A DNA stretch of 64,000 nt from Cyanobacteriota bacterium SRBZ.bins.94.201705. Lineage in GTDB: Bacteria; Cyanobacteriota; Cyanobacteriia; Cyanobacteriales; Cyanobacteriaceae. Position 1 is the stretch's first letter; every line of letters starts with the position of its first letter. Below the pieces are notes generated by a model. The model was not told the origin of the DNA, did no database searches, and was given only the letters and a program-made list of their open reading frames with translations. The DNA lies in contig JAUQQP010000029.1 in the NCBI GenBank assembly GCA_030549855.1, forward strand, positions 1 through 64,000, written 5' to 3'. The position numbers and the translations under genes were made by a program. This document shows, piece after piece, positions 1 to 64,000 of the stretch.

Positions 1-111
1 TTTTCCCGGCGTGGCTATAAAAAAGTCTTTATTCTATCTTGACAAACTAACCCCCCTACGGTTAAACGGGGGGCAACGGTCGAAATTAGGTCGAAAACCT
101 GACTAGATATT

Positions 112-174
112 GTGTTAGACAAATAATTGTGGTTACCAATTTGGTACCGAACTTATAGTTAGTTTACTGGTCAG
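112..174 (-). repeat. tRNA-linked 63-bp repeat, copy 1
   Basis: Read on the minus strand, this stretch lies 37 nt downstream of tRNA-Ser. It matches 62366-62428, which lies just downstream of tRNA-Thr, at 52 of 63 positions without gaps. A 29-bp block containing AAATTGGTAACCACAATT is almost unchanged. Inside it AATTG and CAATT form inverted arms around a 7-bp centre. The two copies are in opposite orientation in the window. Function is unknown; see the finding on the tRNA-linked element. Confidence 0.85.
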
Positions 175-211
175 ATAGCTGAAACCGTTGGTTATACATG
201 TCAAAAAACAA

Positions 212-299
212 CGGAGAGAGTGGGATTTGAACCCACGAGAGACATAACGTCTCTAGCAGTTTTCGAGACTGCCGCAATCAACCACTCTGCCATCTCTCC
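212..299 (-). tRNA. tRNA-Ser (anticodon CGA)
   Basis: On the minus strand a seven-base acceptor GGAGAGA pairs with TCTCTCC, followed by a G discriminator as usual for serine tRNAs. The anticodon stem GCAGT/ACTGC encloses the loop CTCGAAA, giving anticodon CGA, which reads UCG. A long variable arm follows (GAGACG..CGTCTC type), the hallmark of a class II tRNA. The T arm holds GGTTCAAAT. CCA is not encoded. Length is about 88 nt. Confidence 0.95.
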
Positions 300-308
300 A
301 CAGTATTC

Positions 309-338
309 ATTATAATTAGCGCCGGGTGGGAATTTCAA
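309..338 (-). promoter_or_regulatory. promoter of tRNA-Ser
   Basis: On the minus strand TTGAAA (333-338) and TATAAT (309-314) are separated by 18 bp. This places transcription start within a few bases of the tRNA 5' end. It fits a sigma-70 type housekeeping promoter. Confidence 0.7.
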
Positions 339-399
339 GGGGCTAATGGGATAATAAAATAGGTCCAGTGTTTGCAATTGTTAGCCATTGAACAAGTTT

Positions 400-1548
400 A
401 TGGATAAATACGACATGATTGTCATTGGGGCGGGATTGACTGGTTGTGCCCTAGCAGTGGAGTTAGCCAAACAAAATGTGGAGGTTTTGTTATTAGAAAA
501 AACAGATAATCCTGTCAATGCTACTGTTTTGAGTTATGGGGGGATTGCCTATTGGTGTGGCCTTGATGAGCTTACCATAAAACTATGCGAGGAAGCTATT
601 GAAATCTATCGCCATCTCCACAACCAACTAGATGAAGATGTTGAGTTTAGGGAGATAACGTTACTGTTTACTATTGATAAAAACCAAGACGTTTACAAGA
701 CTTTTGAGGAGTATAAACGGTTTCATATTCAACCAGAATTGCTAGATGTAGCTGAGACTATTTCCCTGGAGCCTTTGATAAATCCGGAGGCTATTGCCGG
801 CAGTTTAAAATTTCCCCAAGGGCATATTAATCCTGTAAAATTGCTCCAGGCCTACCGAACAAAATTAGAAAAATTAGGGGGAAAAATAATAACAGACGAG
901 GTAATATCTTTGAGGGAAAATAAGGGGAGAATAGAAGGGGTAAATGGGAAAGATAACAGCTATTTAGCAGAAAAGGTAGTGGTGACGGCAGGGGCATTTT
1001 CTCGCCAAATTCTCCGGGAGGCGGGTATAAATCTACCGTTGTATTTTAGTCAAGCACAAGTTATTAAAACCCCTCCTAGCGAGATAAAACTCTCCACCCT
1101 GGTAATGCCTGCCACTACTAATCGTCTAGAAACGGAGAAAAAAGTAGCCCAGGAAGATATATGGGAGTCCCAGAGTGATACAATATACGGAGACGTGTTA
1201 GAGGCGGGGGCTATTCAATTTAAAGATGGTAGTTATTGTCTAGGGCAGATAAGTCAGATTATACCCAATCTCAATCCGAAGATAGACGCCAAAACCGGTG
1301 AGAGAAGACTGAGAGAAGCCATAGGCAGGATACTACCAGCCCTTGCCCAACTACCGGGAAGATGGTACAACTGTCAAGTAGCCTTTGCGGGGGGGGCGCC
1401 ATTTTTGGTGAGGGAAATACCAGAAAAAGAGGGGTTATCAGTATTTTCCGGCTTTACCAGCCCCTTTGTATTTGTGCCGCCGCTAGCATATCATTTTGCC
1501 CGTCACCTTGTCACCGGCTTTGATGAGATTATCGGTTTGTTGGCATAA
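400..1548 (+). CDS. FAD-dependent oxidoreductase, DAO family
   Basis: A flavoprotein of the D-amino-acid/glycine oxidase fold, about 382 residues. The N-terminus shows a dinucleotide-binding motif GAGLTG at residues 10-15 and an acidic residue (E33) closing the second beta strand, as expected for FAD. Such enzymes oxidise amines or amino acids; the substrate cannot be read from sequence. I chose the ATG at 400 because it puts the FAD motif at the usual distance; a TTG 12 nt upstream is possible and neither has a clear ribosome site. Its 3' end overlaps the convergent DUF928 gene by 46 bp. Confidence 0.8.
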   Translation: MDKYDMIVIGAGLTGCALAVELAKQNVEVLLLEKTDNPVNATVLSYGGIAYWCGLDELTIKLCEEAIEIYRHLHNQLDEDVEFREITLLFTIDKNQDVYKTFEEYKRFHIQPELLDVAETISLEPLINPEAIAGSLKFPQGHINPVKLLQAYRTKLEKLGGKIITDEVISLRENKGRIEGVNGKDNSYLAEKVVVTAGAFSRQILREAGINLPLYFSQAQVIKTPPSEIKLSTLVMPATTNRLETEKKVAQEDIWESQSDTIYGDVLEAGAIQFKDGSYCLGQISQIIPNLNPKIDAKTGERRLREAIGRILPALAQLPGRWYNCQVAFAGGAPFLVREIPEKEGLSVFSGFTSPFVFVPPLAYHFARHLVTGFDEIIGLLA

Positions 1549-2210
1549 AGCCGTAAACCGACAGAATTCAACAATTCCACCCATTCTCGCGGTTGTGATT
1601 TTCTCACCTGGGAGACTAGGGCAATAGTATCCCCCCAGAGGTTAGCATTGGCGTAAATTTGTGCCCTTTTTATGGTGTCTGTTTCTCCCATCAAGGTTTC
1701 TAAAAGTTGCCAGTCGGGGGAAACCCTTTCCACACTGCCCCTAATAGTAGTGGGACTCCCTCCGTTAGGCGATGGGGTGGGACAGACGAGGGAAACCTCC
1801 CAGTTGTAACTTTGCCCTTCATCCAATATAGCATCTCGACTAGGATTGATTCTAAGGACATAATCGCCTTGTTGGATGGGAATTTCCTGGGAGTCAATCT
1901 CAGTGCCACTGCCATCTTTGAGGAGAAACCTGACTAGCCTTGCCTGGGTTTTGGGGATATAGACAAAAAAGGGGGTTTGGGGGGAGACAGTGGTAAAATA
2001 GTTGTCATCACCGGGGGTTAACGCCTTCATAGGTAATCCCCCTTGGATGCAAAGACTGGCACCACCTCTCCTTCCCCCGGCGGCCGTACTTCTGGGGGCT
2101 TGTCTTTTGGGGGCATTAGGGAATTCCACTGCCCCTACTGTCGTCAGGGAGGTACTGAAAACTAACCCGGCCAATGCCAATAGCAGCGTCACAGGAGTAG
2201 ATTTGCTCAT
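1503..2210 (-). CDS. DUF928 secreted protein
   Basis: A 235-residue protein with a hydrophobic leader (LLLALAGLVFSTSLTTVGA) fitting a cleavable signal peptide. A proline/arginine/glycine-rich linker follows, then a domain with the FVYIPKT and YNWEVSLVCP-like segments typical of cyanobacterial DUF928 proteins. DUF928 proteins are mostly extracytoplasmic and often sit beside CHASE2 or adhesin genes; their molecular role is unknown. Here the neighbours are a flavoprotein and lipA, so context adds little. The 3' end overlaps the convergent flavoprotein by 46 bp, and that sequence codes on both strands. Confidence 0.75.
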   Translation of the reverse strand: MSKSTPVTLLLALAGLVFSTSLTTVGAVEFPNAPKRQAPRSTAAGGRRGGASLCIQGGLPMKALTPGDDNYFTTVSPQTPFFVYIPKTQARLVRFLLKDGSGTEIDSQEIPIQQGDYVLRINPSRDAILDEGQSYNWEVSLVCPTPSPNGGSPTTIRGSVERVSPDWQLLETLMGETDTIKRAQIYANANLWGDTIALVSQVRKSQPREWVELLNSVGLRLYANKPIISSKPVTR

Positions 2211-2325
2211 AGTTTCCTCTTTGGGCTCGCCAGTTAGTTACAGCACCCCGATTCCATTCTACTCCTTTTGTTCCCCAAAAAGGCCCCCATTAAACATTTC
2301 TTAACAAGGGAGGATTAGGGTATGT

Positions 2326-2370
2326 GGGGATAAAGAGTCATAAGTCCCTGCGGGGATAAAGAGTCATAAG
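2326..2370. repeat. 26-bp tandem duplication across the lipA stop
   Basis: GGGGATAAAGAGTCATAAG occurs at 2326 and again at 2352, a 26-bp tandem step. The two copies straddle the end of lipA. Because 26 is not a multiple of three, the second copy is read in another frame and supplies the TGA stop, so the last residues of LipA (PRRDL) result from the duplication. Confidence 0.85.
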
Positions 2371-3216
2371 ACGTTGAACCTCGTGGGCGTGGTAGGAACT
2401 ACGGGTGAGGGGACTAGACACCACCTGTAAGAAGCCGAGGGATTCGCCATATTCCTTCCAAGCGGCAAACTGAGAGGGGGGGATAAACTGTTGGACGGGG
2501 AGGTGTTTTGGGGAAGGTTGTAGGTACTGGCCGATGGTGAGGATGTCACAGTCTACTTGACGCAAATCCCGCATAACCTGTCTTACTTCCTCCTCCGTTT
2601 CGCCCAAACCTACCATAATTCCTGACTTGGTGTAGGTTTTTGGGGCCATTTCTCTTACTTTTGCCAATAATTCCAGACTACGCTTGTAGTCTCCCTGGGG
2701 ACGGACTTTTCGGTACAGACGAGGGACAGTCTCGGTGTTGTGATTGAGGACTTCCGGTTGGGCTTCCAGGATTAATTTGAGGGCCTCCCAGTTGCCACAG
2801 AGGTCTGGTATTAGTAGTTCTATTGTGGTATTAGGAGATAGGCGACGAATTTCCTGGACACAGGCGACGAATTGACTGGCACCGCCATCGGGGAGATCAT
2901 CGCGGTTGACGGAGGTGATGACCACATGGCTAAGGCGGAGACGACGGACGGCCTCAGCCAGGCGCAGGGGCTCAGTGGCATCCAAGCCCCGGGGGGTTTT
3001 ATCGAAGTCTATATCACAGTAGGGGCAGGCACGGGTACAGGCTGGCCCCATAATGAGGAAAGTAGCAGTACCGGCGTGGAAACACTCACCGATATTAGGA
3101 CAGGAGGCCTCCTCACACACGGTATTCAAACCCAAATCCCGGAGGATGCCCTTTACCGCGCCCACCCGTTGGACTTGTGGGGCTTTTACTCTTAGCCACT
3201 CAGGTTTTACTGTCAC
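2338..3216 (-). CDS. lipA: lipoyl synthase
   Basis: A radical-SAM enzyme that inserts two sulfurs into protein-bound octanoyl chains to make lipoate for 2-oxoacid dehydrogenases and the glycine cleavage system. The auxiliary cluster cysteines are C34, C39 and C45 ([12 protein letters not shown]). The SAM-cluster motif is C60-x3-C64-x2-C67 (CTRACPYC). The C-terminal RSSYHA with its cluster-ligating serine is present. At 292 residues it is full length. The last few codons come from a 26-bp duplication. The octanoyltransferase partner lipB is at the far end of the window, not in an operon. Confidence 0.97.
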
Positions 3217-3270
3217 TTTGTTCCCTAATACTTGTCTAACCCTTGTTGACTATCATACCCCTTTCTCCTC

Positions 3271-6090
3271 TTATTGTCCTGGTTGAGTATAACTGCGGAT
3301 AAAGGCCTCTTGGATCAGGTAGACAAACTGAGGTGTCATGGGAGGCAGGTTTTTGGCGTCGTTGAAATCTGAGTCATAGTCCCAAGGACGAAGGGGGGGA
3401 CTATAGACATTAGCCTTACCCCATTTACCACTGACGTTTATCGGAGTACCAAGACTTACAAAAGAGCCACGATAACGCCACTCCCGCCCACTCCAATTTT
3501 CTAAAAAGCGGGGGTAGTTTTCCAAGCCGCCATTGTAATCGTAACCAGGGGCGTTAGTAATGTCTGTTCCCGCCAAGAGGGCGGCATTGAACTCCGTATG
3601 TTTAGGCAAATCGTTTCTATGGCCAGTACAAGTGATTGCCCTTTCACCTGAGGGGATGCTTGACACCGGCAGTTGTGCGTGGAAAACGGTCCTGTCGTTA
3701 TTAATACAGGCTTTGGAGAGGGGGGTAAAGGAGTCCACCAGGAAGGCAGCGGGTTGCTTGTTGGCTGGCCGGTTGATGAACTCATTTTCGCCCCGGGGGC
3801 TGCTAAGACTTTCGCTTGCACCCGTGTGGTAGTCTCTTGTGCTAACGTTATAGTCTCCCTGTACGTACACGGCCTGGTCAGAGACAAAGGTGAGGCCGGT
3901 GGGATCAGGGTAATTTTGAGTGCGGCCCAAGCCTGGTAACTGTTCCCCGCCGACAATAGCAAATCCAAAACGGCTTTGCCCCGGCCGATACTCCCCGTAC
4001 CTTGAGGGATTTGATACCGCCTTGTAGTTTTCCCCCATGGTGGCATAGAATACCAGCCCACCGTGGGAGGTATCCCTGGCTGCTAAACCCAGGCGTTGGA
4101 AGGAATACTCAGGGGCTGTGTTATCGGCGGGGGCACGGTCGAAAAGCAACTGGTTGGCGGATACAAGATGGGTATCATTGCCACCGCCACTGTTGCCACC
4201 GCCACTGTTACTGCCGCCACGTGGGTCTCGGTATACTCCATCCCGATTCCAGACTACAAGGCTTTCTAGGTTAATTTGCAAAAGACGCAGATCTTTCTCC
4301 TCCCTGTGGTTGTAGAAGCGGTAGGGGGTGTTATGGTTAGGAGCATCCCGTCCTACATCAGTGATGGGGGCGGGGGCAAAACAACGTCTGGTGTCCTCTT
4401 TAGCTGTTCCAGTGCCACTACTGCCCTGGTATTCCGCTAGGCCGGCTATTTCCTGGGCAGTCATATTCTCAATAGCGTCTATGGCCTTTTTTCTCGCCCC
4501 GGTGTTGTTGCCGAAGGCATTCACTAGTGTAGGGTTGTTATTGAGACTGTTAGCCGGATTAGTAGCAAAGCTACTGTAGAGATTGCCGTCTTGGCTTTTA
4601 ATATCTTTTACAGGAATACTCAGAAGAGAGTAGCGCAGGGGTACATTGGAGTTGGCATGGTGGATTTCTTTGAGCAGCCAATCCTGGGCCACTTGCCTGA
4701 GGGCATTTTTCTGTGTTACGCTCAGGCTTTGGTACCAGTCCTTTAATGGCCCCTCATATTTGTCATTGCCCTGACCCAGTGTTACCTGTCTGGTGGCGTT
4801 TTCTACCCTCGCCGGTTTGCAGATATGGAAGGGATTGGGCACACCATTATTATTAACAACAGTTTCGGGTATGTTGGCCAAGTCTGCACCCACCAAAACC
4901 GGTTGCAACAGACTCATTTTCTGCTCGTCGGTTAGGTTGTAAGTGCTGATGGGATTGCCATTGGTATCCCGTTTGATCACAGTAATCTCGAAGGGAAAGT
5001 TGTTATTCGTCATCCGGCGATAGTTGTCATTTTCGGTGGAGCGAGGAGTGAAAACAATCCGGAGATCGGCATTTCTCCAATAGTCCCCATTGGTCTTGTC
5101 GAAAATACCACTGGGTGTAGGCACCTGTATTGGCTCCTGCATTCGCACCCTTACCCGGCCTTGCCATGTCTGTCTGACTCTGTCTGGATTCATGGCGTTA
5201 GTGGTTGGGGTGGTGCTACCAGTGCCTCCCGATAGCAGATTAATGGGGTTGCCGGCACTATTGTCGATTTGAACTTTTTCATTTGGGTAGGTACTGTTGT
5301 CATTTTTCCGTTTGTTGTATATATCCCTCAGAGTGGAAACCAATCCCCGGATGCGCAGCAAATTACCTGATCCTAGATACAAGTCTCCATTGGTGTGGAC
5401 AGGGCCATTTAACACCATTGTAGGGCCAGGGAGTATTTCCAGGTCGTCCCGGTAGAAGGCGGCAAACTGGAACATGGGCACCAGTCTTGTCCTCACGTCC
5501 ATTTGTAGTACAGCACTTGCCCTGGTGTTGTTGCCCAGCTGTTTAGTACCGGCGTCTACCTCCTTGTATGCTAGGGCGTATACAGAGTAGGTGTATTCCA
5601 GGGCAGTTGTACCGGCAAAGGGTTGTCCGGCAGGCACAGTGATTTGTCTTGACCCTGAAGGTACTATATAGCTAACACCAATGTAACCACTCCTTCCGGG
5701 GGCTGGGGGTGGGAATCGTTTTGTCTGACAGGCAAAATCCCCACTTCCCCTTCCTACACTACTTCCCTCCTGGAGACAGTAGGAGATGGATTCGGGGGAA
5801 GTACCAGTTGGGGTATTCTGCAATAGGTATATTCGTCTCAGCTGCGCCGCCCTTTCATTGGCCACTGCCTCGGCTACATACAGGGCTGTGTTCGCATCTA
5901 TAGAGGAAGCTGTAGCACTTAGTTGTTCCAGCCGGGTGAGTTTAGCATACTGAGCCACTAAAGTAGACAAGCCAACTACAAGGGCTAGAGCCAACACTAA
6001 CACGTAGCCCCCCTCTTCCTCTGTTTCCTCCGGCTTACGGTTTGTGGCTTTTAGTATACAATTTATTATGTAGTACAATGGCTTTTTCAT
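3271..6090 (-). CDS. hpsA: HpsA-like hormogonium polysaccharide protein
   Basis: A 939-residue protein with one N-terminal membrane segment (about residues 29-47) preceded by a charged EETEEEGG stretch, then a very long exported part rich in Asn, Gly, Pro and Arg. The segment DDLEILPGPTMVLNGPVHTN is characteristic of the HpsA family. In Nostoc, HpsA and the HpsB-D pseudopilins are needed for extracellular polysaccharide and gliding. A Gly/Ser/Asn low-complexity stretch lies near residue 630. It is the last gene of a four-gene minus-strand set and starts 14 bp after hpsC. Family assignment is good; function in this strain is inferred. Confidence 0.8.
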   Translation of the reverse strand: MKKPLYYIINCILKATNRKPEETEEEGGYVLVLALALVVGLSTLVAQYAKLTRLEQLSATASSIDANTALYVAEAVANERAAQLRRIYLLQNTPTGTSPESISYCLQEGSSVGRGSGDFACQTKRFPPPAPGRSGYIGVSYIVPSGSRQITVPAGQPFAGTTALEYTYSVYALAYKEVDAGTKQLGNNTRASAVLQMDVRTRLVPMFQFAAFYRDDLEILPGPTMVLNGPVHTNGDLYLGSGNLLRIRGLVSTLRDIYNKRKNDNSTYPNEKVQIDNSAGNPINLLSGGTGSTTPTTNAMNPDRVRQTWQGRVRVRMQEPIQVPTPSGIFDKTNGDYWRNADLRIVFTPRSTENDNYRRMTNNNFPFEITVIKRDTNGNPISTYNLTDEQKMSLLQPVLVGADLANIPETVVNNNGVPNPFHICKPARVENATRQVTLGQGNDKYEGPLKDWYQSLSVTQKNALRQVAQDWLLKEIHHANSNVPLRYSLLSIPVKDIKSQDGNLYSSFATNPANSLNNNPTLVNAFGNNTGARKKAIDAIENMTAQEIAGLAEYQGSSGTGTAKEDTRRCFAPAPITDVGRDAPNHNTPYRFYNHREEKDLRLLQINLESLVVWNRDGVYRDPRGGSNSGGGNSGGGNDTHLVSANQLLFDRAPADNTAPEYSFQRLGLAARDTSHGGLVFYATMGENYKAVSNPSRYGEYRPGQSRFGFAIVGGEQLPGLGRTQNYPDPTGLTFVSDQAVYVQGDYNVSTRDYHTGASESLSSPRGENEFINRPANKQPAAFLVDSFTPLSKACINNDRTVFHAQLPVSSIPSGERAITCTGHRNDLPKHTEFNAALLAGTDITNAPGYDYNGGLENYPRFLENWSGREWRYRGSFVSLGTPINVSGKWGKANVYSPPLRPWDYDSDFNDAKNLPPMTPQFVYLIQEAFIRSYTQPGQ

Positions 6091-6104
6091 TGCGGTTCAC
6101 CTAC

Positions 6105-7163
6105 CTATCTCATAACAAACCAACACCTGTCGTAGTTGCGAGGGACAAAAGTCTGTTGGAGAGTGAATTTTTCTCTCCTCTTGGTGTCACTCCACCCCAA
6201 AAGTACCTGGGGATATACGTTTTTAGGAGGAAGGGCTTCTATAGTCACAGTGAAGGATGTCTTGTCACAGGGGGCCCTCACATTGGTACCATTAGCCTGA
6301 GGGGTGGCAGTGATGTTTATAGACTTAATCCTTTCCACTAGGGTTAGGGGGTTGTTGTAATCCCCATTAAGGATTAACTCCAGGTTGTAGCCCTCTGTAC
6401 TGTTTCCCCTCAGACGATACCGTCTCTCCTCTATGGCGTACACCCAGCTACTATTTTGGGCGTAGTCATTTTGCCACTGTCTTTCAAACCAAATCCTCGG
6501 CAGGGAAGGATTATTCCCCCCTGGGTGTACAGTTGCAGCAATTAGGTCGGTTTGGTTGTCCTTTCTGGTGTAAACAAAAAACTGTTCCCGGTTGTTGACC
6601 TTATCTAGAATATAAATCCGCCATCTCCTATCAGGCTTACCCTGTCTAATAACCTCCCATGTTTCCAGAATGTCAGGGATGGTATTGTTGTTTCTGTCTA
6701 TTTCTGACGGTTGTTTGTTGGTACACCCAGTCTCGTGTTCCACTAGGAGCATATCATAAGTACCAGCTCGTAACGTTCCACTCCCACAAACTTTAAGCAT
6801 TGGGGGGATTGCACCAGGGATGCCCTTGCGGACAACAAGAGTGGTGTTGTTAGGGCCACCGATTTCAATGGCGTTGAGGTTTTCGGTATCGGGTAAAAGT
6901 TCGCCGGCTTGTTGAATGTCCTGCCCCATGTTAATCATGGCGACGCGGAGGCGTTGCTGTACGTCATTGGTAATGTGTTCCTCTGCTATTAGCCGACGCA
7001 CCTGCATATACCCTTGTAGCCCCAAAACCACCACAATAGCCCCCATAATCGAGGCCACCACGGCTTCCAGGAGGGTAAAGCCTTTTTCATCCCCCTTATG
7101 GGTTGCCTCCCTGAGATATGCGCACGTTGGTAAAAGTAGTTTGAACAGTGTATATGGCTTCAT
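6105..7163 (-). CDS. hpsC: HpsC-like pseudopilin
   Basis: A 352-residue prepilin-like protein. The type III signal is KG|FTLLE with the cleavage glycine at 28 and the conserved Glu at mature position 5, followed by a roughly 20-residue hydrophobic helix. The rest is a large C-terminal domain with no motif I recognise. The start overlaps the end of hpsB by 68 nt; it is supported by a strong ribosome site (AAGGAGG and GGAG) just upstream of the ATG. It should be processed by prepilin peptidase and assembled with the neighbouring pseudopilins. Confidence 0.78.
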   Translation of the reverse strand: MKPYTLFKLLLPTCAYLREATHKGDEKGFTLLEAVVASIMGAIVVVLGLQGYMQVRRLIAEEHITNDVQQRLRVAMINMGQDIQQAGELLPDTENLNAIEIGGPNNTTLVVRKGIPGAIPPMLKVCGSGTLRAGTYDMLLVEHETGCTNKQPSEIDRNNNTIPDILETWEVIRQGKPDRRWRIYILDKVNNREQFFVYTRKDNQTDLIAATVHPGGNNPSLPRIWFERQWQNDYAQNSSWVYAIEERRYRLRGNSTEGYNLELILNGDYNNPLTLVERIKSINITATPQANGTNVRAPCDKTSFTVTIEALPPKNVYPQVLLGWSDTKRREKFTLQQTFVPRNYDRCWFVMR

Positions 7164-7626
7164 TTTCTCCTTTCCTCCTTACCTCTACAACCACATATCT
7201 TTCCTGGTCATTACTCCCCGCGTTGTCACAACTAGTCACCCGGATTGTCCTACCTGCGTTGGTGGTTTGTTCCTGGAGTTCTGGATTACTATTGCATACA
7301 TAACGGTATACTTCCAGTTCATATCCGCCGGCATGGGTGGCATTGACCCGGGTAGGAGTAAGGCCGGTGGGAGGGAGGCCACTGATATTGTCCATAGTGA
7401 TTCGCCTGGTATCCTCTATCACACTGGCGGCCAGGCTTACGGCGGCAGTCCTCAATTCCCCTTCCTTCTTGTTTTGGATTTTCATGGCCACCAGAAACAT
7501 GCCGTTTAGTACCAGTGCCAAACCTATAACCAAAGTAGCCACTGTCACCTCTAATAGGGTTGCCCCCTCTTCTTTCCCTTGCAGTAGTAGTAGCCACCAC
7601 AGTTTTCCTTTCCCTTGTCCTGTCAT
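7096..7626 (-). CDS. hpsB: HpsB-like pseudopilin
   Basis: A prepilin-like protein of about 176 residues with the processing site EEG|ATLLE (Glu at mature position 5) and a hydrophobic helix TVATLVIGLALVLNGMFLV. The mature domain carries four cysteines (VCNSN, SCDN and others) that could form disulfides outside the membrane. The ATG at 7626 has GAGG at proper distance; a GTG 9 nt upstream is less likely. It follows the GspH-like prepilin by 16 bp and its tail codes in a second frame for the hpsC N-terminus. Confidence 0.75.
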   Translation of the reverse strand: MTGQGKGKLWWLLLLQGKEEGATLLEVTVATLVIGLALVLNGMFLVAMKIQNKKEGELRTAAVSLAASVIEDTRRITMDNISGLPPTGLTPTRVNATHAGGYELEVYRYVCNSNPELQEQTTNAGRTIRVTSCDNAGSNDQERYVVVEVRRKGENEAIYTVQTTFTNVRISQGGNP

Positions 7627-7642
7627 AGCCTTCACCTCTTCC

Positions 7643-8512
7643 CTATTCCATTACTCCCCCCCTGAAAACTTGAATTTCCCTCTTTTCTCCGGCCTTATTT
7701 GTAATACGTATTATCACCTTATTGCCTTCATTACTTGGCAGTCCCGGCCTGGAGTGGTATATATACATTATTCCCCGGGAATCAGCACAAAATTGCCACC
7801 AGTAACTAGCAAAGCTATAATCATGGTTGAATATTTTAACGTCCAACTCTTTAGGCAAAAGGGTTTCCCACCTTTGCAACCCAGGGTCATAATTCCATTT
7901 TTGTACCAGGGTGTCCTTTTCCCATAGCCTTCCCACGGGCCTTCCTAGGATAAGCTCATTGGCATTGGTGGATATGCCTATTACCTCATTCAGGTTACTT
8001 AAAGGTGGCGGGGTACTGGGATTGGGATCACGCCAGCCTATTACTATCCTATCCCCTGGCATAAACCCTTCTGTAGACTGTACTGGTAGTCTCGTCCAGC
8101 TGGCAGTCACATTTTGGGTCAAATATGTACCGGTTAGCCTTGTTGCCTCCCTGCAGTTTTTTCCGTCGTCTATTTCCATTACCCAGCGCCAGTGGTTTTC
8201 CATGTCGTTGCGGCTCAAAGGCTCAGGCTCAAACAATCGCAAAGTCACCACCTTGTTCGTCTGAATGGCCCTTGCCCTTGTCTGTCGTAGGATAGCCTTT
8301 GTCTGGGAATAGGCCTCATTTAGCGGGTCAAACAACACTATTTTGGGTATGGTTGCTGCCAGGGCCGCCCCTATTCCCAGTATCACCATTGTCGCCGCTA
8401 ATTCTACAATAGTGAAACCCTCTTCTCTTCCAGGGGTGTTATTATAATCTCTGTGGTTGGTATTTTTAAGTTTTTTTTTCTCCATAGCTCTCTTTCCCTT
8501 CCCCATTTTCAC
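7643..8512 (-). CDS. GspH/FimT-like prepilin
   Basis: A 289-residue prepilin with a long basic leader (about 32 residues) ending EEG|FTIVE, then the membrane helix LAATMVILGIGAALAATIP. The segment after it (LRQTRARAIQTNKVVTLRLF) resembles GspH/FimU minor pilins. It is the first gene of the hps-like operon. Minor pilins of this type prime pseudopilus assembly. No ATPase, platform protein or glycosyltransferase lies nearby, so the machine itself must be encoded elsewhere. An ATG at codon 10 is an alternative start. Confidence 0.75.
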   Translation of the reverse strand: MKMGKGKRAMEKKKLKNTNHRDYNNTPGREEGFTIVELAATMVILGIGAALAATIPKIVLFDPLNEAYSQTKAILRQTRARAIQTNKVVTLRLFEPEPLSRNDMENHWRWVMEIDDGKNCREATRLTGTYLTQNVTASWTRLPVQSTEGFMPGDRIVIGWRDPNPSTPPPLSNLNEVIGISTNANELILGRPVGRLWEKDTLVQKWNYDPGLQRWETLLPKELDVKIFNHDYSFASYWWQFCADSRGIMYIYHSRPGLPSNEGNKVIIRITNKAGEKREIQVFRGGVME

Positions 8513-8716
8513 TGGTAAAAACCGCCCTTCTTTCTATATTCTATGTTTTCCCTTAGGGTAAAATTTCAGGGTTAATACCTATTTTATTTAAATTTTTAGT
8601 AAAGTCGTCCTTTATGCTTAAAAAATCTATGTAATTTTCATGAGGAGAAAACCTCTAGAATTCTCTGAGAAAATAGGGGGGAGAAAAATGGGAGAAATAA
8701 AGACAAAAGGTAGAAC

Positions 8717-10198
8717 TTAGGAGGTGCGACGGGAGGCAAGACGGACTTTCCCCTCGGCTGCCCATCGCTGGAGGGATTCGATTTGTTGTCTGGCAGTGCG
8801 GGCAAGGGGTACAATTTCACTGGCAGCAGTTAAAATATCCTCAGTGGTAAAGTCACGGTTTTGACTGAAGGCTATATGCATGGCTTCAATTATAGTTTGT
8901 TCGATTTCTGCGCCGGAAAACTCGGGGGTTTCATAGGCTAGTCTTTTTATGTCATAATTGTGGATACTGTGGGGGCGAAGTCGGTTTAAATGAACAGTAA
9001 AAATGGCTTCCCTTTCCGCCTGAGTAGGTAAACCCACAAAGAAGATTTCATCAAACCTTCCTTTCCTCAAAATCTCAGGGGGTAGGTTTTCTACATTGTT
9101 AGCAGTAGCCACCACAAACACTGGACTTTGTTTTTCTGCCAGCCAGGTAATAAAAGTGCCAAATACTCTGGCTGCTGTGCCAGAATCTCCTTTGCCATCC
9201 ATGCCAGCAAAGCCTTTGTCAATCTCGTCTATCCACAACACACAGGGAGATAAAGCCTCGGCAATTTGAATCATCTGACGGGTGCGAGATTCTGATTCTC
9301 CCACCAAGCCGCCAAACAGTCTTCCCACATCCAAACGTAGCAGGGGTAAATGCCAGTGGTGGGCAATGGCTTTAGCTGTAAGAGATTTACCTGTGCCTTG
9401 GATGCCTACTAGTAACAAGCCACGGGGATAAGGTAAACCATAGGCGCGTGCGGCTTCACTAAACGCCCCTCCCCTCCTTAACAACCACTCTTTGAGATTA
9501 TCTAAACCACCAATATCAGAAATTTGTTCCTTGGTATGATAGTAGTCCAGAATTTGGGTTTGACGGATGGACTGTTTCTTCTCCTCCAAAATTAACTCCA
9601 CATCCTCTGGCTGAATTTCTCCATTTTGGGCAATGGCCTTGGTTAAGACTCTCCTAATCCTCTCCATGGACAACCCTTGTGCCGAACGCACCAATTCTGC
9701 TAAAAATTGCTCATTAAGAGACTGGCCAATAGCCGCCGTCAGCCGCACAATCTCTGCCTTTATTTCCTCCGGTGTGGGGAGGGCAAATTCTACAACGGTG
9801 AAGGCCTCTTGTAACTCGGTGGGGATATTTATTTCCGGGGCTATAACTACAATATTCTTGGGTTGAGATTTAAGCTGGCGAGACAGATTCCTTAACTTGC
9901 GCGAGATGGAAATATCCTCCAAAAAACGGTGAAAATCCCTCAGGATAAAAACCCCCCCTCCCTTCACCTTCTCCACAAATTCTAATGCCTGTAAAGGGTT
10001 ACGTCGGGCAAAATTGGCATTATTAGGATTATCCTGATACCCGTCCACAAAATCCCAGATGTACACCTGACGATTCCCTAATTCTTGTGCTACGGCAGCT
10101 ATCGCCTTCTCCACCCTCTCCTCCTCATAACTGGGAATATAAATCAGGGGATAACATGCCCGTAACAATAACGAAAACTCCCTACTAAACTCACTCAT
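8717..10198 (-). CDS. ycf46: Ycf46-like AAA ATPase
   Basis: A 493-residue AAA protein of the Ycf46 type found in cyanobacteria and red-algal plastids. The N-terminal half is a degenerate P-loop-like domain. The C-terminal AAA module has Walker A GIQGTGKS at about residue 262, Walker B CVLWIDEIDK, the second region of homology around RKGRFDEIFF, and a sensor-2/lid helix bundle. The family has been linked to CO2 use and photosynthesis regulation, but its substrate is not established. The ATG at 10198 has GAGG upstream; a TTG 21 nt earlier is less likely. Confidence 0.88.
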   Translation of the reverse strand: MSEFSREFSLLLRACYPLIYIPSYEEERVEKAIAAVAQELGNRQVYIWDFVDGYQDNPNNANFARRNPLQALEFVEKVKGGGVFILRDFHRFLEDISISRKLRNLSRQLKSQPKNIVVIAPEINIPTELQEAFTVVEFALPTPEEIKAEIVRLTAAIGQSLNEQFLAELVRSAQGLSMERIRRVLTKAIAQNGEIQPEDVELILEEKKQSIRQTQILDYYHTKEQISDIGGLDNLKEWLLRRGGAFSEAARAYGLPYPRGLLLVGIQGTGKSLTAKAIAHHWHLPLLRLDVGRLFGGLVGESESRTRQMIQIAEALSPCVLWIDEIDKGFAGMDGKGDSGTAARVFGTFITWLAEKQSPVFVVATANNVENLPPEILRKGRFDEIFFVGLPTQAEREAIFTVHLNRLRPHSIHNYDIKRLAYETPEFSGAEIEQTIIEAMHIAFSQNRDFTTEDILTAASEIVPLARTARQQIESLQRWAAEGKVRLASRRTS

Positions 10199-10271
10199 CT
10201 CCCTCTTTTCCTCCGCCAAGGAACAACTTTTGAAACCCGATCATAACACTTCCCCCCCCAGTCACGGACAT

Positions 10272-10300
10272 TTGTCTTTCTGCCAAAAATTTGTTATCAT
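10272..10300 (+). promoter_or_regulatory. promoter of tRNA-Gly
   Basis: TTGTCT (10272-10277) and TATCAT (10295-10300) are 17 bp apart. The predicted start near 10307 leaves a leader of about 60 nt before the tRNA. Confidence 0.6.
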
Positions 10301-10367
10301 ATATGCACAGAGAGAGGAGCTGGACTTGCTATGGACCCATAGCGAATACAGCTGGACTCAATTGCGG

Positions 10368-10439
10368 GCGGATGTAATTCAGTGGTAGAATGTCAGCTTC
10401 CCAAGCTGAACGTCGCCGGTTCGAATCCGGTCATCCGCT
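10368..10439 (+). tRNA. tRNA-Gly (anticodon CCC)
   Basis: The acceptor GCGGATG pairs with CATCCGC, followed by a T discriminator. The anticodon stem TCAGC/GCTGA encloses TTCCCAA, giving anticodon CCC for GGG codons. D arm TTCAGTGGTAGAAT and T arm GGTTCGAATCC are canonical. CCA is not encoded. A T-run follows directly and could act in termination. Confidence 0.95.
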
Positions 10440-10548
10440 TTTTTTTTTGCCCCACCCTCCACCCCTATCCCTACTGCCCCCTACCTCTCTACCACAATTG
10501 TTTTATTATGTCAAGGGGTAGGCAGGATGATTTTAACCAAAGACTGGC

Positions 10549-11445
10549 ATGTTGGAGGTTATCAATTTAAACAAAAAATACGGGGAAAATGTAGTAATAA
10601 ACAACCTGAATTTAAAGGTAAATAGAGGAGAAATCTACGGCCTAATCGGCCATAACGGCGCCGGCAAAACAACATTGATTAATATCATATCTGGGCTATT
10701 AGATTGCGACTCAGGATTAGTTCTAATTAATGACAGGAAAGTAAGCCAAAAGGCTAAGTATTTGTTAGGAGTTGCCCCCCAGGAAAACATCATATATGAA
10801 TATCTTACCTGTTGGCAAAATCTAGCTTTTTTTGGGGCCCTTTATGGCATAAAAGGGAGATATTTGACTACATCTATTCGTCGCTGCTTACAAATAGTCT
10901 CCCTGTGGGAAGTGAGGGACAAATTAGCCAGATTTCTCAGCGGCGGCATGCAAAAGAGACTAAATATTGCCATTGCCTTAATCCATAACCCTCTGCTACT
11001 AATTCTAGATGAGCCTACCACCGGCTTGGACGTTTCCTCCCGTTACGAAATTTGGCAGTTAATTTTGGGTTTGAAGCAACAAGGTGTGACGATTCTTCTT
11101 ACTACTCACTTTTTGGATGAGGCAGAAAAATTATGTGATTGTGTCGGTATACTAAAAGGGGGAAAAATCGTAAAACAGGGGAGTATCCCTCAACTCAAAT
11201 CCCTCATCCCGGCTAAGGAATTAATCCATATTCAAACTGACGACGAAGACCAGTTAATTGCCCTTGCTAAACAAATGGGAATACCATATCGCTACTATCA
11301 GGGAGACTTATTCTTTCTTATGGAAAGGGAGTGGGATATAAGGGAAATAATTACTCTCTTCAGGGGAATAAATATCCGCGGCATTACCAAGAAAGATATA
11401 TCCCTAGAACATGTCTATTTGGAAATAATGGGAGAGGGAAATTAA
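10549..11445 (+). CDS. ABC-2 type transporter ATP-binding protein
   Basis: A 298-residue ATPase subunit of the CcmA/DrrA class. Walker A is GHNGAGKT (residues 34-41), the signature is LSGGMQKR near residue 130, and Walker B LLILDEPT with the D-loop TGLD follows near 150; the H-loop is TTHFLDEAE. A roughly 70-residue C-terminal extension is typical of exporters of this class. A membrane permease gene normally follows, but the next gene is on the other strand, so this subunit is an orphan here. Substrate cannot be predicted. Confidence 0.85.
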   Translation: MLEVINLNKKYGENVVINNLNLKVNRGEIYGLIGHNGAGKTTLINIISGLLDCDSGLVLINDRKVSQKAKYLLGVAPQENIIYEYLTCWQNLAFFGALYGIKGRYLTTSIRRCLQIVSLWEVRDKLARFLSGGMQKRLNIAIALIHNPLLLILDEPTTGLDVSSRYEIWQLILGLKQQGVTILLTTHFLDEAEKLCDCVGILKGGKIVKQGSIPQLKSLIPAKELIHIQTDDEDQLIALAKQMGIPYRYYQGDLFFLMEREWDIREIITLFRGINIRGITKKDISLEHVYLEIMGEGN

Positions 11446-11448
11446 ATA

Positions 11449-11473
11449 ACAAAAAAAAACGGCATAACGCCGG
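11449..11473 (-). terminator. candidate intrinsic terminator after the thioredoxin gene
   Basis: On the minus strand CGGC-GTTAT-GCCG is followed by nine T residues. The stem is short (4 bp, 5 with a wobble extension) but the U-tract is strong. It lies about 40 bp past the thioredoxin stop and between convergent genes. Confidence 0.5.
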
Positions 11474-11511
11474 GGTAATTTTGTTATGGAAAGAAAATAA
11501 CAGCACATCCA

Positions 11512-11850
11512 TTAGGCAGATTTTAGGACTAAATTGGAAACAATTTGATTTACGGTGTGGTATAAATCTTCGCGACTGTGGAAACCTTCAAAACGATGAA
11601 TTATCTCTCCACGGTGGTATAAAATCAGGGTGGGCAAATTCCTAAGACGATGACCATTGGCCAGTTGTAAATTTTCGTCGGCGTTAATGCTAACAATCTT
11701 TAACTCCTCTCGCCAACGGGACTCTATTTGGGCCAAAATAGGGTTGAGCATAAGACATAAACCACACCAAGGGGCCCAAAAATTTACCAAAACAATTTTA
11801 GAAGACTGTAAAACCTGCTGATTAAAATTCTTTTGATTAACGGAAATCAT
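11512..11850 (-). CDS. thioredoxin-family protein
   Basis: A 112-residue single-domain thioredoxin. The redox site is WAPWCGLC (Cys29 and Cys32), and the cis-proline loop NLPTL (P73) is present. The x-x pair is GL rather than the usual GP; this should shift the redox potential but keeps a dithiol. I start at the ATG at 11850 because the fold begins there; an upstream in-frame ATG would add a 27-residue hydrophobic tail of doubtful reality. It faces the ABC ATPase gene tail to tail. Target proteins are unknown. Confidence 0.85.
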   Translation of the reverse strand: MISVNQKNFNQQVLQSSKIVLVNFWAPWCGLCLMLNPILAQIESRWREELKIVSINADENLQLANGHRLRNLPTLILYHRGEIIHRFEGFHSREDLYHTVNQIVSNLVLKSA

Positions 11851-11950
11851 ATTATTGCTTTTTAACAAAATAGTTTTGAAGTGATTTAGCAAGAAAATTA
11901 GACTGATTAATAGCTTACAGGAAAATATCACCAGATAGTGAAAGTAAAAG

Positions 11951-12724
11951 TTAAATATTCACCTTGGCGGTGGCAGTCATCAACCAGGGATGAAGTTGCC
12001 AGAATAGTATTACAAAAATAAGGACTCCTAGGTAAGCGGGACGGATAAATTCCCTTATTTCCAGTTTTTGTCGCCCATCCAGAATCGCCAGAAATGGTAT
12101 TACAGAAGTGTTTTGTTTGATTTTTAAAAAGGCCTCACCGTAACGTTTTGTTAAACGATAGTCTCCATGCCAGACGGCAAAAAGGTGATAGGCAACCAAG
12201 GCAAGAGAGGTAAAAAGAGTAAAAGTAGTGCCAATCCAGAGGGTATGGGCAATACACCAAATAGTTTGGCCAAATAGTTGTGGATGACGAGTGATTCGGA
12301 TAATGCCGGTATCATACAAATGAACTTCGGGCTTGGCAACAGCAGCAATCTCCAGCAGATTAAAGGTGGCAGGGTAGAGAAACAGAAAAGAGATGGCAGA
12401 CAGAAGCCAGACTAACTCCCTAACCCCCCTAACCCCCTGCAGTTGCCATAACACCAAGCCGTCATAACGGTGATTGACAAAGTAAATAATCAAAATCGTC
12501 GCCATGGGGATACTCACGGCAGCAAACAACAGACGATACAGCCTTGCACCTATTATCCTCTCACCCCACATCCTCAAAGCCGCCAAACCACTGTGAAGTA
12601 GGGCAAAAGTCAAAATCAGGGCAAGCATGATAAAATGACTGACAGTTAACCATTGTGGCAGTGGGAAGGAGAAAGGGTGGTTATGGGTAAAAAAAAACAA
12701 AGCCTGCGGGAAAAACGCCAACAT
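11951..12724 (-). CDS. NnrU-family protein, probable 15-cis-zeta-carotene isomerase
   Basis: A 257-residue membrane protein with about six hydrophobic segments. The motifs LLHSGLAALR (His44) and RITRHPQLFGQ (His147) match the NnrU/Z-ISO family, in which two histidines ligate heme b. Plant Z-ISO and its cyanobacterial relatives isomerise the 15-cis bond of 9,15,9'-tri-cis-zeta-carotene on the way to lycopene. A CruA/CruP-type cyclase lies about 7 kb away, but not in an operon. A denitrification-linked NnrU role is less likely in a cyanobacterium. Family call firm, exact role inferred. Confidence 0.7.
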   Translation of the reverse strand: MLAFFPQALFFFTHNHPFSFPLPQWLTVSHFIMLALILTFALLHSGLAALRMWGERIIGARLYRLLFAAVSIPMATILIIYFVNHRYDGLVLWQLQGVRGVRELVWLLSAISFLFLYPATFNLLEIAAVAKPEVHLYDTGIIRITRHPQLFGQTIWCIAHTLWIGTTFTLFTSLALVAYHLFAVWHGDYRLTKRYGEAFLKIKQNTSVIPFLAILDGRQKLEIREFIRPAYLGVLIFVILFWQLHPWLMTATAKVNI

Positions 12725-12872
12725 AGGGTTTATACTGGAAGATTAGATATATAATTAATTCTTATCTAAAGTCCCTATTGTATATTATGATTGCCCATTG
12801 AACTCAAAAACTGCCTAATCCTTATCTGTTCTATTAGTTTTAGCGTAGTATTGTTACCCCTTGAAGAAACAC

Positions 12873-13874
12873 ATGTCAGAAATTCCCTTCTCTCTCGATC
12901 AATTAAGGATTTTAAAGGCCATCGCCGAGGAAGGCAGTTTCAAGAAGGCGGCTGACAGTCTATTTGTTTCCCAGCCTGCCATTAGCCTACAGATACAAAA
13001 TCTCGAAAAACAATTGTCTGTGCCTCTTTTTGACAGAGGAGGGAGGAAAGCCCAACTCACCGAAGCTGGCAGTCTCCTTCTGGCCTATGGCGAAAAAATT
13101 ATTACCCTCTGCCAGGAGACTTGTCGCGCCTTGGAAGACTTACAGAATCTCCAGGGGGGTACCCTTATTGTTGGCGCCTCCCAAACTACCGGCACCTACC
13201 TTTTGCCACGCATGATTGGCCTCTTCCATCAGAAATATCCCTATGTTTCAGTGCAACTACAAGTTCATTCCACCCGTCGCACCTCTTGGGCGGTGGCTAA
13301 TGGGCAGGTAGACTTAGCCATTATTGGAGGTGAAGTGCCTTCCGAACTACAAGATGTACTGCAGATAATACCCTATGCAGAAGACGAGTTAGCCTTAATT
13401 TTGCCTCCCAATCATCCCCTAGCAGAGAAGGAAACCATCTCCAAGGAGGATTTGTATAATTTGCAGTACATCACCTTGGACTCCCAGTCCACCATCAGAA
13501 AGGTCATCGATCAAATCCTCACTCGTTGTCAAATCAACACCAATGAGTTAAAAGTCGGGATGGAGTTAAATTCCATCGAGGCCATCAAAAATGCTGTACA
13601 ATCCGGGTTAGGTGCCGCCTTTGTCTCCGTCACCGCCATTGAAAAGGAGTTAAAAATGGGAATCCTCCGTCGTGTCCATATTCAAGATGTGGAAATTAAG
13701 AGGATTCTCTCGGTTATTGTCAATTCTAACCGTTATCGCTCCAAGGCTGCCGAGGCATTTATCAAGGAAATTTTACCTCAATTTGCCAGTGAGCAATTTT
13801 TACCCGAGTTGGAGAAACTTTCCAAAAATAATAAGCAGTTTCTCGACAAACAAGTAGAAATTAAAGACAACTAA
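12873..13874 (+). CDS. rbcR: LysR-type regulator RbcR (Ycf30)
   Basis: A 333-residue LysR-family regulator. The N-terminal helix-turn-helix ([20 protein letters not shown], then [14 protein letters not shown]) and the segment [15 protein letters not shown] are very close to the Ycf30/RbcR group of cyanobacteria and red-algal plastids. The remainder is the two-lobed effector-binding domain. RbcR activates rbcLS and responds to carbon status; targets here would lie outside the window. I use the ATG at 12873; a TTG 12 nt upstream is also open. coaD follows 66 bp later on the same strand. Confidence 0.88.
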
Positions 13875-13940
13875 AAATTCTCATCTTTTCCTTCCTAATT
13901 CACTGTTGTTTGGGCTATCCCTCTCTCCCTGTTTTTCCTC

Positions 13941-14423
13941 ATGATTGCGATATATCCCGGCAGTTTTGATCCTATCACTTTGGGGCATTTAGACTTAATT
14001 AAGCGCAGTAGCACCCTTTTTGAAAAGGTCATTGTAGCTGTGTTAAGAAACCCCAGTAAACAGCCTCTTTTTTCTGTGGAGGAAAGGGTAAATCAAATCC
14101 GAGAATGTACCAAAGAAATTCCCAATGTAGAGGTAGATAGTTTTCAAGGTTTAACTGTGGAATATGCCAGGAAGAAAAAGGCGAGGGTTTTATTGAGGGG
14201 CCTGAGGGTAATGTCGGATTTTGAGCACGAATTACAAATGGCCCATATCAACAAAACTCTGGAAAGTTCCATAGAAACCGTTTTTTTAGCTACCAATACT
14301 GAGTTGAGTTTTATTAGTAGTAGCGTGGTGAAAGAGATAGCAAAATTTGGGGGAAATATTGACCATCTTGTCCCCCCAAATATAGCCAGAGAAATCTACA
14401 ATAAACTAGGGAAAAAAGGTTAG
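13941..14423 (+). CDS. coaD: phosphopantetheine adenylyltransferase
   Basis: A 160-residue enzyme that adenylates 4'-phosphopantetheine in the fourth step of CoA synthesis. It has the nucleotidyltransferase motif TLGH (residues 13-16) after YPGSFDP, and the C-terminal [10 protein letters not shown] motif. Length is normal for the family. The stop overlaps the convergent hslO stop by 4 bp. Confidence 0.97.
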
Positions 14424-15319
14424 AAATTTTCTGCCTTCAACTCCTCTATTAAACCGTGTAAATGGTCTACATTAGCCCAATAGGTTTTGCCACAAAATTG
14501 ACAGGTAGCCTCTGCCCCACCATCCTTGACAATCATATCCTCCAACTCGTCCACCCCCAACATTTTTAATGCCCCTAAAACTCGTTCAAGGGAACAGTTA
14601 CAATGGAAACGTACCATCTGGATTTCTGGGAAAATGTATAAGCCTAAATCTCCCAGCAAATCCTCAAAAATATCCGTGAGGGTTTTCCCCTGTCGCAAAA
14701 GAGAGGTAAAACTCCCCAGTTGGCTGATACGGGATTCAAGAGTCTCTGCCAGTTGAGGTTCCTCTGCAGCTTTTGGTAGAATCTGTAACAGAAGGCCACC
14801 AGAAACCGTTACCCCCTGTTTATCGGCAAAGACTCCCACCATTAGGGCAGAGGGGGTTTGTTCAGAGGTAGCTAGATAATGGGCAATATCCTCCCCTATT
14901 TCTCCAGATACCAATTCCACCGTGCTAGAATAGGGGTAACCGTAGCCCATGTCTCTGACTACATATAAATACCCCTGTCTACCTACTGCCGCACCAACAT
15001 CCAACTTCCCCTGCTGGTTGGGAGGCAATTCCACCCTCGGGTTGCCCACATAGCCTCTCACTGTGCCATCCAGACGGGCATCCACCAGCAAACCGCCAAG
15101 AGGTCCATTACCCCTTATCTTTATGTTAACACGAGACCCCTCCTTTTTCATGTTAGATACCAACAACAAACCCGAAGACATTGCCCTTCCCAAAGCCGCC
15201 GTGGCTACATAGGACAGTTGGTGTCTTTCTTTGGCTTCTTGTACTGCTTTTGTCGTTATGACTCCTACAGCTCGAATGCCTCCATCCGCCGCTGTCGCCC
15301 GGATTAGGTGATCTGCCAT
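14420..15319 (-). CDS. hslO: Hsp33 redox-regulated chaperone
   Basis: A 299-residue holdase chaperone activated by oxidation. The C-terminal zinc centre is visible as CNC (in HCNCSLERV) and CQFC (in [10 protein letters not shown]). The start [14 protein letters not shown] is the conserved family N-terminus; the open frame continues 35 codons upstream, but that part does not resemble Hsp33. Under oxidative stress the four cysteines should form two disulfides and unfold the linker. Confidence 0.95.
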
Positions 15320-15482
15320 ATTTCTCTTTACATTTCTCAACAATACTTCTATATTAGTACCTCCCTCTCCTTCTTGGCAGAGGTTAGGGGGGTGTGTAAT
15401 GGTAAAACCTATACTCTGTGGCAATAGGCCCCTAGATGGGGTTTATAATGGTAAGCCTGTACAGTTGGTTTTCTGCTTGGTT

Positions 15483-16826
15483 ATGGTTACTTTGAGATTA
15501 TTGTCTCGGCGTCTTGTTACTATAATTGCCGATTTGCGTCTAGCAATATTGTTATTATTACTAATAGCACTTTTTAGTGTAACCGGTACTATAATTGAGC
15601 AAAACCAGCCTCTTAGTTTCTACCAGCAAAACTATCCAGAAAAACCAGCACTTTTTGGTTTTATCACCTGGAAATTTTTGGTATTTTTAGGATTGGATCA
15701 CGTCTATACTACCTGGTGGTATTTAGCCCTTTTGTTTCTCTTTGGCACTAGTTTGACTACCTGTACTTTTAAAAGACAAATCCCCGCCCTAAAAGCAGCA
15801 AGAATATGGCAATACTATGACAATCCTAGACAGTTTAATAAGCTGGCATTTTCTCTTCAGCTACAGGGAGTATCCTTAGGGGAAGTTGAATCTGTAGTCG
15901 GCAGGTATGGCTATAAAATTTATAGAAATGACCATTGTCTCTACGCCCAAAAAGGGATGGTAGGGAGAATGGGACCTATTCTGGTCCATTTGGGGATTAT
16001 TATAGTACTAATCGGGGCAATGTGGGGTGCCTTCTCTGGTTTTTTGGCACAGGAGATGATTCCCAGTAGTCAGACTTTTACCATTAACAACTTCCTGCAT
16101 GTAGGCCGATTTGCTAATCTTGACAAAGCCAAATCCTTTCAGGTAAAAGTCAACAAGTTTTGGATTGATTATAGGCCAGATGGCACCGTTGACCAATTCT
16201 ATTCTCGTCTTTCTATTATTACAAAAGATGGCAATGTACTTCCAGAAAAAACCATCTATGTTAACCATCCTCTTCGCTATAATGGCATCACATTTTATCA
16301 AACTAGTTGGACTATTGCCGGCATAAAATTCCAGATTAATAACAGCCCCATTTTACAACTACCTATGGCAGAATTAACCACAGAAAATGGAGGGAAGATT
16401 TGGGGCACTTGGATTCCTACCTCCCCAGACTTAAGTAAGGGAATTTCTCTCATAGCCAAAGACTTACAAGGCACAGTTTTTCTCTATGGCATGGATGGGA
16501 ATTTTCTCCAGGCGACTCGTTTGAATACTCCCATACAACTGGATGGCCTTACCCTTAAAATAGTAGACATAATTGGCGCTACAGGCTTACAAATTAAGTC
16601 AGACCCAGGCGTGCCAATTGTGTACTTTGGGTTTGCTGTTTTGATGGTTGGGGTAGTAGTTAGCTATGTTTCGTTTTCACAAATATGGGTTTTACAACAG
16701 GATGATATGGTATACTTTGGAGGAAAAACTAACAGGGGTCATGTGGTATTTGAAAGGGAAATTAACAGAATATTAGGGGATTTATCTATTAGCAGAAATC
16801 TCAAGACGCCGGTGGAGAATATATAG
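15483..16826 (+). CDS. ccs1: cytochrome c biogenesis protein Ccs1/ResB
   Basis: A 447-residue membrane protein of system II cytochrome c maturation, which with CcsA carries heme across the thylakoid membrane. Hydrophobic segments lie near residues 20-35, 70-90 and 165-185 and one near the C-terminus (VYFGFAVLMVGVVVSYVSFS), enclosing the large lumenal ResB domain. The ATG at 15483 begins MVTLRLLSRRL directly before the first membrane helix, as in relatives. The 3' end overlaps the convergent MFS gene by 45 bp. A ccsA gene is not in the window. Confidence 0.9.
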   Translation: MVTLRLLSRRLVTIIADLRLAILLLLLIALFSVTGTIIEQNQPLSFYQQNYPEKPALFGFITWKFLVFLGLDHVYTTWWYLALLFLFGTSLTTCTFKRQIPALKAARIWQYYDNPRQFNKLAFSLQLQGVSLGEVESVVGRYGYKIYRNDHCLYAQKGMVGRMGPILVHLGIIIVLIGAMWGAFSGFLAQEMIPSSQTFTINNFLHVGRFANLDKAKSFQVKVNKFWIDYRPDGTVDQFYSRLSIITKDGNVLPEKTIYVNHPLRYNGITFYQTSWTIAGIKFQINNSPILQLPMAELTTENGGKIWGTWIPTSPDLSKGISLIAKDLQGTVFLYGMDGNFLQATRLNTPIQLDGLTLKIVDIIGATGLQIKSDPGVPIVYFGFAVLMVGVVVSYVSFSQIWVLQQDDMVYFGGKTNRGHVVFEREINRILGDLSISRNLKTPVENI

Positions 16827-17996
16827 GATGAAAATGATGGGAATGGCAGTTAGACTGAGAAAAAGCCAAAAGTCGTGGACGTAATTATAACCTAAGTCTA
16901 ACACCCAACCCCCCAAAGGAGGTCCTATCAAATAGCCAATCGCCCAACACTCCGAATGAATGGCAAAATAGACACCACGAAAAGAAACTGGTGCTAAGTC
17001 TACCACAAAAGCAGAAGCGGCGGGATTATAGATGGAGAAGGCTAAAGAACCTATTAATACAGCTGTAATACCCCAATAGAGAGCATTAGTTTCTACATTA
17101 GCCGTCGTCCATATTAACAAAAAACTGATAGCCCAAGTGACAGAGGATAGCATCAACCCTTGAATAGGGGTGAAACGGTTAAGGATTTTTACTACTGGTA
17201 ATTGCCATAGGGTGGCAAACGCCATATGAAGGGTGAAGATGCTACTAAGACTAGTAATGGAAAAGGCCTCGTCTAATACAAAGTTAGCAAAATAAAGGGG
17301 GAGGATACATTGGACTTGAGACACGTAACTGGTAAAAAGGATGTTGGCAAGGCAAAATAGCCATAATTTTTTATCCCTCAAAGCCTGTTGCCACCCCAGC
17401 CAGGGATTGACTCTTTCTCCCCCATAGGTTTCCCTTATAGCTAGTTTGACAAGGAAATAGAATATCACAAAAAAAATAGCATTTATGACAAACAAAAGAC
17501 GATAGTCGCCGGTGAGGGAAATCAAATATCCCCCTACGGCTACCCCCAATCCTAAACCTAGATTGTCACTAAAACGGGTTAAGGCGAAGGCAAAATTCCT
17601 TTGACTTTTAGTGGTTAAGTCTACCACAATTGCCTCAGCCGGTGGCCAATACAAACCAATTCCTAATCCTATCAATAGGTTACCTAATAACAGGAAAAAA
17701 TAGCTGTTAGTCAGAATGAGAAATATGTCAGCCACGGCAGATACTAAGGCAGACAATAGTATAGTTTTCTTCCTCCCCCATTTGGCAGAATCACTCCAAA
17801 TACCCCCAAAAAACCGTCCTAATACTCCGGTAATTGAACTACTTGCTAAAACTATTCCTACAGAAGTTGGGGAAAAATTCAGCTCATTTACAAAGTATAA
17901 AGATGCATAAAAAAGGGTAAAACCTGAGCCGAATTGCAACAACATTCTGCCAAGAGAAAAAATCCAAAATTGCCTAGCCAGGGAGTTTTTTTTCAT
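16782..17996 (-). CDS. major facilitator superfamily transporter
   Basis: A 404-residue protein with twelve predicted membrane helices in two halves. The MFS loop motif between helices 2 and 3 is visible as GGIWSDSAKWGRKK. The segment PPAEAIVVDLTTKSQRNFAF and PAASAFVVDLAPVSFRGVYF are the equivalent internal motifs of the two halves. Such proteins are usually drug or metabolite exporters; no substrate can be named. Its 3' end overlaps ccs1 by 45 bp. Confidence 0.85.
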   Translation of the reverse strand: MKKNSLARQFWIFSLGRMLLQFGSGFTLFYASLYFVNELNFSPTSVGIVLASSSITGVLGRFFGGIWSDSAKWGRKKTILLSALVSAVADIFLILTNSYFFLLLGNLLIGLGIGLYWPPAEAIVVDLTTKSQRNFAFALTRFSDNLGLGLGVAVGGYLISLTGDYRLLFVINAIFFVIFYFLVKLAIRETYGGERVNPWLGWQQALRDKKLWLFCLANILFTSYVSQVQCILPLYFANFVLDEAFSITSLSSIFTLHMAFATLWQLPVVKILNRFTPIQGLMLSSVTWAISFLLIWTTANVETNALYWGITAVLIGSLAFSIYNPAASAFVVDLAPVSFRGVYFAIHSECWAIGYLIGPPLGGWVLDLGYNYVHDFWLFLSLTAIPIIFILYILHRRLEISANR

Positions 17997-18037
17997 GTAG
18001 GAAGAGAAAAAGAGTTATGCCAAACATAGAATAGCAT

Positions 18038-19189
18038 CTAAAAGTCGTCGGGAAAAAGAGTGTGTCTTAAAATGGCGCCCTCAAAACTGGTATCATGACA
18101 ATAAGCCCCCGTAAAATCGGCATATTCCAGTTTAGCCCGACGGAAGGAAACCCGCCGCACAATAGCATCCGTAAAGTCGGCATGCCACAAATCCGCCTTC
18201 CAGAAGCTGGCATTTATTATGTGTGCTCCATGTAATCTGGCTTTTTCTAAATCTGCCTCCTCTAAATTGGCATTTCCCAGACAGGCATACCGCCAATCAC
18301 TGTCTCTGGCATGAATTTTAGACAAGTCAGCCTGACTGAAATCGGTATTTTTCAGGTTACAATAGTCCAAGTCAGCTTGTTGTAAATTGGCCCCCTTAAA
18401 ACTGGCACGCTCACAATTAGCATAGCGCAAATTAGCCCCCTTTAAAAAGGCCCCGTCAAGGATAGCACCAGTTAAATCAGCCTCGCCAAAATTGGCATCA
18501 GCCAAGTTGGCACCAGTCAAGTCGGCACCAGTTAAACAAGCCCGCCATAAGTCTACCCCTTTCAAATCCCTTCCCCTCAAAGAGACACCCCTCAGACAGG
18601 CATAAGGTCCTATGGCACCACAGGTTGTATAATTAAAATGGGGGGGCCATTTTGTCCTGTAGGAATAACGGGCATTGGTTAATTTAGCACCAGTTAATTC
18701 GGCAGTGGTTAAATCCGCATCCGTGAGATTACTCCCTCTCAAATCCGCTTCCCTAAGATTAACCCCCCGCAAAGTCGCATCTGTCAGGTTTACATTTCTC
18801 AAGTCTACACCAGCCAGATTCTTGTATTCCAACGAGATGCCAGTAAGATTTATCTTCCCTAGTCTCTTCTTCCTTTTTAGATTATTCCATATGTCAACCC
18901 TCTCGGCCTTTAATATCAAGACTGGTTTATACTCGAATAGTATAGGGAAAATTTGAGGGGGGAGACAGTCAAAATGGGTTAATAGGTTTTCTATAATCTC
19001 ATCCCCAACGCCGGTAATCAGATAGGGGTTTTCTTGAAGCAACTGGCAAACAATCTCCTTAGGCGTCTGGGGATTGGCAATGACTTTCCGAAGTATTGTT
19101 GGATTTGGATGCCTCGCTAATTCCGCCAATTTTTCTGGTACTGTGTTCAATGATAATGCCTTTTCTTCAAAGGACTTTTTCTCACTCAT
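18038..19189 (-). CDS. pentapeptide repeat protein
   Basis: A 383-residue protein. Residues about 1-105 hold a short helical domain with LAELARHPNPTILRKVIANP, a pattern resembling variant leucine-rich repeats. From about residue 125 onward more than thirty A(D/N)LXX pentapeptides form a right-handed quadrilateral beta helix, interrupted once near residues 180-200 (RYSYRTKWPPHFNYTTCG). Such proteins are abundant in cyanobacteria and mostly uncharacterised. The neighbours, an MFS transporter and a carotenoid cyclase-like gene on the other strand, do not suggest a role. Confidence 0.88.
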   Translation of the reverse strand: MSEKKSFEEKALSLNTVPEKLAELARHPNPTILRKVIANPQTPKEIVCQLLQENPYLITGVGDEIIENLLTHFDCLPPQIFPILFEYKPVLILKAERVDIWNNLKRKKRLGKINLTGISLEYKNLAGVDLRNVNLTDATLRGVNLREADLRGSNLTDADLTTAELTGAKLTNARYSYRTKWPPHFNYTTCGAIGPYACLRGVSLRGRDLKGVDLWRACLTGADLTGANLADANFGEADLTGAILDGAFLKGANLRYANCERASFKGANLQQADLDYCNLKNTDFSQADLSKIHARDSDWRYACLGNANLEEADLEKARLHGAHIINASFWKADLWHADFTDAIVRRVSFRRAKLEYADFTGAYCHDTSFEGAILRHTLFPDDF

Positions 19190-19271
19190 AGGCTTTTTTG
19201 TAATTGACTATCTTATACAACATAATAGACTCAATTCTCCCTGGTAGACTGTTATTGAGGTGTCAGTGTCT

Positions 19272-20789
19272 ATGTCATTTGAGAGTATAAAACTGCCTCC
19301 AGAAACAGAAAAAGCATTACTACAAGCAGATTCCCTGTGGGAGAAATTTAGGAAGGACAATTTTTCCCCAAAACGGGTAGTTAACAGCGGAGATATTCCC
19401 TTGAGAGACAATGATTATGATGTGATTGTTTGTGGAGGTAATTTGGGCATTTTTTTAGCTACCACCTTGCAAATGAAGGGATATAAAGTTGCGGTGATAG
19501 AAAAAGGATTATTGCGAGGAAGGGAACAAGAGTGGAATATTTCGAGAAAAGAGTTGAATTGTCTGTTAGAATTAGGCCTTTTGACAGAAAAAGAGTTATC
19601 AGAGGCAATTTATACCGAGTATAACCCAGCGAGGATTGGATTTTATAAGGGATACCACCTGTGGGTGAAAGACGTTTTAAATATAGGAGTAAGCCCAAGA
19701 ATACTAATAGCAAAGATTAGGGAAAAATTTGAGCAATTAAAAGGAGTGGTTATCGAAAATAATAGCTTTGAAAATGCCACGGTGGGGATTGGCGGGGTGG
19801 AGGTAAAAACCAATAGCCAAACCCTCACCTGTAGACTATTAATCGACTGCATGGGGCATTTTTCCCCTATAGTAAAACAGGCGAGGAGAAATCAAAAACC
19901 AGAAGGGGTGTGTTTAGTGGTAGGCAGTTGTGGAAAAGGGTTTAAGGAAAATGAAACTGGAGACTTGATTTACACCTTCACGCCTATTATTAACCAATAC
20001 CAGTATTTTTGGGAGGCATTTCCGGCAAAGGAAGGACGTACTACATATCTGTTTACCTATACTGATGCCAAACCGGAAAGAATTAGTCTCAGAAAGTTAA
20101 TGGGAGAGTATCTTCGTCTATTGCCGGAGTATCAGAATATAGCTTTAGAGGAGATTGAGTTTAAAAGATTTTTGTTTGGCTTTTTCCCAGCCTACTACCA
20201 AAGTCCCCTACAAATGCCATGGGATAGGATAATAGCAGTGGGGGATAGTAGTGGCATGCAGTCGCCGGTGAGTTTTGGTGGTTTTGCCGCCATGTTACGT
20301 CATCTTCCCCGTCTGACTACTGCTATTGATGAGGCTTTACAGGGAGATTATCTTTCTTGCCGGGATTTAGTCTTAATTCAACCCTATCAACCCAATCTTT
20401 CTGTGACTTGGCTATTCCAAAAAACCATGATGGTAGCTGACAATAAACGGCTGTCTGGCAATGAAATCAATCAGTTGATGAGTGCAGTATTTCAGGTAAT
20501 GGCTAAAATGGGACAAGAGGTATTAAAACCTTTTTTACAAGACGTGATACAGTTTGCCGGTTTGACAAAGACGCTGCCTCAGGTAGACATTCGTCTGGTT
20601 TTACCTTTACTGCCAGACTTTCCTATACTGTTAGACTGGCTAAGACATTACCTTAACCTTGGCATTTACACAGGTTTGTATCCCCTTGCCTCATCCCTAA
20701 AACCCCTAACAACACACCTTCCTCCCCGGGCAAAATATTACTATCAACGTTATCTAGACATGTGGCAGTATGGCTCAGGTATAGCTTGA
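19272..20789 (+). CDS. CruA/CruP-family flavoprotein, likely CruP
   Basis: A 505-residue FAD protein with the binding motif CGGNLGIFLATTL and an E-K-G end to the second strand (VAVIEKG). Its length and the pattern WNISRKEL, SGMQSPVSFGGF and the conserved AVGDSSG are those of the CruA/CruP lycopene cyclase family; the shorter length favours CruP over CruA. CruA is a lycopene cyclase; CruP is a paralogue linked to oxidative stress and epoxide limitation. The start could also be GTG at 19260 or 19266. Family firm, subtype tentative. Confidence 0.7.
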   Translation: MSFESIKLPPETEKALLQADSLWEKFRKDNFSPKRVVNSGDIPLRDNDYDVIVCGGNLGIFLATTLQMKGYKVAVIEKGLLRGREQEWNISRKELNCLLELGLLTEKELSEAIYTEYNPARIGFYKGYHLWVKDVLNIGVSPRILIAKIREKFEQLKGVVIENNSFENATVGIGGVEVKTNSQTLTCRLLIDCMGHFSPIVKQARRNQKPEGVCLVVGSCGKGFKENETGDLIYTFTPIINQYQYFWEAFPAKEGRTTYLFTYTDAKPERISLRKLMGEYLRLLPEYQNIALEEIEFKRFLFGFFPAYYQSPLQMPWDRIIAVGDSSGMQSPVSFGGFAAMLRHLPRLTTAIDEALQGDYLSCRDLVLIQPYQPNLSVTWLFQKTMMVADNKRLSGNEINQLMSAVFQVMAKMGQEVLKPFLQDVIQFAGLTKTLPQVDIRLVLPLLPDFPILLDWLRHYLNLGIYTGLYPLASSLKPLTTHLPPRAKYYYQRYLDMWQYGSGIA

Positions 20790-20806
20790 TGGTGTTATAT
20801 TGGACT

Positions 20807-21814
20807 TTAGGCCGTAACAAATTCCTGGTATTTTAGGTAGATATTCTCGCCGGGAATGGGTTTGGAAAAGGAGGGGGGGAGTTTGTATTTGTGTGGGGGG
20901 TATTCTTGTCTGATTTCCAGGAGGGTATCGTAGTGTCTTTTCCACTTCCTCAAACTTTCCAATAATTGTTCAAAACGATATACTAGATTTTCATAGCGGT
21001 TGGATAGGGCAATATATTGAATTATCTTGGCATAGACAATTACCTGATTATCATCTGCAGGTATACCAATTATCTGACCTATTTTAGCCAGTTGTTCAGA
21101 GTAAACTTTAGCCACTAACACCAAGGCTTTGAGATTCCTTAAATCCTGTTTTTTCAGTTTATTGAGAATATCACCAATGGTGGCAAAAATGGAAAAATCC
21201 GGCCAATCATATTGCTTAAAAAGGGACAAGAGGTGTAAACCTATCGCTTCCTCGGTAACAGTTTCCAGGGCTATTTTATAGGCTAAAAGGGCGTTTTTCG
21301 TAGGCTCATTGCGGATAATATCTATCAGTTTATCTACTTCTGGCAAAACTACTTGACGAAACAAAACCGGCTCGGGGATAATGTTCAACTGTTCACCAAT
21401 AAAATTGTACAATTCCGCTTGTGTTTTTCCCTGAAAGTCTAACTCTACCCTTCTAAGAGTGCGAAACTGATTGAGATGTTTTAGGATGAAGGTAAAAATT
21501 TTAACAAAACTTTGTAGCCCTTTGTAATCATCCTGGTTGGACTCTATTTTGCGTCTAACCCGCATGTAAAACAGGAATTCGGGGGTATACTGTTCATTGT
21601 CCAACATTCTGATACTCGGTTCAAGGTCGGTTAAAGTATTTAATTCGGTGTCATGGAGGGATAATGCTAATTCCGGCAATGGCTGACGGTGAAAAAAACC
21701 CCAAATTCTTTCCACCAGACTAACACTGCCAAATAAAGGGCGATTCCACCAGGGTTTTTCCAAGGTTTTGGCGTTGGCCAGCGGGTTGGATTTCATTGCC
21801 TTCATTCTTTCCAC
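20807..21814 (-). CDS. conserved hypothetical protein
   Basis: A 335-residue, largely helical and charged protein with no membrane segment or signal peptide. I do not recognise it. Visible features are an aromatic N-terminal stretch (KPWWNRPLFGSVSLVERIWGF), a middle with many Leu/Ile heptad-like spacings, and a basic C-terminus. It lies between a CruP-like gene (convergent, 17 bp away) and pcrA (same strand, 79 bp away). An ATG at codon 4 or 7 is equally possible as start. Confidence 0.7.
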   Translation of the reverse strand: MERMKAMKSNPLANAKTLEKPWWNRPLFGSVSLVERIWGFFHRQPLPELALSLHDTELNTLTDLEPSIRMLDNEQYTPEFLFYMRVRRKIESNQDDYKGLQSFVKIFTFILKHLNQFRTLRRVELDFQGKTQAELYNFIGEQLNIIPEPVLFRQVVLPEVDKLIDIIRNEPTKNALLAYKIALETVTEEAIGLHLLSLFKQYDWPDFSIFATIGDILNKLKKQDLRNLKALVLVAKVYSEQLAKIGQIIGIPADDNQVIVYAKIIQYIALSNRYENLVYRFEQLLESLRKWKRHYDTLLEIRQEYPPHKYKLPPSFSKPIPGENIYLKYQEFVTA

Positions 21815-21893
21815 CAGTCTACCCCCTAGCTGACATTATAACACTATATTGATTTACTCCCACAGCCACCCACCAGAAAGACAAGCCTCCACT

Positions 21894-24242
21894 CTAACCC
21901 CTATTCCCTACTATCCCCCCGGAGGAGATTTTTTCTAACTTGCTGTGATTGGGGTTAATGATTTTTCTACCAGAGGGAAACTGTACTACTAGGGTATTTT
22001 TTTTGCCTAAATCCAACAGATGTGTCACAATACCCTCGCCAAAGGTGGGATGGAAAACCCTGTCTCCCTTCTGCCAAGTGATGGGCAATTCTGCTTTTCT
22101 GGGGGATGTAGCTGTGGAGGGGGTGTATCGGAGGATAGTAGGTATGTCTTTGACTATTAAATCCGGCGGCAACTCATCTAAAAACTGAGAAGGCATGCAA
22201 TTGTCTATACCCCCCCAAGAATTCCTCTTTCTAGCATAGCTCAAAAATAACTGTTCTCTCGCCCTTGTGATACCCACATAACACAACCGCCTTTCTTCCT
22301 CCAGGGAAAGAGAGTCTTTTAAACTGCGATGGTGGGGGAATAGTCCTTGTTCTAATCCTACCAGAAAGACGATGGGGAATTCTAGTCCTTTGGCGGCATG
22401 GAGAGTCATAAGGGAAACTGCCTTGCCATCTTGTGGCTTGTCCAAATCGCCGGCAAGGGAAGCATTATTCAAGAATGCCTGTAGACTAGAATCTTCGTTT
22501 TCTGCGGCAAATTGTGACATAGCGGCAGCCAACTCTTGGAGGTTTTGTAGTCGGTTTTCTGCCTCGTCGGTGTTTTTCTCTTGTAAATCTTGATAGTAAC
22601 CAGACTCTGTCAAGACATAGTGTAGGATTTCTACTGCAGGCACCCCTTGTGCTAACATTTCCTGACAAGAGGTAATCAACTGGGCGAATGCTAGGATACT
22701 TTTGGCAGCCCTGCCGGCTATACTGTTGACTGTGGTGGTGTCGGTGATAATTTCCCACAGGGGGATACCTAATTCCCTAGATGCCGTTAAGAGGTTATCA
22801 ATGGTAGTATCGCCAATTCCCCTTTTTGGCTTGTTAATTATTCGCAGAAGACTAATACTATCTGCCGGGTTTACAATTACTTTGAGGTAGGCTAGTGCAT
22901 CTTTGATTTCCATTCTCTCATAGAATTTTAATCCCCCCACCACCTGATAGGGTATATTTCTTTTTATTAACTCTTCTTCAAAGGGCCTACTCTGGGAGTT
23001 TACTCTGTAGAGAATGGCAAAATCTCCCCAATTCAATTCTTCATTTTCCCTCACTAGTTGTTGAATTTGTCTGCAGACAAATACTGCCTCATCTTTTTCG
23101 TTTTCTGCTTCATAAAGATAGATGTCTTCGCCAGCGCCTCTGGTAGGTTTTAATACCTTATCTATTCGCTGTTTGTTGTGTTCAATTAATACGTTTGCTG
23201 CTTGGAGTATATTTTCTCTGGAGCGATAATTCTCCTCCAATTTTATCATTGTTTTTGTTTCGTCATCTGGGAGATTGTCCCCGAAATCCTCTTGGAAAGA
23301 CAGCAATATTTTGAAGTCTGCCATGCGGAAGGAGTAGATGGATTGATCCGCATCTCCTACCACGAATAATGAGCGATTTTCCCAATTCCAGTAACTTTTA
23401 TCCGGTTCATTATTGGTTACCAGAAGCCTAATTAAATCATACTGAATCCGGTTGGTATCCTGATATTCATCTACCAGGATATGTCTAAATTGTTGGTGCC
23501 AATAACCTAAAATAGACTCATTTTGCTGAAATAATTTTACGGTTACCAGAATCAAATCGTCGAAATCCAGGGCATTGTTTTTAGCTAATTCATCCTGGTA
23601 ATTTTCATATACCTCTGCTATAACTCTTCCCCTGTAGTCTGGATATTCCCTAAGATAGTCTCTGGGGGATAAACCCAGGTTTTTGGCTTTGCTTATCTGA
23701 TAACGTACAGTACGGGGGTCAAATTTTTTTTCGTCCAGATTTAGTTTTTTAGTGATAATCTGGTCTAGGAGTTTCTGGGAGTCTTCTTCATCGAAGATAG
23801 TGAAGTTTTTATCCCAACTTCTTCCCCTTTCGTCCCTATATTTGTTAATATCAAAGCGGAGGATCTTCACACAGAGACTATGGAAAGTCCCAATCCACAA
23901 GTCTTTGGTAACCCGCTTGTAGACTCTGGATTGAATAGTTTTCTGTTCTAATTCTCCCAGAAGTTCCCACCTAGTGCCATATCTTTCCTGGGCGATTTTT
24001 TCAGCGAAAATCCTCTCGATTCTGTCCTTCATTTCCTTGGCTGCCTTATTGGTAAAGGTGACAGCCAAAATTTTTTCTGGTTCAACATTGTGTTTTAAAA
24101 TGAGATTAGCTATCCTATAGGTAAGGGCTCTAGTTTTTCCAGACCCAGCCCCTGCAACTACTAGTAATGGTCCACAAAAATGTTCTACTGCCTTTTTCTG
24201 GGAGGGGTTGAGATGGAAGAGGAAATCTAGTTCAGATTCCAT
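21894..24242 (-). CDS. pcrA: ATP-dependent DNA helicase PcrA/UvrD
   Basis: A 782-residue superfamily 1 3'-5' helicase for nucleotide-excision and mismatch repair and for clearing proteins from DNA. Motif I is AGAGSGKT (residues 30-37), motif II DEYQDTN, motif III VGDADQSIYSFR, motif IV NYRS, and motif VI GITRAREQL. The C-terminal tail ends in a small Tudor-like domain (WQKGDRVFHPTFGEG...), typical of PcrA. Full length, no interruption. Confidence 0.95.
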   Translation of the reverse strand: MESELDFLFHLNPSQKKAVEHFCGPLLVVAGAGSGKTRALTYRIANLILKHNVEPEKILAVTFTNKAAKEMKDRIERIFAEKIAQERYGTRWELLGELEQKTIQSRVYKRVTKDLWIGTFHSLCVKILRFDINKYRDERGRSWDKNFTIFDEEDSQKLLDQIITKKLNLDEKKFDPRTVRYQISKAKNLGLSPRDYLREYPDYRGRVIAEVYENYQDELAKNNALDFDDLILVTVKLFQQNESILGYWHQQFRHILVDEYQDTNRIQYDLIRLLVTNNEPDKSYWNWENRSLFVVGDADQSIYSFRMADFKILLSFQEDFGDNLPDDETKTMIKLEENYRSRENILQAANVLIEHNKQRIDKVLKPTRGAGEDIYLYEAENEKDEAVFVCRQIQQLVRENEELNWGDFAILYRVNSQSRPFEEELIKRNIPYQVVGGLKFYERMEIKDALAYLKVIVNPADSISLLRIINKPKRGIGDTTIDNLLTASRELGIPLWEIITDTTTVNSIAGRAAKSILAFAQLITSCQEMLAQGVPAVEILHYVLTESGYYQDLQEKNTDEAENRLQNLQELAAAMSQFAAENEDSSLQAFLNNASLAGDLDKPQDGKAVSLMTLHAAKGLEFPIVFLVGLEQGLFPHHRSLKDSLSLEEERRLCYVGITRAREQLFLSYARKRNSWGGIDNCMPSQFLDELPPDLIVKDIPTILRYTPSTATSPRKAELPITWQKGDRVFHPTFGEGIVTHLLDLGKKNTLVVQFPSGRKIINPNHSKLEKISSGGIVGNRG

Positions 24243-24442
24243 TTTGTTGATTGTCCAGTGTTAGGGTTTGGATGGAACACAAAGTAGCCAATTAGTCACC
24301 AGCCTTAGGATAGTAATTATAACAAATTAGTGGAGATTTTTGAAGAGAAAAATAAGACTAAATAGGCCTATTTGTGAGGGAAATTACCAAAAGGGCGGAG
24401 GAAATTACTCCCCGGGAAGGGGGAGTCCAGAAAGGGGAAATA

Positions 24443-25234
24443 TTAAGAGGAGGGAGGAGTCATACCCATAATTTCATAACCGGCATCCACGTAGAGAATC
24501 TGTCCTGTGATGCCACTGGCCAAATCGCTACACAGGAAAGCAGCGGCGTTACCGACTTCGATTTGGGTGACAGTGCGACGGAGGGGTGCCACTTTTTCTA
24601 CATGGTGGATCATATCTAGTATACCACCAACGGCGGAAGAAGCAAGGGTACGAATGGGGCCAGCGGAAATGGCATTAACTCTGACGTTTTGTGGGCCAAA
24701 TTCGGCGGCAAGATAACGGACACTCATTTCTAGGGCAGCCTTGGCCACACCCATGATATTATAATTAGGGATGACTCTAACGCCGCCCAGATAGGTGAGG
24801 GTGACAATACTACCACCTGGGCGAAAGAGGGGTTTTGCTGCCTGTGCCAGACGGATGAGAGAATAGGTACTGACGTCTAAAGCCACCTGAAAGCCACTGC
24901 GGGAAACCTTACTGAAATCCCCCGACAGGTCTTCTTTGTGGGCAAAGGCTAGGGAATGGATTAAAATGTCTATGTGACCCCATTTTTCCTTAACAGCGGC
25001 GAAGGTGGCATCTATTTGGGCGTCGTCTTGGACATTACAGGGGAGGAAAAGACTGGGATTGAGGGGTTGTACTAATTCTCCCACCTTCTTTTCCATACGC
25101 CCTTTTTCATCCGGCAAGTAGGTAACACCTATGTTGGCACCAGCTTTATGTAACTGTTGTGCTATTCCCCAAGCGATGGACTTATTGTTAGCTATGCCGG
25201 TAACTAAGGCGTTTTTTCCAGTTAGGTCCAACAT
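24443..25234 (-). CDS. fabI: enoyl-ACP reductase (NADH)
   Basis: A 263-residue short-chain dehydrogenase that completes each cycle of type II fatty acid synthesis. The cofactor region GIANNKSIAWGIA and the catalytic pair YNIMGVAK (Tyr-x6-Lys) are the FabI pattern, not the classical Tyr-x3-Lys. The tail GQILYVDAGYEIMG is conserved. It is divergent from ntcA with 106 bp between the starts, so the two promoters share one short region. Confidence 0.96.
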   Translation of the reverse strand: MLDLTGKNALVTGIANNKSIAWGIAQQLHKAGANIGVTYLPDEKGRMEKKVGELVQPLNPSLFLPCNVQDDAQIDATFAAVKEKWGHIDILIHSLAFAHKEDLSGDFSKVSRSGFQVALDVSTYSLIRLAQAAKPLFRPGGSIVTLTYLGGVRVIPNYNIMGVAKAALEMSVRYLAAEFGPQNVRVNAISAGPIRTLASSAVGGILDMIHHVEKVAPLRRTVTQIEVGNAAAFLCSDLASGITGQILYVDAGYEIMGMTPPSS

Positions 25235-25340
25235 ATCCTTGATTATCGCAAAAGTTTTCTGTATTGTGATGATAATTATCCGCTAAACTGATCCACTTAT
25301 AGAAACAACTATTGGTCATTTTCCTATACATATTGCCCCT

Positions 25341-26018
25341 ATGCAGTTTGCGTTTTCTCCTGAGAAATCCCTAGCGGAGGTTTTCCGGCAAATTGGTGCC
25401 CCGGGTCACACCCCTGTAGTAGAAAAGTATGAACGGGGTAAAACCATTTTCTTCCCGGGTGATCCAGCGGAAAGAGTTTATTTTCTCCTCAAAGGTGCAG
25501 TGAAACTGTCTCGTCTTTACGAGGCGGGGGAGGAGATTACTGTTGCCCTGTTGCGGGAGAACAGTATTTTTGGTGTATTATCTCTTGTAACAGGTCAAAA
25601 GTCGGATCGTTTTTATCACGCCGTGGCCTTTACACCGGTAGAATTATTATCGGCGCCGGTGGAGCAATTTCAAAGGGCTTTGGCGGAAAATCCCGAGTTA
25701 TCCCGTTTGATGTTACAAGGTCTTTCTTCTAGAATATTACAAACAGAAATGATGATAGAAACCCTAGCACATCGTGACATGGCTTCCAGACTGGTGAGTT
25801 TTTTATTGATTCTCTGTCGGGATTTTGGTGTTCCGGGGCCTAATGGTGTTACAATCGACCTGAAGTTGTCTCATCAGGCTATTGCTGAGGCCATTGGTTC
25901 TACTCGTGTTACCGTTACTCGTTTATTAGGGGAGTTAAGACAACAGAATTTAATTTCCATCCACAAGAAGAAAATTACGGTGCATGATCCTGTTTCTTTG
26001 AGTCAACAATTTGCCTAG
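25341..26018 (+). CDS. ntcA: global nitrogen regulator NtcA
   Basis: A 225-residue CRP/FNR-family activator that senses 2-oxoglutarate and controls nitrogen assimilation in cyanobacteria. The N-terminal beta-roll ([20 protein letters not shown]) and the C-terminal winged helix with recognition segment [20 protein letters not shown] match NtcA closely. The short leader has no exact GTA-N8-TAC box; the nearest match, around 25260, is imperfect. PipX and PII partners are not in the window. Confidence 0.97.
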
Positions 26019-26097
26019 TTTTCTCCTTTTTTCTCCCCGCACCCTATCCCAACTTTACCCTATTTGATTATAGCACTGGGTGGTCTTTTGCAACTAG

Positions 26098-27594
26098 ATG
26101 ACTAGCGCTTATATTCTCATCATTGCTATTTTGGTTTTGGGGGGATTAATTGCCGCTTTAGGGGATAGAATTGGGACAAAGGTAGGAAAAGCCCGACTTA
26201 CCATTTTTAATCTTCGCCCTAGACAAACTGCCACCTTAGTCACCATTGTTACTGGTGTTTGTATTTCCGCTACTACTCTTTTGCTATTATTTGGACTTAG
26301 TGGTTCTCTTCGTCAAGGGGTTTTTGAACTGGATGAAATTCTCAAAAAAAGGAGGCAGCTTTCCAAAGAATTAGAAGCTGTTAGAAACGAGAAGATTCGA
26401 GTACAATCTCAACTACTGGAGGCTCAAAAAAAACAGGAAAATGCCTCCCGAAAGTTAGCTTTAAAAGAGAGGGAAGTTAATGAAGCCTTAAATACCATAA
26501 ACCAGTATATAGATGCTAGTCAAAAACTCAAGAAAGAAGTAAGTATTATTCTGAAAGATAAACAGCGTCTCCTCGGGGAAAAGGAGAAACTGGAAAAACA
26601 AAAAAAGGAACTAGAGATGTTAATCGCCAGGCAAAACAACGAGTTGAAAAAGAAGGAAGGCAGATTACTATTTCAACAGGCAAAAATAGAGGAGAAGGAT
26701 AAGGCTTTGAGGGAGAAAGAAGCCAAACTGAAGCGACTATCAGAAGATTTGAAAAAACTAGAATACAATCGGAAAAAACTGGAAGCGCAAATCAAAGAAA
26801 GGGATACAAAAATAGCAGAAATAGATAAAATGATCGCCAGAAATGAGGAGCTTTTGGCGATGAAGGAAGAGGAGTTAGGGAATTTGGAGAGAGAATTGGC
26901 TTTTTACAGAAAGGAGGTGGAAATTTTAGAACAGTACTATCAAACCTATCAATATTTAAGGGAAAGGCCAATAGCAATTCTAAAGGGACAAGTGTTGAAT
27001 ATAACCTTGGTAGACACAAGAGAAAATAGGGATTTAACTACTCTAATAGATGTAATTCTGAATGAAGCGAATAGAGGAGTAATGCGGATGCTGGGGTATG
27101 GAAATGGAAATCAGCTGCCTAGGGAAAGATATGTAACAATTACTAGGGCACAGGTGGAACAAATAAAACAACAAATAGCAACACCGGGTCAATATCTTAT
27201 TAGGATAATATCGGCAGGGAATTATGTAGTAGGAGAGGAGAAAATTAGGGTTTTTGCTGATGTTACCCCCAATGTGCTAGTATACAGACAGAATCAGCCT
27301 ATTGCCTCTATTACTATTGAGGAAAAGGACCTAAACAGTGGAGAATTACAGGAGAAATTGGACTTTTTAATTTCTGTCAGTCAATTTAGGGCCAGGAGGG
27401 AGGGTATCTTGGGGGAAATAATAGTAGGGGATGGGTCCATTATATCCTTAGTCAATTTTATCCAAAAAGTGCGCTCATCCCCACAACAAATAGAAGAAAT
27501 TAGGACTATTGCCGCCAAGAATACCTACGCCTCAGGCCCTTTACAGATTAACCTAGTGGCCTTTGCGGGGGGGCAAGAGATATTACGTTTGTAG
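26098..27594 (+). CDS. DUF3084 membrane-anchored coiled-coil protein
   Basis: A 498-residue protein. Two hydrophobic segments lie near residues 4-20 and 48-70, followed by a continuous charged coiled coil from about residue 80 to 285 (Lys/Glu-rich heptads), then a globular C-terminal domain with conserved ARREGILGE. This is the cyanobacterial DUF3084 layout. The coiled coil probably faces the cytoplasm, given basic residues after the first helix. Function unknown. It ends one base before the convergent LabA-like gene. Confidence 0.85.
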   Translation: MTSAYILIIAILVLGGLIAALGDRIGTKVGKARLTIFNLRPRQTATLVTIVTGVCISATTLLLLFGLSGSLRQGVFELDEILKKRRQLSKELEAVRNEKIRVQSQLLEAQKKQENASRKLALKEREVNEALNTINQYIDASQKLKKEVSIILKDKQRLLGEKEKLEKQKKELEMLIARQNNELKKKEGRLLFQQAKIEEKDKALREKEAKLKRLSEDLKKLEYNRKKLEAQIKERDTKIAEIDKMIARNEELLAMKEEELGNLERELAFYRKEVEILEQYYQTYQYLRERPIAILKGQVLNITLVDTRENRDLTTLIDVILNEANRGVMRMLGYGNGNQLPRERYVTITRAQVEQIKQQIATPGQYLIRIISAGNYVVGEEKIRVFADVTPNVLVYRQNQPIASITIEEKDLNSGELQEKLDFLISVSQFRARREGILGEIIVGDGSIISLVNFIQKVRSSPQQIEEIRTIAAKNTYASGPLQINLVAFAGGQEILRL

Positions 27595-27595
27595 T

Positions 27596-28201
27596 TTATT
27601 CATCTGGATCCCTCCCTTCGATGAGATGGTAAGGGGAGAAGGTGTCAGGAGGGCCACCCTTACGGGTTTTTTTGATGTCATCCCGGATTTGTTCTAAATC
27701 GATATAGCGATCAGCCACATTAATTAGATTATCACTAGTCATAGAGCGGAGGCTGACCACTTCCACCCGGGCACCACGATAACTGACGGCATCTACGGCA
27801 TAAGCCAAGTCGCCATCGCCGCTGACTAACACTGCCGTGTCGTAGTAGTCTACCAAAGCCATCAAGTCTACTGCGATTTCCACATCCAAGTTAGCTTTTT
27901 TAGTGCCATCCGGTAGTTGCACTAAGTCTTTGGCGATGACACGATAGCCATTCCGCCGCATCCATAGGAGGAATCCCTGTTGTTTTTCATTGGTGCGATC
28001 TACTCCAGTATAGAAGAAGGCCCGGAGTAGCTTGGCTCCAGCTGTAAGACGATATAATAGTTTAGTATAGTCAATTTCTACTCCCAATTGGAGGGCGGCG
28101 TAGAAGAGGTTTGAGCCATCGATGAAAATGGCCACCCTTCCTCGATTCTCCAATATCGGATCTGGGGGAAATACGGGATCGTTATCAAAATTATCCCACA
28201 T
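27596..28201 (-). CDS. LabA-like NYN-domain protein
   Basis: A 201-residue protein of the NYN (PIN-like) nuclease fold. The acidic residues FIDGSN, LDVEIAVDLMAL and VSGDGD form the expected metal-binding set. LabA of Synechococcus elongatus modulates circadian output below KaiC; other members bind or cut RNA. I start at the ATG at 28201, which has AAGGA at good spacing; an in-frame ATG 20 codons upstream would add a lysine-rich, low-complexity leader. metG lies upstream on the same strand. Confidence 0.82.
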   Translation of the reverse strand: MWDNFDNDPVFPPDPILENRGRVAIFIDGSNLFYAALQLGVEIDYTKLLYRLTAGAKLLRAFFYTGVDRTNEKQQGFLLWMRRNGYRVIAKDLVQLPDGTKKANLDVEIAVDLMALVDYYDTAVLVSGDGDLAYAVDAVSYRGARVEVVSLRSMTSDNLINVADRYIDLEQIRDDIKKTRKGGPPDTFSPYHLIEGRDPDE

Positions 28202-28309
28202 TTTTAGATCCTTATTTTTTTTTTTTCTTGTTTTTTTGTAAAAAATATCTCTCTCTGCCAAGATTTTCTCCCAGCAAAACCTCCAAATAGACTTATAAAA
28301 GAGGCGATT

Positions 28310-29917
28310 TTAATTGTTAGTTACGGGTAAGGCCAATTTAGCAAAAACCGGTTCAGCCTTGGGTAAATCCTGATTTAAAGGCAGAATTCCCCATTGGCCG
28401 TGGGAGGAGAGATTAATTTTTTTGCCTAGATCTTTTTGATTAAAATCAAGAGAATAACCTAGTTGGTGGTAAATTTTGTTGCTGATGTTAGGGATAATGG
28501 GTGCCAGATGGAAAGCAGCGAAACGGACGGATTCCAAAACCACATAGAGGATTTTTTCCACCTCCTGTTGTTCACCCTGTTTAAAAAGACTCCAAGGTTT
28601 TTTCTCATCAATATAACGGTTACAGGTTTTAATGAGATTCAAGATTTCCCTACAGGCAGAAGACAATTGATAGTTTTGATAGACAGAAACCAATTTGTCT
28701 GCTAGAGACATACCCATAATTTTAATCTCATTGTCATCGGGTATATCTTTGCCGGTAAAAGTAGGCACTCCTTGTTTACAGTATTTATTCAACATGCCTA
28801 AACTACGGTTAAGAAGATTACCCAAGTCGTCGGCTAAATCGGCATTGACGGTATTGACAAATCGTACCTCATTGAAGTCGCCATCTTCCCCTAATTCGAT
28901 TTCTTTGAGAAAATAGTATCTAACGGCATCTGTCCCGTATTTGGCCACTAATTCAAAGGGATCGAGGGTATTGCCGACACTTTTGCCCATCTTTTTGCCG
29001 TCTTTTGTCAAGAAACCATGACCAAACACCTGCCTAGGGAGTGGTAGATTGGCAGACATGAGCATAGCAGGCCAATAGACGGCGTGGAAACGGAGGATAT
29101 CCTTGCCGATAAGATGGAGGTCAAAGGGGTACCATTTTTTGGTAGCATTGGCCAGGGTGGGCTCGTCTGATTCTTCTAAAAGGGCAGTAACGTAGCCCAA
29201 CAAGGCATCAAACCAGACGTAAATGGTATGTTGGGGGTTATCTGGTACAGGGAAACCCCAGGAGACGTTAATACGGGAGATAGAAAAGTCTTTTAATCCC
29301 TGTTTGACGAAGTTGATTACCTCATTGCGTCTGCTTTCCGGTTGGATAAAATGGGGGTTTTCTTCATAGAGTTTTTCCAAAGCCTGTTGGTAGCGAGACA
29401 GACGGAAGAAATAGTTTTCCTCATCTCGCCATTCTACTTTTTGGTTGGGGTGAATGAGGCAATACCCGTCTTCAGTGATGTCCTTTTCCTCTTTAAACTC
29501 CTCACAAGCCACACAATACCACCCCTGTTGTTGGGCAAGGTAGATGTCACCGTTTGCCTTTACCCTTTGGAAAAACTCTCTTACTATAGCCTCATGTTTG
29601 GCGGCGGTAGTACGAATGAAACGATCATATTGTATATCTAATTTTTCCCACAATTCTTGAAATTTAGCCACGATGCCATCGCAGTGTTTTTGGGGGGGCA
29701 AACCCAAAGACTCGGCTGTCCGTTGGATTTTCTGGCCATGTTCGTCACTCCCGGTTACAAGTATTACATCCTTGCCCTGGAGACGATGCCAACGGGCAAT
29801 AGCATCCGCCACCATGGTAGTATAGGCACTACCAATGTGGGGCAAACCATTGACGTAGTAGAGGGGAGTGGTGAGGCTAAAAGAATTTTTCCTAGAAGTT
29901 TCAGTTAAATTATTCAT
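28310..29917 (-). CDS. metG: methionyl-tRNA synthetase
   Basis: A 535-residue class I synthetase. The ATP-binding signature is LPHIGSAY, and the second signature reads KKMGKSVGN, a Gly variant of KMSKS common in cyanobacteria and actinobacteria. The connective peptide retains one CVAC pair plus a CLIH segment. The C-terminal EMAP-II-like dimer domain of the long bacterial form is absent, which is normal for this shorter type. Confidence 0.96.
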   Translation of the reverse strand: MNNLTETSRKNSFSLTTPLYYVNGLPHIGSAYTTMVADAIARWHRLQGKDVILVTGSDEHGQKIQRTAESLGLPPQKHCDGIVAKFQELWEKLDIQYDRFIRTTAAKHEAIVREFFQRVKANGDIYLAQQQGWYCVACEEFKEEKDITEDGYCLIHPNQKVEWRDEENYFFRLSRYQQALEKLYEENPHFIQPESRRNEVINFVKQGLKDFSISRINVSWGFPVPDNPQHTIYVWFDALLGYVTALLEESDEPTLANATKKWYPFDLHLIGKDILRFHAVYWPAMLMSANLPLPRQVFGHGFLTKDGKKMGKSVGNTLDPFELVAKYGTDAVRYYFLKEIELGEDGDFNEVRFVNTVNADLADDLGNLLNRSLGMLNKYCKQGVPTFTGKDIPDDNEIKIMGMSLADKLVSVYQNYQLSSACREILNLIKTCNRYIDEKKPWSLFKQGEQQEVEKILYVVLESVRFAAFHLAPIIPNISNKIYHQLGYSLDFNQKDLGKKINLSSHGQWGILPLNQDLPKAEPVFAKLALPVTNN

Positions 29918-30264
29918 CTATAAAATTTCAGTTGTTAACCTGGGTGAGTTAAAAGTGTCCTTAATTTTTTATAATCTAATGTATCCCCTGTAGACTATTT
30001 TCTTTCCTTTCCTTTAGACTTTTTTTACCTTTAGGACCATTAGTCCCAGTGGGATACGGAGGGGGTTGGTTGGGGGTGAGTAGTATTTTACCCCTAGCCG
30101 ACACACCCTTATGAGGACTTCAGTCTATGATTGACAAAGAGGCGCAAATCACAGACAATAGGCAGATACCTGTTAATATTCTAACAAAAATTTCGTGGAA
30201 AATAGGCCAATTTGACGGCCATTGTTGAGAGGGTAAAAGAGAAGAAAACAAAAGCATCTTATCC
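29918..30264. other. intergenic region between metG and the symporter
   Basis: These 347 bp separate two divergent genes and should hold both promoters. A pyrimidine-rich run (about 30000-30030) precedes a G-rich stretch with GGGGGTTGGTTGGGGG near 30060. I see no coding potential and no clear hairpin-plus-T-run. Confidence 0.5.
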
Positions 30265-32022
30265 ATGCAAATTATAGACTGGATTGTTGTTCTCCTCTAT
30301 CTGGTATTAACTCTGTGGCTGGGGGTAAAGTTAGCAAAACGTGCTAGTAAGAGTATAGAAGAATTTTTCGTCTCAGGACGTGCCCTTCCCTGGTGGTTGG
30401 CAGGTACTAGCATGGCAGCCACTACCTTTTCCGTGGACACCCCTTTGTACATCTGTGGCATAGTAGCAAAAAGGGGGATAGCAGGCAACTGGGAATGGTG
30501 GAGTTTTGCCATAACCCACGTGATAATGACTTATGTCTTCGCCCGACTGTGGCGACGGGCAGAGGTTTTGACAGATGCAGAATTGACGGAAATCCGCTAT
30601 GGGGGGAAGATGGCGGCAGTCTTGCGCGCTACAAAAGCATTTCTGTTTGCCGTGCCCATCAACTGCATTGGTATCGGCTATGCCATGTTGGCCATGGTAA
30701 AAGTCATATCTGCCCTCCAGTTGTGGGAGAGTCTAGGATTACAGTTGGGGGAAAATGGTAAATTATGGACTGTGGTGGCCATTAGTATCATTGTACTGAT
30801 TTACTCCAGTTTTTCGGGCTTGTGGGGGGTAGTAGTTACTGACTTTTTCCAGTTTTTCCTAGCCTTAGTAGGGGCAATAGTAGTAGCCATTTTTGCCATC
30901 AACCATGTGGGAGGTATTCACCAGTTAATCCCTGCCGTAGCCACCAACAGCAAGATAGATGTTTTATCCTTCCTTCCCCCCAAAGAGAATGCTGGCATTA
31001 GTTTGAGCACCTTTGCTGCCTATCTGCTGGTACAATGGTGGAGTTTTCGTCGTAGTGATGGAGGGGGGGAATTCATCCAAAGGCTGATAGCTGTAAGGAG
31101 TGAAAGGGAAGCCCTTAAAGCCGCCTGGTGTTTCAATATCCTAAATTATATAGTCCGCACCTGGCCGTGGATAATAGTAGCCCTAGTAGCCCTTGTTGTC
31201 TATCCTAACCTAGAAGACCCTGAGTTGGCATACCCCTTGTTGATGACAGAATTCTTGCCACCGTTTCTCCTGGGATTAGTAGTAGCCTCCCTGATAGCTG
31301 CCTTCATGAGTACAGTTTCTACCTCCATCAACTGGGGTGCCTCCTATCTTACCAATGACTTGTACCGTCGCTTTATCTCCCCTAGGGCATCTCAGGCAGA
31401 ATTGGTGTTGGTAGGGAGGATTGCCTCGGTGGTGGTGACGTTTCTTGGTGCCTTAGCCGCCTTTTTTGCCCAAGACGTGGCTACTGTGTTTCGACTTGTA
31501 ATAGCCATTGGTACAGGGCCAGGATTAGTATTGATTCTCCGATGGTACTGGTGGCGGATAAACGCGGCGGCAGAGTTGGCGGCGATGGTAGCCGGTTTTA
31601 TTATAGGCTTAGTCAGTTCCATCCCCAATCTCAATATCTTCCCCACAGACTTTGGCTGGCGTCTGATTACTATCTCCCTCCTTACTGCTGTTGTCTGGAT
31701 TACTGCCATGTATCTGACACCCCCCGAATCGGAAGAAACCCTCAACCAATTTTACCTGCGAGTACGTCCTGCCGGTATAGGGTGGCGAAAACAACAGCTA
31801 GCCACTGGCGTAACCCCCCTGCAAAACCTAACCCTAGACTTGATGAAGGTAATTGCCTCCCTTTTCCTGCTTTTCGGCACCCTTTTTGCCTTGGGAGGCT
31901 TTTTACTGTTAAAACCTCTTACAGGCTGGCTATGTCTCATTGTAGCAGTAGCTGGCGGTTGGTGGTTGCGAAAATTAGAACGAGTTTACCCCCTCCCCCA
32001 AAAACGTCCCGGCCTAGACTAG
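30265..32022 (+). CDS. sodium:solute symporter family protein
   Basis: A 585-residue membrane protein with about 13 hydrophobic helices. The N-terminal SGRALPWWLAGTSMAATTFS is the family signature around the sodium site, and SLIAAFMSTVSTSINWG in helix 8 is the second conserved sodium-binding segment. Members take up sugars, amino acids, pantothenate or carboxylates with sodium; the present subtype has no assigned substrate. It stands alone, 53 bp before rnz on the same strand. Confidence 0.88.
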   Translation: MQIIDWIVVLLYLVLTLWLGVKLAKRASKSIEEFFVSGRALPWWLAGTSMAATTFSVDTPLYICGIVAKRGIAGNWEWWSFAITHVIMTYVFARLWRRAEVLTDAELTEIRYGGKMAAVLRATKAFLFAVPINCIGIGYAMLAMVKVISALQLWESLGLQLGENGKLWTVVAISIIVLIYSSFSGLWGVVVTDFFQFFLALVGAIVVAIFAINHVGGIHQLIPAVATNSKIDVLSFLPPKENAGISLSTFAAYLLVQWWSFRRSDGGGEFIQRLIAVRSEREALKAAWCFNILNYIVRTWPWIIVALVALVVYPNLEDPELAYPLLMTEFLPPFLLGLVVASLIAAFMSTVSTSINWGASYLTNDLYRRFISPRASQAELVLVGRIASVVVTFLGALAAFFAQDVATVFRLVIAIGTGPGLVLILRWYWWRINAAAELAAMVAGFIIGLVSSIPNLNIFPTDFGWRLITISLLTAVVWITAMYLTPPESEETLNQFYLRVRPAGIGWRKQQLATGVTPLQNLTLDLMKVIASLFLLFGTLFALGGFLLLKPLTGWLCLIVAVAGGWWLRKLERVYPLPQKRPGLD

Positions 32023-32075
32023 TGGTATTATAGGCTAATAAGTCTCAATCTAGAGTATAACTGTAGTTCAAGATA

Positions 32076-33005
32076 GTGGAAATAACCTTCCTAGGCACTA
32101 GTTCAGGAGTACCTACTAAAACAAGAAATGTGTCGGCAGTAGCCCTGAGATTACTGCAAAGGGGGGAAATTTGGCTATTCGACTGTGGGGAAGGCACTCA
32201 ACATCAATTCCTCCGTAGTGACTTGAGAATATCCCAGATAAAAAAAATTTTTATCACCCACATGCATGGCGACCATATTTTTGGTTTAATGGGGTTACTA
32301 GCCAGTTGTGGGCTGGGGGCTCATGCAGAAAAAATCGAAATATACGGCCCACCAGGCATTGAGCCCTATCTTAAAGCCTGTATGAAGTATTCTTATACCT
32401 ATTTCCCCTTCGGTGTTAAAATCTCTACTGTAGAACCAGGCCTCATCTACGAGGATGCAGAATATACCGTCTCCTGCCTCCCCCTAAAACACCGAGTTAC
32501 TACCTATGGTTACAGGGTAGCAGAAAAAGACCGTCCCGGCCCCTTCAACGTGGAAAAGGCGAAAAAGGCAGGTATCCCCCCCGGACCATTGTATGGTAAA
32601 CTAAAAGCCGGGGAAACCATCGTCTTAGACGGGAAGGTTTTTGTGGGCAAGGATTTTTGTGGCCCAACAGAAATCGGACGTAAATTCGCCTACTGCACCG
32701 ATACCATCTACTGTGATAATGCGGTAGAATTGGCCAGGGATGCAGATGTACTAGTCCATGAGGCTACCTTTGCCCACCAGGATGCCCCCATGGCCTTCGA
32801 GAAATTACATTCTACCACCACCATGGCGGCACAAGTAGCCCTGGCAGCCGGCGTTAAACAACTCATCATCACCCATTTTAGCCCCCGTTACGCCCCCGGT
32901 AACCCTATCCAAATGAAGGATTTAGTAGCGGAGGCTAGGGCTATTTTCCCGGCCACTGTAGCGGCCTACGACTTTTTCCGCTATGACATCCCCCGTCGTC
33001 GTTAG
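32076..33005 (+). CDS. rnz: ribonuclease Z
   Basis: A 309-residue metallo-beta-lactamase-fold endonuclease that trims tRNA precursors 3' of the discriminator base. The motif HMHGDHIFGL supplies the zinc ligands and catalytic Asp; further ligands lie in YCTDT and THFSPRY. The flexible exosite arm (GIPPGPLYGKLKAGE) is present. The start is a GTG, fixed by the conserved N-terminus MEITFLGTSSG. None of the three tRNA genes here encodes CCA, consistent with RNase Z processing. The stop overlaps argJ by 4 bp. Confidence 0.96.
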   Translation: MEITFLGTSSGVPTKTRNVSAVALRLLQRGEIWLFDCGEGTQHQFLRSDLRISQIKKIFITHMHGDHIFGLMGLLASCGLGAHAEKIEIYGPPGIEPYLKACMKYSYTYFPFGVKISTVEPGLIYEDAEYTVSCLPLKHRVTTYGYRVAEKDRPGPFNVEKAKKAGIPPGPLYGKLKAGETIVLDGKVFVGKDFCGPTEIGRKFAYCTDTIYCDNAVELARDADVLVHEATFAHQDAPMAFEKLHSTTTMAAQVALAAGVKQLIITHFSPRYAPGNPIQMKDLVAEARAIFPATVAAYDFFRYDIPRRR

Positions 33006-34243
33006 GTAGTATATTCCGCATTTATCCTTACGTAATCATAACTTAGGTCACACCCCCAAGCCCTGCCTACCCCCGGGCCATCGCCCACAGAAACACGGAT
33101 GAAAACGGTGTCAGTCTTAAGATACTCTCCTTTGGCCGCCTGTTGAAGATACTGACTCGCCCCCTGACGGTCAAAATTCAGGGGTTGCCCCCTATCCATC
33201 AGCAAAAAGTCACCTAATTGTATTTTCAAGTCTTGCTGATTGAAGGGCACACCAGCCCTACCAGCAGCGGCAGCAATCCTCCCCCAGTTAGGATCACGCC
33301 CGAAAATAGCTGATTTTACTAGGTTTGAGCCGGCAATGGTGCGGGCAATTTGTCTGGCGGCGGCATCATCTGGGGCACCATTTACCTCCACCTCCATCAG
33401 ACAGGTTGCCCCCTCTCCGTCTCTCGCTATAGCTTTTGCTAAATACTGACATACTTCAACCAAGAGGGCCTGTAATTTGAGGCCATTTTCGTCCAATTGG
33501 GTGATAGTGGGGGCACGAGACTGTCCATTGGCCAGGGCTATTACGGTATCATTGGTACTAGTATCCCCGTCTACTGTAATCTGATTGAAACTTAAATCTA
33601 CTGCATGTTTTAGCATTTTTTGCCACAGTTGGGTGGACACTAGTCCATCACAGGTAATAAATGCTAACATAGTGGCCATATTGGGGTGAATCATCCCTGA
33701 GCCTTTGGCAATGCCACCGATACGCACTGGGCGGTTGTCGATGGTGGTTTCCAGGGCGATGGACTTGGGCACTAAATCAGTGGTCATAATTGCCCTTGCC
33801 GTCGCCTCACTGCCTTTGTCTGACAATTCCGCCACTAGCCGTGGTATTCCTTGGAGGAGGGCATCCATTTTGATTCTCTCTCCAATTACCCCTGTGGAGG
33901 CTAATAGGATGCTGTCGGCGTCTATTTTAAGGGCTTGAGCCAAGGCAGAGGCACATGTTAGGGCGTCTTCCCATCCCTGTTTCCCTGTTGCCGCATTTGC
34001 CTGTCCAGAGTTGCACAGAATTGCCCTAGCCGTGGCCTTTTTTTGTAATTTTTGGCGACAGTAGTCTACACAGGCTGCCCTTACTACAGAAGTGGTAAAA
34101 ACGCCGGCGGCAACGGCTTCTGTCTCCGACCAAATTAAAGCCAAATCTGGCAATCCCGATGCCTTCAATCCTGCGGCTATCCCCGATGATTTAAACCCTT
34201 TTGGTGCGGTTATACCTCCTTCAATTACCTTCCAGTCGGACAT
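33002..34243 (-). CDS. argJ: glutamate N-acetyltransferase/amino-acid acetyltransferase
   Basis: A 413-residue bifunctional enzyme of the cyclic arginine pathway, moving acetyl from N-acetylornithine to glutamate. It is made as one chain and self-cleaves before a threonine; the site is visible in NMATMLAFITCDG. The C-terminal GRDPNWGRIAAAAGRAG motif is conserved. The proteolytic product sizes (about 190 and 220 residues) fit the family. Confidence 0.96.
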   Translation of the reverse strand: MSDWKVIEGGITAPKGFKSSGIAAGLKASGLPDLALIWSETEAVAAGVFTTSVVRAACVDYCRQKLQKKATARAILCNSGQANAATGKQGWEDALTCASALAQALKIDADSILLASTGVIGERIKMDALLQGIPRLVAELSDKGSEATARAIMTTDLVPKSIALETTIDNRPVRIGGIAKGSGMIHPNMATMLAFITCDGLVSTQLWQKMLKHAVDLSFNQITVDGDTSTNDTVIALANGQSRAPTITQLDENGLKLQALLVEVCQYLAKAIARDGEGATCLMEVEVNGAPDDAAARQIARTIAGSNLVKSAIFGRDPNWGRIAAAAGRAGVPFNQQDLKIQLGDFLLMDRGQPLNFDRQGASQYLQQAAKGEYLKTDTVFIRVSVGDGPGVGRAWGCDLSYDYVRINAEYTT

Positions 34244-34286
34244 ATTTGCTTTTCTCCTCTGCTAAACAGATAAATTATTATAGTAT

Positions 34287-35456
34287 TTAAGTGTCATTCA
34301 TCACAGCCAAAATTTTTTTTGCTATTCTCATTGAACCCCCTGTCTCCCCCATTCTTTCCCGCCCAAAAATGGCACATTTCTTCAAAAATTCTTTGTCTCT
34401 CACTATTTTTTGGATTAAATAACCTGCTTGTTCGCATCTTTTTTCTAGGCTTAGATGAGGCTTTACTGTTATAACATTTAATCCCAATAGACGTTGTTGT
34501 GCCTCGGCAAAACGATAGGTAAACTGGGGGCCATTGCCCGGAATTTGTACTACCGGTTTCCCCACTGCCACCGTTTGTTCCACTGCAGTCCCTGCCATCC
34601 CAATTGCCACATCACACTGGCTTATTATCTCCCCAAACATATTCCGATAAACTTCTACCTCCACCTCTTTTTTTCTCAACTTGCCTCCCGTATATTCCCA
34701 CCCTATCTTACCCCCCAATTCAGACAATAAATCGTCAGTTATACCCATGACTATTGCCGCACAAAATTGCCAGATTCCCCCGTATTCTTCTACCAAAATT
34801 TCACACACCCTGAGTTGGATAGCAAGATTATTTAAAGCCTCGGGTAAACGACTGCCTGGCAATAGGGCTACCATCCTTTTAGAAGGGCGTTTTAGGTTGA
34901 TTTTTTGGCTGATTGTATCCAGGATGGGATAACCTTCATATAAGACCTTTTTTAGCCCCTGTCTATTCAAGTCTTCTGCAGTAAACCTATCCCTGGCAAA
35001 CACCAGGAGACAACGGGGAGAATTAAGGATGAATCTGTCTAGGGGAGACAGTCTTAATTTCCCTTCGTAATAGCTGGAATATGACACCAGAAACGACACA
35101 AAATTTTTTCCAGTAAGGTAGGCAAATAAAAGAGGAACAGTATCCCCCACTGCTACCACAAAGTCATAGTTACTCTTAATTCTGCTTAGGGTATGTAACT
35201 GTTGCAGGGTAAGGAGAATAAGTCCAGAGGAGATGTCTTTAAAAACATTAACAGGATTGAGGTAAATAAAGCCGCCAGAAGGCATTTTTTTGACGGGAGA
35301 AACTACAGGAATATTCCTTCTAATATAACTCTCCCCCAGCCCCACAATCGGAAAACCATCTACCTCCATTTCAGGGCATATAATCCGCAATTTTTCTCCT
35401 ATTAAACTGGCATTTAAATCTTCGCCGTGTCCGTTGCTTATTAGAAGTATTCTCAT
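34287..35456 (-). CDS. lipid-A-disaccharide synthase-related protein
   Basis: A 389-residue glycosyltransferase-like protein with the opening LLISNGHGEDLNASLI and the C-terminal nucleotide-sugar region IGMAGTAVEQTVAVGKPVVQ. It belongs to the cyanobacterial/plant group related to LpxB but distinct from true LpxB; its substrate is unknown. It follows cax divergently and precedes argJ on the same strand by 43 bp. Confidence 0.8.
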   Translation of the reverse strand: MRILLISNGHGEDLNASLIGEKLRIICPEMEVDGFPIVGLGESYIRRNIPVVSPVKKMPSGGFIYLNPVNVFKDISSGLILLTLQQLHTLSRIKSNYDFVVAVGDTVPLLFAYLTGKNFVSFLVSYSSYYEGKLRLSPLDRFILNSPRCLLVFARDRFTAEDLNRQGLKKVLYEGYPILDTISQKINLKRPSKRMVALLPGSRLPEALNNLAIQLRVCEILVEEYGGIWQFCAAIVMGITDDLLSELGGKIGWEYTGGKLRKKEVEVEVYRNMFGEIISQCDVAIGMAGTAVEQTVAVGKPVVQIPGNGPQFTYRFAEAQQRLLGLNVITVKPHLSLEKRCEQAGYLIQKIVRDKEFLKKCAIFGRERMGETGGSMRIAKKILAVMNDT

Positions 35457-35675
35457 GGAATTAACCCCTTAGATCATCCGAAACATTATACCTCTAAACG
35501 CTCCCAAATATTTGCCATTTATATTACCACTTAACCTCTAGCAAAACCAACATAGGCTGGGGGGATAGATAGGGTTGTCATAGGAAAAATCTGTTATTAT
35601 AGGCCAAACCTTACAGGAATCACCAGGAAGTAAAAAATAGGCCAAAAGATTAGCAATATTACGTTTTAAAATTTT

Positions 35676-35704
35676 TTGTAAAAGAGACATAAAATTGATA
35701 TAAT
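35676..35704 (+). promoter_or_regulatory. promoter of cax
   Basis: TTGTAA (35676-35681) and TATAAT (35699-35704) are separated by 17 bp. The expected start near 35711 lies only about 20 nt before the cax ATG, which has no clear Shine-Dalgarno sequence. Confidence 0.65.
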
Positions 35705-35729
35705 CATCATAACCAAAAAACCAAAAAGT

Positions 35730-36803
35730 ATGAACAAGAATCAAATTTTCGCCCTGTTGTTGGCTTTCATCCCCCTTTCCCTGATGGCCGAGTATTTTCA
35801 CTGGAGTGAAACCATAGTTTTCCTAAGTGCAGCTTTGGCAATCATCCCCCTGGCAGCATACATGGGGGAAGCCACAGAAAATATAGCCCTAGTAACAGGG
35901 CCAAATATAGGCGGATTGCTAAACGCCACCTTTGGTAATGCCACAGAATTAATACTGGCTATTGTAGCCCTTAAAAGTGGACTAGTACAGGTAGTTAAAG
36001 CCACACTGACTGGCTCAATAATAGGAAATTTGCTTTTGGTAATGGGATTTGCCATGTTTTTGGGGGGAATCCGTTATAAGGAACAAAACTTCCAACCTAG
36101 TGTGGCACGTTTAAATGCCTCCACCATGAGTTTGGCGGTAATTGCAATTCTCCTCCCCACCGCAGTAGCCTTCACCTCCGATGGCATCTCTCCTACCACC
36201 ATGCAGGCATTATCGGTGGCGGTGGCAATAGTACTAATTTCCGTTTACCTGTTAAGCCTACTGTTTTCCATGAAAACCCACTCCTACCTATACCAGGTGG
36301 CAGAGGCAGACATAAAAGGAGAAAAAGAAGAGTCAGAAAAACCCAATCTGCCATTCTGGGTATTTATTCTATTCCTAGTAACAGTAGGGGTGGCAGTAGA
36401 GTCGGAACTACTAGTAGACTCCCTGGAATCGGCAACGGAAAGTCTCGGATTGTCCCCCCTATTCACAGGGGTAATATTCCTCCCTATTATAGGCAATGCC
36501 GCTGAACACGCTACCGCCATCACTGTAGCCATGAAAGACAAAATGGATTTATCCGTGTCTGTGGCCGTTGGCTCCAGTCTGCAAATCGCCCTATTCGTGG
36601 CGCCAGTCCTAGTAATAGTCGGCTGGCTAATAGGACAACCCATGGACTTGAACTTTAACCCCTTTGAATTGGTAGCAGTAGCCGTTGCCGTCCTCATAGC
36701 CAATTCCATCAGTGCCGACGGCAATTGCAACTGGCTGGAGGGCATTCTCCTACTTGCCACCTATACCATTATCGCCCTTGCCTTCTACTTTCACCCCTAT
36801 TAG
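35730..36803 (+). CDS. cax: calcium/proton antiporter
   Basis: A 357-residue CaCA-family exchanger with about eleven membrane helices. The two inverted repeats carry the ion-coordinating signatures TFGNATELI and IGNAAEHATA, which are specific to Cax proteins. An acidic loop (EADIKGEKEESEK) separates the halves. It exports Ca2+ in exchange for protons and supports calcium and alkaline tolerance in cyanobacteria. The stop is followed almost at once by a tandemly duplicated 149-bp segment. Confidence 0.93.
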   Translation: MNKNQIFALLLAFIPLSLMAEYFHWSETIVFLSAALAIIPLAAYMGEATENIALVTGPNIGGLLNATFGNATELILAIVALKSGLVQVVKATLTGSIIGNLLLVMGFAMFLGGIRYKEQNFQPSVARLNASTMSLAVIAILLPTAVAFTSDGISPTTMQALSVAVAIVLISVYLLSLLFSMKTHSYLYQVAEADIKGEKEESEKPNLPFWVFILFLVTVGVAVESELLVDSLESATESLGLSPLFTGVIFLPIIGNAAEHATAITVAMKDKMDLSVSVAVGSSLQIALFVAPVLVIVGWLIGQPMDLNFNPFELVAVAVAVLIANSISADGNCNWLEGILLLATYTIIALAFYFHPY

Positions 36804-36805
36804 CA

Positions 36806-37138
36806 GGGGAGTATTTATACCTACTGGCCTATTTGGGTCAGAATCCCCCACTGTCCTCCTTATTGTTAGAAATAATACCCTTTTTTTTTGGATTTGTCAA
36901 TAGCATTTCCCACAAAATTTTTCCTATTTTCTCAGTTTAATTCTCCGGGAAGCTCTGAGAACACAATAATACAGTAAAACTACAGATATGGGGGAGTATT
37001 TATACCTACTGGCCTATTTGGGTCAGAATCCCCCACTATCCTCCTTATTGTTAGAAATAATACCCTTTTTTTTGGATTTGTCAATAGTATTTCCCACAAA
37101 ATTTTTCCCATTTTTTCAGTTTAATTCCCTGGAAGAGA
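36806..37138 (+). repeat. direct duplication of a 149-bp intergenic segment
   Basis: Positions 36806-36954 and 36991-37138 are near-identical copies, offset by 185 bp, with about 95% identity by eye. Differences are a few transitions and one T in a T-run. Each copy begins GGGGAGTATTTATACC and contains AAATAATACCC followed by eight or nine T residues. The first part can pair loosely with that segment, so each copy could act as a terminator for cax or for the gene beyond. No terminal inverted repeats or coding capacity were found. Confidence 0.9.
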
Positions 37139-37163
37139 CTGAAACTGGAGGAAAACAAAGAGG

Positions 37164-37490
37164 TTACAAAGGTAAGGTAAGTGTTACAATCCGTTGTACA
37201 GTTTGTAGGAGAGGTTCCAGGTGACGTTGTTGGGAGTCTTGCCCCCTGGCAGAATACCAGAAGAGAAGCTGGGTATCGAGGATTCTTAAAAGGCGATGGG
37301 TTTCTCTTACCCAGGCTAAGCAACGGGAATTATCCCCCAGGGGAAGAATTTGGCCATAGAAGTACTGTTTTATCTCTTCCCACTTCTTTGCCACTACTGT
37401 TTTCTCCCGGCCACATTTGAGGGTTGTCTGAAACTGCCGCATCAACCCTACCCATTCCTCTAACAATTCTCTTTGTGACTTAGGTAACAT
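37164..37490 (-). CDS. PatD-like small protein
   Basis: A 108-residue helical protein. The middle-to-C-terminal pattern (QILPLGDNSRCLAWVRETHR, then LLRILDTQLLFWYSARGQ) resembles PatD, which affects heterocyst frequency in Anabaena through cell-division protein FtsZ. PatD-like proteins also occur in cyanobacteria without heterocysts, so a developmental role should not be assumed. No signal peptide or membrane helix. The ATG is near the divergent spoT leader, in between a strongly duplicated segment and the leader hairpin. Confidence 0.55.
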   Translation of the reverse strand: MLPKSQRELLEEWVGLMRQFQTTLKCGREKTVVAKKWEEIKQYFYGQILPLGDNSRCLAWVRETHRLLRILDTQLLFWYSARGQDSQQRHLEPLLQTVQRIVTLTLPL

Positions 37491-37786
37491 TTATACAAAA
37501 CTGAGCTACAATTGAATAAACTAATCTAACCTATGACAAGGCCTAAATAAAAGTAGCAAAATAGAAACAGAGACGCCCCTCCCCGATTGTAAGGAAAAAG
37601 AGGAAAAACAATCGGGCTGACCGCTGTTTCCATGGGGGTAAAATCCCCACAAAACTCCCACGCAAAGGGAGGAGTTAATCTAACAGACTACGCCCATCAT
37701 TGTACCCCATTTTCCCGGGGAGTTAATGTCCCAATATTACCCATTAATTATAGCTAAAAAATTAGGATAAACACAGAGGAAAAGTT
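37491..37786 (+). promoter_or_regulatory. leader region upstream of spoT
   Basis: These 296 bp carry a perfect 9-bp inverted repeat CCCGATTGT (37582-37590) and ACAATCGGG (37608-37616) around a purine-rich 17-nt loop. A GGGG-TAAAAT-CCCC hairpin near 37635 and a GGGAGGAG run follow. A ribosome site GAGG lies before the spoT ATG. The hairpins are not followed by T-runs, so structure in a long 5' leader is more likely than termination. Confidence 0.45.
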
Positions 37787-40063
37787 ATGAGTCCCACTAC
37801 CTTAACCACCCAAAAAACAGCAACAGAAAACGGCGCTAATTCGGCTTTTAGGTACAATGTGAAAATCCCAGACTGGTTGAATGAATGTCTACTGGGAGAC
37901 CAAAATGACAAGGATAATAATCTCATTTGTCGCGCCTTCCAATTTGCTTATTCCCTCCACGAGGGACAATTCCGAAAATCCGGCGAGCCATATATTGTAC
38001 ACCCTATTGCAGTGGCGGATTTACTTAAGGATTTGGGGGGGGATAGTGAAATGATTGCCGCAGGATTGTTACACGACGTGGTAGAAGACACCCCCACCAC
38101 CCTTGAGGACATAGAACAAATGTTTGGCAAAAATGTCCGCCGTCTAGTAGAAGGGGTGACCAAATTATCTAAGTTCAATTTTTCCAGCAAAACAGAAAGA
38201 CAAGCGGAAAATTTCCGCCGCATGTTTATGGCTATGGCTCAAGATATAAGAGTCATTCTAGTCAAATTGGCGGATAGGTTGCATAACATGCGCACTCTTG
38301 ATTTTTTACCCCCGGAAAAACAACGTCAAATTGCCCAGGAAACTAGGGATATTTTTGCCCCTTTAGCCAATCGTTTAGGTATATGGCAGTTCAAATGGGA
38401 ATTAGAAGATTTAGCCTTCAAATACCTCGAACCAGAAGCCTATAATACCATCAAAAAATTAGTAGCAGAAAAGAGGGCGGAAAGGGAAGCAAGAATAGAA
38501 AAAGTAATAAAAATTATTACCGAACGGTTGCAAGAAATTGGAATTAAGCCCATCGAAATTAAAGGAAGGCCAAAACACCTGTATAGCATCTACCAAAAAA
38601 TGATACGTCAGAATAAGGAATTTGACCAAATTTATGACATCGCCGCCGTTAGGATTATTGTCAATACCAAAGACGAATGTTATCGCGCCTTGGCAGTTGT
38701 CCATGATGTATTCCGCCCTATTCCTGGTAGATTTAAGGACTATATTGGCTTGCCTAAACCCAATTTATATCAGTCTCTGCATACCACTGTGTTTAATACC
38801 AATGGACGCCCCTTAGAAATTCAAATTAGGACACTGGAAATGCACTATATAGCAGAATATGGAATTGCTGCCCACTGGAAGTACAAAGAAGCGGGAAATT
38901 CCAACCTTAAACGTTGGTCAGAAATAGACCAAAAATTTACTTGGCTACGACAATTACTGGACTGGCAAAAAGACTTAAAAGATGCACAGGAATATGTGGA
39001 GGGCCTAAAAGAAAATCTATTCGACGACGATGTTTATGTTTTCACTCCCAATGGGGATGTAATTGCCCTAGCTAGAGGCGCAACCCCAGTAGATTTCGCC
39101 TATCATATCCACAGTGAAATAGGAAACCACATGAAGGGTGCCAGAGTAAACGGCAAATGGTCACCTCTGGATCAGCCCTTACAAAATGGAGATATAGTAG
39201 AAATCATCACCTCTAATAACAGTCACCCGAGTCTTGACTGGCTAAACTTTGTTGTAACTCCCACTGCCAGGAATCGCATTCGTCAATGGTTTAAAAAATA
39301 CCATCGAGAAGAGAATATTGCCCGTGGCCGAGAATTATTAGAGAGAGAATTGGGCAATGCAGGGCTAGAGTCTCTGTTAAAATCAGAGGTAATGCAACGA
39401 GTGGCTCAGAAATTTAATTTTCAAAAAGTAGACGACTTATTAGCCGCCTTAGGCTATGGAGAAATAACTTGCACTCAGGTTATTAATCGTCTGAGAGAGG
39501 AAAATAAACAGTCCCAATCAGATAAATCCCAACTTCTCCTTGACACCTCCTTCACCGGCACTACCAAAGAATACCGCCAAGAAGATAATGGCAAATACCC
39601 CATTTCTGGCATCGAGGGGTTGTTATATCATATTGCCGGCTGTTGTAAACCCCTGCCAGGGGAAAATATTATCGGTGTGGTTACCAATACCCGTGGTATC
39701 TCCATTCATCATCGGGATTGTCCTAATCTTCATCATATACCCCCTGAAAGACTTATCCCCGTCTCTTGGAATTGCTGTAGAAACGATACTCCCCGTCGCA
39801 GTCTCACCTACCCTGTAGACATAGTAATTGAAACTATTGACAGAGTCGGCATCCTCAGGGATATACTGGGCAGACTTAGTGATTTAAACATTAATGTCAG
39901 CCACGCCTCCGTTAAAACCCATGCTGGCAAACCTGCCACTATCTCCCTCACCATTGATGTCACAGACTATAAACAATTTACAGAAGCCATTACCAGAATC
40001 AAAAATATTTCCGATGTCTTGAATGTGCGTCGTGTGACTCAGGTGAATGGGGCACACAATTAG
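37787..40063 (+). CDS. spoT: bifunctional (p)ppGpp synthetase/hydrolase
   Basis: A 758-residue Rel/SpoT protein. In order: an HD hydrolase domain (HPIAVADLL, HDVVEDTPTT), a synthetase domain with GRPKHLYSIYQKM, a TGS domain (VFTPNGDVIALARGATPVDFA), a helical linker, a zinc-finger-like segment (YHIAGCCKPLPGENI, HHRDCPN) and a C-terminal ACT domain. Both active sites look intact, so it should make and degrade the alarmone. It is the last gene before the 10.8-kb gene desert. Confidence 0.95.
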   Translation: MSPTTLTTQKTATENGANSAFRYNVKIPDWLNECLLGDQNDKDNNLICRAFQFAYSLHEGQFRKSGEPYIVHPIAVADLLKDLGGDSEMIAAGLLHDVVEDTPTTLEDIEQMFGKNVRRLVEGVTKLSKFNFSSKTERQAENFRRMFMAMAQDIRVILVKLADRLHNMRTLDFLPPEKQRQIAQETRDIFAPLANRLGIWQFKWELEDLAFKYLEPEAYNTIKKLVAEKRAEREARIEKVIKIITERLQEIGIKPIEIKGRPKHLYSIYQKMIRQNKEFDQIYDIAAVRIIVNTKDECYRALAVVHDVFRPIPGRFKDYIGLPKPNLYQSLHTTVFNTNGRPLEIQIRTLEMHYIAEYGIAAHWKYKEAGNSNLKRWSEIDQKFTWLRQLLDWQKDLKDAQEYVEGLKENLFDDDVYVFTPNGDVIALARGATPVDFAYHIHSEIGNHMKGARVNGKWSPLDQPLQNGDIVEIITSNNSHPSLDWLNFVVTPTARNRIRQWFKKYHREENIARGRELLERELGNAGLESLLKSEVMQRVAQKFNFQKVDDLLAALGYGEITCTQVINRLREENKQSQSDKSQLLLDTSFTGTTKEYRQEDNGKYPISGIEGLLYHIAGCCKPLPGENIIGVVTNTRGISIHHRDCPNLHHIPPERLIPVSWNCCRNDTPRRSLTYPVDIVIETIDRVGILRDILGRLSDLNINVSHASVKTHAGKPATISLTIDVTDYKQFTEAITRIKNISDVLNVRRVTQVNGAHN

Positions 40064-40126
40064 CTATCATAAGGGGGTGTGATGCTATCTAATCCCCCCT
40101 CTTTTGTCATCTGCCTCTTTCTGGCA

Positions 40127-40281
40127 TGAGAAACACCGACAACCCACGCCTTGTCTACCCCCGATGACAAAAACGTCAACATGCAGTCTGCCTTCCTGGG
40201 AGTATAACAAATGCCACTGACATAAAACCTGTTTTTTTCCCTTCCCTGAGAAACACCAACACGGGATTTGTCTACCGGTAA
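40127..40281 (+). repeat. paired repeat, 120-bp step
   Basis: TGAGAAACACCGACA...TTGTCTACC at 40127 and TGAGAAACACCAACA...TTGTCTACC at 40247 are two related copies of about 35 bp, exactly 120 bp apart. They lie less than 220 bp past the spoT stop and mark the start of the repetitive desert. Confidence 0.7.
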
Positions 40282-40790
40282 GAGAAACACTTGGTGAGAG
40301 AGACATTATATAGCTGTTTGTTTTTTTTCTCTGTAACAGACATCAACATATTTTCCTTCCCCAGCTGTTTGATTTAAAATCCAACAAGGAAATGCCAGTG
40401 ATTCTTCTTTCCTGTTGTCGGGGTTAGACAGAAGATGTCTGCCGTAAAGTCGGATGTTGTCCAGTAATCAAACCGGGGGAAATGATATTATGATGACAGG
40501 AAAGACAGTTAAAACACAGACTGTGTGCCAGTCATACTTTTGTGGCTTTTCTAGGGGGGAAGACTTCCATTAACTCGTTTGGAATTGAAGATATTTACCG
40601 CGGAGGGATTTTCTGTTTTTCCACTTGTGGACTTTATATCACTCGTCAGGTTTTAATAGGGTTAGTCTTCTAGTCATTTTCCATCCCCACATGCAAGCAA
40701 AGGGGAAAAACAAATAATAAAAGGCAAACACCCATCACCCCTCAAACCCAACCCGTCTGTGTTTCTATTCCCCCTTCTAGAAATTAACCG

Positions 40791-40979
40791 CCCTCTATAA
40801 CAGTCGGCTTATAATCTATTCAGAGAAACGGGCATCCATTTAGCAGATGGAGGGTAAGGAATAATTTGTACTTCTTTCAAAAAAAAATCAGGCAGACTCC
40901 CTCTATGGCAGTCAGCTTGAAATCTTTTGGGGGAAACAGGAATCAATTTGGCGGTAAACAGGGAGAAATAAATTATGCC
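40791..40979 (+). repeat. paired repeat, 108-bp step
   Basis: Two segments of about 80 bp begin with CCCTCTAT at 40791 and 40899. Of the first 60 positions about 42 match without gaps, including CAGTC(G/A)GCTT and GAAAC. The similarity fades towards the end and would need gaps. Confidence 0.65.
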
Positions 40980-41085
40980 TTAGGGATGAGTCTACAGCTG
41001 GCAAAGTCAAGAGGCAAAAAGCAAAAGAAGGATTTTTAGGCCTTTTTAAAGATTATAACCTTTGCTTCGACCACTCCCTGAGTAT

Positions 41086-41557
41086 TGGAAATTGTTACCC
41101 CTGGGAAAACAGTCTTCAATCTGTCAGTCTATTGGCATTTTCATTGTCAGTAGAAGTTATAATCCCAATTACTAAAAGCTATCGAGGCTATCATGAAGAA
41201 AAACCTCTCCCACAGACGAATACCATCCCAGTCAAACAACCAAACCGAGGTAACTCACAACCTACTAAGACTGTAGAAATATACCCCTGTTGTCATATCC
41301 AAAAAAACCCAAGTATGAGTATATCAGTGCCATGCCTCTTATCCCCCGTCAATAGGATGATAACGGTATTGGAAATCGTCACCGGGAAACAATCCCTAGC
41401 CTTTCAGTTTATTAGCATTTCCTCTACTGGCATAACTTACAATCCAATGGCTAAAAGCCGTTTGATTGACATTCCTATTGTAGAAGCAAAGGAGAGAAAA
41501 ACCCCTTAGATGGATACAATTCCAGTCAGACAACTGCCTGGAGGCTAATCACAACCT
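41086..41557 (+). repeat. paired repeat of about 180 bp, 284-bp step
   Basis: Segments 41086-41263 and 41370-41557 align along their whole length with gaps. Both begin TGGAAAT and GGGAAA, share CAGT(C/T)TATT(G/A)GCATTT, ACTAAAAGC-like and CAGTCA(A/G)ACAAC blocks, and end TCACAACCT. The middle holds a word similar to the module found throughout 42-48 kb. Confidence 0.7.
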
Positions 41558-42064
41558 TTCGCCTACACTTCAGATGGCCATTTTATCGCCTCCGGATATT
41601 TGTGAGTGTGACTGTGTTTAAATCTAAATTTGTGTTAGGAGGGATTCCTGCGTATATTGATGGCATAAATGAGGGTAAAAAGGCTATTTTTACTCCCGCT
41701 AGTATTTTGGAAAAAATTCCACCAATGGCAGAAAAAAAAACTAGTTTACTGGGATAAATTTTGGGACAAAAAAAGCCAACTATAAAATCCGCATGACAAC
41801 AGACAGCCGAAACTAAAATTTCACCTCTAACTCTGATGGCTTCTTGATTTGAAGGAAGGAGGCAAGACTCATTTGAAGGCCAAAATTTGCCCCTTGAGTA
41901 GGTTAAAGCCATCTAAAATCCAGAATATCCCCCCGAAACCAAAAAGTTTGAAAATGGTGGATTGTACTTATTTAAGTTCATCCTATAAATACCGATGTAA
42001 TTTTTATGAATAGGGAGTAAATAACGGGGAAAATACCGTGTTAAACTAATAAAACCTTACCACA

Positions 42065-42120
42065 CCTTTTCTTACCCTCCTTTTTTCCTTTTTCTTTTTT
42101 CTTTTTTGTTTTTTCTTTCC
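42065..42120 (+). other. polypyrimidine tract at the left edge of the array
   Basis: About 50 bases of nearly pure C/T, mostly runs of four to seven T broken by single C. It separates the A+T-rich stretch 41.93-42.06 kb from the C-rich repeat array. No gene is near, so it is unlikely to be a simple terminator. Confidence 0.6.
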
Positions 42121-45100
42121 GTATCCCGGCTGAAAATACCCTCTCCAGTTGTCTGCCTGTTGACACTCTCCTGCCAACGACTATCTCAACAAATAGTAAA
42201 CCTGCCAGTAGCTGTCTCCAGCTTACGGTATTGGCAGTCTAATTAGATTACCCCTGTGTCTACTAATGGCAGTAGGCTGAGGCTAAAAATGTCCACCAGC
42301 CTCTCCATTTCTTTTCCTAATATTATTCCACCACCTTCTGACAGTGTCTATCTCCATTGTAACCACTGTAAGTAGTAATTCAATTATGTTTGGCATTGTT
42401 ATCAAAACTGGTATCCAGCCAACTAGACTAAGCTGGAGTAAAATGATGCCAAAGACAACTGAAAAATGTGTCTCCCCCTTTAGTTGTTTGCATCCCCACA
42501 ATTGTGTCTAACATGACAGCAGAAATCCCAAAACCAACCACCTGTCATCCGCTGCCATAGCAGCCGCCACAACCATAAGTCTACCAGTCGGCTGAGGTAG
42601 TGGGTGAGAGTGACATCCTGCCGCCAAAAATATCTATTCCCCGGCGGTTTGTCTGTTATCATAGAGATTTCCCCCTCCTGCCTACCACAACCGCTGACAA
42701 CTTTATTTAATTCCCTCTCCAATATCCTTATTGGCATTTCCACCACAACTTATCTCCACCACGTCTTTACCAAAAGTCTCCTCGTGAGAAACTACATATA
42801 GTCATCTGCTTATATCTTTTATGTTTGCCAATGGTATTCCCATTACCAACCAAGTAAGGTTATCCACTTGTTGGCATGGCAGCTACAACTGAGAGTCTGC
42901 CGGTGGTTGGCAGTGTGTCTTAAACAACATCTATTTGGTTGTTGTTTGCCAGTTAACTCTGTTTGTTGCCATTACCACCGTCTTTTCCAACCAACTAAAC
43001 CCTATGAAAATATCTATCTCCCCAGTCATTCACTATAGTTTGCCTCACGGTAACTGTCAACTGCATCCACAGTCAATAAGCCACTTGCTTGCTATGTCTA
43101 TCCATATTCTTCGGGATTGCTATCTTGTTACAATACCCATCTGCCACTGAAAATAAATTATCTACCCACAACTATCGCCACTCCCGCCAGCCAATAGCTG
43201 ACAATGCCTATATTCATTTCTTTCACCCCTAGGTATTTATCCATTCACCCCGTCGCTATCTCCGTAACCAGTGTCTATCAATCATCTGCTAACATTCTAC
43301 CCCCCCCTCACTATTTGTTTTTGGCATCTTTTCCACAACTGTAGCCTGCCAACACTCTTAGCTTGTCTGATGACGGGGTTTTATTCTTCTCCTATATAAC
43401 CATTGGTTTGATTGGTTTATTAGTATCTCCACTAAAATCTGTTTCCGCCAACTAAACCCACGGCATGCCAATGAATTACAAATAACACTCTCCCCCCGCA
43501 TAACTTCCCATAACCGTCACCCTCCTTTACCCCCTGCTAGTCAATAAAAGTGTCTATTCTCTCTCTGCCTATTTTTTATTAACCCCATTGCTATTCCCAC
43601 CACTAGTGTTTGTCTACCAGTCAGCTATTATCCACCTCCAATCCAAATATCTCCTGCCAGGAGTACACTGATTTAGTAATATTGAATTAATTCACCCATC
43701 CTATCGGCATCTTCCTTCCTTTCGGCATCTTCCTTAAAACCCTCATCCAGCAAAGTCTGAAAGCAATACGCCTATAGTAACTGAAACCACTGGCATCTTT
43801 CTTTTGCCTGGCATATCTTCCACAAGCAATAGTCTACCAACAACATTCCCTTAAACAAAAAGATGCGGTTATCCACTTCCGATTATAGTCACCACCACTA
43901 ACCCTCAAGACTCTTCTGCTATTGGTGTTACTAACTACTATGCCATTGTCTGAAATTTGTTTTTCTCCTAGTCTTCCACCAACTCAATTATATTGCTATT
44001 CTACCCCTAGCATATTGCCACCACTATGCTAAAAATAGCTATTTCCCCCCCAGTCATCCCATTAGCATCTTTATCACTTATATTTGCTACCCATATACGA
44101 CTACATGCGGTTATTCACTAATGCCTACGGCTAATCTCCAGTGGCAACAATATACAGTCATACATTTGTCGGCATAGTCGCTAATACTGAGATTCTGCTG
44201 CCACCTACCACAGAAAATATCTACCCCCGTTTGGTTGTTTACAAGTTAATTCTATTGGCATTGCCACCAGATTCTCTTCCAGCCAACTAAACCACATGAA
44301 AACACCTCTCCTCCCAGTCATTCACTGTAGTCTGCCTCACGGTAATTGTCAACCGCATCAACAGTCGATAAGCTATCTGCTTGCCACTTTCATTGCCACC
44401 GCGTCACAACCTCTAGCTGCTGTTAATAGGCAAGAGGCTGAAGCCAAAAATACCTACCTACTACCCCACACCTACAGATACACCTCTGGCATCATTTTTC
44501 TCTGCTGCTCATACTACCACTTGGAGGTCAATAGTTAACAACATTCATTTCTCCTCTTTTGGGTTATCCGTCAATTTATTTCATTGCTATCCTCACCAAT
44601 AATCTACCCTCCACCCCTCACCAGCGGCATACCAATTCAGTCGTCTTAAATCCAGTCATCCCACTAGCATCTGCCTCTTCAAAACTTCTATTGGGTAACT
44701 AGTCTGAAGCAGGATGCCAATGGCTGAAATATATACCCCTCCAGTTATTTGCCTACTGGTATCCTTCCCCAGTATTGTTACAACCTCTTACACCGCCGTC
44801 TACTCCTCCGTATCTCCACCACGACTATAGTCTGCCAACAGTATCCCCAAAAACAACCCATACGGTTATCCTCCTATATACCTGACATCTGCTAATAATA
44901 CTCTCCCCGCCTGTTTATATAACCTCCACAACCCCACTATGCCACTTGTAATGGTATGCCATTGTGGCCAGTATTATCAAGACTGATATCTATTTTTCCG
45001 TTAAAAGTCTACAAGCATCCCTGGTAATAAATTGTCACCAGCTAAAACCGTCTAAGAATATCCACCCTTTCCCCAGTCGTATACCCGTTGGCATTTCCAT

Positions 45101-48100
45101 GACAAATTATATTTGCCAAGAATTTCTCCACCAGCAACTACATACGAATATATGTCTATATATCCCCACTCGCTAGTACTATTTTATATTTCAACAGAAA
45201 CTTCATAGAGTCATTTACCTGTTGGAATAGTCTGCTAGACTAGACTGACATTAATTATTATTTTTCCGTTGTTGACTGGTTTATTGTTGCTGGCATTCCC
45301 ACCAAAGCTTGTTGCTAGTTACCACTTAGGGTTAAAGATTTAACCTTCCTCCAGTCAGTCATCTACCCATTAGCCTCTGTTTCCCAGTGACTGTCAACCG
45401 CGTCAAAAGTCAATACACCACTTGCATGTTGTCTCTGTCTTCCTGTGTTGTATGGTGGTGTCTCTACTATCATCAAGAGTCTACTAATGACAGTTTGCTA
45501 AGGCTAAATGCATGTAGTCATTTTTCTCCTGGATTACTCACCCATTATACCTATTCCCCTGACTTATGTCTTCCAATAACGCCATATCAAACCACCAATA
45601 GCCGATTTACTCATTTTCATCTCATGAATCACCATGGTGTGTGTCTATTAGTCATGCCTCAAAAGCATACCACCATCTTCTCCGTCAGTGGCATGGCAAC
45701 AGCTTGAAAATGGCAGGATGCCAATGGCTGACACATATATCCCCCCCTTGTCTGCCTGTGGGTATCCAGGGGAAGTATTGTTATAATCGACTCCATGCCT
45801 TAGAGTCATTAGCATACCAACCACAGACATAATCTGCCTTCCAACAAAAATAACGAGATACAGTCATCTACTGATGGTAACAATCTTTTCCACTGGCTAG
45901 TGTAGCCTCTCTATATTCTGCCATTTTGCTGAGTATCATGCCGTCAGCCGAAATATATTTTCCGGTTTTCTACCGACTCATCCTATTACCATCTCCATCA
46001 TACATGGTACATCCCACTAACTGTCCTTGTGAAAATGTCTGCCTTCTCTTCTCTCTATTATCCCCCATATGCCTTCCCAATCCCAACTCCCATCACCACT
46101 TGTATCTGCCAACAATGGTTTCCCCCAACAAATGCCGTCGTCTGTTTATATCTTTCCTGCTAATGGGATTCCTCCCACTTGTGGCTACAGCCGCCACGGC
46201 TAAAAGTCTGCCAGCCAGTAGTTAGTTGGTGGGTGGGTGGCAATGAATGAATGGTATGCCGCTGAAAACGTATCTCTATGGTTTGTATACTAATTCTTTC
46301 CAGAGGCATTTCCCCTTTCCACCTGTAACAACCCCTAACTTTAACAACCGTTAAAGACTTCAATCCTTTCTCCCTTATTGTTAGTATCCCCACTATACCT
46401 CACGTTTGCCAGAAGTCTCTCCAAAAAAAAATACCCACGGTTATTTACTCATATCCCCCGTCAATGGGGTTTCTGGAGGCAATCATATACATTCATCCAC
46501 CTATTGGCATGGCAGTGACAACTGAGATTATGCTAGCCGCTGGCTGGTGAGTAGAAGTATAGCCGCAGATACTCTCTATTTTCCCGTTGTTTGCCAGTCA
46601 AATTTAGGAGTTGTTATCTCTGCCAAAGTCTGTTTCCATCAAACCCCAAGGCTGAAAAAATCTACTTTTCCCCCAGTCTTCCACTCATCCCAAAAACAAC
46701 CAGAGGCAGTAATCTACTTAATTCTCTCGCCAATGGCATCCCCGTCACTAACCCCACACAGTCACCCGCCGGCATAGTTGTCACAACACAAAGGCAGTCT
46801 GCTAACTAAAACCACTAGTGTGTAGCCGGGGATATATTTATTCTCTCCCTAGTCATTAAATAAATTTTATCACTATCCCCATCATAGACTGTTGCAGCCT
46901 ACGACAACCTCTTTTACCCCCTTAGTCATTCACTTATTGGTATTCCCTTTACAACCAGTGTCTGCCAGGAGTCTTTTTATCAACAAGTGTTTTTCTCAGT
47001 CTACATACCCCCTGCCATTAGTATTCATCTTATAATCCCCTGCAGTTATCTAATTGTTGGAATAGTCGCCACCACAAAAAGTATGGCATTGTCTCTCCCA
47101 ATCCTCCATCGGCAACCATCTATTGTATCGTCAAAAAATATCAATCCCCATCAACATCTATTCTCCTATTGTTTGTCCACTAATTCGTCTTGGCATTCCC
47201 TTCACAGTCTGTTGTCACCAGCAACCACAGCCAAAGGTGTTTATTTTCTGGCCAGTCTTCCACCTGTTGCCATTTTTCCACAGCCGGTGTCTACCAGCCT
47301 TGTTAGCTGCCAACAGACGGTTATTAAGTCTAGTTTCTGCCTTTTTATACCTTGATTCCCCTTCTGTCTCCATATATGTCTACCAATAGCCGGATACGAC
47401 TTACTGACTAAATACTGTTTTCTATCCACTTGTCTTAATTCATTCTATTGCTGCCGCTACGGCTTTTTTCTACCTACCATATCCCCCCTCCATCTCCCTA
47501 TTGGTGTTTTCACCTCAATCCACCTACTGTCACTGACTAACATTTCTATCCTTGTTTCAGTCGTCTAGTATTCTTACGTAATACGTAGTTGCCACTTTTG
47601 TTGTTTAAGCTGACAAGACTAGTGACTAGATTGACGACTAAACAAAAAAGTATGCCTGCCAGCTACTCAAAACTAATATCCCTTGACATACCCATTGCTG
47701 TCATTTTCCTCCACCAATCTTAATAGGCTACCGCATAATAACGCCTATTCTCTCTCCAGTATTCTATCTACCCGTCATACCTGCCAAAAAGTAAAAACTG
47801 ATACTCCCCCATACACTCATTGCCAACATTTTCCCCTAGCAGTGGCCATAATAGTCTGCCACCACCTGACAAAATCTATTCTCCCCCTGGCAATTCGTCA
47901 ATTAATATGCCTGCCTACAACCTACGACAGACAGTCTCTCCCCCACCTTTCCATTGCTACTTTTACCCCTCGACAGTAGTCTTAATAGTCTGCTACTTTC
48001 TGATAACAACTGTTTCCCCCCACTAATCCCTCTGCCGGAGTGTGTTTGCCAAATACTGAAAACTAATGTCTTAATGACATATCCCTTGTTAATACTGTTG

Positions 48101-48420
48101 TCTGCCAACAACTTTAATTTTCTGCCACCGCCTGACAACATCTACCCCCCCAGTCATCTTTTGATTCCCATTGTATTCCCACCACCACCGCTGGCAAGTA
48201 GCCGAATACATACCAACAATCTACCAGTTGCCGATAACACTTTCAGCTTTTTTGATTATAGTACTCCCATCAACTTTTATATGCACCTAGTCTACTGCTT
48301 ATGTCTACCAACACCAACAATCTCTCTCCATTGCCTTTCCGAGTTTTTTATTGACATTCCCCCTGCTGGTGTCTGCCGGGATTTTCCTACTGCCTAACAA
48401 CACCTATTTTTCCATCCACA
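42120..48420 (+). repeat. degenerate satellite-like repeat array
   Basis: Four short words recur in a usual order: TTGGCAT(C/T)TCCACCAC; then AGTCTGCCA(A/G)C; then ATCTATTCTCCCC; then AGTCATCCAC. I count roughly 35 recognisable versions of the first word, for example near 42733, 43321, 44256, 44812, 45084, 45290, 46941, 47192 and 48168. Basic units are often 65-75 bp. Between 47.73 and 48.42 kb the CTATTCTCC-type word recurs at 47745, 47876, 48010, 48142 and 48404, steps of 131, 134, 132 and 262 bp. Larger blocks recur at 1.04-1.32 kb. Copies are diverged, often 60-80% similar, with indels. Confidence 0.75.
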
Positions 48421-48424
48421 CGGG

Positions 48425-48476
48425 TTTATGGTTATAAACCCCAAAAGACAGGAGTAGGGGTTTACAATTGTAAATC
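48425..48476. other. two adjacent palindromic segments
   Basis: GGTTTATGGTTATAAACC and, about 20 bp later, GGTTTACAATTGTAAATC each read almost as their own reverse complement; TTTACAATTGTAAA is a perfect 14-bp palindrome. The two share the GGTTTA end. They sit at the right boundary of the satellite-like array and could be a protein-binding site or a small hairpin pair. Confidence 0.6.
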
Positions 48477-48810
48477 TCAAAACTCCCCCTGCCAGAGGTT
48501 TATTGCTATTGTAGAAGCTAACTGCCATCCGGCATATTGTCATCTTGGGGGTTTATTGCCATCTTTTTCCACCACTTTTCTCCCCTTTCAGTTGACTGGA
48601 TATATTGTAACTTTCCATGACTTGTTTATGAGGGATGGTTGTTTACTAGTAGTTGCTGGCAGTGATTATTATTCCCCAGCCAGTCGTCTATTAGTTTTGG
48701 CTAATATTTGTTGGCTAGTAACATATCCACCTTTTTTCTATAAGTTTGGATTTCCAAGACAACCTGTGTCATACCGCCTCTCAGTCACTTTGTATTTTTA
48801 CCTACTAGAA

Positions 48811-49075
48811 GTGTTGGAAACAAGTATCTGAATCACCTGGAATATATCGAAATTTACAGAAACCTATCATACAATTACATGGAATCCTCCCAGTGGCAAG
48901 GGGGGTGTGGCAATTCAAGTCTAGCAATTCAAGAAAGAAAGAAAGAAAGAATTTCTATCATAGTCACTCCGCTTCTCCAGCCGTAGGTGTTGAAATGAGT
49001 ATCCGAATCAGAGAGTAATATCAAAATCCATTGGAATCTGTCATAGGATTTTCACATGGATCACAGTCACAGTGG
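48811..49075 (+). repeat. paired repeat, 176-bp step
   Basis: Segments starting at 48811 and 48987 share GTGTTG(G)AAA, AGTATC(T/C)GAATCA, TATC(G/A)AAAT, CTATCATA/TGTCATAGG-like and ACATGGA(A)TC blocks over roughly 85 bp. They belong to a different sequence family from the 42-48 kb array. Confidence 0.65.
48931..48951 (+). repeat. AAGA tetranucleotide microsatellite
   Basis: Five uninterrupted AAGA units between the two members of the 176-bp-step repeat. Directly upstream the word CAATTCAAG also occurs twice. A slippage-prone tract with no gene to control nearby. Confidence 0.9.
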
Positions 49076-50381
49076 GAGAATGGGAGTCGGCTGTGGGTGA
49101 GTATGGCGGCTACTGGAGAAGGGGAGAATTTATAGGGCAAAACAACTTCTACTAGGTAGTATAATCCTCCATAGGGAAAAGCGGGTTTCTTTTGAAATAA
49201 ATAGGGTGTTTATTATTTGCTGCGGGGTTTCAAGCAGTGGGAATAAAGACTACCCCGGCAGGCAAAATTAAACAAATCTGCAATAGCCGACAGACATAAC
49301 ATCTATCACCAGTTATTATATGGGTTGATGACACAACGGGAAAATTTATAACACCCTGGGGGAAGAAGACTCTACCCTTGCGGCATCTAAGGATATACCC
49401 ACCCCCATTCTATTTTGATTATCTGCTTCCGTCGACAGAAAGACACGGGGAAAAGGGGTGATTAATAATGCCGACGTGGATTTTCCTGTAAAACTACACC
49501 CTTTAACAATGGCAAAAGCAAAGACGGAGAAGATTGTCATAATACTAACAAACGCCCATCAACTGAGACAATAAACGATTACGCTTAACCTTCGTCGGCA
49601 AATAGAGAAGAAATTGATAAAATCAAGTTTCCAACACCTTAATACAGATGACTCGCCAGGAAAAAATACCAAATACCCCCGGGAGAATGAGGCAAAAAAT
49701 TGCCAAGTCTTAAATCAATAAACTTCCCCCTGTCAGCCGTCAGTGGCAGTAAAAACACTAAAAGGTTTTTTCTTTAACCATGTATCCCACGGATTTAAAA
49801 AAATTCTCGTCAAACAAAGACTGAGAGAAAAAACTGGGGAAGTATCGCCTCCTGTAAACCCCACGGGGAGATGACTTAGACTCCGGAGTGATAAAGCTAT
49901 CCAGGGAGATAATGATACAACTAACAGAAGAGGGAGAAAAACCAGCAAAAAGAAACCCACATTCGTATATAAAAAAACTGGCAAAAACCATCATTTGAAA
50001 ACCTCCCAATCCATATAGGGGGGTAGCCACAAGGAAAACAGACAAGGCAAAACCCTCAACCAATAGACAAAATTCTCAACCCCAGAAATGGGTTAAACCT
50101 CCATGGATGCCGTAAAAATCAACACCCACTATGCCACCGCCTAGAAACATTCACCCCCCTCTCCTTACTGATTACCAGTCATGCATGCCATGTCCATTAT
50201 CCACTCCGCCATCCCCCCTTTACACCATCCCTCTAACACTGCCAAAACAAACACCCCGCCGGTTAAACCACAGGGGAGGAAACCGGCATACCACCGGCAA
50301 CTGGCAGTCCATACCTCCACCTTTTAGCCTCTAACTTTTTGCCTCTACCGCGGGGGAGGCAGAAGTCTTCTTTTCAGATAT

Positions 50382-50791
50382 ACCCTTTATATGGACACAC
50401 CTATCCCCATTATACTTACCATGATAACAAAAACAAGTGAAAGAGTCAAGGGCAAGCCGCCACTTTTTTTCACCCTATATAATATGCGCACACCTACCCC
50501 ATTCTATCATTACATTTTAGCAAAAAAGCAAAAAAAAGTCAAGGGGACAGTCACCAGAGAGGTAAAAAAATTACCCCCGCCCCGGCTGATGGCAAAAAGG
50601 CACATCCCAAGAGCGCAGAAGACAAATACACGAGCCCCCGGCCACTAGCACTTGCTCTTCTCTTACCGGAGAAAAAATAGGAAGCTGCCCGCAGGTGACT
50701 GGGAGGTTTTTCCTCTACCCTATATATGCGCGCACACCTACCCCATCCTAACTACCATTCTAACAAAAAAACAAAAAAAAGTCAAGGGGGC
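50382..50791 (+). repeat. three-copy repeat of about 75 bp
   Basis: Copies begin at 50382, 50472 and 50717. Each reads ACCCT(A/T)TATA..., then CACACCTA(C/T)CCCAT, then an A-rich run of AACAAAAA type, and ends AGTCAAGGG. The second and third are the most alike. The last ends about 70 bp from the stop of the NDP-sugar pyrophosphorylase gene. No T-run hairpin is obvious. Confidence 0.8.
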
Positions 50792-50862
50792 ACGGCAGTA
50801 GAAGAGAAGAAAACAGGCCCTTGTCCCCGGCAATAGGGTCAAAAGGAGTTGCCAAAGGGGTA

Positions 50863-52020
50863 CTACAGTTGTTTGACAAGGTCGGTGATGAGTTGTCCCT
50901 GTTGTGCGTGGTTGAGGGTGGTTTGGCGAGAGTCGGTGATGAGCCAGTCAATGGCAGCGGCTTGGACGTCGATGGCGGTGCCGTTTTTGTCTACACAATA
51001 ACGACCAAACACCAGCTTGTTGGCTAAATAGACACCTGAGCCAAGACGAGAGTATTCAAAAATAACGCTGTTGTCTACCGTCGCCCCTTGACAGATGAGA
51101 CAGTTAGGCCCGATCATAGAAGGACCAATAATTCTGGCCCCATCTTCTATTTTAGTCATGCCGCCTATGTATACAGGGCCGGTGATGTCTACCTTGTCCC
51201 AGTTTACACACACATTTAAGCCGGTGTAAATGCCTGGTCTAACTTGTCTGCCGGGTATCTGGACATTTTTGATTTCTCCCCTTAAAATAGCCCTAATGGC
51301 ATGCCAGTAGTCAGGCACTCTCCCAATGTCCACCCATTGGAATTCCATGTTGACTGCGTAGAAGGGGAGTTTCAATTCTACCAGGCGGGGAAACAGTTGG
51401 CTACCAATGTCGTATTCTTGATTTGGGGGGATGTAGTCAATAACCTCTGGCTCAAATACATAAATACCAGTGTTGATTTGCTGGCTTAGGGCTTCTTCCC
51501 TTTTGGGCTTTTCCTGGAAGGCTATGACTCTGTCGTCAGAGTCTGTAACTACCACCCCATAATTGGATACCAACTCCCAGGGCACTTTTTTTGTGACTAC
51601 TGTAGCTATTGCCCCTTTTTGTTTATGCCTTCTTACCACCTCGGTTAAGTCCAAGTCTATTAGGGCATCGCCGCAGAGTACCACAAAAGTGTCATCAAAA
51701 AAGGGATTAAAGTCCTGGATTTTCCTTATACCACCAGCTGAGCCCAAAGCCTCCCCTATCAGTTGCCCGTCTACCACACGCCCCTCAAAGGAATAGGCAA
51801 TTTCCACTCCAAACCGTTGGCCATCCCGGAAATAGTTTTCGATTTCTTGTGCCAGGTGACTCACATTGACCATTATCTGGGTGAAACCGTGTTTCCGGAG
51901 TAACTCCACTAGAAACTCCATTACCGGTTTCTGGAAAATGGGGATTAGGGGCTTGGGGATAGTATAGGTGATGGGACGAATGCGGGTGCCCTTCCCCGCC
52001 GCTAATATCATTGCTTTCAT
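50863..52020 (-). CDS. NDP-sugar pyrophosphorylase with left-handed beta-helix domain
   Basis: A 385-residue sugar-1-phosphate nucleotidyltransferase. The N-terminal catalytic domain has the signature LAAGKGTRIRPITYTIPKP and the metal/substrate segment LCGDALIDLDL. From about residue 250 a hexapeptide-repeat domain follows (VDITGPVYIGGMTKIEDGAR). This arrangement is used by mannose-1-phosphate guanylyltransferases and glucose-1-phosphate uridylyl- or thymidylyltransferases; the sugar cannot be decided here. The start MKAMILAAG is the conserved one; the open frame extends 24 codons further with no similarity. Confidence 0.88.
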   Translation of the reverse strand: MKAMILAAGKGTRIRPITYTIPKPLIPIFQKPVMEFLVELLRKHGFTQIMVNVSHLAQEIENYFRDGQRFGVEIAYSFEGRVVDGQLIGEALGSAGGIRKIQDFNPFFDDTFVVLCGDALIDLDLTEVVRRHKQKGAIATVVTKKVPWELVSNYGVVVTDSDDRVIAFQEKPKREEALSQQINTGIYVFEPEVIDYIPPNQEYDIGSQLFPRLVELKLPFYAVNMEFQWVDIGRVPDYWHAIRAILRGEIKNVQIPGRQVRPGIYTGLNVCVNWDKVDITGPVYIGGMTKIEDGARIIGPSMIGPNCLICQGATVDNSVIFEYSRLGSGVYLANKLVFGRYCVDKNGTAIDVQAAAIDWLITDSRQTTLNHAQQGQLITDLVKQL

Positions 52021-52073
52021 AGATTTCTGTCCCTTTTTTAGTCTTCTTCTCCTAGTGTACCCCGCTTCCCCCT

Positions 52074-52460
52074 TTATCTCACGGCGATGCACTCGATTTC
52101 CACTAAAACGTCCTTGGGTAGACGGGCTACCTGTACACAGCTACGGGCTGGCGGCGAAGAAGGGAAATATTGGCTATAAACTTCATTCATGGCGGCAAAA
52201 TCGTTTAAATCCTGGAGAAATACCCCCGTCTTCACCACGTTTTCCCAGCCTAGTCCCTCTTGCTTCAATATAGCGCCGATGTTTCTCATTACCTGCCTTG
52301 TCTGTGCTACTATGTCCCCCTCCCCCACTATCTCCCCCGTTTCCGGATTTATTGGAATCTGTCCCGCTACAAATATAAACTCGCCTTTAGCTACTATGGC
52401 CTGGCTGTAAGGGCCTACCGGTGACGGCGCCAGTGAGGTGTAAACTACTCTTTTTTCCAT
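52074..52460 (-). CDS. RidA (YjgF) enamine/imine deaminase
   Basis: A 128-residue protein of the RidA family, which hydrolyses reactive 2-aminoacrylate and related enamines from PLP enzymes. Features include the [10 protein letters not shown] opening, the FVAGQIP segment, the catalytic-arginine region [11 protein letters not shown] and the final VEIECIAV. The start at 52460 matches the family N-terminus. It lies between psaC and the pyrophosphorylase on the same strand. Confidence 0.93.
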
Positions 52461-52573
52461 ATGTAATACCCCTAACCCGAAGAAAAAGGAGGACCAACTG
52501 TCGTCGTGAAGACAACAGTGGCGGAGGATAACACAAGAGTGCGACAAATACGGGGAAACAGGAGACAATGGTA

Positions 52574-53712
<1,139 letters not shown>

Positions 53713-55689
53713 ATGCCAAAACAAATAGTAATAGCAGAAAAACATCACATAGCCGCGGTAATCGCCGGGGATAAAGTACAAGAATTAGTAGTAGCCTCAG
53801 GCAATCAGCAAGTAGGGGACATTTACTTAGGAATAATAGAAAATGTTATTCCCGGAATAGATGCGGCATTTGTGAATATTGGCGATGCAGAAAGAAACGG
53901 GTTTATTCACGTAAGTGATTTAGGCCCTTTAAGAATGAAAAAAAGTGCCGGGGCTATCACAGAATTAGTACTACCAAATCAACCGGTGTTGGTACAAGTG
54001 ATGAAAGAGCCTACCGGCAATAAAGGGCCTCGTTTAACCGGTAATATTAACCTGCCAGGACGTTATCTGGTACTCATGCCCTATGGCAAGGGGGTGAGTC
54101 TGTCTCGTCGTATTAAAAATGAAAACGAGCGTAATAGGTTAAGGGCCCTGGCAATATTGATAAAACCGCCAGGGATGGGGTTGTTGGTGAGAACAGAGGC
54201 AGAAGGAAAGTCCGAAGACACGATAATAGAGGACTTGGAACAGTTGAAAAAACAGTGGGAGAAAATCAAACAAGATGCCGAAACCCTTAAACCCCCAGTA
54301 CTACTAAACCGGGATGACGACTTTATTCAAAGAGTACTGAGGGAGATGTACAGTGACGACGTAAATAAGATTGTAGTGGAAACGGAAGAAAGTGTACGTC
54401 GGGTCAAAAAACAACTAACCAGTTGGAGTGGAGGGCGTCATCCCTACGGTTTAACCATCGAATGGCATCAGGAACCTCGTCCTATCTTAGACTACTATCG
54501 TATCAACGCCGCTATAAAAGAAGCCCTAAAACCAAGAGTAGACCTGCCCTCCGGCGGCTATATTGTCATCGAACCCACAGAAGCCCTCACCGTAATTGAC
54601 GTCAACTCTGGCTCTTTCACCCAATCTGCCACCTCCAGAGAGACCGTACTGTGGACCAACTACGAGGCGGCTTCAGAAATAGCCCGTCAGCTGCGATTGA
54701 GAAATATCGGTGGGGTGATCATCGTCGACTTCATAGACATGGATAGCCACCGGGACAAACTAAAACTCTTAGAACACTTTACAAAAGAACTACAGGCAGA
54801 TAAGGCCCGACCACAAATAGCCCAGCTGTCAGAATTGGGACTGGTAGAGTTAACCAGGAAGAGACAGGGCAAAAATATTTATGAACTATTTGGTCATACA
54901 TGTCCCCACTGCGGTGGCCTAGGCCTCCATGTACATCTGCCTGGACATAGCCAACCAGAACCCCTTGTAGCTAGCCCCGTGCCCCCCACCACCATCTCTA
55001 GGGCCCCAGAAACCCCCCTGGTGGAAACTGTTCCGGAAACAGTACCTAGTACTTTTGTAGAAGAAAGTAGCTATACCCCAGAGCTAGTACGACCCACCAC
55101 CAATGGCAATGGGGTGGCAACGGTAGAAGCCCCACGCACCAGCGGCCGTCGTCGTCGTCGTCGCAAGGAAGTCACCACGAAGGAGGAGGAAATAGTCGTC
55201 GCCCCTACCACAGAATCGGATTTGACCTATAGCACCCAAGCCCCAGAAAAACCAAGAAAAGAACGTAGTACCCTATCCCGTAGTTGGCGTCGAGAAGAGG
55301 GACAGTGGGAAAAGGTAATCGTGGAAATGACAGAGGCAGAACAAGAAGTCTATGCCTTCATGGGAGTATCGCCACTGGTGCGCCTGCAGGGAGAATTCAA
55401 AGACCCCCGTTCAGTGCTAGTATATGTCAAATCCCCAGATGAGCCCTTCCCCATACCCCCCGAATCCGCCAGCAAGATAATAACCCTCAGTGGCACCAAA
55501 TCCACCACCTCTTCGGAGGAGGAACAAACCCCCTTAGAAGAAACAAAAGACACCGCGCCAGAGACAACAGTGGAATCATCGCCACCGGAAACCAGTATGG
55601 AGAGGGAAGAGGAAAAAACCGACAGTCCCCCCTCCTCACCACCCCTGGTTAGGACTCGTCGTCGTCGCATCCGCTCCCAAACCGAGTAA
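53713..55689 (+). CDS. rne: ribonuclease E
   Basis: A 658-residue endoribonuclease of the cyanobacterial RNase E/G type. The N-terminal half holds the S1 domain and 5' sensor, the DNase I-like active site (VIDVNSGSFT and IIVDFIDMD) and the zinc-link (HTCPHCGGLG). From about residue 415 the tail is disordered and proline/glutamate-rich. It includes an arginine cluster (GRRRRRRKE) and ends in RTRRRRIRSQTE, the position and type of the short arginine-rich motif that binds polynucleotide phosphorylase in cyanobacteria. rnhB follows after 3 bp. Confidence 0.95.
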   Translation: MPKQIVIAEKHHIAAVIAGDKVQELVVASGNQQVGDIYLGIIENVIPGIDAAFVNIGDAERNGFIHVSDLGPLRMKKSAGAITELVLPNQPVLVQVMKEPTGNKGPRLTGNINLPGRYLVLMPYGKGVSLSRRIKNENERNRLRALAILIKPPGMGLLVRTEAEGKSEDTIIEDLEQLKKQWEKIKQDAETLKPPVLLNRDDDFIQRVLREMYSDDVNKIVVETEESVRRVKKQLTSWSGGRHPYGLTIEWHQEPRPILDYYRINAAIKEALKPRVDLPSGGYIVIEPTEALTVIDVNSGSFTQSATSRETVLWTNYEAASEIARQLRLRNIGGVIIVDFIDMDSHRDKLKLLEHFTKELQADKARPQIAQLSELGLVELTRKRQGKNIYELFGHTCPHCGGLGLHVHLPGHSQPEPLVASPVPPTTISRAPETPLVETVPETVPSTFVEESSYTPELVRPTTNGNGVATVEAPRTSGRRRRRRKEVTTKEEEIVVAPTTESDLTYSTQAPEKPRKERSTLSRSWRREEGQWEKVIVEMTEAEQEVYAFMGVSPLVRLQGEFKDPRSVLVYVKSPDEPFPIPPESASKIITLSGTKSTTSSEEEQTPLEETKDTAPETTVESSPPETSMEREEEKTDSPPSSPPLVRTRRRRIRSQTE

Positions 55690-55692
55690 TCT

Positions 55693-56304
55693 ATGGAGGA
55701 AAGGCTAATTGCCGGAGTAGACGAGGTAGGCAGAGGGTGCCTCTTTGGGGAGGTGGTGGCGGCGGCAGTGGTGTTGCCCCTCAAAAAAGTCCACCTCCTC
55801 CGACAAATGGGGGTAACCGACAGCAAACTCCTGTCTCCTGGCAAAAGAAAACGACTGGTGCCCCTAATCCAACAACTGGTCAGCGCCTATCACATCGCCG
55901 AAGTTGATAGTACCACCATAGACCGGCTCAATATCCACCAGGCAGTAATACTGGCGATGACAAAGGCCCTAGAGGGATTGGGGGTTGCCCCTTTTGTCTG
56001 TCTCATCGATGGCCCCTCCTCCCTGCCCCCTTTGGCCAAAAAGGCCCCCTTACGCCAAATAGCCCTGGTAAAGGGGGATAAACGCTCCCCTGTCATTGCC
56101 GCCGCCAGTATCTTGGCTAAGGTGTGGCGAGACGAGAAAATGCGCCAGTACCACCAAATTTACCCCCAATACGACCTGTTAAACAATAAAGGATACCCCA
56201 CCAAAAAACACCTCCAAGCCATCGCCCGTTACGGTGTTACTCCCCATCACCGTCTTTCCTTTGCCCCCTGTAAGGCCTACCCCCATAGTAGTCAAGAACA
56301 CTAG
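55693..56304 (+). CDS. rnhB: ribonuclease HII
   Basis: A 203-residue enzyme that removes ribonucleotides from DNA-RNA hybrids. The active-site acids are in AGVDEVGRG (Asp-Glu), LIDGP and AAASILAKVWRDE. Translation is probably coupled with rne, three bases upstream. Length is normal. Confidence 0.95.
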   Translation: MEERLIAGVDEVGRGCLFGEVVAAAVVLPLKKVHLLRQMGVTDSKLLSPGKRKRLVPLIQQLVSAYHIAEVDSTTIDRLNIHQAVILAMTKALEGLGVAPFVCLIDGPSSLPPLAKKAPLRQIALVKGDKRSPVIAAASILAKVWRDEKMRQYHQIYPQYDLLNNKGYPTKKHLQAIARYGVTPHHRLSFAPCKAYPHSSQEH

Positions 56305-56324
56305 GTTTGTGCTAGCATAGTAAT

Positions 56325-56491
56325 GACAGTCGGAGCGTACTAGAGCCCAACCCCAACGCCGAAAACGACAACGACCGGGGGTTCTGGTTTGTTTGCTCCA
56401 ATCATGGGCGGATGGTGAGCCAGCTGTGCTCGAGGCGTTCTGACTTGGTACTGAGAAACAGTGTGAAAGTGGGTTTTTCCCGCTTTTTTTT
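56325..56491 (+). ncRNA. candidate structured RNA upstream of rimP
   Basis: A roughly 170-nt non-coding stretch that ends in a good intrinsic terminator before rimP. GGAGC (56334) can pair with GCTCC (about 56396); inside that, CCAACCCC pairs with GGGGTT-CT-GG around a CGAAAACGACAACG-type loop. Further on, GAGC-CAGCTGT-GCTC and ACTG-AGAAA-CAGT can form hairpins, and AACGCC of the first loop can pair with GGCGTT further down, a possible pseudoknot. A TGCTAGCAT element just upstream could be an extended -10. It may be a small RNA or an attenuator for the rimP-nusA-infB operon; I do not recognise it as 6S, SRP, RNase P or tmRNA. Confidence 0.5.
56466..56491 (+). terminator. intrinsic terminator upstream of rimP
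   Basis: AGTGGG-TTTTT-CCCGCT forms a 6-bp stem (one G-T pair), extended by two A-T pairs, and is followed by eight T residues. It lies 38 bp before the rimP start, so transcripts entering from rnhB or from the leader would stop here unless antiterminated. Confidence 0.75.
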
Positions 56492-56528
56492 ATTGTGAAG
56501 TCCTGAAAATCCTAGCTCCAGAAAGCCC

Positions 56529-57002
56529 ATGACTCATCCCCTTATTCCTTCGGTGTGGCAGTTGGCACAGCCGGTGGCAGAAAAGCTGAATTTACGCATA
56601 GTCAATGTGGTCTTTCAGACTAACAAAAATCCACCTGTCCTCCGTATTGACATCCAAAAAGAGGAAGGAGACGTCTCCCTGGACGACTGTGAAATGATGA
56701 GTCGTGCCCTAGAAGAGGTACTAGATGCGGAAGATTTAATCGAATCCGCCTATGTCCTGGAAATCTCTAGCCCCGGCATCGGCAATATCCTCCAAACTGA
56801 GCGGGAATTTACCAGTTTCAAGGGTTTCCCCGTGGAAGTGGCCACCAAAACCCCCTATAGAAACAAAACCAAATGGCAGGGCACCCTCCAAGGCAGGGAC
56901 GAAAAGAGTGTTTACCTCAACTGTAGAGGGAAAATTGTTGCCATCCCTAGGGACATTGTAACACAAGTTCAACTTTTAGATGGCCCAATCTCATCTGTTT
57001 GA
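56529..57002 (+). CDS. rimP: ribosome maturation factor RimP
   Basis: A 157-residue factor for 30S subunit assembly. The N-terminal alpha/beta domain contains LRIDIQKEEGDVSLDDCEMM and YVLEISSPGI, and the C-terminal SH3-like domain follows (KWQGTLQGRDEKSVYL). It heads the conserved rimP-nusA-ylxR-infB gene order. Confidence 0.95.
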   Translation: MTHPLIPSVWQLAQPVAEKLNLRIVNVVFQTNKNPPVLRIDIQKEEGDVSLDDCEMMSRALEEVLDAEDLIESAYVLEISSPGIGNILQTEREFTSFKGFPVEVATKTPYRNKTKWQGTLQGRDEKSVYLNCRGKIVAIPRDIVTQVQLLDGPISSV

Positions 57003-57038
57003 TTCGTAGTTGTTGAAATACAGGAGAAGATAGAAACT

Positions 57039-58190
57039 ATGAGCCTAGTGAAGTTACCCGGATTACAAAATCTGATCAACGAAATCAGTCAAACCCACAA
57101 CCTTCCCAAAAATTGCGTGGAAGAGGCAATCAGAGAGGCACTTTTCAAGGGATATGAACGTTTCCGTCGTAGCAAAAGCAGTGCCAAGGGACATCACTCT
57201 TTCCCCCCAGACTATTTCCATAACTTCAGAGTCCAACTAGACCTAGAGGAAGAAGGCTTCCGAGTAGTGGCCCTCAAAACCGTCACAGAAACCGTAGAAG
57301 ATCCAGACCATCAAATCGCCCTGGCAGAAGTCAGGGAGTTCAACGAAGACGCCCAACTGGGAGACGAAGTGCTGGTCAATGTCACCCCCGACCAACAAGA
57401 ATTTGGCCGCATGGCCGCTATGCAAACTAAACAGGTACTACTCCAGAAACTAAAAGAGCTACAAAGAGCGATGATCCAGGAGGAATTCGCTGAACTGGAA
57501 GGAACAGTCCTACCGGCAAAAGTCCTCCGTTTTGAAGGCCAGTCCGTTATTATGACCGTTCAAAGTGCCTATGGCAGGCCAGAGGTAGAAGCCGAATTAC
57601 CCCGATCAGAACAAATCGCCAGTGACAACTACCGCGCCAATGCCACCTTCAAAGTCTACCTCAAAAAGGTCAAAAGGGGCGCACACCGCGGCTCCCAGTT
57701 GATCGTCTCCCGGGCCGATGCCGGGTTGGTAGTGTATCTGTTTGCTAACGAAGTACCAGAAATAGAAGACGGAATAGTCAGAATCGTGGCCATCGCCAGA
57801 GAGGCCAATCCCCCCAAACCAGAACTCACCGCTAGGACTAAAATGGCAGTGGATAGCCTCGACCCAGATGTGGATCCAGTGGGAGCCTGTATTGGCGCCC
57901 GTGGGTCCCGCATCCAGGCCGTCGTCAACGAACTCAAAGGCGAAAAAATTGACGTAATACGGTGGTCCCCAGACCCGGCTACATATATAGCCAATGCCCT
58001 CAGCCCCGCCAAGGTGGACAAGGTGGAAATCCTTGACCCAGAAGAAAAACAAGCCCTCGTCATCGTGCCCGATAATCAGTTTAGTCTCGCCATAGGCAAA
58101 GATGGCCAAAATGTCCGGCTGGCTGCCCGTCTCACCGGCTGGAAAATCGACATCAAGAAAAAATCAGACTTCCATGAAGCAGAGGGTTAA
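57039..58190 (+). CDS. nusA: transcription termination/antitermination factor NusA
   Basis: A 383-residue NusA: N-terminal RNA-polymerase-binding domain, S1 domain (ELEGTVLPAKVLRFEGQSV), then two KH domains with GACIGARGSRIQAV and LAIGKDGQNVRLAARL. There is no C-terminal acidic-repeat extension, as is usual in cyanobacteria. Its last 17 bases overlap the start of ylxR. Confidence 0.96.
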   Translation: MSLVKLPGLQNLINEISQTHNLPKNCVEEAIREALFKGYERFRRSKSSAKGHHSFPPDYFHNFRVQLDLEEEGFRVVALKTVTETVEDPDHQIALAEVREFNEDAQLGDEVLVNVTPDQQEFGRMAAMQTKQVLLQKLKELQRAMIQEEFAELEGTVLPAKVLRFEGQSVIMTVQSAYGRPEVEAELPRSEQIASDNYRANATFKVYLKKVKRGAHRGSQLIVSRADAGLVVYLFANEVPEIEDGIVRIVAIAREANPPKPELTARTKMAVDSLDPDVDPVGACIGARGSRIQAVVNELKGEKIDVIRWSPDPATYIANALSPAKVDKVEILDPEEKQALVIVPDNQFSLAIGKDGQNVRLAARLTGWKIDIKKKSDFHEAEG

Positions 58191-58458
58191 ACAAAAAAAT
58201 TACCGCCGTTGCGTCAGCTGTGGCCTCTATGCCCCTAAGGAACATTTCTGGCGAGTAGTACGAAACTATCCAGACCACCATATAACCCTGGACACCGGCA
58301 TGGGACGCTCCGCCTATATCTGTCCCCGCCAAGAGTGTCTGGAAATAGCCCAGAAAAAAAAACGCCTTGCCAAAGCCCTAAAAGTACCTATACCCCCCGA
58401 AATCTTCCAACAACTTTGGCAAAGATTACTTAACTCCCCCACAAACGGTTATAATTAG
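58174..58458 (+). CDS. ylxR: YlxR-family RNA-binding protein
   Basis: A 94-residue YlxR (DUF448) protein with the signature RRCVSCG near the start and GRSAYICPRQECL. Members are nucleoid- or RNA-associated regulators. The start at 58174 lies within the end of nusA, suggesting coupled translation; the reading frame is open further upstream but that part is inside nusA. Confidence 0.92.
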   Translation: MKQRVKQKNYRRCVSCGLYAPKEHFWRVVRNYPDHHITLDTGMGRSAYICPRQECLEIAQKKKRLAKALKVPIPPEIFQQLWQRLLNSPTNGYN

Positions 58459-58605
58459 ATCAAAGACACCCCCAGAGGGGGCCACCAAGAAAACACCCCC
58501 CCTCCCCCCCGGGCCTTTAATCCTAGGCGCCCACCCAGGGGCTGGCCCGTTGCTTAAGATCACCTAAAAGTATTACAATAGACCAGAAAGTCAGGCGAGT
58601 TGTGG
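58459..58605 (+). other. ylxR-infB spacer with GC-rich hairpin
   Basis: CCCCC-AGA-GGGGG (58469-58481) forms a tight hairpin just after the ylxR stop, followed by C-runs and further GC-rich inverted words. No T-run follows, so it is more likely an RNA stability or pausing element than a terminator within the operon. Confidence 0.45.
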
Positions 58606-61587
58606 ATGAAAAACGGCAGAATCAGAATATACGATTTGTCCAAAGAATTGGCGGTAGAAAACAAGGACGTACTAGAAGTATGCTCCCGCTTGTCCATTGA
58701 AGTCAAAAACCATAGTAGCACAGTCACCGAGGCACAGGCACAAGAAATTAGAGAGGCAATCAAGAAACAACAAATGGCGGCAGCAAATCAACAAAATAAA
58801 CAGGAAAAAACAGCCTCCCCCCAGCAGCCAAATAAAAAACAGGAAATACTGGCTATCTACAAAAGTGAAGAGTCTCAGCCAAGCCAACAAGCTAAGAAGC
58901 CCACTCCCGTGCTTCTCACACCCCCTCGTCCACCACAAAAGCCTGTAGCCAAAGAAACTGCCGCTGCCCCAGAAGAAAAGCCAGCCGCAGAGTCTAAACC
59001 AGTGTTGAAACAACCCCCCACTCGTCCCACCACACCCCCAACCCCCCCCCAAAAACCAGTGTTGAAATCACCCCCCACTCTCAAAAAACCTAACTACCCA
59101 CCAGCAGTAGAGGAGAAGAAAACTACCACTGCTACCACTGAAACCGATGAGGCTAAAAAACAAAAGTCTAAACCCGCAAGTCTAAAGAAAGATAAAACTA
59201 TTTCTGGGCCTCCCCGTCGGGGTAAAGCCGGCGAAAAACCCCCTGTTAAGGAAGAAAAAACTACTACCCAGCAAGTAGTAGCCTCAACCACCGCTAAAGC
59301 AGAAGAGGGCAAACAGGCTGAACAAAAGCCTAAACTGGCACCAAAACCAACCCTCAAAAAACCACCACAAAGGCCAGTAACCCCTCCTCCAGAAGAGGAA
59401 GTGCCAGCTGCCAAGGCTAAAGGGGAGGAAGAAGAGGAGTTAGAAGCAGAAGAACTCCTTTTGGAAGAAAAACTTAAAGCCCGCAAACCTAAACAAAAGA
59501 AAGGCCCAGAAAGGACAAGAGATGAGGACGAAGAAGAAATAATAGGGCGCAAAGAAGGGAAAAAAGGCGGGAAAAAACGCCGTGCCCTCTTCCTGGATGA
59601 AGACGAGGAAGAAGAATTGGAAGAACTGTTTGAGGAAGAGGAAGAGGAAAGCCCTGTCCTTAGCTTGGCCCTGGCGCGTCCACCTAAACCCCCTAAAGAG
59701 GCGGAAAAAGACAAGACTAAGGCGCCCGCCGCTAAGAAACCCACTGTAGCTAAGAAGGAAAAACCAGAAGCCAAGGTAGAGAAGAAGACTAAAGAGGAAG
59801 AAAAACCACCAGAATTCATCGTCCTCAACCACCCGCCCACCTGTGCCGAATTGGCAGAAATGCTCAAAGTTCCACCCACGGAAATCATTACCAAACTCTT
59901 CTACAAGGGGATACCAGTAACTATCACCCAAACCCTGGATTTGGAAACCGCCAAAATGGTGGCCTCAGAATTGGGGGTTGAGGTCATTACCGAAGGGGAA
60001 GAAAAACCCACCGCCACCAAGACGGAAATGCTAACCGAGGCGGACTTGGATAACCTCCAAAAACGTCCCCCCGTCGTCACTATCATGGGCCACGTAGACC
60101 ACGGGAAGACTACCCTCTTGGATGCTATCCGTCATACAAAAGTAGCTCAGACAGAGGCGGGGGGTATTACACAGCATATAGGGGCGTACTATGTGGACGT
60201 AGAGCACGAAGGAAAGGTAGAACAGATAGTATTCCTGGATACCCCAGGCCACGAGGCCTTCACCGCCATGAGGGCAAGAGGGGCCAAGGTGACAGATATT
60301 GCTGTGTTGGTGGTGGCGGCAGATGACGGCGTACGCCCCCAAACCAAAGAGGCTATCAGCCACGCCAAAGCCGCCGGAGTGCCCATCGTGGTGGCTATAA
60401 ACAAGATAGATAAGCCCGGGGCTAACCCAGAAAGGGTAAAACAAGAATTGGCAGAGTTGGGACTGGTGCCTGAAGAATGGGGCGGCGATACAGTTATGGT
60501 TCCCGTAAGCGCCCTCACAGGCGAAAATCTGGATACCCTCCTGGAAATGATCCTACTGGTGGCCGAGGTAGAGGAACTTTATGCTAACCCCGATCGCCCC
60601 GCTAGAGGCACTGTGCTGGAAGCCCACCTAGATAGGACTCGCGGTAATGTGGCTACCCTCCTGGTACAAAATGGCACCCTGCGGGTAGGAGATATAGTAG
60701 TGGCCGGCGCCGCCTGGGGTAAAATCAGAGCCATGATGAACGATCGCGGCCAAAAGGTAGAATCCGCTGGCCCCTCCTTCCCCGTTGAGGTTTTGGGCTT
60801 TAACGAGTTGCCAGAAGCCGGTGACGAGTTTGAAGTATATCTGAATGAAAAAGAAGCTAGGACCATTGCAGAAAAACGGGCTGAAGAAAAAAGAGACTAC
60901 CGTCTCCAAGCCCAAGCCTCCCGTCGAGTAAGTTTGAGCAGCCTCTCCGCTAAAGCCCAAAAAGGAGAACTAAAAGAACTCAATATCATCCTCAAGGCCG
61001 ATGTGCAAGGCTCAGTGGAGGCTATTTTACAAGAATTGAAGAGCCTACCCCAAGAAGAAGTCCAAATCCGGGTGCTCCTCTCAGCTGCCGGCGAAATCAC
61101 CGAAACCGACGTGGATTTGGCCGCTGCCAGTGGTGCTGTTATCATCGGCTTCAACACCACCCTCGCCCCCGGCGCCAGAGAAGCCGCTGACCGTTATCAC
61201 GTAGATATACGGCAATACAATATAATCTATAGGCTCAAGGACGATATCCAGGCGGCTATGGAGGGATTGCTGGAGCCCGAAGAGGTAGAACAGTTCCTCG
61301 GAAAGGCCGAAGTAAGGGCAGTCTTCCCTATAAGCAAGGGGGCTATCGCCGGTTGTTATGTGCTTGAAGGAAAAGTGGTACGCAACCGTAACCTGAGAGT
61401 AATACGAAACGGCCAAGAAGTCTACAAGGGCACCCTGGACTCCCTCCGTCGTTTCAAAGACGACGTGAAGGAGGTAGCCGCTGGCTTTGAATGCGGTATC
61501 GGCGTCGACAAATTCCATCAGTGGCAAGTGGGAGACATCATTGAAGTCTATGAGATGGTATTGAAACGTCGTACCCTCTCTCCATAA
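58606..61587 (+). CDS. infB: translation initiation factor IF-2
   Basis: A 993-residue IF-2 that brings fMet-tRNA to the 30S subunit. Residues 1-55 form the IF2N helical domain. A long Pro/Lys/Glu-rich linker to about residue 400 follows, including acidic runs of Asp/Glu. The GTPase core has G1 GHVDHGKT, G3 DTPGHEAF and G4 NKIDK, then domains II-IV. The ATG at 58606 gives the conserved [15 protein letters not shown]; a TTG six bases earlier is possible. The extended linker is typical of cyanobacterial IF-2. Confidence 0.97.
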
Positions 61588-61603
61588 GCCCTAAATCCCC
61601 CCT

Positions 61604-62242
61604 ATGCAGGTGGAAGACCTAAATCTCATACCCTATGAACAAGCCTGGCACTACCAAAAACAACTAGTCCAGGCTAAACTCCAAAACCCCCAATACCCCG
61701 ACACCCTCCTCTTGGCCGAACACCCCCCCGTCTACACCCTGGGCAAGGGTGCCAGTCTCTATAACCTCCTTCAACCCCCAGAATCCCTCCCCTGTCAAGT
61801 CTACCGCGTGGAAAGAGGTGGCGAGGTTACCTACCACTGCCCCGGACAGTTGGTGTGTTACCCCATCCTCGACCTACGTCTGTATAAACAAGACCTACAT
61901 TGGTACCTCCGACAACTGGAAGAGGTGGTAATTCAACTGTTGGCCCAATACGGCGTCACCGGCAGAAGAATCCCCGGCTTGACAGGCGTATGGGTGGGAG
62001 ACGAAAAAATCGCCGCCATCGGCATTAAAGTCAAACGCTGGATAACTATGCACGGTTTCGCCATCAACATCAACTGTGACTTGTCCGGCTTTGACCTCAT
62101 TATCCCCTGTGGCATAAAAGACAAGAAAGTTACCCGTCTCAGCAATTACTGCCCCTCCGTCTCCCTGCCCCAGGTAAAACAACAACTTGTCCCTATCTTC
62201 CTTTCCCTCTTCAAACCCCAATCTCCCCTTGTCTTTTCCTAA
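61604..62242 (+). CDS. lipB: lipoyl(octanoyl) transferase
   Basis: A 212-residue enzyme that moves octanoyl from acyl carrier protein to target lysines, the step before LipA. The motif RGGEVTYHCPGQLVCYPI, the catalytic lysine in KIAAIGIKVKRW and the catalytic cysteine in LIIPCGI are all present. It follows infB by 16 bp. Its final bases contain the promoter of the tRNA-Thr gene. Confidence 0.95.
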   Translation: MQVEDLNLIPYEQAWHYQKQLVQAKLQNPQYPDTLLLAEHPPVYTLGKGASLYNLLQPPESLPCQVYRVERGGEVTYHCPGQLVCYPILDLRLYKQDLHWYLRQLEEVVIQLLAQYGVTGRRIPGLTGVWVGDEKIAAIGIKVKRWITMHGFAININCDLSGFDLIIPCGIKDKKVTRLSNYCPSVSLPQVKQQLVPIFLSLFKPQSPLVFS

Positions 62243-62257
62243 CTTTTCTGCTATAAT
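62229..62257 (+). promoter_or_regulatory. promoter of tRNA-Thr
   Basis: TTGTCT (62229-62234) and TATAAT (62252-62257) lie exactly 17 bp apart; the -35 element is inside the last codons of lipB. The start near 62264 gives a leader of about 28 nt. Confidence 0.75.
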
Positions 62258-62291
62258 TATATAGGTGTTTGCCAGAAAAAAACTAAACCTC

Positions 62292-62363
62292 GCCTTTGTA
62301 GCTCAGTGGTAGAGCACACCCTTGGTAAGGGTGAGGTCACGGGTTCAATCCCCGTCAAAGGCT
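62292..62363 (+). tRNA. tRNA-Thr (anticodon GGT)
   Basis: The acceptor GCCTTTG pairs with CAAAGGC and is followed by a T discriminator. The anticodon stem CACCC/GGGTG encloses TTGGTAA, giving anticodon GGT. D arm GCTCAGTGGTAGAGC and T arm GGGTTCAATCCC are canonical. CCA is not encoded. The 63-bp repeat begins three bases after its end. Confidence 0.96.
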
Positions 62364-62365
62364 TC

Positions 62366-62428
62366 CTGACAAGTAAATTAATCGTAAGTTTGTCAGCAAA
62401 TTGGTAACCACAATTGTCTGTCTAACAC
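62366..62428 (+). repeat. tRNA-linked 63-bp repeat, copy 2
   Basis: Starts CTGACAAGTAAATTAAT and ends TCTAACAC, directly after tRNA-Thr. It matches the copy after tRNA-Ser at 52 of 63 positions, inverted relative to it in the window. The rest of the stretch up to 62603 is non-coding, with a near-palindrome TAGTTTATAACTA near 62508. Confidence 0.85.
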
Positions 62429-62603
62429 CCGTAGGTTTTGGCACCGAAAAAGGGCGGCCGTCAGTTTCTGGCAGGGATGGCAGTAACCGCCACTTGATGG
62501 TTCTTAGTTTATAACTAACAGATACCCATAAACTATTTATCTCTCTGAACAGTAAACGCTTGGGTCCCAAATTATCCCCCCCTTAATATCTAAACCGGCG
62601 CCA

Positions 62604-63822
62604 CTACCGTGGCAGATTTAACAATTTCTCTAGTTGTTTAGAAGTCACTTCTCCTAAAATTTGTAAGTCTTCTTCGGAAAGGTTTTTTTCTAAGGCTTCT
62701 TTTACCTTTTTAAAGTATCCCTTTATATCTTCCCAAGAATGTCTAGTTAAAAGTTTGTGTTCTTGGATAAAATAGTAGAATAATATATCTTTCCAAGAAA
62801 TAGTTGCCCTAAAATTATCACCCCTTATTTTATTTCTGTTTTTTCTAAAATAAATGGGCCCATTTTATAATCAAAATTGTCCATAAGAAACTCTTTTAGA
62901 GCTCTAAAAATAATCCCTTCAAAAATCCCATGTTTCTTGCCATACTAATAGAAAGCTTTTAGATGATACATAGGAATTAACTGATGTTAACCTAACCTTT
63001 TCAAAAAGTTTTCTCCATGGGCGTTAAGAAGATTTTTATGCTGTTCCAGATATTCTCTGTAAACACTAAAGTAGGTCAATAAATCATCTAAAGTATCGAA
63101 AATGTTGGTTATATAAGCAGTTGTCATTAAGTCTAGACATAGATGTGTAAACTGAAACGGAAAATCTTGATAGTTTCTAGAAATAGTCTCTGAAATCTTG
63201 TTCCTGGTTTCTAAAAATTTACTACGGGTAATTCTTCTCCAGAATCCCTTAAAACAATCCTTTAAGTTATTTAGAGATATATCTTGTGCTCCTGGGTTAT
63301 TAACCTTAACAGTTTCTATGATTATTACTCTTCTCTTTAGTTCAGATAGTTTTGGTTCTATATGCACAGGAAATACTGTAGAAATAACTTTAGGAGAAAA
63401 GATATTGAACTCTTTAGTTTCGGAAAGACTTCTCTCCGCAATCGCAACAGTAGCAGTCTTTCTGTCGTAACCAGTCAAAATGAAGTTATAAATATACTCT
63501 CCGTCAAAAAATTTCTGAGATAAGTTATCTAAGAGCAAACAGTTACCATGGTCTCCTTGGTTTTTGTGTACATAGTTTCTCATGGCGGTAAATGTGGTGT
63601 TAGTTGCACTAAGAATTTTTTTGTCTCTTAGTTGGGCGATAAAATTCATCAGGGTAAACTTTCCTGTTCCTGTACGTCCATAGATTAACAAAATAGGTAC
63701 CACAGAACAGTACTTATTAGGAAGTAATGCGTAGGCAGCAATTATTTTTTGTAAACGGTTGCTTCTAGTAGTTTTGTTACTCCCTTGCCTACCGGCCTAT
63801 AGCTGCACCAGTCTAGTTTCAT
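62604..63822 (-). pseudogene. decayed P-loop ATPase gene, mobile-element type
   Basis: Reading the minus strand from an ATG at 63822, which has GGAGGAGG seven bases upstream, gives MKLDWCSYRPVGKGV, then a frameshift at an A-run near 63745. Next comes a P-loop domain: Walker A IYGRTGTGKF (Phe replaces the usual Ser/Thr after Lys) and Walker B-like CLLLDNLS, open for 238 residues to TAA at 62987. The same frame goes on past that stop, TAG at 62945 and TAA at 62825, with sensible sequence (YGKKHGIFEGIIFRALKEFL). After a further frameshift a C-terminal part (NFRATISWKDILFYYFIQEH) ends at TAG 62604. It resembles primase-helicase type genes of plasmids and phages; the exact family is not certain. 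Confidence 0.6.
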
Positions 63823-64000
63823 AACACCCCTCCTCCAGGGTTGCATAAACGTATATTGCTTCTTTTACCTTCTTGACGGTAACGTCGTCTTGTATTAAGG
63901 TAATTGCATACAACTGTTCTAAAAGTGTTTCTTTAACTATCTCTTGTTTTCCTAGTTCCTCTAGCAACTTGTGTATCTGTTCTAAAATACGCTCTTCTCT
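63797..64000 (-). CDS. partial hypothetical protein, runs off the window
   Basis: The last 67 codons of a gene entering from beyond the right edge. The visible part is highly charged and helical (ILEQIHKLLEELGKQEIVKE). It ends in TAG 26 bases inside the start of the decayed P-loop gene, as in tightly packed mobile-element operons. Because the stop is in frame with most of the P-loop gene, a single interrupted gene is an alternative reading. No family recognised. Confidence 0.5.
   Translation of the reverse strand, partial: REERILEQIHKLLEELGKQEIVKETLLEQLYAITLIQDDVTVKKVKEAIYVYATLEEGCYETRLVQL

Follow-up and report, generated by a model that had tools for sequence, protein, structure and literature searches.

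The rsh downstream gap and its tandem array

The window analysed here, a stretch of 64,000 nucleotides (positions 1-64,000), comes from a cyanobacterial genome (G000) whose assembly comprises 2.87 Mb in 51 contigs. Within this window, rsh, a gene of the RelA/SpoT family, and a nucleotidyltransferase gene flank a gene-free gap of approximately 10.8 kb (40,064 to 50,862), which contains a degenerate head-to-tail array (Table 1). The array unit is about 71 bp long, elastic between approximately 45 and 107 bp, and its + strand is rich in C and poor in G, with a GC skew of -0.25 to -0.45 across 42-48 kb. The fitted consensus of the unit reads cAGTtATCTACCTATTGgCATtcCCaCCACaAcctgTGTCTGCCAatggCTgAaAATATCTATtttCCctC. 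Among the 33 named loci listed, the closest to the Rsh protein was that of Geminocystis sp. GBBB08 (75%), and G000 would probably be placed in or near the Geminocystis/Cyanobacterium family.

Table 1. Features of the window and of further sampled G000 loci (L numbers); coordinates without a locus name refer to the window
Feature	Position	Strand	Evidence or detail
rsh (RelA/SpoT family), left flanking gene	37787..40063	+	NCBIfam TIGR00691
Separate diverged direct-repeat pair left of the array, 63%, offset 284	41082..41557	+	self-BLAST
Pyrimidine-rich tract, left array edge	42068..42120	+	sequence; Tandem Repeats Finder, CTTTTTT at 42080-42118
Degenerate head-to-tail array	42120..48420	+	word excess; profile training, decoding and held-out test; sliding-window scan
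Segment duplicated at 46188-46685, 61% identical, offset 3627	42561..43034	+	self-BLAST
Segment duplicated at 44122-44384, 71% identical, offset 1296	42826..43092	+	self-BLAST
Segment with the best-scoring match in the G001 array, 65.6% over 218 columns	44649..44858	+	inter-array BLAST
Segment duplicated at 45713-45868, 67% identical, offset 1004	44709..44870	+	self-BLAST
Sub-array, matches at offsets 125, 259 and 390, 60-65% identical	47652..48158	+	self-BLAST
Possible weaker array continuation	48421..48740	+	decoded units 17.6 to 38.6 bits
Small direct-repeat family next to the nucleotidyltransferase gene, separate from the array, 70-83%, offsets 96, 244 and 335	50367..50846	+	self-BLAST
Nucleotidyltransferase gene, right flank, convergent with rsh	50863..52092	-	Pfam PF00483
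Young array, 95-bp unit, 94% alike	L073 13337-13847		C-rich on one strand
Intermediate array, 36-bp unit 80%, 72-bp period 82%	L075 13572-14347		C-rich on one strand
Young array, 18-bp unit 90%, 87-bp period 95%	L075 16569-16983		C-rich on one strand
Second old array, different unit	L067 3429-5600		blind profile gain

Word counts in the array were compared with those of dinucleotide shuffles. The array held 1530 pairs of identical 8-mers, as opposed to a mean of 592 and a maximum of 640 in 20 shuffles, 41 pairs of 12-mers (2.9 in shuffles) and 9 pairs of 14-mers (0.1 in shuffles), so the repeats that a sequence-only reading had noticed are real. The 8-mer excess over shuffles was 2.6-fold in the array and 1.2- to 1.6-fold in four other 6.3-kb pieces of the window; one piece (35,000-41,300), which includes a near-identical direct repeat, surpassed the array in 12- and 14-mer excess. 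That reading had also described four words as recurring dozens of times, a claim which stands for a degenerate set only: allowing up to 4, 2, 3 and 2 mismatches, the words occurred 13, 11, 16 and 20 times on the + strand, compared with 0 to 2 occurrences on the - strand and a mean of 0.5 to 4.5 in 20 shuffles, whereas three of the exact words were found once each and the fourth never. Because the copies are too diverged, Tandem Repeats Finder (score 40) was nearly blind to the array and reported one 37-bp fragment within it, together with the CTTTTTT tract at its left edge.

The unit was therefore described by a circular profile allowing insertions and deletions, trained on the array, whose best fit had 71 columns. 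The decoded units had a median of 70 bp and the wide spread given above, which makes their spacing elastic. The trained profile gained 886 bits over a composition null, compared with 261-310 bits in 8 shuffles trained alike. A dominant lag was not found in the plain autocorrelation of the array, and bases aligned between duplicated copies fell into the same profile column in 43% of cases, so the register is uncertain and the 71-bp unit is a best fit and not a sharp period. Random profile starts reached a lower likelihood than seeded starts whose unit length was similar. The columns of the fitted unit were unevenly conserved (0.07 to 1.25 bits) and look dominated by either C/T or A/G. The array limits read by eye (Table 1) fit the decoding, with weaker units continuing to about 48,740; this additional block had a profile score of -2 bits versus -33 in shuffles, i.e., near zero, and the scan window covering 48191-49375 scored -26. 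As had been noted from the letters, the copies are strongly diverged, with approximately 60% identity to the fitted consensus.

All matches of the unit model within the window lay on the + strand. Similarly, self-BLAST of the array revealed direct repeats of approximately 60-73% identity, spaced 125 to 3,627 bp apart, but no inverted repeats, and the whole gap between the two flanking genes contained 10 direct and 0 inverted repeat pairs. Besides single units, multi-unit blocks were duplicated at offsets of 1004, 1296, 2326 and 3627 bp. The separate small repeat family beside the nucleotidyltransferase gene was partly matched in the genome of a sister species (G001, locus L038).

The strong and consistent strand asymmetry, along with the location downstream of rsh and on the same strand, would be compatible with one strand being read as a very long non-coding RNA. 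Promoter-like matches were also more frequent in the 40-51 kb region (34, of which 25 on the - strand) than in shuffles (23, sd 4.7), these being sequence matches and not evidence of transcription. However, 0 consensus base pairs were predicted in 46 edited unit rows, Rfam gave no match at the array (three tRNAs were its only matches in the window), and strong constraint on the array sequence was not found. Furthermore, the idea that such arrays follow a gene on its sense strand failed, since an upstream neighbour reading into the array was seen for 43 of the 77 skewed arrays from five genomes (p = 0.36). A very long non-coding RNA was one of the four explanations initially offered for the locus; a structured RNA of this kind is not supported, and we judge a long transcript to be very improbable.

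The unit length is close to that of a cyanobacterial CRISPR repeat plus its spacer, and this resemblance would be the reason to consider a CRISPR array in decay or some other known family of mobile repeats. Nevertheless, conserved columns are spread over the whole unit, and a pattern of constant repeats interrupted by unique spacers was not seen; the array matched none of 50,697 phage and 72,556 plasmid records at E <= 0.01, and whole-array BLAST detected no second copy in G000 and no match in 39 relatives. The array is almost certainly not of this kind.

The array in a sister species and its divergence

G001 is the one sister genome of the same genus (2.8 Mb, 110 contigs), and its rsh and nucleotidyltransferase genes are 94% and 95% identical to those of G000. 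Downstream of rsh, G001 carries a decayed sensor-kinase gene (GAF over the cut-off with E = 4.8e-6; HisKA, 3.4e-4, and response regulator, 3.4e-3, below their cut-offs), followed by approximately 2.4 kb of array in the same orientation. The occurrence of the array at the same place in an independent assembly argues against misassembly in G000. On the right side, the G001 nucleotidyltransferase gene lies 446 bases from a contig end and the array contig terminates in a piece that also ends another contig, the arrangement there being different or ambiguous.

The profile trained on the window was applied to the held-out G001 array, which scored +152 bits compared with -143 (sd 11) in 20 shuffles, -120 when reversed and -653 when reverse-complemented; models trained on shuffles gave it -21 to +4 bits. 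The G001 array was positive under all 42 fitted models (36 to 159 bits), 32 of them randomly started, the scores of the latter standing without a shuffle control. In a sliding scan with 1,185-base windows over sampled parts of five genomes, the G000 array windows, which are training data, reached +112 to +194 bits with -43 and -26 at the edges, and the G001 array windows +33, +107, +1 and -104, the last lying mostly outside the array; 2,892 non-array windows scored at most +3 bits. The G000 and G001 arrays share an origin.

A search of 40 genomes with a unit model to which both arrays supplied rows, with scoring limited to 125 candidates per genome, yielded 15 matches with E < 0.003 among these candidates, 12 in the G000 array and 3 in the G001 array. 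In the other 38 genomes, nothing among the scored candidates was better than a stray match in G023 (E = 0.0034), and the single-unit matches at E <= 1 present in all 40 genomes look like chance. In five relatives from three other genera of the family (G003, G004, G005, G007 and G008), an open frame of at least 110 codons follows within about 1 kb after rsh.

The decayed kinase gene in the same G001 interval demonstrates that genes do die there, a point in favour of the array being what is left of a gene that encoded repeated protein motifs. In line with this, the three-base periodicity of the array (1.86) resembled that of the decayed kinase (1.81) and exceeded that of the flanking gaps (1.26 and 1.20), so periodicity alone does not exclude a decayed gene. 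Against it, periodicity was far below the 3.3-6.7 of five real genes, the G001 array reached only 1.33, the unit lengths are widely spread, and a frame-aware Pfam search of six read-through frames of the array found no match at E <= 1, although the decayed kinase is still recognised by its GAF domain. The proposed repetitive-gene remnant is therefore not supported by the protein search, and we consider it highly improbable.

In order to put the divergence on a scale, fourfold-degenerate sites of eight genes were compared between G000 and G001, and 787 of 1,262 (62.4%) were identical. Array matches longer than 60 columns were 63-71% identical between species and 58-73% within the G000 array, these being upper estimates because BLAST favours similar segments. 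The array would thus be older than the species split, the detectable block duplications would be about as old as that split, and the sequence appears to be under no strong constraint. The matching divergence suggests neutral drift without selected function.

Mismatch rates in columns of low, middle and high conservation were 0.33, 0.30 and 0.28 between duplicated copies within G000, and 0.28, 0.32 and 0.24 between species; columns of high conservation change slightly less than the others. The unevenness among columns, greater than we would expect if a single ancestor had drifted at a uniform neutral rate, leaves a weak constraint on a few bases possible, and a noisy register combined with base-specific mutation may also be its source. 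A further point against neutral decay is that the strand asymmetry has outlived much of the sequence drift. Decay by transitions only, or a purine-pyrimidine constraint, was considered and rejected, as the transition/transversion ratio was 1.22 within the array (459/375) and 0.96 between species (191/199), both sums over partly overlapping BLAST pairs, compared with 1.42 at fourfold sites.

The array could also represent numerous degenerate sites bound by a factor for chromosome organisation or replication. A DnaA match at E <= 0.001 was found in none of G000, G001 and G002 (the latter 67% complete); seven other genomes of the family gave only weak matches far below the cut-off, and DnaA exceeded the cut-off in all 5 genomes that represented other families of the order. 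Loss of dnaA together with replication from multiple sites is reported in Cyanobacterium aponinum and Geminocystis, two relatives also reported to hold many chromosome copies (PMC7198777). These observations, as well as the retention of the array at one location in both species, would favour such a role. On the other hand, among the candidates scored, 38 of the 40 genomes, including family genomes without a full DnaA match, contained nothing better than the stray match in G023; array divergence is close to that of fourfold sites, and strong column constraint was not found. The chromosome-organising site once proposed for this locus finds no support in sequence whose conserved columns change almost as often as the rest, and we regard it as very unlikely. 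DnaA loss or polyploidy could still matter for the origin of array DNA; G003, G007 and G008 likewise lack a full DnaA match, yet have no expanded gaps.

Gene-free gaps and further arrays in G000

The genomic sample comprised 457 kb from G000, including the window, 163 kb from G001, and 200 kb from each of the relatives G003, G007 and G008. Gap counts leave out the window, the loci fetched for the array or its model and the gaps holding rRNA (one in G000, one in G003), so that 363 kb of G000 and 136 kb of G001 entered the comparison. Gaps of at least 1 kb made up 7.0% of the G000 sample and 4.8% of the G001 sample, compared with 0.5% in G003, 0.6% in G008 and 1.7% in G007, and the shares rose to 8.3% (G000, without the window) and 9.2% (G001) when the loci fetched for the array were kept. 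These gaps rest on a crude gene call, used in a lenient version (coding fraction 0.79; 0.68 in the first version), in which missed genes were checked for rRNA only. The call misses small genes, a PatD-like frame lying inside one gap of the first version.

Within gaps of at least 300 bp, G000 contained 52 direct and 0 inverted repeat pairs, distributed over 9 of 57 gaps; two young arrays of a single contig account for 30 of the 52. The corresponding samples contained 1 direct pair in G001, 2 direct and 1 inverted in G008, 1 inverted in G007 and none in G003. The array had been placed in a segment of otherwise packed genes, which was not confirmed; it is no isolated oddity, given that long gene-free, repeat-bearing gaps are common in G000. 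This repeat habit is demonstrated for G000 and not yet for the genus, because there is a single sister genome and its sample had one direct pair; the broken G001 assembly may hide repeats. Between gaps, repeat pairs numbered 12 in G000, 0 in G001, 6 in G003, 44 in G008 and 121 in G007 (a first comparison of this kind used 22 of the 48 gaps listed), i.e., dispersed repeats are commoner in two relatives than in G000.

The window array is the largest of several arrays, both young and old, in the sampled part of G000 (Table 1). The sample holds several stages of a cycle, with arrays approximately 94-95% alike, one at approximately 82% and at least two old arrays. The second old array, whose locus had been fetched because of a weak unit-model match, had a mean blind profile gain of 139 bits/kb compared with 109 in two shuffles. 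In this it resembled part of the window array (145 versus 111 in shuffles) and differed from two controls (124 versus 115 and 119 versus 114); a diverged duplication in L085 reached 175 versus 115. Neither the 36/72-bp nor the 95-bp array had a match in G001, so turnover may be fast, although the G001 assembly is fragmented. These two arrays, searched in G000 and four other genomes, were present only at their own place.

A family shared between the window array and the younger arrays was rejected, since the L075 array, the only one of the 2,892 non-array windows above zero in the profile scan, scored only +3, which is too weak. The z-score against dinucleotide shuffles proved a poor control across families: z values between 5 and 17 were reached by other gaps and by the wrong strand, and 25 by the wrong strand of the window array itself. 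Three of the longest tandem arrays in the sampled part of G000 and the window array each lie downstream of a gene on the C-rich strand. With regard to the rejected sense-strand rule, the upstream neighbour reads into the skewed array in 10 of 13 cases in G000 alone; the downstream neighbour is on the same strand in 28 of the 77 skewed arrays (p = 0.022, uncorrected). Loss of mismatch repair was likewise considered as a cause. All 13 genomes searched had MutS over the cut-off, and its loss is therefore not supported as the cause of the arrays.

A probable minisatellite, tolerated in a proposed cycle of growth and decay

Taken together, we consider it probable that the array is a minisatellite near the end of a cycle in which repeats arise, expand and decay neutrally, tolerated as repeat DNA and not a working element. 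Among the four explanations initially put forward, the decaying satellite is the one backed by the diverged same-strand repeats and by a divergence near that of fourfold sites. A short C-rich unit would have been amplified head to tail downstream of rsh before the split between G000 and G001, probably growing through slippage during replication and unequal exchange among repeats. A high number of chromosome copies per cell, a condition reported in the two relatives, may have helped. Larger blocks in the same orientation, now 0.1 to 3.6 kb apart, were duplicated, and the copies drifted to their present distance from the consensus. The array would persist in a lineage that tolerates and keeps producing intergenic repeat DNA, under presumably weak pressure to delete it. 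A bolder proposal, which we offer tentatively and hold to be doubtful, is that a lineage without detectable DnaA keeps making C-rich tandem arrays between its genes that grow to kilobases, duplicate in blocks and decay in the manner of satellites, and even that some of them act as sites of replication or chromosome organisation, replacing the DnaA origin.

The array can be compared with several known systems. Bacterial minisatellites or VNTR loci consist of head-to-tail, intergenic units of tens of bases, with one locus per array; the window array shares this organisation but is far longer (approximately 6.3 kb or more), far more diverged and marked by block duplications, and it lies in a genome that has several such arrays and many long gaps. 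In eukaryotic satellite DNA, tandem monomers form blocks that are duplicated as higher-order repeats, a hierarchy which the array resembles in its tandem monomers and block-duplicated larger units; in L073, a regular core beside more degenerate, G-poor sequence adds to this likeness by eye. In contrast to such satellites, the array is a single small locus of a bacterial chromosome, without known chromatin role or recent homogenisation. The heptamer repeats of cyanobacteria (STRR) are tandem, intergenic and often G-poor on one strand, like the array, but form short arrays of 7-bp units, unlike the kilobases of approximately 71-bp units found here at one locus; heptamer arrays are present in the relatives G007 and G008.

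We take the array to be tandem-repeat DNA of a known kind in a form unusual for bacteria. The novelty lies in intergenic DNA growing in a satellite-like manner in a cyanobacterium in which no DnaA was detected, and the literature titles and abstract openings covered here did not describe such arrays in this family. Unused DNA is expected to disappear from bacterial genomes, whereas two sister species appear to have kept a functionless-looking array while their fourfold sites fell to 62% identity. Another cyanobacterium with unusually much non-coding DNA is Trichodesmium, in which 40% of the genome is reported to be non-coding (PMC4649490), a comparison that concerns the amount only.

These findings raise the question of what relaxes deletion pressure in such genomes, be it polyploidy, DnaA-free replication, small population size or a repair defect. 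They also carry the warning that long gene-free stretches in genomes of this type need not hide genes or RNAs. With its arrays of different ages, G000 offers a bacterial system in which the birth, growth and death of tandem repeats can be watched.

Repeats in the window and in the source genome

The direct repeat at window 36806-37135 adjoins a PatD-like frame that scores under the PatD family cut-off, and the small family beside the nucleotidyltransferase gene is partly shared with the genome of the sister species (G001). Elsewhere in the source genome (G000), the second old degenerate array (L067) is built on a unit that differs from that of the main array downstream of rsh, and the diverged duplication in L085 contains additional repeats. 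As for the younger arrays, the 18-bp array in L075 has a higher period of 87 bp at 95% above its unit; in the same locus, a gene on the + strand lies directly upstream of the C-rich array. The G-poor array in L073 is adjoined by G-poor sequence of a more degenerate kind.

Repeats, decayed gene and shared contig end
Feature	Location	Positions	Strand	Details
147-bp direct repeat	Window	36806-37135		95% identity, offset 185
Small direct-repeat family	Window	50367-50846		Adjoins nucleotidyltransferase gene
Second old degenerate array	L067 (G000:C17:76000-86000)	3429-5600		Words like CCACTGGCATCCAGACAA
Diverged direct duplication	L085 (G000:C30:20001-40000)	9475-11288		~1 kb, 66%, offset 881
C-rich tandem array	L075 (G000:C6)	13572-14347		36-bp unit (80%), 72-bp period (82%)
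18-bp tandem array	L075 (G000:C6)	16569-16983		Unit GGTTTATCCCTATCCCTA, 90%
G-poor tandem array	L073 (G000:C4:60001-80000)	13337-13847		95-bp unit, 94% matches
Heavily decayed sensor kinase	L037 (G001:C38)	~2700-6300	-	GAF, HisKA, response-regulator traces
Shared contig end	G001:C38; G001:C86	1-162; 1-162		Both start of small membrane-protein gene

Decayed kinase and contig ends in the sister genome

On G001:C38, the decayed sensor kinase, whose PAS and HATPase matches reached E-values of 0.1-0.2 only, is located between rsh and the sister array. The gene start shared by this contig and G001:C86 is identical over 54 residues, reflecting either an assembly overlap or a genuine duplication.

DnaA in the family

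Searches for DnaA found nothing in G000, in G001 or in a further family genome that is 67% complete (G002), and seven other family genomes yielded only weak matches below the cut-off. Full DnaA was found in all five genomes from the order's other families.
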